Below, in pieces: positions 1 to 46,727 of a stretch of 46,727 nucleotides of DNA. How positions within the stretch are numbered: position 1 is the stretch's first letter; each line of letters starts with the position of its first letter. Origin of the DNA: a virus; IMG/VR virus record IMGVR_UViG_3300025887_000038, positions 1 through 46,727 of that record. One strand, written 5' to 3'. Both the position numbers and the translations under genes were made by a program. The notes under the pieces were generated by a model, which had not been told where the DNA came from, searched no databases, and saw only the letters and a list, made by a program, of their open reading frames with translations.

Positions 1-3000
1 CTTTTAGTCTGGGTCAACCCACCGCCTCTGTCAAACCGGGCAAGCGAAGAAGCCCCTGTGTAACCGGGGCCAGTATATGTGCCGATGGTGACAGAGCCGT
101 CTGTCGTGGTGATGTACGACCCTTGGCTAGCCTCAACCTGATCCGTTTCTTTGAACTTGATGATTGGTATGGCGTCCTCAATAGCAAAGTCACACGCAGA
201 CATGATCAGATCACCTGTCATGGTGCCACCAATTAATGCAAGTGCGCTAACGTCATCCGCAGTCAATGCTCTTACTGCTGAACCAGTTACGTGTCCAGCT
301 GCATTCACTGTTATGTCAGAATATACATCTGCGCCTGTTAATGCTGCACCAGGATCTACACCATCGCTTGGGTGGTTATAAAGGTTTGCACCATCATCAA
401 TGCCAGTTAGCTTTGTTTGCTCGGCATCTGTGAATGCGTTTGTATCTGCATTAGCTTCATATACAGCTTTAATATCGCCCTGCACTACACCAGATGCGTC
501 AGTTTTTAGAAATGTGCCATTTGTAATTGTAACGCCTGTGCCTTCGGCATATTTGGCACCATACTTTAAATCAATAGTACCTGCGATTGGTGTGCTGGCG
601 AGTTCATCTTGTATGTTAATAGTTGCGTTGTCCAATGCGGACACACTGCCGTTTTCAACACTGAGGATATCGTCCCCGTTTGTTCCGTTATTAGTAACTG
701 AGTTAGTAATGGAAATGTTCACATTACCTATAAACTGGATATTTCCAGCGAGCGCGATCAATGGACGTGTTAGGGCACTATCCCATGTAGCAATGATTGT
801 TGAGTTTTGAATACATGATCCCGGCAATCCCCAATACGGGTCAGGTGAACCACCAATGAAGAATCGGCCTGTTGTATTCCAAGTAACTGTATCAATGTAA
901 ATGTTGCCGCCGTTGCTGTTTCCAGCGACAGCAAGGCCAGTGAGACCGGAGTTAATAGTCATATTATAGAACTGGAAGTATTGTGTATTTGAACTGTTAC
1001 ACCTGTCAAAGTTCAAAATTGTAGTACCTATACCAGCCCCGTAAATTGTTAGGTATTGTGTATTTGAGTGTGGTTCGAGATCACCGACATGGTTGTAAGT
1101 TCCAGCTGCTACTTCGAGCTCAAGCATCCCAACGCCAGAATATGTTGTTTCTACATATAAAAGTGCGTTTGCAATTGTATCAAATGGATCGTTATTGCCT
1201 TCAGGATCAGCCGGGTTAGCAACACCAAGGGTGCCGTCAACAAAAATATAAACATAGCCGGACGACGCACGGTTAGCTTTGTCATCCAAGGCAGTCTGCA
1301 ATCCTGTGGTATCCCCAATAACGTGCCCATGACCGACGGCCGCTTTTCCAGCCAGGTCTGCTACCAGATCGGTAACGTCAGACTGCGGATGTGTGTGTGA
1401 GCTCAGGGCTTTCCCATCGAGAGCAGTCTGCAGCCCCGTGGTGTTAGAGATTGTGTGGGTGTGCGAGAAAGGAGCGTAACGAATGTCCCCAGCTGCGCGT
1501 AGGACGAAGCTGTAGGTTGCTGAAACTCCACCATCTCGGTCCATCTGACCCAGCGGAGCAATGAGCGCTCCGTAGTCATCTTGCTGGGAAAAGAGTATTA
1601 AGTTTCCGGCGACCATAGAAATGTTAGTGCACCGGCTGCCACTTGTGTGGTCAGTTTCGTTCAACTGGAAGGTGGGCCCGATACCCTCAAGTTTGATAAC
1701 GTCCGTAATTGGTTCATCAAATGTGGTGAGACCGGTGAAAGTGTTGGGCCCGGCCAGAGTTGAATAAAGGCTGAGATCGGCAGCGTCTGCCTTGTCATCC
1801 AGAGCCGTCTGAAGCCCGGTCGTGTCGCCGATGATGTGGCCATGCCCGGTGTCCGACTTACCATCGAGAGCACCCTGTAGACCTGTCGTGTCCGCAATAA
1901 CGTGTCCGTGCCCATCGTCGGATTTGGCATCCAATGCACCTTGGAGGCCTGTGACATCACCAACGATGTGGGCGTGACCGGTGTCTGTTTTACCATCCAA
2001 TGCAGTTTGAAGACCTGTCGTATCTCCAATGATGTGTGCGTGTGAACTCAAGGCTTTGCCGTCGAGCGTGGTTTGGAGGCTGGTTACATCTGAGATTGCA
2101 TGACCATGCCCGGTAAAGGCACTCAGAAGGGTGTAGGGCCCAGCCCAATCAACATCCAAATCCGTAGAGCTTAGCTTGGTCAGTGTTTGACCCAGAATAC
2201 CGCCAGGCAAGACTCCGTCTCCCGCAGGACCCTGTGGACCTGTCTCTCCGGCAATCCATACAGTTCCGGTATAAACGTAGAATCCAGGGTTCGTTGGGGA
2301 TCTGAAATATAGGGTGCCGGCAACCAATGGGTCTCCATCATTGTCGAGTGTTGGATCCGCGGATTTGACTCCAAGATACCGGTCTTCAAAATTGTCTAAA
2401 GTAATTGCCGCAGCGTCCTCAGACGCCAAAGCAGCCGCTGCACTGTTCGCGCTGTTCGTTTCGCTGGTTCCAATATTTCCCAGAGATGTAGCAGCTGCGG
2501 CTTCGCTGTCAGACGCATTACCTTCAGATACGAGGGCGGCCGCTGCGGATATCGCAGCAGCAAGCTCGCTCGCCAATGCTGCAGCCTCTGACGCATCTAC
2601 CAAAACCACATCAGCATTTGTCGTAACGACATCAGCAGCCGTGGCGATTGCGTCCAGACCTGTCTGGGTCTCACTCGAACCTGCCGCAGTTTCAGAAAGC
2701 CCTGCAGCCGTTTCGCTGGTTGCAGCGTTACCTTCAGAAATAAGAGCCGCCGCAGCGCTTGCAGCTGATGCAGTCTGAGAATTAAAGGCATTCGTTTCCG
2801 CAAGTTCCGCAGCTACTTCTGCCGCTTCTGCGTTTGTCTCGGCAAGCTCAGCAGCAACCTGAGCGATACCAGTCGCTGTCTGCGAAAGACCGGCCGCTGT
2901 TTCACTCGAACTCGCATTGGCCTCACTCAGTGCAGCCGCTGTCTCCGAAATACCAGCTGCCGTTTCACTAGAAGCCGCGTTGGTTTCACTTAGCGCGGCA

Positions 3001-4559
3001 GCAGTCTCCGATAATCCAGCTGCAGTCTCAGACAACCCTGCTGCAGTTTCACTTGCAGCCGCATTTGTCTCTGAGAGACCAGCTGCAGTTTCCGACAGTC
3101 CAGCTGCGGTTTCACTCGCAGCAGCGTTCGTCTCACTAAGAGCAGCTGCAGTCTCTGAGAGACCAGAAGCCGTCTCCGAAAGGCCAGAAGCAGTCTCACT
3201 TGAGCCAGCGTTGGCCTCGGAGATCCCTGCAGCTGTCTCGGACGCCGCAGCGTTGCCTTCAGACACCAGAGCAGCTGCAGCAGAAATCGCAGCAGCGCTT
3301 TGGGATGCCAGAGCAGCAGCTTCACTACCCGCACTCGCTGTCTCAGACAGGCCAGCAGCAGCCTCGGACGCAGCTGCGTTGGTCTCTGATAGATCAGCAG
3401 CAGCTTCACTCGCCGCCGATGCGCTCTCGGACGCAGCCGAAGCACTTTCAGATGCAGCAGCAGCAATCTCGGATAGGCCTGCAGCAGTCTCAGATGCACC
3501 AGCAGCGGCTACCGATGCAGCCGCCAAAAGCACGTCCGCATTTGTTGTGACAACATCTGCATTCGTAGCAACTCTATCCAGACCTGTTTGTGTCTCGCTT
3601 GCAGCCGCAGCGATCTCACTATTCGAAGCGTTGGTTGCAGCTGCACCCGCGTTTGTCTGCGAGATTGCAGCGTCATCTTCACTAGATTGAGCAGCAACCT
3701 CTGACGCTAGGGCATTCGTCTCTGCAACTTCAGCAGCCGCTTGGGCAATTTCAGCATTTGTTTCAGCAAGCTCTGCCGCAGTCTGTGCGGTCTGAGCAGC
3801 TCCCTCAGACGCGGCCGCATTCGTTTCAGATGCGGCCGTATTCGTTTCACTTGCAGCTGCGTCGATTTCTGCTTGGAGGGCAGATGCGGCCGAAGCAGCA
3901 GCAGCGATTGCAGAAGCGTCAGCATCGTCAGCATCACTTCCGATCTGGGCCACTGCGGCCTCTGCACCAAGCTGACCTGCTTCTGATGCTGCCTGAGCGA
4001 GTTCCGCAGCAGTCTGAGCAGTCTCGGAGGCCGCCTGTGCTGCCTCAGCAGCGGCTTGAGCAGTTTGTGCGTCAACCTCTGCCGTCTCAGCCGCATCCTT
4101 GGCAGCACTGGCATCTGCGAGGACCTGGAGGACCGCATCCTGCTGCATGTTGTCGGCGAAATACATCGAGCCGTCTTCGTTGTACGCAAAAGTAGCGATC
4201 CAGACCGGGGAACCAAGAAGATGGCCCGAGCTGAATGTGACCGTGGTCCCGTCGGGGGAGACTGTGTAAAGAGATGGGCTCACCAACTCACGATCCACAT
4301 AGACGATCGGCTTGGCCACGGCCCCGGCTCCAGGGATCAGCATCGTTCTGCCGGTCTGGTCAGTTCCGGTGTAGATTGTTTGGCCGCCTATGGCCTCAAA
4401 CTGGTAAAAGAGCGTGCCAATAGACAGCTCCATGACCTGTTCTGTCTGGAGAATTCCCTCCAAGTTTCCAGCGATCTTCAGTATCGCATCAAATCGTGAT
4501 CCGACGTACTTTTCGATCAGACCTTCTGCGTTATAGCTTACCGAGAGAGATCTTTTCAT
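1..4559 (-). CDS. Long tail fibre / tailspike protein, 3' part outside window
   Basis: Open frame of 1,519 codons from ATG at 4559 to the left edge with no stop that I found; the C-terminus is missing. The N-terminal ~150 residues (MKRSLSVSYNAEGLIEKYVG...) are clearly paralogous to the N-terminus of the preceding fibre gene, so they are probably the virion-attachment domain. Next comes a very long Ala/Ser/Glu/Thr stalk of heptads such as SETAAGL and SETNAAA (nt ~4110-2400), expected to be a trimeric coiled coil. It is followed by a short GETGPQGPAGD collagen-like stretch, several GHGHIIGDTTGLQ.ALDGK repeats (nt ~2110-1300), and a beta-rich region resembling a right-handed beta-helix. Starts 2 nt after the upstream gene's stop, so translation is probably coupled. 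Host recognition is inferred from architecture and synteny (N4 gp65/gp66 region); no enzymatic motif was recognised. Confidence 0.85.
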   Translation of the reverse strand, partial: MKRSLSVSYNAEGLIEKYVGSRFDAILKIAGNLEGILQTEQVMELSIGTLFYQFEAIGGQTIYTGTDQTGRTMLIPGAGAVAKPIVYVDRELVSPSLYTVSPDGTTVTFSSGHLLGSPVWIATFAYNEDGSMYFADNMQQDAVLQVLADASAAKDAAETAEVDAQTAQAAAEAAQAASETAQTAAELAQAASEAGQLGAEAAVAQIGSDADDADASAIAAAASAASALQAEIDAAASETNTAASETNAAASEGAAQTAQTAAELAETNAEIAQAAAEVAETNALASEVAAQSSEDDAAISQTNAGAAATNASNSEIAAAASETQTGLDRVATNADVVTTNADVLLAAASVAAAGASETAAGLSEIAAAASESASAASESASAASEAAADLSETNAAASEAAAGLSETASAGSEAAALASQSAAAISAAAALVSEGNAAASETAAGISEANAGSSETASGLSETASGLSETAAALSETNAAASETAAGLSETAAGLSETNAAASETAAGLSETAAGLSETAAALSETNAASSETAAGISETAAALSEANASSSETAAGLSQTATGIAQVAAELAETNAEAAEVAAELAETNAFNSQTASAASAAAALISEGNAATSETAAGLSETAAGSSETQTGLDAIATAADVVTTNADVVLVDASEAAALASELAAAISAAAALVSEGNASDSEAAAATSLGNIGTSETNSANSAAAALASEDAAAITLDNFEDRYLGVKSADPTLDNDGDPLVAGTLYFRSPTNPGFYVYTGTVWIAGETGPQGPAGDGVLPGGILGQTLTKLSSTDLDVDWAGPYTLLSAFTGHGHAISDVTSLQTTLDGKALSSHAHIIGDTTGLQTALDGKTDTGHAHIVGDVTGLQGALDAKSDDGHGHVIADTTGLQGALDGKSDTGHGHIIGDTTGLQTALDDKADAADLSLYSTLAGPNTFTGLTTFDEPITDVIKLEGIGPTFQLNETDHTSGSRCTNISMVAGNLILFSQQDDYGALIAPLGQMDRDGGVSATYSFVLRAAGDIRYAPFSHTHTISNTTGLQTALDGKALSSHTHPQSDVTDLVADLAGKAAVGHGHVIGDTTGLQTALDDKANRASSGYVYIFVDGTLGVANPADPEGNNDPFDTIANALLYVETTYSGVGMLELEVAAGTYNHVGDLEPHSNTQYLTIYGAGIGTTILNFDRCNSSNTQYFQFYNMTINSGLTGLAVAGNSNGGNIYIDTVTWNTTGRFFIGGSPDPYWGLPGSCIQNSTIIATWDSALTRPLIALAGNIQFIGNVNISITNSVTNNGTNGDDILSVENGSVSALDNATINIQDELASTPIAGTIDLKYGAKYAEGTGVTITNGTFLKTDASGVVQGDIKAVYEANADTNAFTDAEQTKLTGIDDGANLYNHPSDGVDPGAALTGADVYSDITVNAAGHVTGSAVRALTADDVSALALIGGTMTGDLIMSACDFAIEDAIPIIKFKETDQVEASQGSYITTTDGSVTIGTYTGPGYTGASSLARFDRGGGLTQTK

Positions 4560-4561
4560 AC

Positions 4562-5929
4562 TTATAACCCGTTCCTAATACCGAATTGGATGATCTGGCC
4601 AGAAGCCAGATTTCGCCCGCTGGCGAAGGCAAACCGAAGGCCTAGGGAGGCTGCTGCAGATTTACGCACGCCCCCTCCGACTACGCTCGAGTAAGTCGAG
4701 CTTTGAAGAAAGACGCTGTAAGTGACATGGGTCTCGTTTGCTAAATCGGGGCGGAAGACTTTGACCGTTCCGGAAATCCCAGATGCGTCGAATGCAACTG
4801 TCGTTCCACCTGCAGCAATATGGTCGGCAGAGTCACTCTGGATATCAACTCCAGCACTTACTGATCTCGATCTTCGGCCTGCGTGGGCGTATTGGCCCCC
4901 CGTAGTATCAAACGTTGACCCATCCGGAGACGTCAGGAGCTCCAATGCAGCGTCACCGCTTGGAAGCACGTTGTAGAGTTCAAAAACATATCCAGAATAT
5001 AGACCAGAGTTATACCCGAAGAAATTCGCCCAGGATTGTCCTGTGAAGGATTGCTCCGAGATGAACACCAGCCCCCCAGGGTCACCAGTTGCGCCCGTTA
5101 AACCGATGTCTCCCTGATCGCCTTGGATACCCTGGATACCTTGAATGCCCTGAATACCTTGTGGACCGGCAGTGCTGACCCAGAGGGAACCAGACCAAGT
5201 GAGCAACCCGTCGACCACGGTATCAAAATACATCGCTCCGATCGCCAATGGGTTGCCCTCATTGTCAAGAACCGGCGCCGTAGCGAAATCCCCAAGATAC
5301 TGGGTCTGGAAGAGAGCGTAGGAATCCGCCGCTGCCACAGCAGATACAGAAGCGTTTCCTTCCGATACTGCGGCAGCCGATTCAGAAGCTGAGGCAGCCG
5401 ATTCAGAAGCTGAGGCGGCTATTTCAGACGCTGCTGCGTTTGCAGCTGCGGAGTCGGCGTTGGTGATAATCATATTGACGCTGGCCTGGCTCAGCAGATC
5501 ATCGAAGTAGATTGTCCCATCAGCATTGTAGGCAAAGTCTGCGATCCAGATCAGGTCATCCAGCTCGACTCCTTCGTCGAACGTGACCGTGAGCCCGTCT
5601 GATGCAACAGTGTACGTGCTCGGGTCCTGCAGGACCATATTGACATAGACCTGAGGTTTCACCCCGATCTGATCCGCCCCTGGTATCATCATGGAGCGGC
5701 TATTCTTGTCGGAACCAGTGAAGACCGTCTGACCATCGGTAGCATCGAATTGGTAGAATAGGACGCCCACACCAAGCTGTGTTGCGTTCGAGATTTCCTG
5801 AGCGATGTTTGCAGCTGAAAGCACTGCATCCAGGTTTTCGACAAGTGATTTCAGGGTGTCATAGCTCGACCCCAGATACTTTTCGATTAACCCTGCAGCT
5901 CCAGCAACAGCTGAGTTGGCTCGTTTCAT
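4562..5929 (-). CDS. Tail fibre / appendage protein with collagen-like segment
   Basis: 455 aa. Residues 1-~150 form a domain shared with the neighbouring long fibre (GLIEKYLGS, FYQFDATDGQTVFTG, YTVASDGLTVTF, FAYNADGTIYFDD), presumably for docking to the virion. A short SESAASASESAA stalk follows, then a YLGDF...LDNEGNPLAIGAMYFDT linker also present in the neighbour. A collagen-like GPQGIQGIQGIQGIQG run and a C-terminal beta-rich head with no recognised enzyme motif complete it. Its ATG overlaps the stop of the gp67-like gene (ATGA), so it is translated from the late operon. By position it corresponds to the N4 appendage gene (gp66). That equivalence is from synteny, not from sequence I can recall. 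Confidence 0.85.
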   Translation of the reverse strand: MKRANSAVAGAAGLIEKYLGSSYDTLKSLVENLDAVLSAANIAQEISNATQLGVGVLFYQFDATDGQTVFTGSDKNSRSMMIPGADQIGVKPQVYVNMVLQDPSTYTVASDGLTVTFDEGVELDDLIWIADFAYNADGTIYFDDLLSQASVNMIITNADSAAANAAASEIAASASESAASASESAAAVSEGNASVSAVAAADSYALFQTQYLGDFATAPVLDNEGNPLAIGAMYFDTVVDGLLTWSGSLWVSTAGPQGIQGIQGIQGIQGDQGDIGLTGATGDPGGLVFISEQSFTGQSWANFFGYNSGLYSGYVFELYNVLPSGDAALELLTSPDGSTFDTTGGQYAHAGRRSRSVSAGVDIQSDSADHIAAGGTTVAFDASGISGTVKVFRPDLANETHVTYSVFLQSSTYSSVVGGGVRKSAAASLGLRFAFASGRNLASGQIIQFGIRNGL

Positions 5930-6624
5930 TTGAAACCCCGATCCATCAGCTTTGTGGTCCCGGTCTCAACCAGGCTGGTCGATACCAAGTCTTTCTCGAT
6001 GATTTGCTGACACAGCATGTCGTACCGCTGGTAATGCTCGCTTGCCTTGGCAGCGTGCTCAGGACCGTTCATTGGCGAGATTGCTTTGTAGGCAACATAA
6101 TGAAAGAGCGGGTCGAACAGTATTTCCGGAATAATCACGGATTGTGTGAGGTCCCCGTTCACCAGCTTGGGGTGCTTCGCCTGGTAAATGATGAAGTACC
6201 CGTCGCCATCAACTGGCCCGGGTATTTGGATCGTATCAAAGTTCGGAGTGAACAAAGAAGCGGGGTTCGTCGAGTCGTTCAAGACGAGCTCTTCTCCTTC
6301 TTCGTCGAAGACCGCTACGATCTTCATGACGTCATCCAGAAATGGATCGAGTATTGTGTCCACAATGAACTTCTCCACCACTGCGGCGTCACTCACTGCG
6401 TATTGCACCTCAAGCGGATACAACGTTCGTCCAGAAGAAGCTGAGATCACCAGTTCTTTTTCTGCCAGGTTGAACTTCCCGTGCATCTCGGTGAGGCACT
6501 GGTTCAAAAAGTGGATCAGCTTTGGTTCATGCGCAGTTGGGATCGTTCCGCAACCTTCGCCGCCGATCGCCAGGTTGCTCAAAACCCCATAAGACAGGCT
6601 TTCAAATATCTCTGAAACTTGCAT
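5926..6624 (-). CDS. N4 gp67-like head-tail connector / adaptor protein
   Basis: 232 aa, soluble, alpha-rich start (MQVSEIFESLSYGVLSNLAI). Includes HFLNQCLTEMHGKF and ILFDPLFHYVAYKAI segments typical of the adaptor-type proteins (DUF6682-like) that I associate with podoviruses of this family. It lies directly downstream of the large terminase and upstream of the fibres, the same order as N4 genes 68-67-66. It is therefore probably a structural protein at the portal-tail junction. 18 nt separate it from the terminase stop, and the following fibre start overlaps its stop by 4 nt. The family assignment is partly from memory of the domain and partly from synteny. Confidence 0.7.
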   Translation of the reverse strand: MQVSEIFESLSYGVLSNLAIGGEGCGTIPTAHEPKLIHFLNQCLTEMHGKFNLAEKELVISASSGRTLYPLEVQYAVSDAAVVEKFIVDTILDPFLDDVMKIVAVFDEEGEELVLNDSTNPASLFTPNFDTIQIPGPVDGDGYFIIYQAKHPKLVNGDLTQSVIIPEILFDPLFHYVAYKAISPMNGPEHAAKASEHYQRYDMLCQQIIEKDLVSTSLVETGTTKLMDRGFK

Positions 6625-6642
6625 TCTCTGTTCCGATCCGGT

Positions 6643-8235
6643 TCAGACGATGTACGAGGAGATCGCGTTATCCAGGTCACCGTCTTCGTCATCCATTTCC
6701 CAGTGATCATCTTTGGCTCTCACTGGTGCGTCTTCGCTCGGTTTCCAGGGCATCATGTGCATAAGCATGGAAATCGTATCGAGCGCGTCATCTTTGCCTT
6801 TCAGTCCGTTGATCGTCGCCAACGAGATTTCAGACATGAATTCTTTCATGATCTTCGTGGCCTTCATTTCTTCGGGGAAATACATTTTCCCTGCTTTGAA
6901 GAACGGCACTACGAGGTTGAATCTTGAAAGCTTATTGGTGGTCGGTCTGACCCCAGGCTTTCCCTTCTCCTGCGCGAAATTGAACCAGATATTCCGGGCC
7001 ATCATCTCTTGCTGGAGCCAGTGAATGAATGCGAGCTGCTGTCCTGTGACCTCGACGCCCACTTGTTGCGGGCGGTATTCAGAGGCAAATCGGAAGAGTG
7101 CATCCACACTTTTTTCCATGGTCTGGCGTTCACAAACACCGTCGACCCAGAACCAGTCACCGTTTGCGTTATAGGCCCAAACCGAGATGACCGAGAAGTC
7201 GGCCGTTTGAGTATCTGCAACCGCGAAATCAGTGGTGATATAAAAGTTGAACTTGCCTCGATTATCTAACAGACTTTTGCGTGAATACCAGCGAATTTCA
7301 CTGTCTTGAACAAGCCGTTCTTCTTCAGATGATATTCTCAACATCAGCTCCTGATTAAACGCGCCTAGTTTCCCCGCAAGAACAGAGGTATCGTATTGAT
7401 CCTTCACGAAGTCGTAGGTGAACCGGTCTTCCCAAGCGCCACGGAACTCTTCCCGGGTGCAGGGGTACTCCTCACAAACAGGCCATACGTTGACGTGCCA
7501 GGCTCCAGATTCCACAGCTTCGTAGAGGATGTCGGCTTTGTTAAAGGGCGTTCCGTTGAAGATGATCTTCCGTCTCTGGGGATCCAGAGCGTAGTCCACA
7601 CCCTTGTAAATCGTGTCTTTGATCGACTCCATGGCGACGCGAGACTTGGAGTCATCATCTGATACCAAGTCGTCAAGCACAGCCAGGACAGGTCGTTTAC
7701 CGAAGATCTTCGTACCGCGGAGACCTGTCTTTGCGCCGAACATCTTGCAGCCAAGGATGTTTCCATCCTTAGATTTGAACTGCAAATAGTTGTCGGTGAA
7801 GCTCACACCTTTTGCCGGCAGCCATTCCTGTAGGAACTCTGAATTCCAGTACCGGAATTCGATGTTCTTTCGGGCTGACTTCACACCGTTGTCCATCGAG
7901 TCGGACACGTAGATCATTCCGTCGATCTTCCCGAAGCCATCGATCTCGCCGAAGACAGCCACGTAGAGAACCAGGTATTCAAACATCAGCGTGGTCTTGG
8001 CCAATCCCCGGGCACAGAGGTTTGCGATCCTCTGCTTATTCCCGGCGATTTGATCCAGCATTGCGAGATGCACAACTGGAGTTAGGTTTTGCTCCCCCTC
8101 CCCGCCGTTCACGAGCTTGATGAAGTTCATGAACTTTAGGGCGAACGTTCCTGGGAGATAATGCCCAGAGTTCAATTCGTCATAGTTTACGAGATCTAGC
8201 CACTCATCGACTTCTCTCTTGGGGAGGGGTGGCAT
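6643..8235 (-). CDS. terL: Terminase large subunit (packaging ATPase-nuclease)
   Basis: 530 aa. ATP-driven motor that packages DNA into the prohead and cuts it. Walker A-like CARGLAKTT at residues 74-82, Walker B PVLAVLDD at 182-189. The RNase H-like nuclease domain is marked by YITTDFAVADTQTADFSVIS, VEVTGQQ and a C-terminal GKDDALDTISM acidic motif. I chose the ATG at 8235 rather than the upstream one at 8328, because it overlaps the preceding gene's stop as TAATG (coupled translation) and gives the expected N-terminus. By order and size it corresponds to N4 gp68. All three nuclease acidic segments are present, so it should be active. Confidence 0.93.
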   Translation of the reverse strand: MPPLPKREVDEWLDLVNYDELNSGHYLPGTFALKFMNFIKLVNGGEGEQNLTPVVHLAMLDQIAGNKQRIANLCARGLAKTTLMFEYLVLYVAVFGEIDGFGKIDGMIYVSDSMDNGVKSARKNIEFRYWNSEFLQEWLPAKGVSFTDNYLQFKSKDGNILGCKMFGAKTGLRGTKIFGKRPVLAVLDDLVSDDDSKSRVAMESIKDTIYKGVDYALDPQRRKIIFNGTPFNKADILYEAVESGAWHVNVWPVCEEYPCTREEFRGAWEDRFTYDFVKDQYDTSVLAGKLGAFNQELMLRISSEEERLVQDSEIRWYSRKSLLDNRGKFNFYITTDFAVADTQTADFSVISVWAYNANGDWFWVDGVCERQTMEKSVDALFRFASEYRPQQVGVEVTGQQLAFIHWLQQEMMARNIWFNFAQEKGKPGVRPTTNKLSRFNLVVPFFKAGKMYFPEEMKATKIMKEFMSEISLATINGLKGKDDALDTISMLMHMMPWKPSEDAPVRAKDDHWEMDDEDGDLDNAISSYIV

Positions 8236-8588
8236 TACTGCATTGCCAACATGGTGTTGACGACCCGTGTATAAAGCAGATCTTTGTGCTTCTGGTCGTC
8301 CGGCAGCATCTCGTATGGGACCATACAAGGGTGCTCCTTTTTGTATGGGTCTTTGGATTTACCCATGCGCCAACCCTCTTTCAGTTTGTGGGCAAGCCAG
8401 CTCAGATGGCTATCTTTTGGCGTCATTTCCGGCTTGTTGATAATCGCCTCAACACCCAAAATGGCGCTGACCTTTTGCCACTCTGGAGCATCTGCCCAAG
8501 CTGGCTGGCTCATGTCGCCAATCGTTACACAGAAGGCCCGATTAACTTCATGGGCGACTTCTGCGATCTGACTTGTCGGGATCATCAT
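8235..8588 (-). CDS. RyR-domain protein
   Basis: 117 aa, essentially one RyR (ryanodine-receptor repeat) domain. It has the characteristic AHEVNRAFC, DMSQPAWADAPEWQK, SHLSWLAHKLKEGWRMG and KDPYKKEHPCMVPYEMLP elements in order. Bacterial and phage RyR domains have been proposed to bind nucleotides or nucleotide-derived ligands; no activity is proven. It sits between a MazZ-like dNTP pyrophosphohydrolase (4-nt overlap) and the large terminase (TAATG overlap), so it is made with the late packaging genes. The context suggests a role in nucleotide handling or in blocking a nucleotide-signalling host defence. That role is inference. Confidence 0.88.
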   Translation of the reverse strand: MMIPTSQIAEVAHEVNRAFCVTIGDMSQPAWADAPEWQKVSAILGVEAIINKPEMTPKDSHLSWLAHKLKEGWRMGKSKDPYKKEHPCMVPYEMLPDDQKHKDLLYTRVVNTMLAMQ

Positions 8589-8950
8589 TGTGGGCCTTTC
8601 ATGCGGTCGTCTTCACCGACACCGCGCTCTTCGTAAGCAATGAGAAATGCGAGGCAGCAGCCAGCGTGCCACAGGTGCGAGCATTCGGTTTCGTTGTCAT
8701 AAGACCCGAATAGGAAGCTGCGGGTTGTAGGGTTCTTGCCTCCCCACCAAGCCCACATGTGTCGCATCATGGCGCCGAATACCCGGCCCCACTTCATGCC
8801 GAGTTCCCAGTTCCGGTCGCTGTATTTTTCGGCTCCGAATGTCAGGATCTCGCTCACGGCGAACAGGAGTTCAGGTGGGAGTAGATCCATCCGGACCTTG
8901 CCGTTATCCAGCTTGGCGCCTTCAACGTTCATGTCTGGAAGGTCTTTCAT
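8585..8950 (-). CDS. MazZ-like dATP/dGTP pyrophosphohydrolase (DUF5664 family)
   Basis: 121 aa. Matches the DUF5664 / dATP-dGTP diphosphohydrolase fold in motifs and order: KLDNGKVRMDLLPPELLFAVSEILTFGAEKY..RNWE, then HMWAWWGG and a C-terminal SHLWHAGCCLAFLIAYE helix. Such enzymes remove pyrophosphate from purine dNTPs; the cyanophage S-2L member MazZ serves 2-aminoadenine DNA synthesis. Many phages carry family members without base modification, so only dNTP pool control is inferred here. Its ATG overlaps the upstream HD gene stop, and it overlaps the RyR gene by 4 nt. Confidence 0.82.
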   Translation of the reverse strand: MKDLPDMNVEGAKLDNGKVRMDLLPPELLFAVSEILTFGAEKYSDRNWELGMKWGRVFGAMMRHMWAWWGGKNPTTRSFLFGSYDNETECSHLWHAGCCLAFLIAYEERGVGEDDRMKGPQ

Positions 8951-9435
8951 GGGCGCCTCATCAGGGTCTTGATTTCATCACGCAAACCCAGCTTTGACGC
9001 TGTGAGTTGGCAGACTGCCCGTTGGTTTATCCAAGCCTCCTCGTTCACGATGTGGGGGTAGTGGAGCGCCGCCCATAGGTAGGAATCGATCCAGTCACAC
9101 ATGCCCACCAGCTGCTTCTCTGTCGGATCCAGATCGCCCCAGCCAAACCCTAGTTCAGCTGCGACTTGCTCTTCATAGACACCCAACTTGGCAGCTGTTT
9201 CTGGGTTGTCCCGCTTGAATGTGTAGGGGAAATCCCCTGCTCTCTTCTCACCGATGTCGTGGGTGAGTGCGTAGATTATCCCCCGTCGTGACAGCTTTGG
9301 ATTTAGCCGTAGAGCCAGAACACAGACCCGTGAGGCGTGTGCTCCAGTCAGATCAGTGGTGTTGCTCATGACATCGTGCGCGTGCCAACGACGGACGATC
9401 ATTGAGGACCATGCTTCTAGAATAGGTTTAAGCAC
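8947..9435 (-). CDS. HD-domain nucleotide phosphohydrolase (YfbR/DatZ-like)
   Basis: 162 aa. HD superfamily metal ligands are visible: H33 (GAHAS), H59-D60 with E63 in THDIGEKRAGDFP, and a downstream D114/D117 (CDWID). The HDxxExxxGDxP signature is that of the YfbR 5'-deoxynucleotidase group, to which the phage dATP triphosphohydrolase DatZ also belongs. Predicted to hydrolyse (deoxy)nucleotides; substrate unknown. Lies 14 nt after the phosphoesterase gene and overlaps the MazZ-like gene by 4 nt. The pairing of an HD nucleotidase with a MazZ-like enzyme resembles the dNTP-pool module of Z-genome phages, but no PurZ gene is in this window. Confidence 0.82.
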   Translation of the reverse strand: MLKPILEAWSSMIVRRWHAHDVMSNTTDLTGAHASRVCVLALRLNPKLSRRGIIYALTHDIGEKRAGDFPYTFKRDNPETAAKLGVYEEQVAAELGFGWGDLDPTEKQLVGMCDWIDSYLWAALHYPHIVNEEAWINQRAVCQLTASKLGLRDEIKTLMRRP

Positions 9436-9449
9436 TGCGGGTGCTCCTT

Positions 9450-10604
9450 TTATCCACCGAAGTGGGGTGTGATGTTTGATGTGGTTCGGCCGGTCTCACC
9501 TTGGGTTTTGTGAACCGTCATTGCGGTGAGTGTGCCTCGTGAGAGCAGTCCTTTGGATTTCGCCCAACCATTTGGCCGGTGGATCGTCCGGAATTGCTCT
9601 GCGACTGCGCCAACAAGATCTTGTTTGCGGTCATGGTGGAAGTGCGCTGTCATAATCAGGCGGTGCATCTTTGCCTCGGCCCATTGGTCGGCGAACTGAT
9701 CTGCGAATACGTCTTTAAGCGCTGCCCATTTGAGGGTGTCTCCGTGATGTGGAAACGCCGCACAGAGGCCCCAGGAAATAACCCTGAATTCTGCATCGTT
9801 GATGGTGATCTCTATTCTCGGATTATCTCCGAAATGCTCAGCCAGAGCGAGCATCACAGCCACATAGGCTGAGGGATCATGGTTGCCTTTGATGAAGTGT
9901 GCTTCGACGGTGTCGTGTGTCTCAAGCAACCGGTACAGGGCCCTACGAATAAGGCTGACGGCTGTCATGGTGTTCTGGAGGTGGTTCTCTCGCTTCACCT
10001 CCAAGAGGTTGCCGGAATTGGGTGTTATCCCTTTGTGGTCATTCGCCTCGAGGACATCACCCAGCTCCAGGAACACAGCATGGCTTGCAGGAGGCAAGCG
10101 CACCACAATGTCGTCGATCGCTTTGATGAAGTCGTCTTCGAGGAGTGTGTCCCCATAATCACCACCGACATGGAGATCCGCCAGTGCAACCCAGGTGGCA
10201 ACGTCTTTGATGTTTGCCGGGGGTGTTTCCAGGCGTAGCTGCTCAATCGGTTTCAGCTTTGGAATATCGCTCAGGATATCCCTCATTGCGTCTGCAAAGC
10301 TGATCTTTTCTTCGTCCGGGCCCATGTAGAAATACAGGCTAGACCCGGCGCCGGCGTCATCCTTGTCGATCAGCCAACCAGAGTGCAGACCTGCGAGATC
10401 CGTCAGGCCCTGATCTGCCAGCCTATTTGCTAATATTGGATCGAGCCTTGCCCGCTTTTCTGCCCCTTTGAGCCGACGGAACACTGCATCTTTTGATAAG
10501 CCTAGTTTTTCGCCTATCTGATCCATGCTCATTCCGGTGTTTCTCAGAACAAGGGCCTGGTCTTGCTCAGAAAATATGCGTTCTTTATCTGTCTTGGGGA
10601 TCAT
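9450..10604 (-). CDS. Calcineurin-like phosphoesterase with N-terminal HTH
   Basis: 384 aa. Residues ~12-50 form a helix-turn-helix (MSMDQIGEKLGLSKDAVFRRL). The metallophosphoesterase domain spans ~135-330 with D143-x-H145 (LADLHVGG), G182-D183, GNHD 240-243, HHG 286-288 and HFHH ~321-324, so the di-metal site appears complete. An ATG at 10670 is also possible, but it would overlap the upstream gene by 55 nt. I chose ATG 10604, 10 nt after that gene's stop. DNA or nucleotide substrates are plausible given the HTH and its place beside packaging and nucleotide-metabolism genes. The specific role is unknown. Confidence 0.82.
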   Translation of the reverse strand: MIPKTDKERIFSEQDQALVLRNTGMSMDQIGEKLGLSKDAVFRRLKGAEKRARLDPILANRLADQGLTDLAGLHSGWLIDKDDAGAGSSLYFYMGPDEEKISFADAMRDILSDIPKLKPIEQLRLETPPANIKDVATWVALADLHVGGDYGDTLLEDDFIKAIDDIVVRLPPASHAVFLELGDVLEANDHKGITPNSGNLLEVKRENHLQNTMTAVSLIRRALYRLLETHDTVEAHFIKGNHDPSAYVAVMLALAEHFGDNPRIEITINDAEFRVISWGLCAAFPHHGDTLKWAALKDVFADQFADQWAEAKMHRLIMTAHFHHDRKQDLVGAVAEQFRTIHRPNGWAKSKGLLSRGTLTAMTVHKTQGETGRTTSNITPHFGG

Positions 10605-10614
10605 ATGGGCGTAC

Positions 10615-11304
10615 CTACTTGTCTGGCGTAATGTCTTTCGCGGTGCCCTCGATAAGAGGTTGATGTGCAACTTCGCGGGTGGTTGCGCCTGATGTGATGA
10701 GTTCTCGCTGCTTCTCAGCCATAGAAGTCAGAGCGTCTTTCAGCTCTTTCATTCCTGAGGTCTCTTGGACCCCGATGTTCAACTCGATCTCAGCCTTTTC
10801 AGGCTTTTTGAGATGGGTCAGAATTGAGTTTGCAGCATCGCTGCGGACCTTCTCGCTCTTGGCGGTAACCATCAGCTCCAGCTGGGTGTTGATCGCTTTC
10901 TGGTAGACGTCCTGATTGAGAACCCAGGAAGGGATGACCGACTGCTCGAGGATTAGATTGACGAGTTTGTTCTTGTTATAGGCGTGGACATACGAAGAGA
11001 TGTCTTTTGAGGATGTGCCCTTGGCGACCAGTCCCCGGTATCGTGCCGGGAAGGTTCGCGCATAGGATTCCTGGTTGTTGTAGCCCATCAGCTTGTAGCT
11101 CACGTAGGCTACTGCATGGACGTAATCCTCACTCTTGAAGCGTCCCTTCAACAGGCATGAGGAATACCCGATGAAGTTTTCCCTAATCACACGAGCCTGT
11201 TCTGGGTCCGACGAGATGGAATTAACCATAGTGACCAATTCCTGGGAGACAGATGTCTTCAGGTGTGGCGGAAGGGCTGCTGTAATTTCGGCAGATGTTA
11301 GCAC
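10615..11304 (-). CDS. N4 gp69-like protein, putative terminase small subunit
   Basis: 229 aa, first gene of the packaging operon. It is alpha-helical and ends its helical part with AANSILTHLKKPEKAEIELNIG, a phrase I associate with small terminase / gp69-type proteins of N4-like and related phages. Residues ~195-229 are polar and likely disordered. The position upstream of the large terminase, separated only by nucleotide-metabolism genes, fits DNA recognition during packaging. The N4 gp69 equivalence is mostly from synteny. The ATG at 11304 lies just downstream of an AT-rich region with a palindrome that may hold the late promoter. Confidence 0.65.
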   Translation of the reverse strand: MLTSAEITAALPPHLKTSVSQELVTMVNSISSDPEQARVIRENFIGYSSCLLKGRFKSEDYVHAVAYVSYKLMGYNNQESYARTFPARYRGLVAKGTSSKDISSYVHAYNKNKLVNLILEQSVIPSWVLNQDVYQKAINTQLELMVTAKSEKVRSDAANSILTHLKKPEKAEIELNIGVQETSGMKELKDALTSMAEKQRELITSGATTREVAHQPLIEGTAKDITPDK

Positions 11305-11409
11305 GGGATACTCCAGATCATATCAACTGATCTTTGTAATAGATCCCGTTTATTAATCTTCTTGATAAGATACAAGAAAAACCGATTGACACTAACTGTT
11401 TATTTCCGG

Positions 11410-11443
11410 AGAACAAACATAAGATCTAGATAATCTTTGTTCT
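11410..11443. promoter_or_regulatory. Imperfect palindrome upstream of the late operon (operator-like)
   Basis: AGAACAAA and TTTGTTCT form the 8-bp outer arms of a 34-nt imperfect palindrome. A second, offset inverted repeat lies inside it (AAGAT/ATCTT around CTAGATA). It lies ~105 nt upstream of the gp69-like start, in an AT-rich stretch. A regulator-binding site or part of the late promoter is plausible. No clear -35/-10 pair can be assigned. Confidence 0.4.
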
Positions 11444-11614
11444 AGTAGTCCATCATGCGCCCCTCTCCCCCTGGGCCGTGGAGCAGGCTAGTGCCCCTAG
11501 TTTCATGATGGACTTCTCGAGCGTGGCTACGATGTCCGAAGGGCTCCTTTCACCTTAGGCGCGTCGACTGACCAGACTGCGGGGCTCTGGAAGTGCCCGC
11601 TCGACCATAACCCC
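11444..11614. other. GC-rich non-coding segment with nested inverted repeats
   Basis: No convincing gene. It contains an 11-bp perfect inverted repeat AGTCCATCATG (11447-11457) / CATGATGGACT (11504-11514), TCGAGCG/CGCTCGA at about 11517 and 11597, and CCAGA...TCTGG near 11573-11593. Several small stems (for example CTAG...CTAG) lie between the arms. It could be a structured transcript at the end of the 11.6-18.3 kb operon, a terminator complex, or a genome-end or packaging site. The sequence alone does not decide. Confidence 0.4.
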
Positions 11615-12613
11615 TTACGTCTTGACTTCGAAACCGACTTCCGCGGCAGATACTCCCGCAGCTGTCCACGTAACTGCCGTGTCTGGGTCAGTAATCCACG
11701 AGTCGGTCACGCGACCGTACTGGTGTCTGGCGGGTGTCCGATCTGCGATGGCGTTGTAGTCAGTGCTCCCAGATCGAATGAACTGTCGTACGTTAAGTGG
11801 GTCTGTTCCCGCAGCACCCGTCCTCAGACGCGCTGAGGCATTCACGGAGTGTATCGCTCTACCACCAGGCACGGCGTACGCAGGGAGTGTGTACGATTGC
11901 TTCTCACCGTTTGCAGCACTGGCCCATCCCGTAGTTCTATCCCCATCGTTAATCTCACCGACAGTTTCCGAGATATCTTGGTGGGTGCCAGCGGCTGATC
12001 CTTCTAACTTCTCTAGCTTCATCCCGACGGTGGACTCATCGTACGCATGGATGATCTGGCTGTAAGCAGCTTGGTTAGAGGCCACAAACATATCATTGTG
12101 CCCCATGTAAAATGCGGTAGGCATCTTTGCAGCACCGGATGCAGCGACTGTTGCCGTGCGTTGCAGGGTATCGTTTTCGTACATCCGCAGGTAGCAGTTA
12201 GCTCCATCGTCCTCGTACTGGAAATCGTAAGTATCCAGTGTATCTACATTCAAAGTAAAAGCGGCAGCGTTAGAGAATCCACCGGCTGCGTTGTAGACTC
12301 GGATGACAAGAGTACCGTTCGTGTAGTCACCGTAAGCCATGAGAGTGCCATCGGGTGCTACCCACCTAAACCACTCACCATCTGCAACACCGTTATTGGA
12401 GTTGGGCAGGTAAGCATCAAAGTGGAGCCAGACTTCAGCAGCAGAACTCACATCTACTTCGTGAGTAAAGAGTAATCCTGTACTAGAGCCCGCGGTCTGA
12501 GTCGTAATGTAAAGATAATCGCTGACGTAGGCTGGGTCATACTTACCGCCGGTCGTCCCCCGAAGAGCGCCGTTACAGTCTTTGTGGTCATTTGTGCAGA
12601 ATGCGACAGTCAT
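11615..12613 (-). CDS. Putative virion protein with lectin-like beta-sandwich
   Basis: 332 aa, no signal peptide or membrane segment. The first ~200 residues read as a concanavalin/LamG-like jelly roll (EVWLHFDAYLPNSN, EWFRWVAPDGTLMAYGDY, YDFQYEDDGANCYLRMYEND), a fold often found in phage fibre or decoration proteins that bind glycans. The C-terminal ~120 residues are a second beta-rich domain (VGEINDGDRTTGW...). Last gene of a minus-strand run of seven probable structural genes. The assignment is from composition, fold impression and neighbours; no specific homologue is recognised. Confidence 0.6.
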   Translation of the reverse strand: MTVAFCTNDHKDCNGALRGTTGGKYDPAYVSDYLYITTQTAGSSTGLLFTHEVDVSSAAEVWLHFDAYLPNSNNGVADGEWFRWVAPDGTLMAYGDYTNGTLVIRVYNAAGGFSNAAAFTLNVDTLDTYDFQYEDDGANCYLRMYENDTLQRTATVAASGAAKMPTAFYMGHNDMFVASNQAAYSQIIHAYDESTVGMKLEKLEGSAAGTHQDISETVGEINDGDRTTGWASAANGEKQSYTLPAYAVPGGRAIHSVNASARLRTGAAGTDPLNVRQFIRSGSTDYNAIADRTPARHQYGRVTDSWITDPDTAVTWTAAGVSAAEVGFEVKT

Positions 12614-12625
12614 TTTATTTTACCC

Positions 12626-13177
12626 TCAAACTGTGATGACATAAGTGGTGGGTTGCATAGCAATCCCGACAGGAACACCGAGGTCCCAGTACACTTGTTG
12701 CTGGTCGGTAAGAGCACCGGGGTGCATCACGTTTGTCGAGTCAACGCTACCGATCTGCGTGAGAGAGGCGAAACCAGAGTCGGCTGAGACGTGTATGTTC
12801 AAGGTGTCGATGAAGTCTATGTCATGCTCCCGATACTTGATGCGAAGACGACCGGGTGTCCTGTCGGAGGAGTAGGTGAAGTTCATGAAGTTGTCCGACC
12901 CGATAGCCGTGAAGTTACCGCTTTCTGTGAGTGCGGCGGTTCGGTTACCAGCGGCGGTATTAATAGAGGAAACCGGTATATCCACTCCATTTCCATCCTG
13001 AAAGGCGATGTCCATGATTTCAGGGGCGCCGCCTCCGAAGGAGAAGTTGTCGAGACGGAAGTACCTGCTAGTAGCCCATCCACCCGAAGGGCCAGAAGGA
13101 GCAGCTCCTATAATCCCCCTGCGAGCCAGCCCCTTTAACATAGGGTATCCGGTCATTGGGCTGTCAATTGGTGCCAT
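12626..13177 (-). CDS. Hypothetical virion protein
   Basis: 183 aa, Gly/Ser/Asn-rich and beta-rich (RYFRLDNFSFGGGAPEIMDIAFQDGNG). It ends in a YWDLGVPVGIAMQPTTYVITV strand region. No catalytic motif, transmembrane segment or signal peptide. Located 12 nt upstream of the lectin-like gene in a run of seven co-directional genes with similar composition, which suggests a small fibre or decoration component. Function not recognised. Confidence 0.55.
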   Translation of the reverse strand: MAPIDSPMTGYPMLKGLARRGIIGAAPSGPSGGWATSRYFRLDNFSFGGGAPEIMDIAFQDGNGVDIPVSSINTAAGNRTAALTESGNFTAIGSDNFMNFTYSSDRTPGRLRIKYREHDIDFIDTLNIHVSADSGFASLTQIGSVDSTNVMHPGALTDQQQVYWDLGVPVGIAMQPTTYVITV

Positions 13178-13222
13178 ATTAGGGGCCTCTCTCAGTCATT
13201 CATTTCAGCAATATTTGAGAAC

Positions 13223-13765
13223 CTAAGTGGGTTGGGTCTGCGAATTTGCAGCCCGTGCATGATCTCTGGCGCCATAGAGCGCCTCTTCTTGGATGGTGGT
13301 CAGAGGTCCTGCTACAGACGCCTGACGGACCACCTGTAGGCTGTCGGAAGAGTTGATTCTGAATGAGACACCTGCTGCACTCATCCTGTTGTAGTCAGCA
13401 TCCTCTCCACTCAAGAGGTTCGGGAAGATGTTGCCATCCAAAAATAGGTTGTGGGGGTAATTTGCAGGGACAAACAGCCAGTCATTGGTCAGACGCAGAT
13501 CGAACGTAGCAAAGATATCATCACCAAGATCGTTCTGCCCCCGGAGTGCCCCGCCAGACTTGGAGAAAGCCTCCGTCGACCATTTATTCGTGTTGTGGAA
13601 ATCCACCCAGCGGCTCCAACAAAACGTGGCTGTGAAGCGCACGTTCAGTTCGTTGAGCCCCAGGGAGGTATAGATTTTATACCCCGACCCATCCACGGTA
13701 TTTTGTGGATCGGTCGGGACTTCGTAAATCCGGCGCAAGTCTTCATCGAACTCAAGAGAGGCCAT
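13223..13765 (-). CDS. Hypothetical virion protein
   Basis: 180 aa. Starts MASLEFDEDLRRIYEVPTDP and contains YKIYTSLGLNELNVRFTATFCWSRW and ATFDLRLTNDWLFVPANYPHN, a mixed beta-rich pattern with many aromatic residues. The last ~25 residues are helical and Ala/Gln-rich. No known motif. Its start is 15 nt after the stop of the 533-aa gene, so the two are probably co-transcribed and may act in the same particle substructure. Confidence 0.55.
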   Translation of the reverse strand: MASLEFDEDLRRIYEVPTDPQNTVDGSGYKIYTSLGLNELNVRFTATFCWSRWVDFHNTNKWSTEAFSKSGGALRGQNDLGDDIFATFDLRLTNDWLFVPANYPHNLFLDGNIFPNLLSGEDADYNRMSAAGVSFRINSSDSLQVVRQASVAGPLTTIQEEALYGARDHARAANSQTQPT

Positions 13766-13780
13766 GTGCCTGACTTTCTA

Positions 13781-15382
13781 TTATACGGCCACGTAGGAAG
13801 GATCGGCTGTGGGCGCAATGTTGACCGTTTGGTTGGCAGCAGCCATCGTGAAGGACACGCTGTCTGGCTCAATGAAACCGGGACGGTTAAATGTGAGGCG
13901 CAGAGGGATTGGCGTGTTCGATGGGTGGCTGTCCACGTTGTAGGTCGAGTAGGCGATGATGATCGACACGGACGAAGAGGTGGCGATGTCCTGCTGATTA
14001 GTCGGTGTTTCATCCTGAAGGTATGTCGGAGCCGAGGCACCAAACGTGTCTTCGTGGATGATCGAGAACGTACCACCTTGAGCAATAGCCGGTGCAGTGA
14101 CGACCAGCGTAAAGATCGAAGGCCATGCACGGGTTACTGGGATCAAGTCAACAAGGCGAAGTTCGTTTCGCTGTGCCGAGTTGTAGTTCAACAGATAGAA
14201 GTCTTGAAGGAAGAAGACTTCGCCCAAGAACGATGTGATCGGAGGCTGCTTGTCGCCCCGAAGTACCGGACCTGTTCCGTCGGCGTTGATGTTGATTGCT
14301 TGACGCAAGAGATAGTGAATTTTGAAATGCGCGTTCTCGTTGGTCTGGCTGTCGGCATCGACGAAACCTGTAAAGCTATAAAGGACACTGTCCACGTCGC
14401 CATCATAAAGACTGTCAACGTCAACGTTCAGCAGGATGTTGGCATAGATGCCACCAGCGCTAACGACCCCATCAGCTACCAGCAATGTGCCAGCACCGTC
14501 AGCGAGTTTTGGATCGAGTGAGTTGTTCGACGCAACAGGGATAATTTCCGCTTCCTGAATGTCGATCGTTTCCTGCAGGTGTGTCTTACCTGGCTCCAGG
14601 CAACGGAACGTCCAGTTACCACGGTTGTCGATTGCGTTGTCGGTGTCCACGAGCAAAATCAACTGGTTGATATAGCCTGTCGTCACAGCAAGAGCCGGTG
14701 CATCCAGCGCAGCGTCCGTGTCTGGCCAGAATGCAAACTGGTCGGTTGCTTCGTCCAAAGCGCCTGAGCGACCGCAGTAATAGACCCGGCGAGCAGCGCT
14801 TGTCGCGTTGTCCCGGACTTCCATCGCCATGTCACGCAAGGACAAGAGCGTATCATTGTCATGTGGTTCCCAGCCGTTCAGGGCTGCAAGCGATTTCGCA
14901 CGAGGTTCGATCGAGGTGAACATCTTGTCGTAGATATCAAGATCGCCGCTGTCCCACTGGTCAACCACTTCGGAAGCCCATGTGATCGCAGCAACGCCGT
15001 CAACAAACGAAAGGCCACCGGCTTCAAGGAACTGGAAGGTCTTCTTGAATGCAGTGACGTTGATGTCGTTTCCTGCAGCTTCATTTGAAGGCGTGCCACT
15101 GGCGAGCGTGTACTCGATGAGGTTGGCAGCAACAGTGTCGACCGTGACGGTGAAGCCTTCGTTGGCAGCGTTCAGCGTGTTCGAGAACTTCAGAACATCG
15201 CCAATGACAATGGCGCGTTTGTTTAGTCCGCCAGCAGCGGATGCAGCAGTGAAGTCTGTGCTGCTTGAGATTATCGTTGCGCCCGTCGCGTCGATTTGGA
15301 TATCCGTGCCCTGGAAATCGACAAGGTGAAACTCATAGTTCGTGCCCAAAACGAGGGCGGCTTTAGTATCAATTTTGGCCAT
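13781..15382 (-). CDS. Large structural (tail/baseplate-type) protein
   Basis: 533 aa, beta-rich, no cysteine-rich or membrane segments. The N-terminal ~110 residues look like a small barrel (MAKIDTKAALVLGTNYEFHLVDF...). The central part carries helical elements (DIYDKMFTSIEPRAKSLAALN). The C-terminal ~150 residues form another beta domain with NRPGFIEPDSVSFTMAAANQTVN. Its size and neighbours suggest a major component of an accessory fibre or baseplate-like assembly. No enzymatic motif seen. I do not recognise the family with certainty. Confidence 0.6.
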   Translation of the reverse strand: MAKIDTKAALVLGTNYEFHLVDFQGTDIQIDATGATIISSSTDFTAASAAGGLNKRAIVIGDVLKFSNTLNAANEGFTVTVDTVAANLIEYTLASGTPSNEAAGNDINVTAFKKTFQFLEAGGLSFVDGVAAITWASEVVDQWDSGDLDIYDKMFTSIEPRAKSLAALNGWEPHDNDTLLSLRDMAMEVRDNATSAARRVYYCGRSGALDEATDQFAFWPDTDAALDAPALAVTTGYINQLILLVDTDNAIDNRGNWTFRCLEPGKTHLQETIDIQEAEIIPVASNNSLDPKLADGAGTLLVADGVVSAGGIYANILLNVDVDSLYDGDVDSVLYSFTGFVDADSQTNENAHFKIHYLLRQAININADGTGPVLRGDKQPPITSFLGEVFFLQDFYLLNYNSAQRNELRLVDLIPVTRAWPSIFTLVVTAPAIAQGGTFSIIHEDTFGASAPTYLQDETPTNQQDIATSSSVSIIIAYSTYNVDSHPSNTPIPLRLTFNRPGFIEPDSVSFTMAAANQTVNIAPTADPSYVAV

Positions 15383-15394
15383 TTCTCTACCTAT

Positions 15395-15440
15395 GATGAT
15401 TGGGGATTGTGCAAATCTCTAGATAATTGCCCCAATCATC
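15395..15440. repeat. 11-bp perfect inverted repeat between structural genes
   Basis: GATGATTGGGG (15395-15405) and CCCCAATCATC (15430-15440) are perfect complements with a 24-nt AT-rich loop. The element fills much of the 96-nt gap between two minus-strand structural genes. It may act as a terminator or attenuator for the upstream gene, or as a regulator site. There is no T-run in the minus direction directly after the stem. Confidence 0.5.
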
Positions 15441-15478
15441 CCAAGTAGGATCAAATGGAAAATGCTAGATAATTTCGA

Positions 15479-17044
15479 TCATATGTATGACGGATTAGGG
15501 GAAAATGAAAGAGGGATTCTTGCGTCCCCACCTGTCAAGGTTATCTTGAAGATCTGGCGCTCATAAGAGATGGAATCATCTGCGACTCCCCCGATCGTTA
15601 TCGTGACTTCTTCATCAACCCCGTATGTATAACTATGGACGAACTGGTTCCCGGTGATGCTGGCCTCAAAGAAGATTGAGAACGCGCCTTTACGCACCCG
15701 GCCTTCCAGACCATTTGGAATCCCGGTGAAGGTCACCGTTGCTGGGTTGCTGACAACAGTCGAGGCCCCTGCCCCGTTACGGTACGTTGGAGACTGGCCA
15801 CCAGAGGTCACGAGAATTGTTACCAGGCCGCCTGAGTTGTTATAGATCACGGCATCGCCTGAACCAGTCGCACCGTAGCCGCCGAAGTCGTTGCCCACTG
15901 AGATGTACGTGCCGGGAGAAGTGATCTCTATCGCATGACCCAGGCCTACTTGGCTAAAGAGGTTCTGGCTGAGTTTCGTGAAATCAGGATCGACGATGGC
16001 CGCCACGTTTACGGCCGCGTTTGTTTTCAGCTGGGAACCAGAAATAGCGGCTGCACCGGGAACCAGGGTTGTGAAGCCCAGGATCGCGCCTGTTACCGGG
16101 GTCCCGGCATTCAGTGTGATCGAGTTGAAGTTCTCAAGGGCACCTGTGATGGGCACGCTACCAGAGGCGTCACCGATTACGGTGATATTGGGTCGAGTGT
16201 CGTCGGCCCCGTAAATCCGGCCCAACCCTCGGTATGAACCAGCAAGACCATAGGTGCGCGCCGCGCCCGTATTCAGCTCAAATCCGCAGTCGCCCGTGCC
16301 GTGATACCCATCCGGGAAAATTACCGTGCTCACGTCAGTCCCTGACATGGCAGCAGTGCCAAGTCGCTGAAGGCCACGCAAACTGATGACAGAGCCGTTC
16401 CGGCAGGCAAGCCCCCACCGGTTTGTATCGATGTCTTGGTCTAGGAGGACCGCATCTAGGAAGTCGAATAGAGTTCCGGAATAATCCAGACCTGTAGCCA
16501 AATCGATTGCGTCCATTCCGACGTTCTCAGATTTGGCGCCGCCAACCACAAACTGGGCCCCAATTGCATAATACGCAACTGCAGTGAGAGTCGGAGACCC
16601 GACTGTGCCCTCTCGCCACTGGGCAATCGAAGGGTTTATCGCGGCAATCACATAGCCCTCGGCCAGACCACCTTGGGAATTATACCCACCGACAAACTGA
16701 TCGTTGTTCGCGCCGCTGCCGGACAAATTATACTGGTAGGCCGCGCCTGCAGCAGACCCGAATATAGCTTGCAGCCCATAAGTGGTGTTCAAGTCTCCAG
16801 CGTCAGCCACTTTTCCCTTGAAAATGAACAAAGGGTGGGACGCCACCATATTATTAGAGCCCCCATTGTACTCCACACCGGTCAAACTCGCCGTCGTGGT
16901 CACTTTCCGGTTAACAGCGTTTGGCTTTTGATACGCCAGCTGAGGCTCTGCAGCTGGTGAAGGGCCACCACCACCATTGTTCCCCCAACCAGTGGAGGCG
17001 TTTGAATCGGTTACCCTGACGCCGTTGAATGTCACAGTGGTCAT
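15479..17044 (-). CDS. Fibre-like structural protein, Gly/Ala-rich
   Basis: 521 aa. The Gly/Pro-rich N-terminal stretch (GWGNNGGGGPSPAAEPQL) looks like a flexible linker. The body is a long repetitive beta region (FGSAAGAAYQYNLSGSG, TGLDYSGTLFDFLDAVLLDQD, PITGALENFNSITLNAGTPV) reminiscent of beta-helical or passenger-like phage fibres. A C-terminal domain (GRVRKGAFSIFFEASI ... ISYERQIFKITL) follows. No catalytic residues recognised. Preceded by the small Ig-like and 156-aa genes in the same operon. Receptor binding or particle decoration is inferred. Confidence 0.6.
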   Translation of the reverse strand: MTTVTFNGVRVTDSNASTGWGNNGGGGPSPAAEPQLAYQKPNAVNRKVTTTASLTGVEYNGGSNNMVASHPLFIFKGKVADAGDLNTTYGLQAIFGSAAGAAYQYNLSGSGANNDQFVGGYNSQGGLAEGYVIAAINPSIAQWREGTVGSPTLTAVAYYAIGAQFVVGGAKSENVGMDAIDLATGLDYSGTLFDFLDAVLLDQDIDTNRWGLACRNGSVISLRGLQRLGTAAMSGTDVSTVIFPDGYHGTGDCGFELNTGAARTYGLAGSYRGLGRIYGADDTRPNITVIGDASGSVPITGALENFNSITLNAGTPVTGAILGFTTLVPGAAAISGSQLKTNAAVNVAAIVDPDFTKLSQNLFSQVGLGHAIEITSPGTYISVGNDFGGYGATGSGDAVIYNNSGGLVTILVTSGGQSPTYRNGAGASTVVSNPATVTFTGIPNGLEGRVRKGAFSIFFEASITGNQFVHSYTYGVDEEVTITIGGVADDSISYERQIFKITLTGGDARIPLSFSPNPSYI

Positions 17045-17059
17045 CAGAAAACTCCAAAT

Positions 17060-17530
17060 TCAGGTATAAGAGAGACTTGCCCTAAGGGCCCATGCGGCTG
17101 CCAGGTCCGCTTCACCCGCATTAGTGGCAATCACGGCATCCATATACGCCGCTGTAAGCCTCGTCTGCCGGCGCACCAGCCAGTTGCCATTCACAACTGC
17201 CCAGCCAAAATAGAAATACACATCATCAGAGTCATCCAACTCCTCGGGCGCGGCTAGAAACGAGGAACCGCCGCTTCCCCCCTCGGACACCGCAATGTCA
17301 CTTGAGATCAGCACAGTGATCTCCTCGTGCTCCACCACCAGGCTAACTGGGTCAGCCGGGGCCACCTCCACTGTCGTTGTGAACCCACCTATGGTCACCT
17401 CAACAACAGGATCGGTCTCCTCAAACTCAATCAAAAAGGCCGTCAGACCCACATCCACAGCAACCTGCGTGTCCCCACCGTCAATGGTAACCTGGGTCAC
17501 CTCTGGTTCAATCAGGACACCGGCGGCCAT
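17060..17530 (-). CDS. Hypothetical virion protein (small, acidic)
   Basis: 156 aa. The first ~80 residues are regular beta strands (VTIDGGDTQVAVDVG, VEVTIGGFTTTVEV, VVEHEEITVLIS). A Ser/Gly hinge (SEGGSGGSSF) leads to a C-terminal VYFYFGWAVVNGNWLVRRQTR helix-strand segment that I associate with phage fibre or baseplate tips. The ATG overlaps the preceding gene's stop (TAATG), so it is translationally coupled to the Ig-like protein. Function unproven. Confidence 0.6.
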   Translation of the reverse strand: MAAGVLIEPEVTQVTIDGGDTQVAVDVGLTAFLIEFEETDPVVEVTIGGFTTTVEVAPADPVSLVVEHEEITVLISSDIAVSEGGSGGSSFLAAPEELDDSDDVYFYFGWAVVNGNWLVRRQTRLTAAYMDAVIATNAGEADLAAAWALRASLSYT

Positions 17531-17883
17531 TAGGTATTATCCTCACCCACCAGAATACCCCGTACAGGCATAGACCAAGTATCCCCGGCCTCTATGAACT
17601 GGATATCCCACTTCAGCTTCCCACGGGGCCACGCACCGCCACCGCTCTCAGCATCTGACACAGAGCTCTCACTCCGCACCTGGAACTTCCCATTGACCAG
17701 ATCCACGACAATAATGTCCATGACTGCAACAAGAACCCCATTCAGTGTTTTGGCCTTAGAAGTGATCGTCACACCTGTCAGATCAACCGGCCCCACCACA
17801 TCACTCACAGTGCGGGTCACCGTAATCCCGGCTTTGAAGGTATCCCCTTGGGTGATTTCCTTCGCAATTATCAAGCTGGTCAC
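17530..17883 (-). CDS. BppU-like / Ig-like phage tail protein
   Basis: 117 aa. Reads as a single Ig-like beta sandwich: ITQGDTFKAGITVTRTV...VDLTGVTITSKAKTL ... GKFQVRSESSVSD ... GKLKWDIQFIEAGDTWSMPVRGILVG. This is the pattern of the BppU N-terminal / phage Ig-like family used in baseplate and fibre proteins of siphophages. Finding it in an N4-like podovirus suggests acquisition together with the adjacent structural genes. Coupled to the next gene by TAATG. Confidence 0.62.
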   Translation of the reverse strand: MTSLIIAKEITQGDTFKAGITVTRTVSDVVGPVDLTGVTITSKAKTLNGVLVAVMDIIVVDLVNGKFQVRSESSVSDAESGGGAWPRGKLKWDIQFIEAGDTWSMPVRGILVGEDNT

Positions 17884-17909
17884 ATGACTTCCTCCCGGGC
17901 ATTCTCTGG

Positions 17910-17928
17910 TTAGGATCTCCGATCCTAA
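17910..17928 (+). promoter_or_regulatory. TCC-loop hairpin, possible N4-type vRNAP promoter
   Basis: TTAGGATC-TCC-GATCCTAA is a perfect 8-bp stem with a 3-nt TCC loop on the plus strand. It has the same loop and orientation as the four hairpins upstream of early genes. If active it would drive plus-strand RNA across the opposing 94-aa gene towards the early region. Alternatively it is a terminator-like element for the minus-strand gene at 18017-18301. Confidence 0.45.
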
Positions 17929-17974
17929 TAGGAAAATATCAACCGGGTGTCAACTTAGATCACAGCTAGATCAA

Positions 17975-18001
17975 AGAGGCATACCAGCTAGATATGCCTC
18001 T
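17975..18001. terminator. Stem-loop downstream of the 94-aa minus-strand gene
   Basis: AGAGGCATA (17975-17983) pairs perfectly with TATGCCTCT (17993-18001) over a 9-nt loop. On the minus strand the stem is followed by TTTGATC, so it could weakly terminate transcription of the 18017-18301 gene. The T-run is short. Confidence 0.4.
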
Positions 18002-18016
18002 CATATTCACAACTTG

Positions 18017-18301
18017 CTAGGCATGGCTCACAGACATGGAACCAGGAGATTTAGCCCATCCCCATATCCGATTGCCTCCATCTACACCGGGCCACAGGTC
18101 AACCAGGGCAGCGTTCGCCTCTCCTTTGCCAGCCACGTACCGGTACGCCCCATGAATGCTCACAGGGGCTACAGCGCCCACAGTGGCCACAACATAAACA
18201 GGTGCTAACCCGGTGTTCTGGAAAGAGACATTCGTCACATCTGCATCAGTCAGCTCTGTCCAGACACCTTGGGCTACATCAGTGATCGCATTCTTTGGCA
18301 T
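18017..18301 (-). CDS. Small hypothetical virion protein
   Basis: 94 aa, beta-rich (GVWTELTDADVTNVSFQNTGLAPVYVVATV). The pattern is like small phage decoration or capsid-associated proteins that start with a 'what noise level does the field have' type strand repeat, including the APVYV core. No signal peptide or transmembrane segment. It is the first gene of the minus-strand accessory structural block, facing away from the early region. Function unproven; annotation rests on composition and neighbours. Confidence 0.55.
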   Translation of the reverse strand: MPKNAITDVAQGVWTELTDADVTNVSFQNTGLAPVYVVATVGAVAPVSIHGAYRYVAGKGEANAALVDLWPGVDGGNRIWGWAKSPGSMSVSHA

Positions 18302-18585
18302 AATTCTAGGCCCTTCATAAATTGTGGATAAAAGATGACCTCATCTACCACCAGATCAAGCCGATTGCCACTAAATATGGGAATGATACATCTGGGAAAT
18401 GTACTTATGGATATTTTGCGAATTCATATTTTTTGGTGGAGGTGTTTTGAGGTAGGGTTGTAGGTACACACAGATAAAACACAACATACCCCCCCGGTAT
18501 CTCCCTCTCCCACTCAACCACCTCTCCCTAGTTCCTCGACGCTCCGCGTCTGCGTAGCAATCCCATAACCTAGGAGTTAACCCAT
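18302..18585. other. Divergent intergenic region before the early genes
   Basis: 284 nt without a gene between the minus-strand structural block and the plus-strand early block. It holds an AT-rich first half, a GGTGGAGGTG / CAACCACCTC partial inverted repeat, a C-rich run (18490-18496), and at its right end a TCC-loop hairpin promoter plus a good ribosome binding site (AGGAG, ~18572). It should contain the divergent start signals for both directions, but no clear host -35/-10 pair was identified. Confidence 0.6.
18538..18550 (+). promoter_or_regulatory. Putative N4-type virion RNAP early promoter 1
   Basis: GACGC-TCC-GCGTC: 5-bp stem, 3-nt loop. N4 virion RNAP recognises a 5-7 bp hairpin with a 3-nt loop (GGA in the template strand) centred at -11. 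Here the plus strand shows TCC, hence GGA in the template. A start near 18554-18555 would give a short leader before ATG 18586. Three similar elements precede the next early genes. Confidence 0.65.
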
Positions 18586-18921
18586 ATGACATCCGTCATC
18601 CAATCCGCTCGCCGTTCCACCTCATCTGTCTTTGACGTAGTAACCAAAGTCGCAGACGTATCCACCCAACTCATCACCACTGCCGCTCGTGGAGTAGACA
18701 TGCTCGACTCCAAAGCATCCCTTATGCACAAGCGCGTAACCCTTAACACCGCTGCCCAACTCGTCATTGTCCAAGACGACGAAATCATGCGGGCCACCAC
18801 CGAACACACTGATCTCATGGCAGAAACCCATGCACGTAACTTTCCGGGCAAGCCATTTGACCGCGAACAATTCTTCACCACAGCTCTCGCTAAAATCACC
18901 GCTGCCGTAGAAGCCGCCTAA
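18586..18921 (+). CDS. Early hypothetical protein
   Basis: 111 aa, helical, no membrane segment. Sequence starts MTSVIQSARRSTSSVFDVVTKVADVSTQLITTAARGVDML and ends with an amphipathic helix (REQFFTTALAKITAAVEAA). It is the first gene after the divergence point, with a TCC-loop hairpin promoter ~40 nt upstream and an AGGAG ribosome binding site. It is therefore predicted to be among the first phage proteins made. No family recognised. Early position in this phage type is typical of small host-takeover proteins, but no function can be assigned. Confidence 0.75.
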   Translation: MTSVIQSARRSTSSVFDVVTKVADVSTQLITTAARGVDMLDSKASLMHKRVTLNTAAQLVIVQDDEIMRATTEHTDLMAETHARNFPGKPFDREQFFTTALAKITAAVEAA

Positions 18922-18940
18922 ACCTAAACTCTCCCTATAC

Positions 18941-18960
18941 CCTGAGGCGCAAGCCTCGGG
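18941..18960 (+). terminator. GCAA-tetraloop hairpin after first early gene
   Basis: CCTGAGGC-GCAA-GCCTCGGG: 8 bp including one T-G pair, capped by a GNRA tetraloop. It sits 19 nt past the stop and lacks a T-run. Similar hairpins follow the next early units, so it may be a terminator for the phage early RNAP or an mRNA-stabilising element. Confidence 0.5.
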
Positions 18961-19044
18961 GCAAGGGAAGAGAACACCAGAAGATAGCACAAGATAGCTT
19001 CTGCTCTCCTTCATTCCCCAACTGTACTGCTTGCTACTGTTGGA

Positions 19045-19062
19045 CAGCCGACTCCGCGGCTG
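19045..19062 (+). promoter_or_regulatory. Putative N4-type virion RNAP early promoter 2
   Basis: CAGCCG-ACTCCG-CGGCTG: 6-bp stem whose loop contains the CTCCG core shared with the other three early hairpins. It is less ideal because the loop is 6 nt. It lies ~55 nt upstream of the next early gene (ATG 19116), in a gap otherwise without features. Confidence 0.55.
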
Positions 19063-19115
19063 GCGGCTCTTGGGAATACCCTCAGGAACAAACCGTGAAC
19101 TAGGAGTTATCTCTC

Positions 19116-19340
19116 ATGAGAACCTTCACCAACTATCTCGTCCCCATTCTCGTCTGCGTGACAACTCTGTTGATGATCCAGGAACACCAAACCGGAGTTC
19201 TCGTGATCGCATTCACGCTGTTCGGGATCTACTTCGCAACCCAGCTCTTGTTGGGTGGCATCAACGAACTCGTCCAAGCAAAGCAAGAACAAAAAGCTGC
19301 AACTCAGCTTGGTCGCTTTGCAAACATCCGCAACCGTTAA
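19116..19340 (+). CDS. Early small membrane protein
   Basis: 74 aa with two hydrophobic segments, residues ~6-22 (NYLVPILVCVTTLLMI) and ~28-47 (VLVIAFTLFGIYFATQLLLG). A charged C-terminal tail (ELVQAKQEQKAATQLGRFANIRNR) is probably cytoplasmic. Good ribosome binding site (CTAGGAG). It is produced early, so an inner-membrane role such as superinfection exclusion or host membrane modulation is possible. Nothing in the sequence proves it. Confidence 0.75.
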   Translation: MRTFTNYLVPILVCVTTLLMIQEHQTGVLVIAFTLFGIYFATQLLLGGINELVQAKQEQKAATQLGRFANIRNR

Positions 19341-19357
19341 ACTGGAGTAAAATTCTA

Positions 19358-19531
19358 ATGTACCACCCAACAGACAGCGTCCTGTCACCTCGTGTCAGCG
19401 CAGAGCTGGACCAGATCTCACCCTTCGATCTTCACATGTCCGCTGGCATCACCAGTGAGAACGACACCGACTTCATCTCTGAAGACTTCGACGCCTTCAT
19501 CCTCGATCAGATCTTCCCCGATATTAGCTAA
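19358..19531 (+). CDS. Early small acidic protein
   Basis: 57 aa, strongly acidic (MYHPTDSVLSPRVSAELDQ... then DTDFISEDFDAFILDQIFPDIS). Start ATG 19358 is 10 nt after an ACTGGAG ribosome binding site and 17 nt after the membrane-protein stop, so it is co-transcribed with that gene. Small acidic early proteins of phages often bind host nucleic-acid-binding enzymes. That is only a general pattern; no family is recognised. Confidence 0.65.
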   Translation: MYHPTDSVLSPRVSAELDQISPFDLHMSAGITSENDTDFISEDFDAFILDQIFPDIS

Positions 19532-19532
19532 C

Positions 19533-19548
19533 CTCTTGGAACCAAGAG
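19533..19548 (+). terminator. Short hairpin at end of early unit 2
   Basis: CTCTTGG-AA-CCAAGAG (or a 6-bp stem with a GAAC loop) directly follows the stop codon at 19531 and immediately precedes the next promoter-like hairpin. No T-run. The same gene-hairpin-promoter order is seen after the neighbouring early genes. Confidence 0.45.
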
Positions 19549-19552
19549 AAGA

Positions 19553-19567
19553 AGACGCTCCGCGTCT
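19553..19567 (+). promoter_or_regulatory. Putative N4-type virion RNAP early promoter 3
   Basis: AGACGC-TCC-GCGTCT: perfect 6-bp stem with a 3-nt TCC loop (GGA in the template), the best match in the window to the N4 early-promoter hairpin. Predicted start near 19570-19571, ~65 nt before the ATG at 19637. Confidence 0.68.
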
Positions 19568-19636
19568 AAGAGGCTGTCCGGTGTGGGATCGGACGGCTCA
19601 ACCTTTAATACCATAAATCCTTAAGGAGGATTCACT

Positions 19637-20059
19637 ATGACATCTACTCTCAACTTCGCAGCTCTCGGTGCCCAGGCAGCAGCTCCAGCAGCAACGCCTG
19701 TAAACGATTACGCCAATAAGCCAAAGGCCGAAGTATGGCTGAACGTTGGTATCACACTGCCAATCGTGCAGGCAGACGGCACGACGCAAGACACGTTTGT
19801 TGCACTGCCATTTGGCCTTCCGCTCGACACGATGGAAGACATGGTCGCCAAAGGCAAAAATGCCGATTGGTTGAACATGGTTGCAGTGAAGAACGCACTG
19901 TTGGCCAAGCTGAAGGACGCTGGCAATGGCCTTGAGTCCGGAGGCGAGCAAGTCGTTGCAGGTCTGGAAATCCAGCTGAAGCGCGTCGGCTCTGCACCGG
20001 CTATTGCACCTGCTGACAACCCACTGCTTGCAGCTATGAACGCCAAGTTCGGAAGCTGA
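19637..20059 (+). CDS. Conserved early phage protein
   Basis: 140 aa. Ala-rich N-terminus, then KPKAEVWLNVGITLPIVQADG...DTFVALPFGLPLDTMEDM, a beta-rich core that I recall as widespread in uncharacterised phage proteins. The C-terminal part is helical and ends DNPLLAAMNAKFGS. It has the strongest ribosome binding site in the region (AAGGAGG, 8 nt before ATG) and its own promoter-like hairpin and terminator, so it is probably abundant early in infection. High expression plus a compact beta core would suit a nucleic-acid-binding protein, but no binding motif is visible. Confidence 0.75.
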   Translation: MTSTLNFAALGAQAAAPAATPVNDYANKPKAEVWLNVGITLPIVQADGTTQDTFVALPFGLPLDTMEDMVAKGKNADWLNMVAVKNALLAKLKDAGNGLESGGEQVVAGLEIQLKRVGSAPAIAPADNPLLAAMNAKFGS

Positions 20060-20098
20060 TCCAAGCTAACTCTGTTTGTTAACCAGTACCTAGGTTTG

Positions 20099-20126
20099 AG
20101 GCTCAAGGGATTTCTCCCTTGGGCCT
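20099..20126 (+). terminator. Strong hairpin terminator of an early unit
   Basis: AGGCTCAAGGGA (20099-20110), loop TTTC, TCCCTTGGGCCT (20115-20126): a 12-bp stem with one T-G pair. Followed by TAAAAC rather than a long T-run, so it would suit a single-subunit phage RNAP better than a canonical host terminator. The ~240-nt gap around it (20060-20307) holds no gene. Confidence 0.6.
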
Positions 20127-20262
20127 TAAAACATCTAGAGGATAGTTCTCAATTATCCGCTTGATACATTCACCAGATAGTTCCACAACCTAAAGGCCAG
20201 ACCACCGATACATCGATCGAATCTACTAAAGACACCCTATGCCCTAACTCCCGTTGATATGC

Positions 20263-20273
20263 CCGCTCCGCGG
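20263..20273 (+). promoter_or_regulatory. Putative N4-type virion RNAP early promoter 4
   Basis: CCGC-TCC-GCGG: 4-bp GC stem with the same 3-nt TCC loop, ~35 nt upstream of ATG 20308. The stem is shorter than the others; the shared CTCCGCGGCTGG downstream sequence also occurs in early promoter 2. Confidence 0.55.
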
Positions 20274-20307
20274 CTGGGCCGTATTTCCCAAATCTAAGGA
20301 CCAAATC

Positions 20308-20823
20308 ATGCCATTTTATGCAGGGATAGGCGCTCGAGCCACACCCAACGACATTCTCGTGATGATGGCAGACGCTGGCCGTCAGCTCTGTGAAATCGGT
20401 CTCACTTTGAGATCAGGGGCAGCAGCAGGAGCAGACGCAGCTTTCGAGCGTGGCTGTGACATCACTGATCCAAGAAACAAAGAGATCTTCCTGCCTTGGA
20501 AAGGTTTCAACGATCACCCAAGCCAATACTTCACACCAACACAAGAGGCTCTTCGTCTCTCGGAGAACTACCACCCAGGCTGGACACGCCTCTCAGACGG
20601 TTCACGCCTTCTCATGGCCAGGAATGCTCACCAGCTCCTGGGCCCAACCCTGAACGATCCTGCGCTCTTCGTGGCCTGTTGGACACCGGAAGGCAAAGCC
20701 GGAGGTGGCACAGGGCAAGCTATTCGCATCGCTAAAGACGCAGGCATCCCTGTGTTCGATCTCGGCGCCATGTCACCTGACGACTTCGCAGGTGGCATCG
20801 GTGAAATCCTCTCAAAACTCTAA
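20308..20823 (+). CDS. SLOG-superfamily (DprA/LOG-like Rossmann) protein
   Basis: 171 aa. Opens with FYAGIGARATP, the nucleotide-binding loop typical of the SLOG/DprA-like Rossmann fold. It continues with LRSGAAAGADAAFERGC and CWTPEGKAGGGTGQAIRIAKDAGIPVFDLG, the second and third conserved glycine-rich elements. Such proteins bind or process nucleotide-derived molecules. Phage members are common and unassigned. Start ATG 20308 is preceded by CTAAGGA; an earlier in-frame start at 20254 would run through the promoter hairpin and is unlikely. Last of the genes with its own hairpin promoter, so early expression is predicted. Confidence 0.82.
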   Translation: MPFYAGIGARATPNDILVMMADAGRQLCEIGLTLRSGAAAGADAAFERGCDITDPRNKEIFLPWKGFNDHPSQYFTPTQEALRLSENYHPGWTRLSDGSRLLMARNAHQLLGPTLNDPALFVACWTPEGKAGGGTGQAIRIAKDAGIPVFDLGAMSPDDFAGGIGEILSKL

Positions 20824-20835
20824 GGGGCCATTATC

Positions 20836-21069
20836 ATGGACTTCGATCCCGTTCTTTTCATCCAAATCTTCATCAACCTCATACTCGTTCTCGTCGTTGG
20901 GAACTGGGCAAACAACTGGGGAAGAAACAAGTTTCTATGGGGCTTCTTCGCCCTCTTCGGCGTGCTGCCGGCAGTCATCGTCCTCTCCATCATTGGCCGC
21001 ACAAAAACTCTCAAAGCTGAGCGTTTAGCTCAGCGTATCGCTGCCCATCAACAGGAACCAAAATCATGA
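20836..21069 (+). CDS. Early small membrane protein
   Basis: 77 aa. Two hydrophobic helices, residues ~6-22 (VLFIQIFINLILVLVVG) and ~34-52 (WGFFALFGVLPAVIVLSII), with a positively charged C-terminal tail (GRTKTLKAERLAQRIAAHQ). Ribosome binding site AAGGGG. Overlaps the next gene by 4 nt (ATGA). Probably inserts in the host inner membrane; function unknown. Confidence 0.72.
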   Translation: MDFDPVLFIQIFINLILVLVVGNWANNWGRNKFLWGFFALFGVLPAVIVLSIIGRTKTLKAERLAQRIAAHQQEPKS

Positions 21070-21257
21070 ACCTCTTCGTTTATTACCAATGCACTCAATA
21101 TGGTGGATGGGCTATCGCCTCTGCACCTGAACGTCCTTCAACCAAAAGAGCCGAAGGCGGCAAAGTCAAAATCCGGGATATCCAAGAAGTCCTGGCGAGT
21201 GATAGCAACAAAAGCCTCAGCGCCCTGGAGAAGCTGTATCCGCTCAAAGACTCATGA
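21066..21257 (+). CDS. Early hypothetical protein
   Basis: 63 aa. N-terminal MNLFVYYQCTQYGGWAIASAPERPSTKR could be a short beta hairpin; the C-terminal part is helical (RDIQEVLASDSNKSLSALEKLYPLK). Overlaps both neighbours by 4 nt (ATGA at each end), a strong sign that it is a translated member of the operon. No known motif. Confidence 0.65.
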   Translation: MNLFVYYQCTQYGGWAIASAPERPSTKRAEGGKVKIRDIQEVLASDSNKSLSALEKLYPLKDS

Positions 21258-21475
21258 GGCGGCAAATACCTTTCAAGGCCGAGGCGTTCTCAAACGGCTT
21301 GATAGATGACGAGACCATGGCCCTGCTCCTTGACCAGGGATCCGTCACCATCAGCTATGAACAGCTCCGAGGAGCTGTCCTGGCTGTCAATTTTGTAAAC
21401 GGTATTTTGAAGACCGAAACTCTCACCCTCAAGCAAGTCAAAGAGCAAGCCGTTCGCATCAACGACCGGCTCTAA
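21254..21475 (+). CDS. Early hypothetical protein
   Basis: 73 aa, soluble, mainly helical (IDDETMALLLDQGSVTISYEQLRGAVLAVNFVNGIL), with a C-terminal amphipathic helix (TLKQVKEQAVRINDRL). Starts by ATGA overlap with the previous gene. No family recognised. Confidence 0.65.
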   Translation: MRRQIPFKAEAFSNGLIDDETMALLLDQGSVTISYEQLRGAVLAVNFVNGILKTETLTLKQVKEQAVRINDRL

Positions 21476-21493
21476 CCAGAAAGCACATAAATT

Positions 21494-21733
21494 ATGGACT
21501 ATCATCTCCCTGCCACTCGGCGGGACCTGTATAATTTTGTCGTGCTCTGCTGCGTCGTAGGACCTCTGGTCCTCTTCGCAGCGATAGCCGTCGTGTCAAT
21601 CATCATCGAGCTGGGCTTCGGATACTCTTCACAAGAGATCCACTGGATAGCAGGCAATCCAATTTGGCTGCTCGTCTCTGTAGCCCTGACGGGCAAATGG
21701 CTCTCCCGTGATCTCGTTCCAGTTGAAACATAA
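21494..21733 (+). CDS. Early small membrane protein
   Basis: 79 aa. Two likely transmembrane helices: ~14-38 (NFVVLCCVVGPLVLFAAIAVVSIII) and ~54-68 (AGNPIWLLVSVALTG). Starts 19 nt after the previous stop; the ribosome binding site is weak (AGAAAGCAC). Third small membrane protein in the early block, which suggests a cluster aimed at the host envelope. No specific function. Confidence 0.65.
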   Translation: MDYHLPATRRDLYNFVVLCCVVGPLVLFAAIAVVSIIIELGFGYSSQEIHWIAGNPIWLLVSVALTGKWLSRDLVPVET

Positions 21734-21756
21734 TCCTCAAATCTAAGGAGAAAGTC

Positions 21757-22125
21757 ATGGCTTCAATCTATGACAACCCACGTGTCCGTAACTGGATGCG
21801 CACCACTGGTGAGACCCAGATGGACACCTGTGAGTTCCGCACATGGCTTCGCTACGCCATGGACATAGCCATCATTTACGAGGTGGGCAGCGTCTACAGA
21901 TACACCGATTACCCTGTGCCTCACATTGGTAATCACGCTGAGTTCGATCTCTTCCTCGATGCTCTCCCTGTCGATATCGCCAACTCCTTAAACCAGAGCG
22001 ACAAGCTCGTTCACAACGCAATGATGAACCTCAAGGCCAAGCAAAACACCAAAAGTGAGATGGTCAGGAGGGTCGCAGCCAAGCTCAACATGCCAGTCAC
22101 CGATCTTCCAATGTCGAAACCCTAA
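21757..22125 (+). CDS. Early hypothetical protein preceding RNA polymerase
   Basis: 122 aa, soluble, helical: MASIYDNPRVRNWMRTTGETQMDTCEFRTWLRYAMDIAIIYEVG..., ending with a KSEMVRRVAAKLNMPVTDLP segment that resembles a small helical DNA-binding tail. Good ribosome binding site in the leader CAAATCTAAGGAGAAA. The same leader type occurs before the SLOG gene and the RNAP large subunit. Located just upstream of the RNA polymerase genes; in N4 a small protein (gp2) recruits RNAPII to promoters, but I cannot show that this is its counterpart. Confidence 0.7.
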   Translation: MASIYDNPRVRNWMRTTGETQMDTCEFRTWLRYAMDIAIIYEVGSVYRYTDYPVPHIGNHAEFDLFLDALPVDIANSLNQSDKLVHNAMMNLKAKQNTKSEMVRRVAAKLNMPVTDLPMSKP

Positions 22126-22143
22126 AACACAGGAGCCATTATC

Positions 22144-22983
22144 ATGGACATCCAGAACCAGATCGAGCTTGAAAAGCTCTTCAACAAGAATGAGACAATG
22201 CCACGGCTCAAGTCTGAGTTCCGTGATCCTATCATCGTCGACCATTGTGTAGAATCTGGCATCCCGCTGGATTTCGCACTCGACCTCCTGTCACAGATGG
22301 TCCTGCACAAGCGGGCCACTGTGGGCATGTTGGTTGGTATCCTCAACCGTCACTTCGGGACGGGAGAGTCTGCCTTCCAGGACTGCGCCGACATGCTCGT
22401 CAAAGCATCAGAAGTAAATCTGATCCGCTGGGATGAGATGGCCAGACAGTTCATCATGCTGATCGACGTCTCCGCAGAGACACACGCCGACCTCGAGAGA
22501 TACCAGTATCCTCTCCCGATGGTCATTGAGCCCCGTGAAGTGAAGACCAACCGTGACACCGGTTACATCACCTCCAAGGCCTCCATCTTGCTGAAGAACA
22601 ACCACCACGACGATGACGTCTGCCTCGATCACATCAACAGAGCGAACCAGGTGAAGCTGTGCATCAATCCTGAAACTGCTCGCATGATCCAGAACGAATG
22701 GGCCGGCATCTACCAACAAGGACCAAACGAGACCAACAAGGAGTGGTCGCTCAAAGTCCGGAACTTCCAGAAATACGATCGTACATCTCGTGACGTCATG
22801 GAGCATCTCTTCATGGCGGGTAACGAGTTTCACCTCACACACCGATACGACAAGCGCGGCCGCTGCTATGCCCAGGGTTACCATGTGAACACACAAGGGA
22901 ACGACTGGAACAAAGCAGTGATCGAGTTTGCTGATGAAGAAATCATCACAGGTGTCGAACTCAAGAAAGAGATCGCAGCATGA
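22144..22983 (+). CDS. N4-type RNA polymerase II, small subunit (gp15-like)
   Basis: 279 aa (N4 gp15 is ~269). Corresponds to the N-terminal/thumb-side part of T7 RNA polymerase. The hallmark is HRYDKRGRCYAQGYHVNTQG at residues ~233-252, followed by ND, aligning with the T7 RGRVYA...NPQGND segment that contacts the template and the start site. The large N-terminal promoter-recognition domain of T7 RNAP is absent, as in N4. This agrees with an enzyme that needs a phage-encoded recruiting factor. The frame closes normally and the next subunit has its own ribosome binding site, so this is a natural split, not a frameshift. Expected to form a heterodimer with the 403-aa protein and transcribe the middle genes. 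Confidence 0.9.
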   Translation: MDIQNQIELEKLFNKNETMPRLKSEFRDPIIVDHCVESGIPLDFALDLLSQMVLHKRATVGMLVGILNRHFGTGESAFQDCADMLVKASEVNLIRWDEMARQFIMLIDVSAETHADLERYQYPLPMVIEPREVKTNRDTGYITSKASILLKNNHHDDDVCLDHINRANQVKLCINPETARMIQNEWAGIYQQGPNETNKEWSLKVRNFQKYDRTSRDVMEHLFMAGNEFHLTHRYDKRGRCYAQGYHVNTQGNDWNKAVIEFADEEIITGVELKKEIAA

Positions 22984-23093
22984 CCATCACGTATCACGCC
23001 GTCACCGTTCAGGATGTAAACTGGGACGATGGTGGTCGTGACCGGGTGCGACAGCTGTCCAGCATCCCATCGGTGTGCATACGCAACCTCTAA
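22980..23093 (+). CDS. Possible 37-aa protein between the RNAP subunits
   Basis: ATG at 22980 overlaps the small-subunit stop (ATGA) and encodes MTITYHAVTVQDVNWDDGGR... for 37 codons, ending 26 nt before the large-subunit start. The overlap suggests real translation, but the product is short and unrecognised. It could simply couple expression of the two subunits. Confidence 0.4.
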   Translation: MTITYHAVTVQDVNWDDGGRDRVRQLSSIPSVCIRNL

Positions 23094-23119
23094 TCAACCT
23101 CAAATCTAGGAGCATTATC

Positions 23120-24331
23120 ATGCAAACTTTCACTGGAATCGAATACCTCAAGATCGATATTGCTTCTAACTTTGGCCTTGGCAAATCCACATGGGACGAG
23201 CGTCTCGCTTGGGCTGACAGCAATGAAGCAGACCTCGAAACTCTCGTGAGCCAGGCTGAAGAACCAGCGATGTATTTCGCAGGTGTTCAAGCCTACCGCA
23301 AAGCTCAGAAGGGCCAAGCAACTGGCTATGCCATCTCTCTCGACGCCACTGCTTCAGGTTTGCAGCTCCTCTCCTGCCTGACAGGCTGTGAGGACAGCGC
23401 ACGGCTCTGCAACGTCGTCAACTCGGGCAACCGTGAAGACGCCTACAAGCTTATCTACAAGGCTATGTGCGATGAGATTGGCGACACTGCCAAGATCAGC
23501 CACGACGACACCAAGCAGGCCATTATGACGTCCCTCTACTCATCCACTGCTGTGCCAAAGCAGGTCTTCGGTGAGGGTGAATTGCTCAAGGTCTTCTACG
23601 AGACCATGGAGAAAATGGCGCCAGGTGCATGGGCTCTTAACCATGCGCTGCAGCAGCTATGGCAGGCTGATGCCCTCTCCCATGACTGGGTGATGCCGGA
23701 CAACTTCAACGTCCACATCCCAGTCCTCACTCCTGTCACCAAGTATGTTCAGTTTCTGAACGAGCCGGTGGCAGTCACGACCAATGAGAACATCGGAACC
23801 AAGGAAGGCAAAAGCATCTCTCCGAACATCGTCCACTCGATCGATGGAATGATCGTCCGTGAAATGCACCGTCGTTGTTCCTACAACCAAGACACTCTTC
23901 AGATTCTTATCATGTCCATCCTCAAGCAGGAAAAGCATGGTTGGGAATGGGGAACCAGAACAGGACGCAAGCAAGACACCATGGTCCAGACTATCTGGGC
24001 TCGCTACAAGACTTCGGGCTTCCTTTCAGCTCGTATCCTTGACCACCTGGATGCTGAGAATATGGGTCACGTTGACCCTACGGCAATCAAGGATTTGATC
24101 AAATCTCTCCCTGACACACCCTTCCCGGTCATTTCTATCCATGACTGCTTCCGGGTTTCCCCGAATAAGGGCAACGATTTGCGTCAACAGTATAATGAGA
24201 TACTGGCAGACATCGCTGCATCAGAGTTGCTTTCTTACATCGCTTCTCAGATTCTAGGTAATTATCTACCTATTGTGAAAGCAGGCGACATCGCCTCAAA
24301 GGTGCGCAAAGCGGACTACGCCCTATCCTAA
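23120..24331 (+). CDS. N4-type RNA polymerase II, catalytic subunit (gp16-like)
   Basis: 403 aa (N4 gp16 is ~404). Carries the catalytic palm and fingers of the T7 family: motif A D75 in SLDATASGLQ, motif B K132...Y140 in DDTKQAIMTSLYSS (K and Y 8 residues apart as in T7 K631/Y639), SPNIVHSIDG ~234-243, and motif C H341-D342 in PVISIHDCF. The spacing D75-D342 (267) is close to T7 D537-D812 (275). ATG 23120 is preceded by CTAGGAG; an in-frame ATG at 23075 exists but overlaps the 37-aa frame. With the 279-aa partner it forms the phage-made RNAP for middle transcription. A strong terminator follows at once. Confidence 0.92.
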   Translation: MQTFTGIEYLKIDIASNFGLGKSTWDERLAWADSNEADLETLVSQAEEPAMYFAGVQAYRKAQKGQATGYAISLDATASGLQLLSCLTGCEDSARLCNVVNSGNREDAYKLIYKAMCDEIGDTAKISHDDTKQAIMTSLYSSTAVPKQVFGEGELLKVFYETMEKMAPGAWALNHALQQLWQADALSHDWVMPDNFNVHIPVLTPVTKYVQFLNEPVAVTTNENIGTKEGKSISPNIVHSIDGMIVREMHRRCSYNQDTLQILIMSILKQEKHGWEWGTRTGRKQDTMVQTIWARYKTSGFLSARILDHLDAENMGHVDPTAIKDLIKSLPDTPFPVISIHDCFRVSPNKGNDLRQQYNEILADIAASELLSYIASQILGNYLPIVKAGDIASKVRKADYALS

Positions 24332-24336
24332 ATATC

Positions 24337-24389
24337 AGACCCTCTCTGTCGTTGGCCTCGTGCCAATTGCAGGGGGGGTCTTTTTTTTT
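24337..24389 (+). terminator. Intrinsic terminator after the RNAP genes
   Basis: AGACCC (24337-24342) pairs with GGGTCT (24376-24381); an inner TTGGC/GCCAA stem and a C-rich/G-rich flank strengthen the structure. A run of nine T (24381-24389) follows. It ends the early operon 6 nt past the catalytic-subunit stop. Confidence 0.85.
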
Positions 24390-24795
24390 ATGGTGTGTGA
24401 GCGCTTACATACCCGTTATTTATTGATTTCCTATACACCTACATTTCCGGCATATACCGGCTGCCTGTGTTTATATGGTATTTACAACCCCCTTCATTGA
24501 TACACTACATTTGGTATGTATCCCCGGGATCTCTCTCCCCTTTAATAGGACTCTATAGTTATTAAAGAGTTGGGGGGGTTGGGGGTTTGGAAGGCAGGAA
24601 GAGCGCCAGCATATCGTTGTTCGCAGAACCGTCAACCCCCATAACATCAGCATATAGTTAGATAGTTTTTTTGGGTGTTGGAATCATTCTAGTTTCACCG
24701 CTTGCCCAAAAATCCCAAAAACGGCTATTCCCTGATCACCGGAAAATTTCATTTGATAATATCGAACTGATCCGGGCCGGCCGAAGGAGAACACT
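24390..24795. other. Non-coding region between early and middle genes
   Basis: About 400 nt without a gene. It contains CCGG...CCGG near 24450-24463, an 8-bp inverted repeat CTTTAATA / TATTAAAG (24540-24567), a G-rich run (24571-24590, G7-TT-G5), and AT-rich stretches. Probably holds middle promoters for the phage RNAPII and possibly replication or regulatory sites. No host promoter stands out. An AAGGAG ribosome binding site precedes the gene at 24796. Confidence 0.5.
24543..24558 (+). promoter_or_regulatory. T7-promoter-like sequence inside an inverted repeat
   Basis: TAATAGGACTCTATAG resembles the T7 consensus TAATACGACTCACTATAG with one substitution and a 2-nt deletion. It sits within the CTTTAATA/TATTAAAG inverted repeat, upstream of the first middle genes and just after the RNAPII operon. 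N4 RNAPII does not use T7 promoters and no second copy was found in the window, so this is a weak candidate. Confidence 0.25.
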
Positions 24796-25032
24796 ATGTG
24801 CTACCCCAACGAACCATCGGCCACCTACTCAGGTGAGGAGGTTTCCGTCGACTTCACCTGCACCATGGAAAAAGCTGACTACGGCGTTCCTGGCTCCCCT
24901 GTATGGGACGAGCCCACGAACATCACGGTCACCGGCATCGAGATCCTCGGAGTCGGGTGTGCATTGAAAGACCTTCCTAAGGATCTTCAGCACGCCTGCT
25001 TCGAACTCGCATCAGAGGTGACCTGGGCATGA
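24796..25032 (+). CDS. Hypothetical protein
   Basis: 78 aa, acidic, beta-rich core (MCYPNEPSATYSGEEVSVDFTCTMEKADYGVPGSPVWDEP...ITVTGIEILGVGC) and a short helical C-terminus. Ribosome binding site GAAGGAG, 8 nt before ATG. First gene after the early-middle junction; overlaps the next gene by 4 nt. No recognised family. Confidence 0.7.
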   Translation: MCYPNEPSATYSGEEVSVDFTCTMEKADYGVPGSPVWDEPTNITVTGIEILGVGCALKDLPKDLQHACFELASEVTWA

Positions 25033-25277
25033 CCGACATCATGCACCACGGAAAATACCAGGTCAAAGTCCAACGGCCTCTTGGTGCATCAAAGCAGCAC
25101 CAGACCTGGCTCGTCTACGCTAAAGGGAAACAGGGACTTCAGCGTATCCCAGCAGACCAGATACCACCCAATGTAAAATCAGCCATGGGTGCAGACTTCA
25201 AAGCGTATTTCCAATCAATGTGGGCCGGGTCATCGGGCTGGTCCATCGGTGAGCGCGTCAAAGACAAAACTTGGTAA
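25029..25277 (+). CDS. Hypothetical protein
   Basis: 82 aa, basic (MTDIMHHGKYQVKVQRPLGASKQHQTWLVYAKGKQGLQRIPADQIPP). A beta-strand N-terminal half is followed by a helical end with a Trp-rich motif (FQSMWAGSSGWSIGERVKDKTW). Translation is coupled to the preceding gene (ATGA). The charge would allow nucleic-acid binding, but no motif shows it. Confidence 0.68.
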   Translation: MTDIMHHGKYQVKVQRPLGASKQHQTWLVYAKGKQGLQRIPADQIPPNVKSAMGADFKAYFQSMWAGSSGWSIGERVKDKTW

Positions 25278-25289
25278 GGCACCAATTTA

Positions 25290-25580
25290 ATGAAAATCAA
25301 TAAACTACAGCGAGCAGTTCTGACATCCTACGAAAGCGGCAAGCATCTCTACCTGGTTGAAAAAGACATCCTCTGCTGTGAGGACCTGTCCTGCATCAAT
25401 GATGGTCTTCTTACCTTCATGCTCATCAAGCTGGCAGACAGCATCTCCGCCCCTGATCAGTTTGCGGCCGTCGAGCGGCAACAGAACGACAAATGCGAAT
25501 TGGATGTTGCCCTCGCCGCTCTCAATATCATCACTGATGCAATCGAGAGTAAGACTGATGCGACACTAGAAACAATTTGA
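25290..25580 (+). CDS. Hypothetical protein
   Basis: 96 aa, helical, soluble: MKINKLQRAVLTSYESGKHLYLVEKDILCCEDLSCINDGLLTFMLIKLADS..., with a C-terminal CELDVALAALNIITDAIES helix. Four cysteines (CC, C, C) are present but not in a zinc-binding spacing. Starts 13 nt after the previous stop. No recognised family. Confidence 0.65.
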   Translation: MKINKLQRAVLTSYESGKHLYLVEKDILCCEDLSCINDGLLTFMLIKLADSISAPDQFAAVERQQNDKCELDVALAALNIITDAIESKTDATLETI

Positions 25581-25667
25581 TCTAGGTTATTTATCAATCT
25601 GATCTTGCAATCTGATAGTTTAGCGTGAAGAGTAGCTTCACAGTAAATATCAGCGGAATCATATCAG

Positions 25668-25871
25668 ATGATAAGTGGCCTCAAGCCTACCCCAGACGAC
25701 CAAACCCAAGAGCTCATCTCTAAGTCCTACCACGCTGGATACCTCGATGGCTCTACCCGTGGGTATCTTCAGGGTCGCCGAGCAATTGGCTCCCCTGAGT
25801 TCGTATCTTGCGCAATCATCTGTGCAAGTATTGGTCTCTGCGCTTACCTCATTGCTCCTATTTTGCTTTGA
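25668..25871 (+). CDS. Small membrane-anchored hypothetical protein
   Basis: 67 aa. Polar N-terminal half (MISGLKPTPDDQTQELISKSYHAGYLDGSTRGYLQGRRAIG) and one C-terminal transmembrane helix (VSCAIICASIGLCAYLIAPILL), so a tail-anchored topology with the N-terminus in the cytoplasm is likely. Ribosome binding site is weak. A perfect hairpin begins at its stop codon. Confidence 0.6.
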   Translation: MISGLKPTPDDQTQELISKSYHAGYLDGSTRGYLQGRRAIGSPEFVSCAIICASIGLCAYLIAPILL

Positions 25872-25897
25872 ACCCCCATTCTTTTTTTGGGGGTTCA
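25869..25897. terminator. Perfect 9-bp hairpin at the end of the 67-aa gene
   Basis: TGAACCCCC (25869-25877) and GGGGGTTCA (25889-25897) are perfectly complementary around an ATTCTTTTTTT loop. The T-run is in the loop rather than after the stem, so it is not a classical intrinsic terminator, but a stop or processing signal is likely. Confidence 0.55.
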
Positions 25898-25934
25898 TAC
25901 CCTATTTCTCTAACTCCAACGAAAGGACGTTCAG

Positions 25935-26123
25935 ATGTTTAAGAATCTTACCGCCCACTGCATTCATGCCCACACCACTGCTGCCGGTCTCGGCCGCACA
26001 CACGGTGCTGAACCAGGTAAGCCATTTGCGCCTCCTGCACACTTCTCCCCAAACCAGCGTGCTTCTTATGCGCACGCCTTCGATGCTGCTATCGATGCAA
26101 ACATGTCTTGCGTTCCCTCATGA
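25935..26123 (+). CDS. Hypothetical protein
   Basis: 62 aa, His/Ala-rich (MFKNLTAHCIHAHTTAAGLGRTHGAEPGKPFAPPAHFSPNQRASYAHAFDAAIDANM). Good ribosome binding site (GAAAGGA). Overlaps the following gene by 4 nt. The clustered histidines (CIHAH, RTH, AHF) could bind a metal. No family recognised. Confidence 0.6.
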   Translation: MFKNLTAHCIHAHTTAAGLGRTHGAEPGKPFAPPAHFSPNQRASYAHAFDAAIDANMSCVPS

Positions 26124-26269
26124 ATAACCAGCCCAACGATCCCTACGACGACCCTGATGACTATGGGTCCGGAGGAGGTGCCATCGTCGCCGTATTCGGT
26201 TTCTACGCCCTGATCGGCATGGCCTGGTGTGCGCACCAAGCATACCAACTCATCGCCTCGTTTTTCTAA
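26120..26269 (+). CDS. Small single-pass membrane protein
   Basis: 49 aa: MNNQPNDPYDDPDDYGSGGG then one hydrophobic segment (AIVAVFGFYALIGMAWCAHQAYQLIA). The ATG overlaps the upstream stop (ATGA). The acidic N-terminus followed by a single helix suggests an inner-membrane peptide. Function unknown. Confidence 0.55.
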   Translation: MNNQPNDPYDDPDDYGSGGGAIVAVFGFYALIGMAWCAHQAYQLIASFF

Positions 26270-26304
26270 GGAAAAACAAACCCACCAACCGAAAGTTTTG
26301 TAAA

Positions 26305-26679
26305 ATGAGACGTTTCCCCAAGGCACTTTTGTGTCTCCCATTGCTGATGCTTGCTGTTCCAGCCTTTGCTGGTGGCGTTGCTGAACCTCGCGTTGAACCA
26401 GAAGTCATAGCCGCTCAGTGCCCACTTTATGGCATTCTCGGTCTCCGCTGGCGTTCATGCTCTACTGGTTCCGATTGGACACCACGTGAGCGCAAAGAGG
26501 ACAGCACCTCGACCTCGACCTCGACGACAACTGTCACAGAGCACGAATCCGAAGAGTGCACAGTCGAAGGAGAGGAAAAGTCGGACAACTCCGATGCCAA
26601 TGGGCGTGGTGGCAACGACCATGACCGTGCAGACAAAGAGAGCGATGCTCAGGAAACAGCCGAAGATAAAAAGGCCTGA
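26305..26679 (+). CDS. Exported low-complexity acidic protein
   Basis: 124 aa. Clear Sec signal peptide: MRRFPKALLCLPLLMLAVPAFA with cleavage expected after AFA. The mature part holds two spaced cysteines (AAQCPLYG, RWRSCSTG), a Ser/Thr repeat (STSTSTSTTT) and a strongly charged, disordered tail rich in D, E, N and K. The lack of a lipobox argues against a lipoprotein. An exported phage protein outside the lysis genes might act at the envelope, for example in receptor blocking, but no family is recognised. An upstream in-frame start at 26227 would remove the signal-peptide context and is unlikely. Confidence 0.7.
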   Translation: MRRFPKALLCLPLLMLAVPAFAGGVAEPRVEPEVIAAQCPLYGILGLRWRSCSTGSDWTPRERKEDSTSTSTSTTTVTEHESEECTVEGEEKSDNSDANGRGGNDHDRADKESDAQETAEDKKA

Positions 26680-26742
26680 TCTTTCTGATACATCCAGCTA
26701 ATATTTGCTGGCTATCTGCTAAATGTATCTCTAACAATCAAT

Positions 26743-26771
26743 CGGGCGGTCCTCATGGATCGCCCGTTTTT
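26743..26771 (+). terminator. Intrinsic terminator
   Basis: CGGGCGGTCC (26743-26752), loop TCAT, GGATCGCCCG (26757-26766): 10-bp stem with one G-T pair, followed by TTTTT. Ends the unit of small genes and exported protein. Confidence 0.85.
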
Positions 26772-26806
26772 ATATCTACATCTCATTGTAAGACGCGGAG
26801 ATAGTT

Positions 26807-27190
26807 ATGCCCGACATCAAAGAATCAAAGCACGAGAGATTCCTGCGTCTTATGCAGAAGCGCCTCGGACGCACCCTCGAAGAAGCCCGCCTTGTTGGTC
26901 AGCTCTCTTCGGACAACTATGAAAACAACCCGACCGAAGCAGAAGAAGTCGTCAAACACCTCGATGCTTCCGTCCACGATATCGCCAAGAAATTCGAGAT
27001 CCCTTACTCGACTGCCATTGGCGCCGCAGCCCAACGTGCAGCTGCAAGCAAACACCTGGTCACCACATCAGCCAAAGCTGGCAGGATCGATGAAGTCGAT
27101 ATCGCCAAGGCCATTGGGCACATCGATGCAGGTCACCTGGATGCTGCCAAGCAGCTCCTCAAATCAGCCCTCCTTCAAGAGGTCCGCTGA
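26807..27190 (+). CDS. Hypothetical protein of alphaproteobacterial plasmid/phage type
   Basis: 127 aa, helical. The N-terminal part, KHERFLRLMQKRLGRTLEEARLVGQLSSDNYENN...EEVVKHLDASVHDIAKKFE, is a pattern I associate with small unassigned genes on alphaproteobacterial plasmids and conjugative elements. The C-terminal half is Ala-rich helical (AAAQRAAASKHLVTTS...). Begins a new unit after the terminator at 26743. No catalytic motif. Confidence 0.65.
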   Translation: MPDIKESKHERFLRLMQKRLGRTLEEARLVGQLSSDNYENNPTEAEEVVKHLDASVHDIAKKFEIPYSTAIGAAAQRAAASKHLVTTSAKAGRIDEVDIAKAIGHIDAGHLDAAKQLLKSALLQEVR

Positions 27191-27208
27191 ACACCCTTCC
27201 CTAACCAG

Positions 27209-27226
27209 CAATCCAGATAAGGATTA
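27209..27226 (+). repeat. Duplicated 18-bp leader, copy 1
   Basis: CAATCCAGATAAGGATTA lies just before the ATG at 27232 and recurs exactly at 27952-27969 before the MoxR-like gene. It includes the AAGGA ribosome binding site, so a shared translational leader or a short phage promoter element is likely. Confidence 0.6.
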
Positions 27227-27231
27227 ATCAA

Positions 27232-27579
27232 ATGACCGAACCTGTAGAATCCAGCCGTACTCCTCACCCTGTGTTGGACCCAATTCGTGCAAACCTCCGC
27301 GCAGAACTCCTCGTAGACGTTCTGATCATGGAAAAAGAGGGCGTCATCCAAGTTCAATACGGTGGTGGTGGTGACAGCGGGGATATTGACGCAACCGGGA
27401 ACACCCCACTTGACGAGTTCTTTGCGGAGGTGGTGGATCACTATTGTCAGTTCGATTGGTGGAACAACGAGGGTGGCGGCGGGGACATTACGTGGAACCT
27501 CGTCACAGATACCCTCACTTTAAATGGGTATTATCACACCACCTTGACCGAACACGTCCTCCTCGATGAGGTGGTGTGA
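27232..27579 (+). CDS. DUF6878-like protein
   Basis: 115 aa. Carries the VQYGGGGDSGDID signature plus WWNNEGGGGDITWNL, which I recognise as the DUF6878 type (conserved Gly-Asp-Ser-Gly motif), found mostly on alphaproteobacterial plasmids and phages. The GGGGDSG motif looks like a loop binding a ligand or metal; no activity is known. Overlap or near overlap with the next gene (stop 27579, next ATG 27581) shows co-translation. Confidence 0.65.
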   Translation: MTEPVESSRTPHPVLDPIRANLRAELLVDVLIMEKEGVIQVQYGGGGDSGDIDATGNTPLDEFFAEVVDHYCQFDWWNNEGGGGDITWNLVTDTLTLNGYYHTTLTEHVLLDEVV

Positions 27580-27580
27580 C

Positions 27581-27943
27581 ATGGCCCATGCCTATCACCA
27601 CGCCAAATCCTCAGCTCGAAAGTTTGGTGGAGAGCCAGCAGACTATCAGGCCATTCATGACTGGTTCGACTGCACCAAAGAACTTGAGCCTTCCTTTCGC
27701 CACCGAGCCCTCCGTCACCACACACACGGTATCTTCGAGTGTGAGCGTGTCTTCGGCTTGTTCATTACCACTGCGGAAGGGAAAGAAATTCCCGTCCGGG
27801 TGATTGGCGAACAGCATATTCGTGAGGATTTTTCTGGCTTCATTCCAACCGTGCATGACTGGCTTGGAAAGCTCCCTCAAGAGCCTTGGATGAACCCTTC
27901 TCCCTCCTATCAACGCCAACTGATGTCATCGATCGAAGTATGA
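27581..27943 (+). CDS. DUF6915-like protein
   Basis: 120 aa. MAHAYHHAKSSARKFGG..DYQAIHDWFDCTKELEP and FRHRALRHHTHGIFECERVFG match the DUF6915 pattern; the middle IPVRVIGEQHIREDFSG and HDWL motif are also typical. The many conserved histidines suggest a metal site. Function unknown. Paired with the DUF6878-like gene, as such genes often are on Rhodobacterales replicons (from memory). An in-frame ATG at 27566 exists, but the MAHAYHH start is the family's usual N-terminus. Confidence 0.68.
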   Translation: MAHAYHHAKSSARKFGGEPADYQAIHDWFDCTKELEPSFRHRALRHHTHGIFECERVFGLFITTAEGKEIPVRVIGEQHIREDFSGFIPTVHDWLGKLPQEPWMNPSPSYQRQLMSSIEV

Positions 27944-27951
27944 CCCGTTCA

Positions 27952-27969
27952 CAATCCAGATAAGGATTA
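27952..27969 (+). repeat. Duplicated 18-bp leader, copy 2
   Basis: Second exact copy of CAATCCAGATAAGGATTA, 6 nt before the ATG of the MoxR-like ATPase gene. Supplies that gene's ribosome binding site. Confidence 0.6.
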
Positions 27970-27975
27970 CCCCAA

Positions 27976-29001
27976 ATGTCTATGATGTTCACCATCAGCC
28001 CAAAGATGATCTACGAAGAAATCAGCGAATGCGCTGCAGCCTCTCTGGTTCCTCTTTTCACCTCTGCACCTGGCGTCGGTAAATCTGCGGCAGTCTGGAA
28101 ATTCGCCAAAGACTTCCGTCTCAAGATGATCGACGTCCGTCTCTCCCAGTGTATGCCGGAAGACCTTAACGGCTTCCCCATGCGTGTTGGAAACAAAGCC
28201 ACCTTCACCCCTTTTGATATGTTCCCCATCGAGGGAGATGAAATTCCTGAAGGGTATGACGGTTGGTGCGTCTTTCTCGACGAGGCCACCTCAGCCACAA
28301 AGCCTGTCCAGGCCGCTGCGTACAAGCTGATCTATGACAAGATGATCGGCTCCCACAAGCTCCACGAGCGTGTGATCATTGTCGCTGCCGGCAACCGTGT
28401 CGGGGACAAAGCAGTTGTGAACCAGATGTCCACAGCACTCCAATCCCGCATGATCCATTACGATGTGGAAGTGAATCTACCGGACTTTCTTGAGCACGCT
28501 ATCGAAGCAGACTTCGATCGCCGTGTCACTGGCTTCGTGTCCTACCTGCCCCTCAAGCTGATGGACTTCAAACCAGACCACAACGACAAAACCTTCACCT
28601 GTCCCCGGACCTTGGAGTTCCTCTCTCGCCTGATCAAAGGCAAAGAGATCACTCCCCAAATGGCACCGCGGATTGCAGGCACCATCGGTCAAGGCAATGC
28701 AGTCGAGTTCATGACCTTTGCTGAAGAGTACGATCGGCTTCCTAAGTTCGCTGACATCATCGCTGATCCAATCGGAACACCCGTTCCGCCTGAGTCCAGC
28801 ACCAAGTACGCCACGATGTCGATGCTCATCGGAAACTCTGATGAGGAGAACCTCGAACATGTTCTGAAATACATCACCAAGTTCTCGATGGAGATTCAGA
28901 TCATCTTCTCTCGTGGCATGGCAACTCGCTTTCCACGTCTCACCAAAGAACATGAGGCGTTCTCAGCGTTCCTGCTGAAAATGACCACCTACCTCACGTA
29001 A
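27976..29001 (+). CDS. MoxR-type AAA+ ATPase (N4 gp24-like)
   Basis: 341 aa. Walker A SAPGVGKSAAVW at residues ~30-41, Walker B VFLDEATSA ~98-106, and sensor-like VIIVAAGNRVGDKA. MoxR-type ATPases act with VWA-domain partners as chaperone-like remodelling machines; the VWA protein is the very next gene, 20 nt downstream. The pair is conserved in N4-like phages as gp24-gp25. Its target is unknown. Start preceded by the duplicated 18-bp leader. Confidence 0.85.
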   Translation: MSMMFTISPKMIYEEISECAAASLVPLFTSAPGVGKSAAVWKFAKDFRLKMIDVRLSQCMPEDLNGFPMRVGNKATFTPFDMFPIEGDEIPEGYDGWCVFLDEATSATKPVQAAAYKLIYDKMIGSHKLHERVIIVAAGNRVGDKAVVNQMSTALQSRMIHYDVEVNLPDFLEHAIEADFDRRVTGFVSYLPLKLMDFKPDHNDKTFTCPRTLEFLSRLIKGKEITPQMAPRIAGTIGQGNAVEFMTFAEEYDRLPKFADIIADPIGTPVPPESSTKYATMSMLIGNSDEENLEHVLKYITKFSMEIQIIFSRGMATRFPRLTKEHEAFSAFLLKMTTYLT

Positions 29002-29021
29002 TTGAACCAAGGCATAGATCT

Positions 29022-30137
29022 ATGACCCAGGAAACCATCGACGTACTTTTCGACAAAACTGTAGGTAACCTCTTCTTCAAGAAGGGCGCCGGTTTCCTGG
29101 GTACATTGCTCGCCAAGGTCAAATTCAAGTGGGACTCTACGATGCCCACAGCTGCCATCAGTGACAGCGTACTTTATTGGAATCCTGAGTTTTATCTCAC
29201 CCTGTGCAAAGACACTCGCGTCACTGTTCTGGCGCATGAACTCTGGCACAACGCATTTCTGCACGGGCTTCGTCTTCAAGGACGGTGTCCGGAACTGTGG
29301 AACGAGGCGGCCGACCACGTAATCAATCTCATGCTGGAAGCGCATGGGTATTACATGGGTGGTTTTCCATTCCTGATGGACCACCGTTTTACGGATATGA
29401 ACACAGAACAAGTTTACGACATTCTGGCCAAAGAGCGCGAAGACGGTGGGCAACCACTGCCGAACTCCTTGGGCGGGGACATTCTCCCGATTGACCCCGA
29501 CCAGAAGTCTAAGGCTGTCGCCAACGTGGTGGGCGCAATGGCGACAGCCCGAATTACTGGAGGAGCCGGAGACATCCCTGGTGAGGTCTCTCTCACCATG
29601 GACTCCTTCCTAAATCCCAAGCTCCCTTGGGATACATTGCTGCTAAATTACATGAATGAGTTGACCTCTGAAGAGTATTCCTACGCACGCCCAAACCGTC
29701 GCTATACAGACCCACTCCTGCGCGGACGCAGTGGCCGCAATGGTCTCGAGCATCTGATATATTACCTGGATATTTCCGGATCTATCTCTGATCAGGAAAT
29801 CCTCAGGTTCAACTCTGAAGTCAAATACATCCAAGAGGAGCTCACGCCTGAGCGCCTCACTCTGGTCACGTTTGACACAGAGATCAAAGACGTAATGGAC
29901 TTCGAGAAAGACGACCCGTTTGAGAAGATCACAGTCACAGGCCGCGGTGGAACTGATCTCGTAGAGGTCTTCAACCACGCCATCGACCAGGCTCCGACGG
30001 CAATCGTTATCTTCACGGATCTCCATGTCTCCATCCCAGACAATCCAGAGATCCCTTTACTCTGGATCTGCATGAATAACCCCAAAGCAGAGGTCCCCTT
30101 TGGGACCCTCATACACATGGAAGCAGAAGCAGCATGA
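29022..30137 (+). CDS. VWA-like protein with metallopeptidase-type N-domain (N4 gp25-like)
   Basis: 371 aa. N-terminal zinc-peptidase-like motif VLAHELWHNAFLH (H72-E73-L-W-H76), then a VWA-like domain with MIDAS D250-x-S252-x-S254 (YYLDISGSIS) and TGRGGTDL ~307-313. The arrangement is that of DUF2201 proteins, which work with MoxR AAA+ ATPases. The HExxH is intact, so peptidase activity is possible but unproven. Follows the MoxR-like gene closely and overlaps the ThyX gene by 4 nt. Confidence 0.85.
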   Translation: MTQETIDVLFDKTVGNLFFKKGAGFLGTLLAKVKFKWDSTMPTAAISDSVLYWNPEFYLTLCKDTRVTVLAHELWHNAFLHGLRLQGRCPELWNEAADHVINLMLEAHGYYMGGFPFLMDHRFTDMNTEQVYDILAKEREDGGQPLPNSLGGDILPIDPDQKSKAVANVVGAMATARITGGAGDIPGEVSLTMDSFLNPKLPWDTLLLNYMNELTSEEYSYARPNRRYTDPLLRGRSGRNGLEHLIYYLDISGSISDQEILRFNSEVKYIQEELTPERLTLVTFDTEIKDVMDFEKDDPFEKITVTGRGGTDLVEVFNHAIDQAPTAIVIFTDLHVSIPDNPEIPLLWICMNNPKAEVPFGTLIHMEAEAA

Positions 30138-31141
30138 GAAAAGAAATCATTGAAGTCGGAGAAAAATACCGGCTCGACGGCACCGAGATGGAAGTTGAGG
30201 TCATCGAGCATTCCTGCGGCGCAGACTGGGTCCCGGATATCTTCACCATACGGATGCGGTATCCTCGGATCATCCACGCTGAGGTCATGACACACCGTGT
30301 CTTTGGACGGAACGCCCGCAGCTCTCGTGCCGTCCCTATCAAAACTATGCTCTGCGAGATCATGGACGCCCCATTTGTGCCTTGGCACTGGGGCCTGAAC
30401 CAATCGGGTATGCAGGCTGACGAAGAGAACACCGCCGACGTCTTCCTCGGCGACGCCTACAAATACCGGAGGGGAAGTCACATCAGCAGAGAGACTGCTT
30501 GGAAATTCGCCTCCTCTCACACCTACCATATTGCCACTGCTTTCATGAATGCTGGCTACCACAAGCAGGTGGTCAACCGTCTCCTCGAGCCCTTCATGTG
30601 GATCGATGTTCTGATCACCTCAACGGACTGGAACAACTTCCTGTGGCTCCGGGATCACAAAGACGCTGAGCCCCATCTGCAGGATCTTGCCCGGTTGGTC
30701 GAAGCTGCCATGACAAACTCCACTCCCAATCTCCTGGAACCAGGTGAATGGCATCTGCCGTACATCTCCCAGGAAGATACTGCTTTCCTCATGTCTGAAG
30801 ACAACGTGCACGACGTAGGCAACCTTGAGTTCCTTCAGCGCGTCTCAGCAGCTCGCTGTGCCCGCATCTCGTACAGGCCCTTCGATGGCGACGCCAGCTA
30901 TACGAAGGAACTTGCCCGTTACGACATGCTGGTCTCCTCAGACCGTGTCCATGCCTCTCCTCTGGAGCATCAGGCCACACCTGATCACCTTATCCTGATC
31001 GACGGTGTAATGGTCGACGAAGAAGGTGAGACGATCGAAGAACTGGGCACCGCTGAAAAATGGAACAGCCCTGATCTCCACGGCAATCTCGATGGTTGGA
31101 TTCAGTTTCGCAAGTTGGTTCCCAACGAGTGGAAACCCTGA
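30134..31141 (+). CDS. thyX: Flavin-dependent thymidylate synthase ThyX
   Basis: 335 aa. Makes dTMP from dUMP using FAD, methylene-tetrahydrofolate and NADPH. The ThyX signature appears as MTHRVFGRNARSSRAVP (residues 52-68, T replacing the first R of RHR as in many phage enzymes). A C-terminal SAARCARISYRPFDG ... LVSSDRVHASPLEHQATP region supplies further dUMP and folate contacts. Longer than bacterial ThyX (~220-250 aa), as is usual for phage versions. Coupled to the VWA gene (ATGA). Together with the MazG- and MazZ-like enzymes it points to active dNTP pool control. Confidence 0.9.
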   Translation: MRKEIIEVGEKYRLDGTEMEVEVIEHSCGADWVPDIFTIRMRYPRIIHAEVMTHRVFGRNARSSRAVPIKTMLCEIMDAPFVPWHWGLNQSGMQADEENTADVFLGDAYKYRRGSHISRETAWKFASSHTYHIATAFMNAGYHKQVVNRLLEPFMWIDVLITSTDWNNFLWLRDHKDAEPHLQDLARLVEAAMTNSTPNLLEPGEWHLPYISQEDTAFLMSEDNVHDVGNLEFLQRVSAARCARISYRPFDGDASYTKELARYDMLVSSDRVHASPLEHQATPDHLILIDGVMVDEEGETIEELGTAEKWNSPDLHGNLDGWIQFRKLVPNEWKP

Positions 31142-31440
31142 TGGCCAAAATCACAATCCCCGACAACATTTTCTTGGAGGACCTCATGACCTACAAATTT
31201 TTCACCCCTCTGCAGCGCAAAGCTGTTCTCAGCAGGAACGGCACCTACTTTGAGGTGCCGCTCTATTCGCGTGACCAGGAAGTTTACGCCAAAAGTGGCG
31301 TGGGCTTTGTGCGAATGCGCAAGGGTGGCACCACCAGCAACGACAAGATCTTCTGGCGTAGCACCGACCTTCCCACTCTCGATTTCAACCGTCTTGGTTA
31401 CATGGCCACACCTAACACCTTGGTCCCACTAGCTGCCTGA
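31141..31440 (+). CDS. Hypothetical protein downstream of ThyX
   Basis: 99 aa, basic, mixed beta: MAKITIPDNIFLEDLMTYKFFTPLQRKAVLSRNGTYFEVPLYSRDQEVYAK...TSNDKIFWRSTDLPTLDFNRLGY. The ATG overlaps the ThyX stop (TGATG). No metal or nucleotide motif recognised. Confidence 0.65.
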   Translation: MAKITIPDNIFLEDLMTYKFFTPLQRKAVLSRNGTYFEVPLYSRDQEVYAKSGVGFVRMRKGGTTSNDKIFWRSTDLPTLDFNRLGYMATPNTLVPLAA

Positions 31441-31488
31441 CTAGGTAATGCAATTGCATTGCTCCCTACATTTAACGAGGAACCCACC

Positions 31489-31746
31489 GTGATCGATTCT
31501 GAAATGCAAGCAAAGAACCCAGTTGCTTACGCTCTGCGTAAGGCTGGGTACATCCCACTGCCCCGGCTGTGGATTCGACGTGATGAGATTGGTTTGATCC
31601 ATGACATCGCAGAGAAATCCCGTGTCGAGGTTAACAACATCCGTGGTGCGGCTTCTCGCAGCCACATTGAGAACCAGAAAGTAACACCGGAAAACAACCG
31701 GGATGCTGCATGGGCTGCTCACGAAAAAGCCCAGGCAAGGAGCTGA
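31489..31746 (+). CDS. Hypothetical protein before the excisionase-like gene
   Basis: 85 aa, charged, helical (VAYALRKAGYIPLPRLWIRRDEIGLIHDIAEKSRVEVNNIRGAA). GTG at 31489 follows a CGAGGA ribosome binding site and is the likely start; the next ATG is 15 nt further. The helix-turn region ~30-55 (EIGLIHDIAEKSRVEVNNIR) could bind DNA. It lies 4 nt upstream of the Xis-like gene, so it belongs to the recombination module transcript. Confidence 0.55.
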   Translation: MIDSEMQAKNPVAYALRKAGYIPLPRLWIRRDEIGLIHDIAEKSRVEVNNIRGAASRSHIENQKVTPENNRDAAWAAHEKAQARS

Positions 31747-31750
31747 TCTG

Positions 31751-32044
31751 ATGGCACTTCCAGTCGTTCACAAGTTCACATCTGTGGCCAGGCATCTCGG
31801 TGTTTCCGTTGACAGCCTCCGTAAGGTAGCGGATGAACACGGCTTCACCATACGAATTGGGCGGAACTTCCGTCTGCTCGAGAGTGATGTTCAAAAGCTG
31901 ATGGAATTATGCCGGCAAAAAGAAAAAGCGCCCGTCTCGTTTGGAGAGCCGTTTCAGGGCGGCAGCCCTACTGGCAGATACGTGACGGAACGACCCGAGT
32001 ATCGACAGGTACGCACATCCGCGAAGATGCTGAAGAAGCTCTAG
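31751..32044 (+). CDS. Excisionase-like HTH protein
   Basis: 97 aa. The N-terminal winged-helix/MerR-like HTH, FTSVARHLGVSVDSLRKVADEHGFTIRIGRNFRLLESDVQKL, has the layout of recombination directionality factors (AlpA/Xis type). Immediately followed by, and overlapping (136 nt, other frame), a tyrosine integrase. Its C-terminal third is basic and encoded over the integrase start. Role as Xis or integrase regulator is inferred from fold and location. Confidence 0.68.
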   Translation: MALPVVHKFTSVARHLGVSVDSLRKVADEHGFTIRIGRNFRLLESDVQKLMELCRQKEKAPVSFGEPFQGGSPTGRYVTERPEYRQVRTSAKMLKKL

Positions 32045-33006
32045 CAAGGTATCTCGACCTGAAATACCAACCGAATACTCCGGTTGGCCCACAAGAACTC
32101 ACCATCTCCCGGGCCCTAGATATCTACGCCAAAGAACATGCAGTTCATGTCGCTGATCCCGCACGGATCGGGTATGCAATTGATGCTTTGGATAGTTTCT
32201 GGGGAGACCAGCCAGTTTCCATAATCACTGGTGCTACATGCCGGAAGTATTCCAGCTCTAGAAAGACCCGTTTCGGTGTTGTCGCCTCACCCGGCACCAC
32301 CAGACGAGAGCTGAATGTTCTCCAGGCTGCTCTCAATTACTGCCACGCTGAGGGCTATCTCGTAACACCACCCAAAGTCACACTCCCTGCGTCGCCTTCT
32401 CCCAAAGAGCGCTGGCTAACTCGTCAAGAGGCGGCATGGCTTCTGAAGGGAGCCAGGAATCTCAGGGCGGACGGCCGGCACCTGGCCCAGTTCATCCTGC
32501 ATGGTCTCTATACTGGCAGCCGAAAACAGACGATTCTCTCCATGCGCATAGACACCCCCAGCAAAAGCGGAGGGCATGTCGACACAAAGACCGGAGTTCT
32601 CTATCGAAAGCCGCAGGGCAAACTCGAGACCGCAAAGCGGCAGAGACCGGCACGTCTTCCCCCAAGGTATCTCTCTTATTTACGCATACAATCTAAGAAC
32701 AATCGCCGAATGATCGTCCAAGATCACAAGGGTCATCAGATCGGTGACATCCGAAAAGGATGGGCCAACGCTACCCAAATAGCTATTGAATTAGCGGCCG
32801 CCAAAGGCATCAAAATCAACTTCGATGGTGTTACTCCACACACTCTCAAGCACACAGCAATCACCTGGGCTCTCCAGAATGGCGCCACCACTTGGGACAC
32901 AGCTGGTTACTTTTCCACATCCATTGAGACGATACAAAAGGTCTACGGACACCACTCTCCAGACCATCAGAAGACCGCTGTAGCGGCCCTGAACAGGCGA
33001 AAATGA
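31909..33006 (+). CDS. int: Tyrosine-family integrase
   Basis: 365 aa. N-terminal arm-binding domain (MPAKRKSARLVWRAVSGRQPYWQIRDG, typical of alphaproteobacterial phage integrases), SAM-like core-binding region, and a catalytic domain with R205 (YTGSRKQTIL), a K in the beta hairpin, H311-T-L-K314-H315 and nucleophile Y346 (ETIQKVYGHHSPDHQ). The second catalytic Arg of HxxR is Lys here (HTLKH). I believe this occurs in a subgroup of these integrases, so activity is likely but not certain. Begins inside the Xis-like gene and ends 64 nt before a tRNA-like attP site, the classical arrangement of a phage recombination module. Confidence 0.9.
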   Translation: MPAKRKSARLVWRAVSGRQPYWQIRDGTTRVSTGTHIREDAEEALARYLDLKYQPNTPVGPQELTISRALDIYAKEHAVHVADPARIGYAIDALDSFWGDQPVSIITGATCRKYSSSRKTRFGVVASPGTTRRELNVLQAALNYCHAEGYLVTPPKVTLPASPSPKERWLTRQEAAWLLKGARNLRADGRHLAQFILHGLYTGSRKQTILSMRIDTPSKSGGHVDTKTGVLYRKPQGKLETAKRQRPARLPPRYLSYLRIQSKNNRRMIVQDHKGHQIGDIRKGWANATQIAIELAAAKGIKINFDGVTPHTLKHTAITWALQNGATTWDTAGYFSTSIETIQKVYGHHSPDHQKTAVAALNRRK

Positions 33007-33013
33007 GCTGAAC

Positions 33014-33218
33014 CGGGTCCCGAAGCGGGTCCCCAGAAACTCTGGTGTCTCTCAAAAGCCTTATTTTGTTGGTGCACCCGGGGCGATTCGAACGCCCGGC
33101 CTCTGCCTTCGGAGGGCTATGCCAGTGCTACATATGGCATACTTTACAGTTATAAAGTGCCATTTAGTGCACGCCCAAAACACCCCAAAACACTCGAAGC
33201 GGGTCCCAATCGGGTCCC
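33014..33218. other. attP region: tRNA-Arg-like core flanked by paired arm repeats
   Basis: Core 33070-33117, on the minus strand, reads as the 3' half of a tRNA-Arg(CCG): anticodon loop CTCCGAA, T-arm GGGCG-TTCGAAT-CGCCC, acceptor CGGGTGC, discriminator A and CCA. The 5' half is absent, as expected of an att site rather than a tRNA gene. Four direct copies of CGGGTCCC lie at 33014-33021, 33026-33033, 33200-33207 and 33211-33218, two on each side and one helical turn apart. They look like integrase arm sites. Phage genes lie on both sides, so the site is intact attP. Confidence 0.78.
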
Positions 33219-33362
33219 CGCGATCTTTTTGGCTCCTCTTCCCCCATTATCAATTTGATATTTCTTTGTAACTCCTACTTGACAACCACATTCAAACCTT
33301 TGCATTGTTTCGAACCTGATCCATTGATCGTACAAAATAATGAACAACCGACCGGTGATTTT

Positions 33363-33857
33363 ATGAGCGTTAATCAGTCCCAATCATTATCCACTATCCG
33401 CCAGATCAAGTCTTGGTTTGAATCTGCGGTTCCAAAACCAAACGCGAAGAATATTCACGCCCAGCTTGGTGTGCATATGGAAGAAGTCGGAGAGATGCTA
33501 GAAACTCTTCGTGATGCAGGATCTACATTTCCTGTACGAGAACAGCTTGGTCTGTGTGTCGATGTTGTCGACTTCACCCAACGCCAACTCAAAGCCTACA
33601 CCGGAGGTGCAGAGATCGCCCTACAGGATCTCGACCGCACTGCGCTACTCGATGCACTCGCCGATCAAATTGTCACGTCTGTGGGCGTAGCTCACATGCT
33701 TGGCATGGACATCGAAGGTGCGCTAAATGAGGTCGCTTGCTCAAATGATTCTAAGTTTGGTGCAAACGGCAAACCAATTTTCAACGATCAGATGAAGATC
33801 ATGAAGGGCCCGGGTTACTACCCACCGGACTTGGCTAAATTTACGGGAAGGATTTAA
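33363..33857 (+). CDS. MazG-like NTP pyrophosphohydrolase
   Basis: 164 aa, all-alpha. Metal-binding acidic helices: E40-E41-x2-E44 (HMEEVGEML) and D97-x3-D101 (LLDALADQIVTSVG). It closes with NGKPIFNDQMKIMKGPGYYPPDL, typical of the phage MazG/HisE-like family. Hydrolyses NTPs or dNTPs to the monophosphates; phage members may alter (p)ppGpp or nucleotide pools. ATG 33363 is chosen; an earlier TTG (33255) is in frame but would run over promoter-like sequence (TTGACA at ~33280). 2 nt before the H-NS-like gene, so co-transcribed. Confidence 0.82.
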   Translation: MSVNQSQSLSTIRQIKSWFESAVPKPNAKNIHAQLGVHMEEVGEMLETLRDAGSTFPVREQLGLCVDVVDFTQRQLKAYTGGAEIALQDLDRTALLDALADQIVTSVGVAHMLGMDIEGALNEVACSNDSKFGANGKPIFNDQMKIMKGPGYYPPDLAKFTGRI

Positions 33858-33858
33858 G

Positions 33859-34176
33859 ATGCAACCCAATGATTTTAAAGATTTATCCCTCGAGGAACTT
33901 GTTAATATGCAGTCCAAGCTGAAGTCATTCGTTGACAAACGCTTGGATGCCAAAAAGCGTGATGCTCTGAATAAAATACAGAGTCTCGTTACTGAATTTG
34001 AGCTCGGCTTCGATGAAGTCGTTGCAGCAATTCGTGTTACAGCTAAACGCGGTAAGGCCCCCGCCATCTACCGCAACCCAGCGAACCCTCGTCAGACCTG
34101 GTCTGGCAAAGGCGACGCTCCTACCTGGTTCACAGAAGCTAACGACCCCGAAAAGCTTCGTATCCCAGGCGCTTAA
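33859..34176 (+). CDS. H-NS/HvrA-like DNA-binding protein
   Basis: 105 aa. N-terminal oligomerisation helix (DFKDLSLEELVNMQSKLKSFVDKRL) and a C-terminal domain with YRNPANPRQTWSGKGDAPTW (residues 71-90), the H-NS family DNA-binding signature. In typical members the minor-groove loop reads QGR or GRGR. Here it is GKGD, so the key Arg is replaced by Asp and DNA binding may be altered. H-NS-like proteins silence AT-rich foreign genes. A phage copy could repress phage genes in lysogeny or interfere with the host silencer. Same transcript as the MazG-like gene; followed by a terminator. Confidence 0.83.
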   Translation: MQPNDFKDLSLEELVNMQSKLKSFVDKRLDAKKRDALNKIQSLVTEFELGFDEVVAAIRVTAKRGKAPAIYRNPANPRQTWSGKGDAPTWFTEANDPEKLRIPGA

Positions 34177-34204
34177 TTTTCGACCGCACTTTGTGCAAGG
34201 TCGG

Positions 34205-34236
34205 CCTCCGAGAGTTTCTCTCGGGGGTCTTTTTTT
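34205..34236 (+). terminator. Intrinsic terminator after the H-NS-like gene
   Basis: CCTCCGAGAG (34205-34214), loop TTT, CTCTCGGGGG (34218-34227): 10 bp with one T-G pair, then TCTTTTTTT. A second stem, CGACC...GGTCG, precedes it. Separates the module from the replication genes. Confidence 0.88.
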
Positions 34237-34350
34237 GTGAAACACACTGATCCCAATCTAGATAAATAGAATTGGTTGATTAGGACTATCTTTTCTTCGG
34301 ATCATCTTGTTATCTGCCAAAGATCAAGCAGAATTAACAAGGATAAATCC

Positions 34351-34563
34351 ATGGCAGACTTTGGCGACATAGCCCAAGACATCACAGAGAAGCATATCAG
34401 CCTCTCTCTGCATAATCGCAAAACCCTCTCCATTCCCTTTTCTGGGTCGTGCCTCTCCTGCGGCGAACCCGTCAGTGAACGTCGCTACTGCGATTCTGTC
34501 TGCCGGGAAGACCACGAACTCAAGATGAAATCCTCAGCCGGAGCCAGCCGAACCACAATTTGA
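34351..34563 (+). CDS. Small zinc-finger protein
   Basis: 70 aa. One zinc-ribbon-like site: C34-x2-C37 (SCLSCGEP) and C47-x3-C51 (YCDSVCRED), then a charged tail. Such small four-cysteine proteins are frequent in phage operons and may bind host RNAP, ribosome or nucleic acid; nothing here chooses among these. ATG 34351, with the ribosome binding site CAAGGA ~9 nt upstream, is chosen over an in-frame start at 34276. Confidence 0.7.
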   Translation: MADFGDIAQDITEKHISLSLHNRKTLSIPFSGSCLSCGEPVSERRYCDSVCREDHELKMKSSAGASRTTI

Positions 34564-34597
34564 TGGGGCCGCTCCCCCCATAGAAAGCTCAAATCTT

Positions 34598-35905
34598 ATG
34601 CTACATTCTGCCCCAATCGTCCCAAGTCTGAACTCAGATCAACAAAAAGCCGTCGCTGGCATATTCCAGTTCCTGTTCTCAGACGACAAAGAGTTCATTG
34701 TCTCCGGTCCTGCTGGCACCGGCAAAACCTTCTTGATGAACCACATCATGAAAACCGTGATCCAGGAGTACACAAACGCCTCCAAGCTTCTTGGGCAAAC
34801 GCCCATCGACTATGAGGTAGCTCTCACTGCCACGACTAACAAAGCAGTCGAAGTCCTCAGCGTAGCTACGGGCTTCCCTGCCACGACAGTCCACAGCTTC
34901 ATGAACCTGAAGGTCGTGGACAACTACACCACAGGTGTCTCTTCGATCACCCGGACCAACTCCTGGAAAGTGCATAAGAACCAGCTCATCTTCGTTGACG
35001 AAGCCTCGATGATCGACACCAAGCTGCATGACTTCATCTTGCTCGGCACAGATTCCAGCTGCAAAATCATCTATCTGGGTGACCACTGCCAGATGGCACC
35101 GGTCTTTGAGACCATCTCCCCGGTCTACAAGCACCCCAAGAACTTCGTCAATCTGACGGAACCAATGAGGAATGCGGGCCAGCCTGCCCTCGTTGATCTG
35201 TGCGCACGTCTCCGCAACACCGTCGAAACTGGGAAGTTCTTCCAGCTCCCATCGGTTCCTGGTGTCATCGATTATCTCGACGGCCCGTCCGCTCAGCAGT
35301 TCATCGACACCACATTCAAAGTCGAGAACCCTGGCTGCCGGATGCTCTGTTACACCAATGCCCGGGTCCAAGAGTATAACGACTATGTCCGAAATCTAAG
35401 GGGTTACCCTGATCTGTTCACCGAGGGTGAAGTCCTGATCAACAACTCCGGCATCCAGCTCGGCAAAACCTTTCTGCGTGTTGAGCAGGAACTCACAGTC
35501 AACAAGGTTCTCTCTACGCCTGCACCCCATTCTCTCGATGCCACAGACCCTAACGCCACGATCGATGTCTATCGGGTCGAACTTAGCACACCTGGTGGTT
35601 CCCCCATCTCCGTGATGATCCCGTCCAATACGGATCACTACAAAGCGATGATGAAGCACTTCGCCAGGATCAAAGACTGGACGAAATTCTACTTCCTCAA
35701 GAACAACTTCCCTGACCTTCGTCAGAAGGATGCGGCCACCGTCTACAAGGCCCAGGGCAGCACCTACAAGTCCGTGTTCCTGGATCTCGGCAACATCGGC
35801 AAATGCACCAAGGAAGATCAGCTGGCACGGATGCTCTACGTCGGTGCCTCTCGTGCAACCACACGTCTGTTCTTGTTTGGCCAGCTTCCAGATCGCCTCT
35901 TTTAA
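34598..35905 (+). CDS. Dda/RecD-like SF1B DNA helicase (N4 gp37-like)
   Basis: 435 aa. Walker A VSGPAGTGKTFLMN (residues ~35-48), Walker B FVDEASMID ~131-139, motif III-like LGDHCQMAPV, and C-terminal KAQGSTYKSVFLDLGNI plus MLYVGASRATTRLFLFG (motifs V/VI), as in Dda and RecD2. Unwinds DNA 5' to 3' and probably acts with the polymerase and primase encoded downstream. Position upstream of the DNA polymerase matches N4 gene 37. Confidence 0.9.
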   Translation: MLHSAPIVPSLNSDQQKAVAGIFQFLFSDDKEFIVSGPAGTGKTFLMNHIMKTVIQEYTNASKLLGQTPIDYEVALTATTNKAVEVLSVATGFPATTVHSFMNLKVVDNYTTGVSSITRTNSWKVHKNQLIFVDEASMIDTKLHDFILLGTDSSCKIIYLGDHCQMAPVFETISPVYKHPKNFVNLTEPMRNAGQPALVDLCARLRNTVETGKFFQLPSVPGVIDYLDGPSAQQFIDTTFKVENPGCRMLCYTNARVQEYNDYVRNLRGYPDLFTEGEVLINNSGIQLGKTFLRVEQELTVNKVLSTPAPHSLDATDPNATIDVYRVELSTPGGSPISVMIPSNTDHYKAMMKHFARIKDWTKFYFLKNNFPDLRQKDAATVYKAQGSTYKSVFLDLGNIGKCTKEDQLARMLYVGASRATTRLFLFGQLPDRLF

Positions 35906-35915
35906 TGGAGAAGTT

Positions 35916-36185
35916 ATGACCAACCTCGAGAAGTTGTTCGGCCTCGATCAGATAGCCGATTTGTCCCAAATTGAACGGGACTGCCTCGCTGTCCGGTCAG
36001 AGTTTCCAGACATCTTGCGAGCTCTCGCACTTGATGACTACGACCAGATCACGCTGACGATCTCCTCCGATTACGCCCTGATCCTTGCTGACGATATCGA
36101 GTTTGCCGCTCAGCATAATCCCCTTGGTGAGTTCGGTCCTCCTGCTTGGGTTCACCCTGACTGGGAGGACGACGACTTCACTTAA
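35916..36185 (+). CDS. Hypothetical acidic protein
   Basis: 89 aa, acidic (MTNLEKLFGLDQIADLSQIERDCLAVRSEFPDILRALALDDYDQ), ending GPPAWVHPDWEDDDFT. ATG follows AATGGAG in the gap after the helicase gene. No recognised motif. The very acidic tail is like those of SSB-interacting or DNA-mimic proteins, an analogy only. Confidence 0.65.
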   Translation: MTNLEKLFGLDQIADLSQIERDCLAVRSEFPDILRALALDDYDQITLTISSDYALILADDIEFAAQHNPLGEFGPPAWVHPDWEDDDFT

Positions 36186-36211
36186 ACCCACCTCCATTGA
36201 GGAGTTTCCCA

Positions 36212-36736
36212 ATGTCTGCCCAATATCGCAATCCCATATACGTCAACCCTGTCATGGAACTCCTGGACCCAGTGGTCTCTGGTCTGATCATGCCTGAATG
36301 GCGTCGCCTGGATGCTATCCTAAAGGCATTGATCCTCAAGAATTTCACCGCTGGTGGCCACGAAGATGGCTTCCTCCATGGGGGCGAAACCTACTGCCTC
36401 AAGAAGCCCTTCTATCTGCGTGGTGCGCAAATCTCCCCCATCCATTTCTCGCTCTTTGATGATGCAGAATTCTATCGGCAGTGTCGTGATGACTTGAAAC
36501 GCGACATCAAGAAACTCCGTCAGTCACTGACTGTGGTTCTCCCTCGATGCCGCGACAAGCAGGATCTACGGGACGCATTCCCTGAAGTCTTGATCAGATA
36601 CATCCCCGAGCTGCAGTCGCTGGCAAGATCCAGAGAAGAGGGACACCTCCTGGAGTCCACTCCTGTGCTGCACCGCCAATTTGAACAAGCTGTGAAAATA
36701 GCCCTCGCTTACACAGCCAACCAGTTGATATATTAA
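36212..36736 (+). CDS. Conserved replication-region protein (N4 gp38 position)
   Basis: 174 aa, helical with a mixed centre: NPIYVNPVMELLDPVVSGL, GGHEDGFLHGGETYCLKKPFYLRG, and a charged helix FYRQCRDDLKRDIKKLRQSL. Ribosome binding site GAGGAG precedes ATG 36212. Stop and the polymerase ATG overlap (TAATG). The position equals N4 gp38, directly before the DNA polymerase. No enzyme motif. Confidence 0.65.
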   Translation: MSAQYRNPIYVNPVMELLDPVVSGLIMPEWRRLDAILKALILKNFTAGGHEDGFLHGGETYCLKKPFYLRGAQISPIHFSLFDDAEFYRQCRDDLKRDIKKLRQSLTVVLPRCRDKQDLRDAFPEVLIRYIPELQSLARSREEGHLLESTPVLHRQFEQAVKIALAYTANQLIY

Positions 36737-39339
36737 TGAAATATCTCACCTTTACGAAGCAAGAGCGCAACTCTTACGAGATATGCTTCCTTGTCCCCTC
36801 GCTACATATGGCAGATATCGACCGACACTATGTCGAGCCGTTTCTCGATAATGAGCGTGAACACCTGCTGGCCTATGACCTGTTCCAACAGGGCAAGAAG
36901 ACCCCAGTGAAACTCCAACGGGAGTACCTCGAGCAGCTCCTCCCAATTCTGGAGGATCTGCATGTCAAATACCTCGTCACCTGTGATGCAGAGTATTTCA
37001 AAACCCTCACCAAATCCCCCAAAGCAGATGCTGCTCTAGGATACGTTCTGGATAGTGTCTGTGGCCGCTTCAAGGTCATCTACTGCCCAAATTACAAGAC
37101 GATCTTTTACGATCCAGACCGTATCAAAACGAATATCAGTGCTGCCCTGCGTGCTCTCGCAATGCACCGGCAGGATACCTACCTTCCCCCGGGCTACGAG
37201 ATCATCAAGTCTGGCTCCTACCCTTCAACCACGGCTGACATCAGATCCTGGCTCCAGCTTTTGTTGGATATGAACTGCGCTCTATCGGCAGACATCGAGA
37301 CATTCTCTCTGAAGCATCATGAAGCCGGCATAGGCACCATCAGCTTTGCATGGAATGAGAGCGAAGGTGTTTCCTTCGCAGTTGACTATGAGCCAATCCC
37401 CGGTGCCACATCAGCCCCCTACGGCAGAGCCGTAGTCAATGGGCCTGTGCGAGAGTTGCTGAAGGAGTTCTTCCGCGCCTTCAAACATAAGATGATCTGG
37501 CACAACATCAGCTTTGATGTCTATGTGCTTGTTTATCAACTCTTTATGGATGACCTCCTCGACACGAAAGGTCTCCTAGATGGCCAAGCAGTTCTTCTCA
37601 ACAACTGGCACTGCACCAAGCTCATCACATACCTCGCCACCAACTCGTGTGCCGGTAACAAACTAGGTCTGAAAGACCAGGCCCAGGAGTTCGCAGGCAA
37701 CTACGCTGTGGGTGACATCAAAGATATCACCATGATACCTTTGGACGTCCTGTTGCGGTACAATCTGGTGGATACCCTTTCCACCTGGTTCGTCTTCAAC
37801 AAGCACTGGCCCACCATGGTCCAGGACGAGCAGCTCGAGATCTATAACGAGCTGTTCCAGCCCTGCATTTGGGACATAATCCAGATGCAGCTCACTGGCC
37901 TTCCCATTGATATGGAAGAGGTAAAGCGTCTCGAGATCGAGTTGCAAACTCATTCCGACAAAGCTGTCGCTGAGATGAACAACAACATTCTCCTGCAGGA
38001 GTTCCTCTACACGGAGAATGAGGCCTTAGTTCTCAAGAAGAACGCAGAATACAAGGTCAAGCGCATCACGCTTGCTGATGTCGATGTACCCTTCAATCCC
38101 AACTCGGGCCCGCAGCTTCAGCGGTTCCTCTTTGAGCAGCTTGACCTGCCTGTTCTGGATCTCACCGATACAAAGCAGCCGGCCACTGGAGGGGAAACTC
38201 TCGAGAAGCTTCTGAACCACACAGAGGATCCAGAGATACTGGAGTTTCTGCAAGCTTTGCTGGAGTTCAAAGGCGTCGATAAGCTCCTCACCAGCTTCAT
38301 TCCTGCGTTCCTCAAAGCGGCGCCGGATGACAATGGTTGGCACTGGCTCTTTGGCAACTTCAACCTTGGTGGAACTCTGTCCGGTCGCCTGTCCTCATCG
38401 GGACCCAACCTGCAGAACCTACCGGCCAAAGGCAAATGGGCTAAGCTGGTCAAGAAGTGTTTCAAAGCCCCTCCTGGTTTTCTGTTTATTGGTCTGGATT
38501 TCGACTCCCTTGAGGACAAGATTTCAGCTCTCACAACAAACGATCCCAATAAGCTGAAGGTCTACACGGATGGGTATGACGGGCACTCTTTGAGGGCCTA
38601 CTCGTATTTCACCGAGCGGATGTCTGACATTGATCCAGACTCAGTGGCCAGCATCAACTCGATCGGCAAGAAATACCCCAATGAACGGCAGGATTCTAAA
38701 GCTCCGACTTTTGCCCTCACTTACCAAGGGACCTACATCACCCTGATCAACAACTCAGGGTTCACCGAGCCCTTGGCACGCCACATCGAGAACCAGTACC
38801 ACGAGCTGTACCGGGTCTCAGACGAGTGGGTTGCTGCCCGCATCCATGAAGCCTCAAAGACCGGTTTCATCACGGGTGCCTTTGGTCTCAAAGTCCGGAC
38901 CCCTCTGCTGAAGCAGACCATCCTCGGAAACCGAGGCACACCCTATGAAGCAGAGGCCGAAGGTCGCTCAGCGGGCAATGCTTTGGGACAGTCTTGGTGT
39001 CTCCTCAATAGCCGGGCCCACAAAGAGTTCATGAAGGTCGTTAGATCTGGTGAATATCGCCTGGATATACGGCCCTGCGCTCAAATCCATGACGCAGGCT
39101 ACTACGTCATCCCTGATGCGATGCCTGTTTTACGCTATGTAAACAAGCATTTAGTCGAGGCTGTGCAGTGGCAAGATCACCCAGATATCCAACATGATGC
39201 CGTCAAACTCAGCGGGCAATTAGGGGTCTTTTACCCTGATTGGTCAGCGGAGATGACACTCCCAATCGAAGCATCAAGTGAAACTATCAACGATCTTGCT
39301 TATAAACATCACTTGAAATACTGTGCTGAAACCGCTTGA
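36736..39339 (+). CDS. Family A DNA polymerase with 3'-5' exonuclease (N4 gp39-like)
   Basis: 867 aa (N4 gp39 ~872). Replicative polymerase. Exonuclease: Exo I D186-I-E188 (CALSADIETFS), Exo II KMIWHNISFDVY, Exo III YNLVDTLSTWF. Polymerase: motif A D588 (IGLDFDSLEDK), motif B RQDSKAPTFALTYQG with K655, motif C H785-D786 (AQIHDAGYYV). All catalytic residues seem present, so proofreading is expected. Coupled to the preceding gene (TAATG) and followed after 36 nt by the 100-aa gene. Confidence 0.93.
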   Translation: MKYLTFTKQERNSYEICFLVPSLHMADIDRHYVEPFLDNEREHLLAYDLFQQGKKTPVKLQREYLEQLLPILEDLHVKYLVTCDAEYFKTLTKSPKADAALGYVLDSVCGRFKVIYCPNYKTIFYDPDRIKTNISAALRALAMHRQDTYLPPGYEIIKSGSYPSTTADIRSWLQLLLDMNCALSADIETFSLKHHEAGIGTISFAWNESEGVSFAVDYEPIPGATSAPYGRAVVNGPVRELLKEFFRAFKHKMIWHNISFDVYVLVYQLFMDDLLDTKGLLDGQAVLLNNWHCTKLITYLATNSCAGNKLGLKDQAQEFAGNYAVGDIKDITMIPLDVLLRYNLVDTLSTWFVFNKHWPTMVQDEQLEIYNELFQPCIWDIIQMQLTGLPIDMEEVKRLEIELQTHSDKAVAEMNNNILLQEFLYTENEALVLKKNAEYKVKRITLADVDVPFNPNSGPQLQRFLFEQLDLPVLDLTDTKQPATGGETLEKLLNHTEDPEILEFLQALLEFKGVDKLLTSFIPAFLKAAPDDNGWHWLFGNFNLGGTLSGRLSSSGPNLQNLPAKGKWAKLVKKCFKAPPGFLFIGLDFDSLEDKISALTTNDPNKLKVYTDGYDGHSLRAYSYFTERMSDIDPDSVASINSIGKKYPNERQDSKAPTFALTYQGTYITLINNSGFTEPLARHIENQYHELYRVSDEWVAARIHEASKTGFITGAFGLKVRTPLLKQTILGNRGTPYEAEAEGRSAGNALGQSWCLLNSRAHKEFMKVVRSGEYRLDIRPCAQIHDAGYYVIPDAMPVLRYVNKHLVEAVQWQDHPDIQHDAVKLSGQLGVFYPDWSAEMTLPIEASSETINDLAYKHHLKYCAETA

Positions 39340-39340
39340 T

Positions 39341-39356
39341 ATTATCCCCCGATAAT
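39341..39356 (+). other. AT-rich hairpin with C4 loop after DNA polymerase
   Basis: ATTATC-CCCC-GATAAT (39341-39356) begins directly after the polymerase stop. A similar hairpin with a C3 loop is found before the gp44-like gene (42909). A promoter or regulatory element for the phage RNAPII is possible. Confidence 0.35.
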
Positions 39357-39375
39357 CAACTAGAAAGATTCCCCA

Positions 39376-39678
39376 ATGTCTAAGTCTGAAGTCCAAAGCC
39401 GTGCCATGTATTTTTACATCGCCTCGGTCGAAGCCAACTTTGAGCGTGACGGTGCAATCCGTCGACGCACGATGAATATCGTGTTGGAACTCCAGGAACG
39501 GAAGATCACAGCTGCGGCCCTGAACAACGCTCAGCTCGCCATCACACAACGTCTCTTTGAAGAGATGGGTGTCGACCGTGAGTCCACCAAAGACCTGGTG
39601 TTCCTGAACATCAGCTACCTGGGTCACATGCCTCGCCGGGCTTTCCACGACATGCAGCCAGAATCTTTAGACTCCTGA
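39376..39678 (+). CDS. Hypothetical protein in replication cluster
   Basis: 100 aa, helical, charged (MSKSEVQSRAMYFYIASVEANFERDGAIRRRTMNIVLELQERKITAAALNNAQLAITQ). The C-terminal LVFLNISYLGHMPRRAFHDM is less regular. Located between the DNA polymerase and the nuclease gene. No recognised family; ends inside a terminator stem. Confidence 0.65.
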   Translation: MSKSEVQSRAMYFYIASVEANFERDGAIRRRTMNIVLELQERKITAAALNNAQLAITQRLFEEMGVDRESTKDLVFLNISYLGHMPRRAFHDMQPESLDS

Positions 39679-39688
39679 GTCTTTTTTT
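39669..39688 (+). terminator. Intrinsic terminator overlapping the stop codon
   Basis: AGACT-CCTG-AGTCT followed by seven T (39682-39688). The 5-bp stem is short; the stop codon of the 100-aa gene lies in the loop. Probably a partial terminator within the replication cluster. Confidence 0.6.
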
Positions 39689-39727
39689 GGGGCTGAAGCC
39701 TCCTTCTGCAACACCAAGAGGTGATCC

Positions 39728-40726
39728 ATGAACGTAATGACCAACAACTCCGATCTGTCTCTCTGCATGTCCGTCTGGCTTGCCCATGACGACTACGCCA
39801 ATGGCGCAGACCAGTTCCCTGGGAAGAACGTGATATCGGCCACCTCGTTGCTGAAGCCTACCCGCCAGCTTGTCCTGGGAAATCGTGTGCCCATGAAGGA
39901 GCGGACTGTCGACGTATCTGACATGATCCCCTCCCAATTGGGCCGCGCTATCCATGACAGCATCGAGGGAGCCTGGACCCATGGCTACCAAGAGGCCATG
40001 CTCAAGCTGGGGTACACCCAGAAAGTCATCGACCGTGTCAGGATCAACCCTGAGACCGTCGAAGACGGGGACCTTCCCGTCTATCTCGAGCAACGGTTTT
40101 TCAAATCCATCACAGTTGATGGTGTGGAAATCATCATATCGGGCAAATTCGACCAGATTATCATGGGCGAATTGAACGACACCAAGACCACATCCGTCTA
40201 CGCCTACATCAATCGCTCGAAGGAAGAGGACTACCGAATTCAGGGCTCGATCTATCGTTGGATCAGCCAAGACAAGGTGACCTCTGACATCATGCGTATC
40301 CAGCACGTCTTCACCGACTGGCAAAGGTCCATGGCCCGAGCCAGCAGAGATTACCCCCAAGAGCGGGTTGTCGAATTCAAAGTGGAGATGATGAACATCA
40401 AAGAGACCGAGAATTGGATGCGTCTCAAGGTCCGGGAAATCATTGCCAACCAGAACCTCCCAGAACCAGAAGTGATCCGGTGCTCTGACAAAGATCTCTG
40501 GAAATCTGACCCGCAATACAAGTTCTACGCTGACCCCGCAAAAGCCACACAAGGTGGAAGATCTACAAAGAACTTCGCCAATTACCCCGCAGCTGCAGCC
40601 CACCGCAACAAGGCGGGAAAAGGCGTTGTCATAACAGTTCCCGGCCAGGTGAAAGCCTGTGGCTACTGCCCTGGCTTTACCGAATGCACTCAGAAAGACG
40701 AGTACCCTGAAAATGATCGATCTTAA
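39728..40726 (+). CDS. PD-(D/E)XK (RecB/Cas4-like) nuclease (N4 gp42-like)
   Basis: 332 aa. Core SGKFDQIIMGELNDTKTTSVYAY gives the D...D-x-K pattern of PD-(D/E)XK nucleases, with a helix before it containing R and Q. A C-terminal cysteine cluster, KACGYCPGFTECTQ, resembles Cas4-type Fe-S ligands (an N-terminal Cys would be the fourth). Probably a DNA exonuclease used in replication or recombination. It overlaps the primase gene by 14 nt and matches N4 gene 42 by order and size. Confidence 0.75.
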   Translation: MNVMTNNSDLSLCMSVWLAHDDYANGADQFPGKNVISATSLLKPTRQLVLGNRVPMKERTVDVSDMIPSQLGRAIHDSIEGAWTHGYQEAMLKLGYTQKVIDRVRINPETVEDGDLPVYLEQRFFKSITVDGVEIIISGKFDQIIMGELNDTKTTSVYAYINRSKEEDYRIQGSIYRWISQDKVTSDIMRIQHVFTDWQRSMARASRDYPQERVVEFKVEMMNIKETENWMRLKVREIIANQNLPEPEVIRCSDKDLWKSDPQYKFYADPAKATQGGRSTKNFANYPAAAAHRNKAGKGVVITVPGQVKACGYCPGFTECTQKDEYPENDRS

Positions 40727-42860
40727 CACTGTAGACCACCACCCTGCGATCGAGGAAATTGTCGAAATCCTCTGCAATAAAGCCCAGAAAACCGACCGTG
40801 GTTTCTTCCGTGTTGAGGTTGCCTATTTCCTCTCCAAGATGGCCGCTTCAATGCGTGCCACGATCCAGACAAAGGACCGGGGAGAGATCCCAGTGAATGT
40901 TTATGCACTGGCCCTGGCAACGTCCGGCTTTGGAAAAGGCCATTCCATAAGTATTATGGAAACTGACTTCATGGCTGGCTTCCGCAAACGCTTCATGGAA
41001 GACACATTTCCGGTAATCTCTGAAGGCCACCTCGCCCGTCTTGCTCTCGAACGTGCAGCCATGTCAGGCAAGACCGAAGAGGAAGAAAAGCAGAAGCTTG
41101 ACCGGGAATTCATGGATGCAGGCGCACTCGCTTTCACCTTCGATTCAGGCACTCCAGCAGCCGTCAAGCAGATGCGCCAGAAGCTTCTCCTGGCAAAGTG
41201 CGGCGCCATCAATCTCCAGATCGATGAGATTGGTTCCAATCTTGTTGGCTCCACAGATGTTCTCAACGTCTTCCTCGAGCTTTACGATCAAGGACAGGTC
41301 AAGCAGAAGCTCATCAAGAATACCGCGGAGAACACCCGGGGCGAAGAGCTTGAGGGCAAGACCCCAACCAACGCTCTGTTGTTTGGCACACCGTCAAAGC
41401 TTCTCGACGGAGGCATCACTGAGGATCACTTCTACTCCTTCCTGGAGATAGGCTACGCTCGTCGCTGCCTGTTTGCATGGGGTGAGCATGAACGTGCTTC
41501 CGCCTCTCTGTCGCCTGCCGAGATCTACAAGCGGCTTACACAGAGCAGAAACACTGCCACTACAAACGCATGGACCAATCAGTTCGCGCTTCTCGCTGAC
41601 CCAGCAAAGTATGGCTGGGAGATGGAAGTCCAGGACGACGTAGCAATCGAGCTGCTCACCTACAAGATTGAGTGTGAGGACCTTGCCGATCGCATGGCCG
41701 ATCATGAGGATATCCGCAAAGCGGAGATGTCTCACCGGTACTTCAAGTGCATCAAACTGGCCGGCGCATTGGCATTTGTCGATGAGTCTTCCGAAATCAC
41801 AATGTCCCACCTGCACTCTTCCATGAAACTGGTCGAGGAAAGTGGCGTTGCGTTCCAGAAGCTGATGAACCGTGAGAAGACCTACGTGAAGCTGGCCAAG
41901 TACATTGCGGCCAACGACACTGAGTTGACCCACGCTGATCTGCACGAAGCCCTTCCGTTCTATAAGTCGGGCCAGGCTGCACGCAACGAGATGATGACCC
42001 TGGCGACTGCCTGGGGCTACAAGCAGCACATCCTCATTCGGAAAACTTTCGTGGATGGTATTGAATTCTTCTCAGGTGACACGCTTGAGGAGACCAACCT
42101 AGACGAGATGCGTCTGTCGTACTCGGACCACTTTGCTTACAACTATCAACCCGAGAAAGCTGCCTTCAAGCAGCTGCACCTGTTGACCCAAGCAAAGGAC
42201 ATGCACTGGGCAAATCACCACTTCACCAAAGGCCACCGTGCCGAGGAGAATGTGATCGAGGGCTTCAACATGGTCGTCATCGACTTTGATGGGGATGTGC
42301 AACTGGCAACAGTTCACGACCTCCTGAAAGACTACCAGTTCATGACCCACACCACGAAGCGTCACACACCTGAAGTGAACCGCTTCCGGGTCATCTTGCC
42401 GATCAACTATGTCCTGACACTGGATCAGGACGACTACAAAGAGTTCATGAACAACGTCATGGATTGGCTGCCATTCAAAGCTGACGAGCAAGCAAACCAG
42501 CGTGCCCGCAAGTGGATGACATTCGATGGTGGCACCCATCATTACAATGACGGGGACCTCCTCGACTCTTTGAAGTTCATCCCAAAGACCACGAAGAACG
42601 AACAGTACCGCAACTCTATGAGTGAACTGGAGTCTCTCGATAATCTCGAGCGCTGGTTCGCTCAGCGGATGGCGTCAGGCAACCGAAACAACCAGATGAT
42701 CAAGTACGCCTTGGCTCTGGTTGATGGCGGTATGGATCTGACCCAAGTCGAGCAATCTGTTCTCAGCTTCAACGCTCGTATGAACTCACCTCTTACGGAA
42801 GATGAGATCAGATCTACGATTCTCGTCACCGTAGCGAAAAAGATCTACTCGTCTCCTTGA
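40713..42860 (+). CDS. DUF3987 ATPase-primase fusion (N4 gp43-like)
   Basis: 715 aa (N4 gp43 ~723). Residues ~20-400 match the DUF3987-like helicase/ATPase type (VYALALATSGFGKGHSISIM as P-loop region, LQIDEIGS as Walker B, LLFGTPSKLL as sensor). Residues ~500-640 form an archaeo-eukaryotic-type primase core with D524-x-D526 (VVIDFDGD), HTTKRHTPEVNRFRVIL and RARKWMTFDGG. The C-terminal ~60 residues are a helical PriCT-like tail. Supplies RNA primers and probably unwinding for replication. ATG 40713 chosen, since an earlier start at 40659 would overlap the nuclease gene by 68 nt. Confidence 0.85.
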   Translation: MIDLNTVDHHPAIEEIVEILCNKAQKTDRGFFRVEVAYFLSKMAASMRATIQTKDRGEIPVNVYALALATSGFGKGHSISIMETDFMAGFRKRFMEDTFPVISEGHLARLALERAAMSGKTEEEEKQKLDREFMDAGALAFTFDSGTPAAVKQMRQKLLLAKCGAINLQIDEIGSNLVGSTDVLNVFLELYDQGQVKQKLIKNTAENTRGEELEGKTPTNALLFGTPSKLLDGGITEDHFYSFLEIGYARRCLFAWGEHERASASLSPAEIYKRLTQSRNTATTNAWTNQFALLADPAKYGWEMEVQDDVAIELLTYKIECEDLADRMADHEDIRKAEMSHRYFKCIKLAGALAFVDESSEITMSHLHSSMKLVEESGVAFQKLMNREKTYVKLAKYIAANDTELTHADLHEALPFYKSGQAARNEMMTLATAWGYKQHILIRKTFVDGIEFFSGDTLEETNLDEMRLSYSDHFAYNYQPEKAAFKQLHLLTQAKDMHWANHHFTKGHRAEENVIEGFNMVVIDFDGDVQLATVHDLLKDYQFMTHTTKRHTPEVNRFRVILPINYVLTLDQDDYKEFMNNVMDWLPFKADEQANQRARKWMTFDGGTHHYNDGDLLDSLKFIPKTTKNEQYRNSMSELESLDNLERWFAQRMASGNRNNQMIKYALALVDGGMDLTQVEQSVLSFNARMNSPLTEDEIRSTILVTVAKKIYSSP

Positions 42861-42908
42861 TATATTATCTAGGATATGTGACACCTTAATCCCCGCGATA
42901 TAATCCAC

Positions 42909-42927
42909 GGATATTTCCCAAATATCC
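42909..42927 (+). other. 8-bp hairpin with CCC loop before the gp44-like gene
   Basis: GGATATTT-CCC-AAATATCC is perfect and AT-rich, 3-nt loop, in the 119-nt gap after the primase gene, followed by ATTGTTTTTTC. It could terminate the upstream unit or be a promoter element; its 3-nt loop is reminiscent of phage RNAP hairpins, but the loop sequence differs from the early ones. Confidence 0.45.
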
Positions 42928-42979
42928 AATTGATTGTTTTTTCTGGTTGGTTCAATCCGCCAGATCGAAAGGACGCACT

Positions 42980-43708
42980 ATGTCTCAAAATTTTAATGAT
43001 CAACTCGTCTTGATTGCGGGGGAATCCGGTACTGGCAAGTCAGCCAGCTTGATCGACCTCCCTAACCACGAACGGGTGATGTACCTGAACTGCGAGTCCG
43101 GCAAGAAACTGCCGTTCAAAAACAAGTTCAAGACATTCGTCATCACGGACCCATACCAGGTCCATGAAGCATTTGATCATGCTCTCAACAGCCCCGATTT
43201 CGATATCATCGTGGTCGACACTCTGACGTTCCTCATGGACATGTTCGAGACTCAGTATGTGCTGCCCTCCACCAATGGAATGCAGGCATGGGGCCAGTAC
43301 GGTCAGTTCTTCAAAGTCCTGATGCAGGAGAAAGTCGCCGCCTCTGACAAGTCGGTGATTATCCTTGGCCACACACGCTCCGAGCTTGATGAAAAAGCAA
43401 TGGAGATGAAAACAGCTGTGCCTGTCAAAGGCGCACTGAAAAACAACGGCATTGAAGCGTACTTCTCAACTGTTGTTGCAACAAAGAAGGTCTCACTCAA
43501 GGACCTCGAAGGCTACTCTTCTGGTCTGCTCACCCTGACAGAGCAAGATCATCTGCTTGGATTCAAGCACGTCTTTCAGACCGGACTGACCAAGGCCACG
43601 ATTGGAGAACGACTTCGCTCTCCCATGGGTATGTTCACGACGGCTGAGACATTCATGAACAACGATGCAGGACTGCTCCTGAAGCGCCTCAACGAATATT
43701 ACGCTTAA
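42980..43708 (+). CDS. P-loop ATPase (N4 gp44-like)
   Basis: 242 aa. Walker A GESGTGKSAS near residues 14-23 (LVLIAGESGTGKSASL), Walker B DIIVVDTLTF ~85, and VIILGHTRSELDEKAM as a sensor region. The small RecA/AAA-type ATPase is a constant member of N4-like replication clusters, between the primase fusion and the SSB (N4 gene 44). The partner and the action on DNA are unknown. ATG 42980 follows GAAAGGA; an upstream start at 42947 is in frame but lacks a better ribosome binding site. Confidence 0.82.
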   Translation: MSQNFNDQLVLIAGESGTGKSASLIDLPNHERVMYLNCESGKKLPFKNKFKTFVITDPYQVHEAFDHALNSPDFDIIVVDTLTFLMDMFETQYVLPSTNGMQAWGQYGQFFKVLMQEKVAASDKSVIILGHTRSELDEKAMEMKTAVPVKGALKNNGIEAYFSTVVATKKVSLKDLEGYSSGLLTLTEQDHLLGFKHVFQTGLTKATIGERLRSPMGMFTTAETFMNNDAGLLLKRLNEYYA

Positions 43709-43736
43709 AGCGTCCTCAAAAAGTGAAGGAATAAAC

Positions 43737-44471
43737 ATGAATATGTTTGCAAATGTGACCTCTGACGGTCTCGAAGATGCAGTAGACCGTCTCGGTGGTG
43801 GTGGTGTCCTGGAAACAGGCGGATACCCTGCAACGGTCAAACTGGCCTATGCTGGTAAATCCAACAGCTCCAACGCGCAGTCTGTCGTTGTGCACTTGGA
43901 TATCGGTGGCATGGAAGTCCGTGAATCCCTCTGGGTCATGAACAAAAATGGCCAGAACTTCTACCAGGACAAGAATGACGCAACCAAACGTCAGCCTCTC
44001 CCTGGCTTCACAACTGCAGATGACCTGTGCTTGTTGATCACTGGCCAACCTCTCTCTTCTACCAACATCGAAGAGAAGATCGTTTCGCTCTATGACTTCG
44101 AAGCAAGAAAGGATCTTCCGCAGAATGTCCCTGTCTTGATCGATCTCATCGGCAAGCAGGTCACTGTTGGTCTCGTCAAACAGAACGTGGACAAGACTGC
44201 AAAGCAGCCTGATGGCTCCTACGCACCAACCGGTGAAACTCGTGACGAGAACACGATCGACAAGTTCTATCACGATCCGAGCTTGCGGACTGTCTCCGAA
44301 GTCAAAGCTGGCATCGAAGAAGCTGCCTTCTACCAAAAGTGGGTAGCCAAGAACGAAGGCAAAACTCGTATGCGTGCCAAGGGTGCTGAAGGCAACACTG
44401 GCGCTCCAGGGCGTCCAGCAGCTGCACCAGGTGCCGCACCGGCTCCTGCTAAGTCTCTGTTCGCGGTCTAA
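43737..44471 (+). CDS. Single-stranded DNA-binding protein (N4 gp45-like)
   Basis: 244 aa (N4 SSB 265 aa). Beta-rich body (GYPATVKLAYAGKSNSSNAQSVVVHLDIGGMEVRESLWVMNKNG), a long helical region, and a disordered Ala/Pro/Gly C-terminus (PGRPAAAPGAAPAPAKSLFAV). N4 SSB also activates late promoters for the host RNA polymerase. If the function is shared, this protein links replication to expression of the minus-strand late operons. Identified by position after gp44 and by overall pattern, since phage SSBs diverge strongly. Confidence 0.78.
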   Translation: MNMFANVTSDGLEDAVDRLGGGGVLETGGYPATVKLAYAGKSNSSNAQSVVVHLDIGGMEVRESLWVMNKNGQNFYQDKNDATKRQPLPGFTTADDLCLLITGQPLSSTNIEEKIVSLYDFEARKDLPQNVPVLIDLIGKQVTVGLVKQNVDKTAKQPDGSYAPTGETRDENTIDKFYHDPSLRTVSEVKAGIEEAAFYQKWVAKNEGKTRMRAKGAEGNTGAPGRPAAAPGAAPAPAKSLFAV

Positions 44472-44478
44472 GCAACAG

Positions 44479-44958
44479 ATGCTCGTAGGTATCGATCCAG
44501 GGTTCAGTGGGGCAATCGCCTTGCTGGACCCGGTTACCGGGAAGCTGGCTGTCCATGATATGCCAACTGCCCCTAACCCGAAGGGTCGAAATGAAACCGA
44601 TCTACATGGTCTTGCCAGGCTCCTCGCCCCAACTTGGGAAGGGCGCTCAATTGCCATGCTGGAGTTCGTCGCTGCCCGTCCAGGACAAGGGGTAGCCTCC
44701 ATGTTCCGGTTCGGTCAGCACTACGGCACAGTTCAAATGGCCCTCGCTGGCCATGGCTACGAAGTCCACTACGTCACGCCCCAACTCTGGAAAAAGCATT
44801 TCAAGCTTTCAAAGGACAAAGGGGTCAGCAGAGGTCTCGCTTCCCGCAGATTTCCTGCGAACTCAGAGAGCTACGGCCGAGTCAAAGATGACGGTCGAGC
44901 CGAAGCTTCTCTCATCGCTCTTTACGGTCTTGAGACCCTCAACAGATTGAAAGCATAA
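44479..44958 (+). CDS. RuvC-like Holliday junction resolvase
   Basis: 159 aa. RNase H-like catalytic residues in RuvC order: D6 (VGIDPGFSGAIALLD), E62 (MLEFVAARPGQG), and D138/E142 region (DDGRAEASLIALYG). Cleaves four-way junctions that arise in phage recombination and before packaging. ATG 44479 lies 8 nt after the SSB gene stop. Not part of the classical N4 set by my memory, but common in marine relatives. Confidence 0.85.
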   Translation: MLVGIDPGFSGAIALLDPVTGKLAVHDMPTAPNPKGRNETDLHGLARLLAPTWEGRSIAMLEFVAARPGQGVASMFRFGQHYGTVQMALAGHGYEVHYVTPQLWKKHFKLSKDKGVSRGLASRRFPANSESYGRVKDDGRAEASLIALYGLETLNRLKA

Positions 44959-44961
44959 CCC

Positions 44962-45402
44962 ATGCAAATCACCATGAACCAAGTCGAGATCACAGAAGCC
45001 ATCAAGGCCTATGTGTCGAGCCAGATCAACATCAACCCGGGGATGAACATCACTGTCGGTTTTGACCATACCTCCCCCTTATCAGCTGTCCTGAGCATCT
45101 CCTCTGACAAGACGATCTCAGACGAAGTTGAGGACGAGATCATCCTCATTGCTGCTCACGGTGAACCAAAAGCAGCAAAAGCCCCGCCGAAACCTCGCAA
45201 GGCAGTCAAGACAAAGAAACCTGAATTGGTCGTCGAAACGCCTCAAGAGGAAGTCGCTGCTCCTGTTGAATCTGTGGCCAACCCGTTTACCGAAGCCAAT
45301 GAAATCCAAGAGGCTGAGATTGTCGAAGAGGCTGCCGCTGAACCAGTAGAAGCAGCACCCGCTGCTGCAGCTCCTGTGTCCATCTTCAACTTCTCAAAAT
45401 GA
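44962..45402 (+). CDS. Hypothetical protein with disordered acidic tail
   Basis: 146 aa. N-terminal ~65 residues are ordered (MQITMNQVEITEAIKAYVSSQININPGMNITVGFD...) and resemble a small phage domain of unknown function. The rest is Lys/Pro-rich, then a Glu/Ala/Val low-complexity tail ending in APVSIFNFSK. Starts 4 nt after the resolvase gene. The C-terminal SIFNFSK may be a docking peptide; this is speculation. Confidence 0.6.
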   Translation: MQITMNQVEITEAIKAYVSSQININPGMNITVGFDHTSPLSAVLSISSDKTISDEVEDEIILIAAHGEPKAAKAPPKPRKAVKTKKPELVVETPQEEVAAPVESVANPFTEANEIQEAEIVEEAAAEPVEAAPAAAAPVSIFNFSK

Positions 45403-45560
45403 GCGACTGGTTCAAAGCCGTAGCGTTCGCCGTGATCCTGGCAATGGGATTCTTCGGTGCTCCTCTACTCTTCGTGGTTTTGAGCACCGTTCTAACAGTT
45501 GCTGCAATCGTCTTTCTGATCTGGTTCCTCCTTCAGATCGTCAAGGACGACAAGCAGTGA
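45399..45560 (+). CDS. Small membrane protein
   Basis: 53 aa: MSDWFKAVAFAVILAMGFFGAPLLFVVLSTVLTVAAIVFLIWFLLQIVKDDKQ. Two close hydrophobic segments; positively charged C-terminus. The ATG overlaps the previous stop (ATGA). The size and form resemble small holins or other lysis-accessory proteins, but no lysis neighbour is present. Confidence 0.55.
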   Translation: MSDWFKAVAFAVILAMGFFGAPLLFVVLSTVLTVAAIVFLIWFLLQIVKDDKQ

Positions 45561-45618
45561 AAGTAGGGGGCCCTGCACCCACACCCGGGGCCTCCTACAA
45601 ATCCTACATAATACCGGA

Positions 45619-45648
45619 ATAGCCGAGGTTTCCTCCCCCCCTCGGTTA
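45619..45648. terminator. Stem-loop after the membrane-protein gene
   Basis: ATAGCCGAGG (45619-45628) pairs with CCTCGGTTAT (45639-45648), 10 bp with one G-T pair, around a C-rich loop. No T-run, but it lies 60 nt downstream of the operon and before a second, stronger stem. Confidence 0.5.
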
Positions 45649-45688
45649 TCGTGCTGATGGCTACCCTCCCAGGTCTCGCATGTAACTA

Positions 45689-45725
45689 GGGCCCATCAGG
45701 ATCAAACCTGATGGGCCCACTTTTA
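45689..45725 (+). terminator. Strong 12-bp hairpin terminator
   Basis: GGGCCCATCAGG (45689-45700), loop ATCAAA, CCTGATGGGCCC (45707-45718): perfect 12-bp stem, followed by ACTTTT. It ends the replication operon in the plus direction. Confidence 0.8.
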
Positions 45726-46196
45726 GAAAGCGGTAAAATGATCGCGTTCCCACGCTTTGCCAGAAATCCTGACGCATTTTCGGGCAATGACCACGATCGC
45801 GATCAAACACCATAGTGGTGTAATACAGTTCAACTAACTGGTCATATACGGCCGGTTGGTTCAATTAACTGGTCATATCCGGCCATATCCGACCGATTGA
45901 AAGTGAGGGCCCGACCGATTGAAACTTCACGCATATGAAATACGTGAAGAACGGAGTTGTTAGGTTTCCTCGGACAGATCGGTTTACTGTTTGAGGAATA
46001 CACACAACCCGGGTGAGCAATACGTGTGTTCTGTAAACCGGGTTATTAGAACATATGTGTTACCATACGTCGCAAAAATCCAAAATTTACGACATAGCGT
46101 ATAAACCCAGAATTTGCGCTCCAGCGTGTACGGCACTGCCGTATCTTGTGCACCCTGAGTGCACCTTCTCAGGATAAGTCAAAGTAGGACAAACCA
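45726..46196. other. Non-coding region with direct repeats and hairpins (possible origin/control region)
   Basis: No gene in this ~470 nt. It holds two 26-bp direct repeats (45828-45853, 45859-45884; two mismatches) beginning GTTCAA and ending CGGCC, and CCGACCGATTGAAA twice, 22 nt apart (45889-45902, 45911-45924). Hairpins are CTTCACG/CGTGAAG (45925-45949), AACCCGG/CCGGGTT (46006-46044) and CCTGAG/CTCAGG (46154-46173). Iteron-like spacing suggests a replication origin or operator, and promoters for the next gene are likely. No specific factor known. Confidence 0.55.
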
Positions 46197-46568
46197 ATGC
46201 CGATTGATAACCCAACCAATCTCAGCCGCATCCATAAGATCAACCAGATCCTCCTGTCGATCTTCAAGAGCGCCAAGTCCAACAAGGCAACGCTGCCTGA
46301 GGTCCTCGAGCTACTGGCTCCCATGCTCCAGGCCACTGAGGAGCTTGTGCAAGCATTCACGCCTGCTGGTTCCACCCCAGAGCCAAAGGTCACTCCTGAG
46401 CCAATTCCTGTGCCGTCGGGTCCTAAGCTGACGCCAACCAACAACAGAAGCATCAATGACTTCCTCAAGGGCAAATCCCCTCAGGATCTCATGGATGTGA
46501 TTTTCGTCACCACGACACAGCTCGAAGCAGAGTTCCTCGATCTGGGCATCACAGAGAAAAAATCATGA
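46197..46568 (+). CDS. Hypothetical protein with Pro-rich linker
   Basis: 123 aa. N-terminal helical domain (MPIDNPTNLSRIHKINQILLSIFKSAKSNKATLPEVLELLAPMLQATEELV). Then a Pro/Thr-rich linker (TPEPKVTPEPIPVPSGPK) and a C-terminal helix (SINDFLKGKSPQDLMDVIFVTTTQLEAEFLDLG). First gene after the repeat-rich non-coding region. Overlaps the next gene by 4 nt. No recognised family. Confidence 0.65.
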   Translation: MPIDNPTNLSRIHKINQILLSIFKSAKSNKATLPEVLELLAPMLQATEELVQAFTPAGSTPEPKVTPEPIPVPSGPKLTPTNNRSINDFLKGKSPQDLMDVIFVTTTQLEAEFLDLGITEKKS

Positions 46569-46727
46569 CAATCCTTCGGTACATCATTGAGCAAACCATG
46601 TCTGATAAGGTTCTACTGAAAATTGCCACCTGTGAGCCATTCTCAATATGGCGCCCGTCGACGTATAATCCCTGGCGCCACGAAATTAGAGAGTTGGGCA
46701 CGTTCCGCAATACGCTTGATGCTCACA
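46565..46727 (+). CDS. Partial hypothetical protein at the right edge
   Basis: ATG 46565 overlaps the previous stop (ATGA) and the frame stays open for 54 codons to the window end: MTILRYIIEQTMSDKVLLK... then CEPFSIWRPSTYNPWRHEI. The product is cut off by the window edge. Nothing in the visible part identifies it. Confidence 0.55.
   Translation, partial: MTILRYIIEQTMSDKVLLKIATCEPFSIWRPSTYNPWRHEIRELGTFRNTLDAH

Follow-up and report, generated by a model that had tools for sequence, protein, structure and literature searches.

An overlapping xis-like gene, a tyrosine integrase and a tRNA-Arg(CCG)-like attP in an N4-like virus contig

Described systems and their relation to this locus

N4-type phages have long been described as purely lytic, and N4 is the model of a lytic cycle begun by an RNA polymerase that is injected with the DNA. 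The DNA analyzed here is the whole of the IMG/VR record IMGVR_UViG_3300025887_000038 (46,727 bp, linear, without end repeats; hereafter the window). A sequence-only reading of it had taken N4-like phages to be lytic and had accordingly found a complete integration module unusual. That premise is outdated: according to a 2023 study (PMC10654107), 54 N4-like genomes or proviruses carry lysogeny genes, and 40 proviruses, mainly from Moraxella, are integrated. The study states that earlier evidence was lacking, and it treats only high-quality genomes. Like the window, the viruses described there combine N4 hallmark genes with an integrase, and they are read as lysogenic. An attP, an integration site and an excisionase are absent from the main text of that study and, judging by titles and abstracts, literature matches for an N4-like phage with attP and integrase together concern other phages. 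Integrase-bearing N4-like viruses are already known; the attP anatomy, the target tRNA and the recurrent location of the module are the new part.

For the module itself, a described counterpart is found in Rhizobium phage 16-3 (NC_011103). There, as in the window, the xis and int genes overlap, and the feature annotated as "functional attachment site; attP" follows directly 3' of int. The likeness extends to an antisense core made of a tRNA 3' half, to repeats on both sides of this core, and to the catalytic tail of the integrase (TYGHHHPDHQ). However, 16-3 is not N4-like, and its core matches a tRNA-Pro-like sequence, whereas the core in the window matches tRNA-Arg(CCG). The window integrase also differs from 16-3 Int by an HxxK motif and an extra stretch of about 11 residues.

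The module and its N4-type setting

The window encodes an N4-type gene set, as determined by ORF and PHROG/Pfam family searches (Table 1). The two-subunit RNA polymerase, the N4-type DNA polymerase, the primase, a gp42-like exonuclease and TerL are present in N4 order, and AAA and VWA proteins and a Sak4-like protein are also encoded. TerL and the other packaging proteins lie on the strand opposite to the rest of this set, and TerL is nearest to those of Schitoviridae isolates. The closest isolates are the Schitoviridae-type Sinorhizobium phage ort11 and Rhizobium phage RHph_X2_28B (58% identity for DNA polymerase and about 70% for TerL). The record is probably a fragment of the virus genome; Schitoviridae genomes measure about 60-80 kb, carry short terminal repeats and include major capsid and portal genes. 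A second IMG/VR contig (L008), with 100% protein identity to the window from the helicase through the right end, adds about 9 kb. In this added part an open frame, no shorter than 2967 aa, matches the virion RNA polymerase family (PHROG 2206, 1967 bits). The giant virion-encapsidated RNA polymerase, a hallmark of Schitoviridae, is thus present via L008. At the other end of the window, approximately positions 1 to 4500 (minus strand) contain repetitive alanine/serine-rich frames that possibly code for tail fibres.

Table 1. Positions of the module and of N4-type genes in the window.
Feature	Position	Strand	Evidence
N4-type RNA polymerase subunit 1	22144..22983	+	phrog_2166, 308 bits
N4-type RNA polymerase subunit 2	23075..24331	+	phrog_2051, 523 bits
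ThyX-like thymidylate synthase, left neighbour of module	30134..31141	+	PHROG 85; 55% identity in syntenic L206
Small ORF immediately upstream of xis	31489..31746	+	49% identity to homologue at same place in integrase-less L206
xis-like gene, 97 aa, HTH_17/excisionase-like	31751..32044	+	PHROG 66, E 4e-4; Pfam HTH_17, E 6e-4
Tyrosine integrase, Rhizobium phage 16-3 type, 365 aa	31909..33006	+	PHROG 1, E 2e-31
Left arm-type repeat pair (TGAACCGGGTCCC, CGAAGCGGGTCCC)	33009..33033	+	13-nt repeats at 33009, 33021
attP core, 48 nt; tRNA-Arg(CCG) 3' half, anticodon loop to CCA	33070..33117	-	Sequence match, Rfam
Right arm-type repeat pair (CGAAGCGGGTCCC, CCAATCGGGTCCC)	33195..33218	+	Repeats at 33195, 33206
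MazG-like pyrophosphohydrolase, right neighbour of module	33375..33857	+	PHROG 671
Dda-like helicase, start of N4 replication block	34598..35905	+	PHROG 325
DNA polymerase A	36736..39339	+	57-58% identity to Schitoviridae isolates incl. N4
N4-type primase	40659..42860	+	phrog_2135, 1149 bits

The sequence-only reading had proposed that an Xis-like helix-turn-helix gene, an overlapping tyrosine integrase and a tRNA-like attP lie together at 31751-33218, between ThyX and the replication genes, and thus form a complete module in an N4-type genome. The analysis agrees on every point: xis, int and an attP with arms are present, ThyX lies on the left, MazG, the helicase and the DNA polymerase lie on the right, and N4 genes occur on both sides. 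The space between MazG and the helicase, just past attP, also holds a gene for a protein with an H-NS-like C-terminal domain (33859-34176, plus strand; Pfam E 2e-8).

The Pfam HTH_17 match of the Xis-like ORF is under the cut-off and its match to PHROG 66 ("excisionase") is weak. This ORF also aligns with the overlapping ORFs of two viral contigs with related integrases (L002 and L003), 16-3 xis, RHph_Y25 and L134. It overlaps int by 136 nt, int begins in phase +2, and the relative phase of the two frames is identical in all five cases computed (the window, 16-3, RHph_Y25, L002 and L134). The integrase shares 34% identity with 16-3 Int and 45-46% with the integrases of L002 and L003; L002 belongs to the closest group of integrase relatives. 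Its PF00589 score (19.4 bits) falls under the cut-off of 27.1 because the 16-3-type family is divergent. In an alignment with 16-3 Int, RHph_Y25 Int, two viral relatives and a chromosomal relative, Arg205 (box I), His311 and the nucleophile Tyr346 are in place; Tyr346 lies in VYGHH and aligns with the Tyr of 16-3 Int. Box II (HxxR) reads H311-x-x-K314, as it does in L002 and L003; lysine in place of this catalytic arginine is unusual. A lost catalytic tyrosine (PDH in place of PDY in the tail GHHSPDHQ) was considered and rejected, since the nucleophile is Y346. The same PDHQ occurs in 16-3 Int, the phage of which has an attP annotated as functional, so that the lack of a second Tyr in the tail does not mark a defect. 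The window integrase is predicted to be catalytically active.

The attP spans about 210 bp directly behind int and consists of two repeats, the core and two further repeats. The sequence-only reading had recognized the tRNA-like core, and the core does correspond to an antisense tRNA-Arg(CCG) 3' half; the four arm-type repeats are new relative to that reading. Their shared 8-mer, CGGGTCCC, has four copies, all in attP and none elsewhere in the 46.7 kb on either strand. Neither ARAGORN nor Rfam at its gathering threshold calls a full tRNA in the window because the core is only a tRNA half; the Rfam tRNA model matches 33073-33137 under its gathering score (24.9 bits, E 0.003). Among 385 Alphaproteobacteria searched with up to three mismatches allowed, four genomes have a tRNA-Arg(CCG) that differs from the core at two or three positions. 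An exact 48/48 attB was found in none of the 385, two narrower order searches did no better, and the best matches in a further bacterial order reach only 83-86% over the core. The viral contigs searched gave no exact match to the core.

Related integrases occupy comparable sites. Behind int, RHph_Y25 has a tRNA-like core flanked on both sides by CGGTCCGC repeats, in L002 TGTAACAG repeats flank a tRNA-Arg(CCG) 3' half left and right, and L003 has a tRNA-Arg(CCG) 3' half. Chromosomal relatives with 35-38% identity to the window integrase occur in one bacterial order (that of genome G132), in which five genomes, namely all those with a good integrase match, were compared. In each of the five, an intact tRNA-Arg(CCG) follows the int match at a distance of no more than about 190 nt, in the antisense orientation of the window core. 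The target read from the sequence is therefore the target that this integrase clade really occupies. The integrase and tRNA relatives point to a host within Alphaproteobacteria, at no finer rank than the class, and thus not specifically to Rhodobacterales, the order in which the sequence-only reading had suggested searching for a prophage.

The closest syntenic relative is an uncultured N4-like virus of 73.9 kb (IMGVR_UViG_3300048582_000136; L206). It shares the gene order of the window (AAA, VWA, ThyX, two small ORFs and, further on, the helicase), with 49-65% identity for most genes (AAA 54%, VWA 50%, ThyX 55%, small ORF 49%, helicase 61%, polymerase 60% and primase 65%). In L206, two ORFs of no recognized function (10852-11618) occupy the place of xis and int, and no PF00589 integrase was found in the 73.9 kb. 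At the place of the window attP, L206 has a tRNA 3'-half-like sequence in the same orientation (11699-11745, minus strand), which was identified from its T-arm/CCA pattern and is not recognized by Rfam. In L040, which is also integrase-less, ThyX adjoins the helicase. Because the module is flanked left and right by N4 genes that keep their syntenic order, the arrangement in the window is that of the free form (virion or circular), as the sequence-only reading had held.

Integrases in other N4-like contigs

A search of N4-like viruses for integrases, which the sequence-only reading had suggested, was productive. In a profile search, PF00589 was found in five of 115 N4-like records besides the window, and in four of the roughly 56 of these that are at least 60 kb long (counts taken from the result tables). 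The five are G026 (L132), G046 (L131), G048 (L133/L136), G546 (L222) and G549 (L223); in the N4-like record G547 no integrase was found. By sequence, three integrase families can be distinguished, namely the 16-3 type (the window and G026), a second family (G046 and G549) and a third (G048 and G546). All five integrases sit between RNA polymerase subunit 2 and the helicase, like that of the window. A tRNA 3' half lies directly behind int in G026, G546 and G549, and ARAGORN calls a full tRNA at none of the three places; the half in G546 was assigned from its T-arm/CCA pattern, and Rfam gives it weak matches to other families only. Behind the G046 integrase, a strict pattern search found no tRNA half, and tandem repeats are present. 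The G048 contig runs from a point just ahead of AAA to the stop codon of int, which is a gene order permuted at int as would be expected of an integrated copy. In G549, a full tRNA-Arg(TCT) lies beside mazG, near the place of the window attP (L223:6399-6475, minus strand).

The sequence-only reading had also proposed a search for an N4-type prophage. An N4 primase scan of 84,980 species genomes (one genome per species) revealed no evident prophage of this phage in Alphaproteobacteria. The scan gave 11 matches, mostly phage-sized contigs in metagenome bins. A phage-sized N4-like contig was noted in a bacterial isolate assembly (Larsenimonas suaedae DSM 22428, contig6, 74,886 bp); no PF00589 match is listed for this sixth contig, which may be extrachromosomal or a contaminant. 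A further record (CAKZOO010000160.1, 114,770 bp) carries an N4-type primase block on a contig far longer than the usual N4-like genome, and may be a large relative or an integrated copy.

Origin of the module and implications for N4-like phages

We consider it likely that the window contains a bona fide 16-3-type integration/excision module, and that the N4-like (Schitoviridae-type) phage in which it resides infects an alphaproteobacterium. The main competitor is that the phage was formerly temperate and is now lytic, with the module kept by inertia as a recently silenced relic. The replacement of the catalytic box II Arg by Lys would fit such a history, as would the lack of a recognized prophage or repressor (no CI-like repressor was recognized among the small ORFs tested, with about 20 kb of the genome outside the data). 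L206, which keeps the tRNA 3' half without a PF00589 integrase, indicates that module loss does seem to happen in this lineage. However, the window module is intact in every part, with two open reading frames and good preservation of the core and its four arm repeats, and the integrases of L002 and L003 share the Lys substitution. We consider silencing rather unlikely. The phrase "temperate or formerly temperate" used in the sequence-only reading fits all of the evidence, and on the resident-module interpretation the phage may still form lysogens.

An artifact of assembly, in which a 16-3-type module of another phage was joined to an N4-like contig, is very improbable. The identical contig L008 does not reach the module junctions, since it starts only within the helicase gene, 1.6 kb beyond attP on the right. 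Yet such a chimaera requires two false joins, both between genes that are neighbours in N4 relatives: L206 has ThyX, small ORFs, a gap, a zinc-finger ORF and the helicase, and L040 has ThyX next to the helicase. The GC content is level over both junctions, and integrases occur in the same interval of other N4-like contigs. The compact 1.5-kb cassette, which is missing from L206 and L040, could also be seen as a separate mobile element (a satellite or island) inserted in the phage with its own int and attP. This has even less in its favour, as the cassette contains xis, int and attP only, and the window has one copy of the core, so that no attL/attR pair bounds an insert.

If the module is resident and functional, the CGGGTCCC arm repeats flanking the core would serve as binding sites for Int. 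The enzyme would recombine the core (48 bp) with the corresponding 3' half of a host tRNA-Arg(CCG) gene, such that the tRNA is restored. Excision would be steered by Xis, the product of the overlapping frame. Integration would break the circular genome between int and mazG, giving a prophage with xis-int at one end and mazG, helicase and polymerase at the other.

As a prophage has no injected polymerase, one must ask how a temperate N4 relative would begin its induction; the expectation that it would do so without this enzyme follows from established knowledge of N4. A broader hypothesis, which we offer tentatively, is that N4-like phages are repeatedly temperate, and by a common route. The interval from RNA polymerase subunit 2 to the helicase may be a permanent site for the gain, exchange and loss of integrase/attP cassettes that belong to unrelated families and have different tRNA targets. 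Lysogens of such phages would start the lytic programme without injected virion RNA polymerase, through a switch that has yet to be described. With the attP and its target defined in this detail, prophage screens at tRNA-Arg(CCG) and recombination on plasmids become feasible, and the label "N4-like" alone is no guarantee that a phage is strictly lytic.
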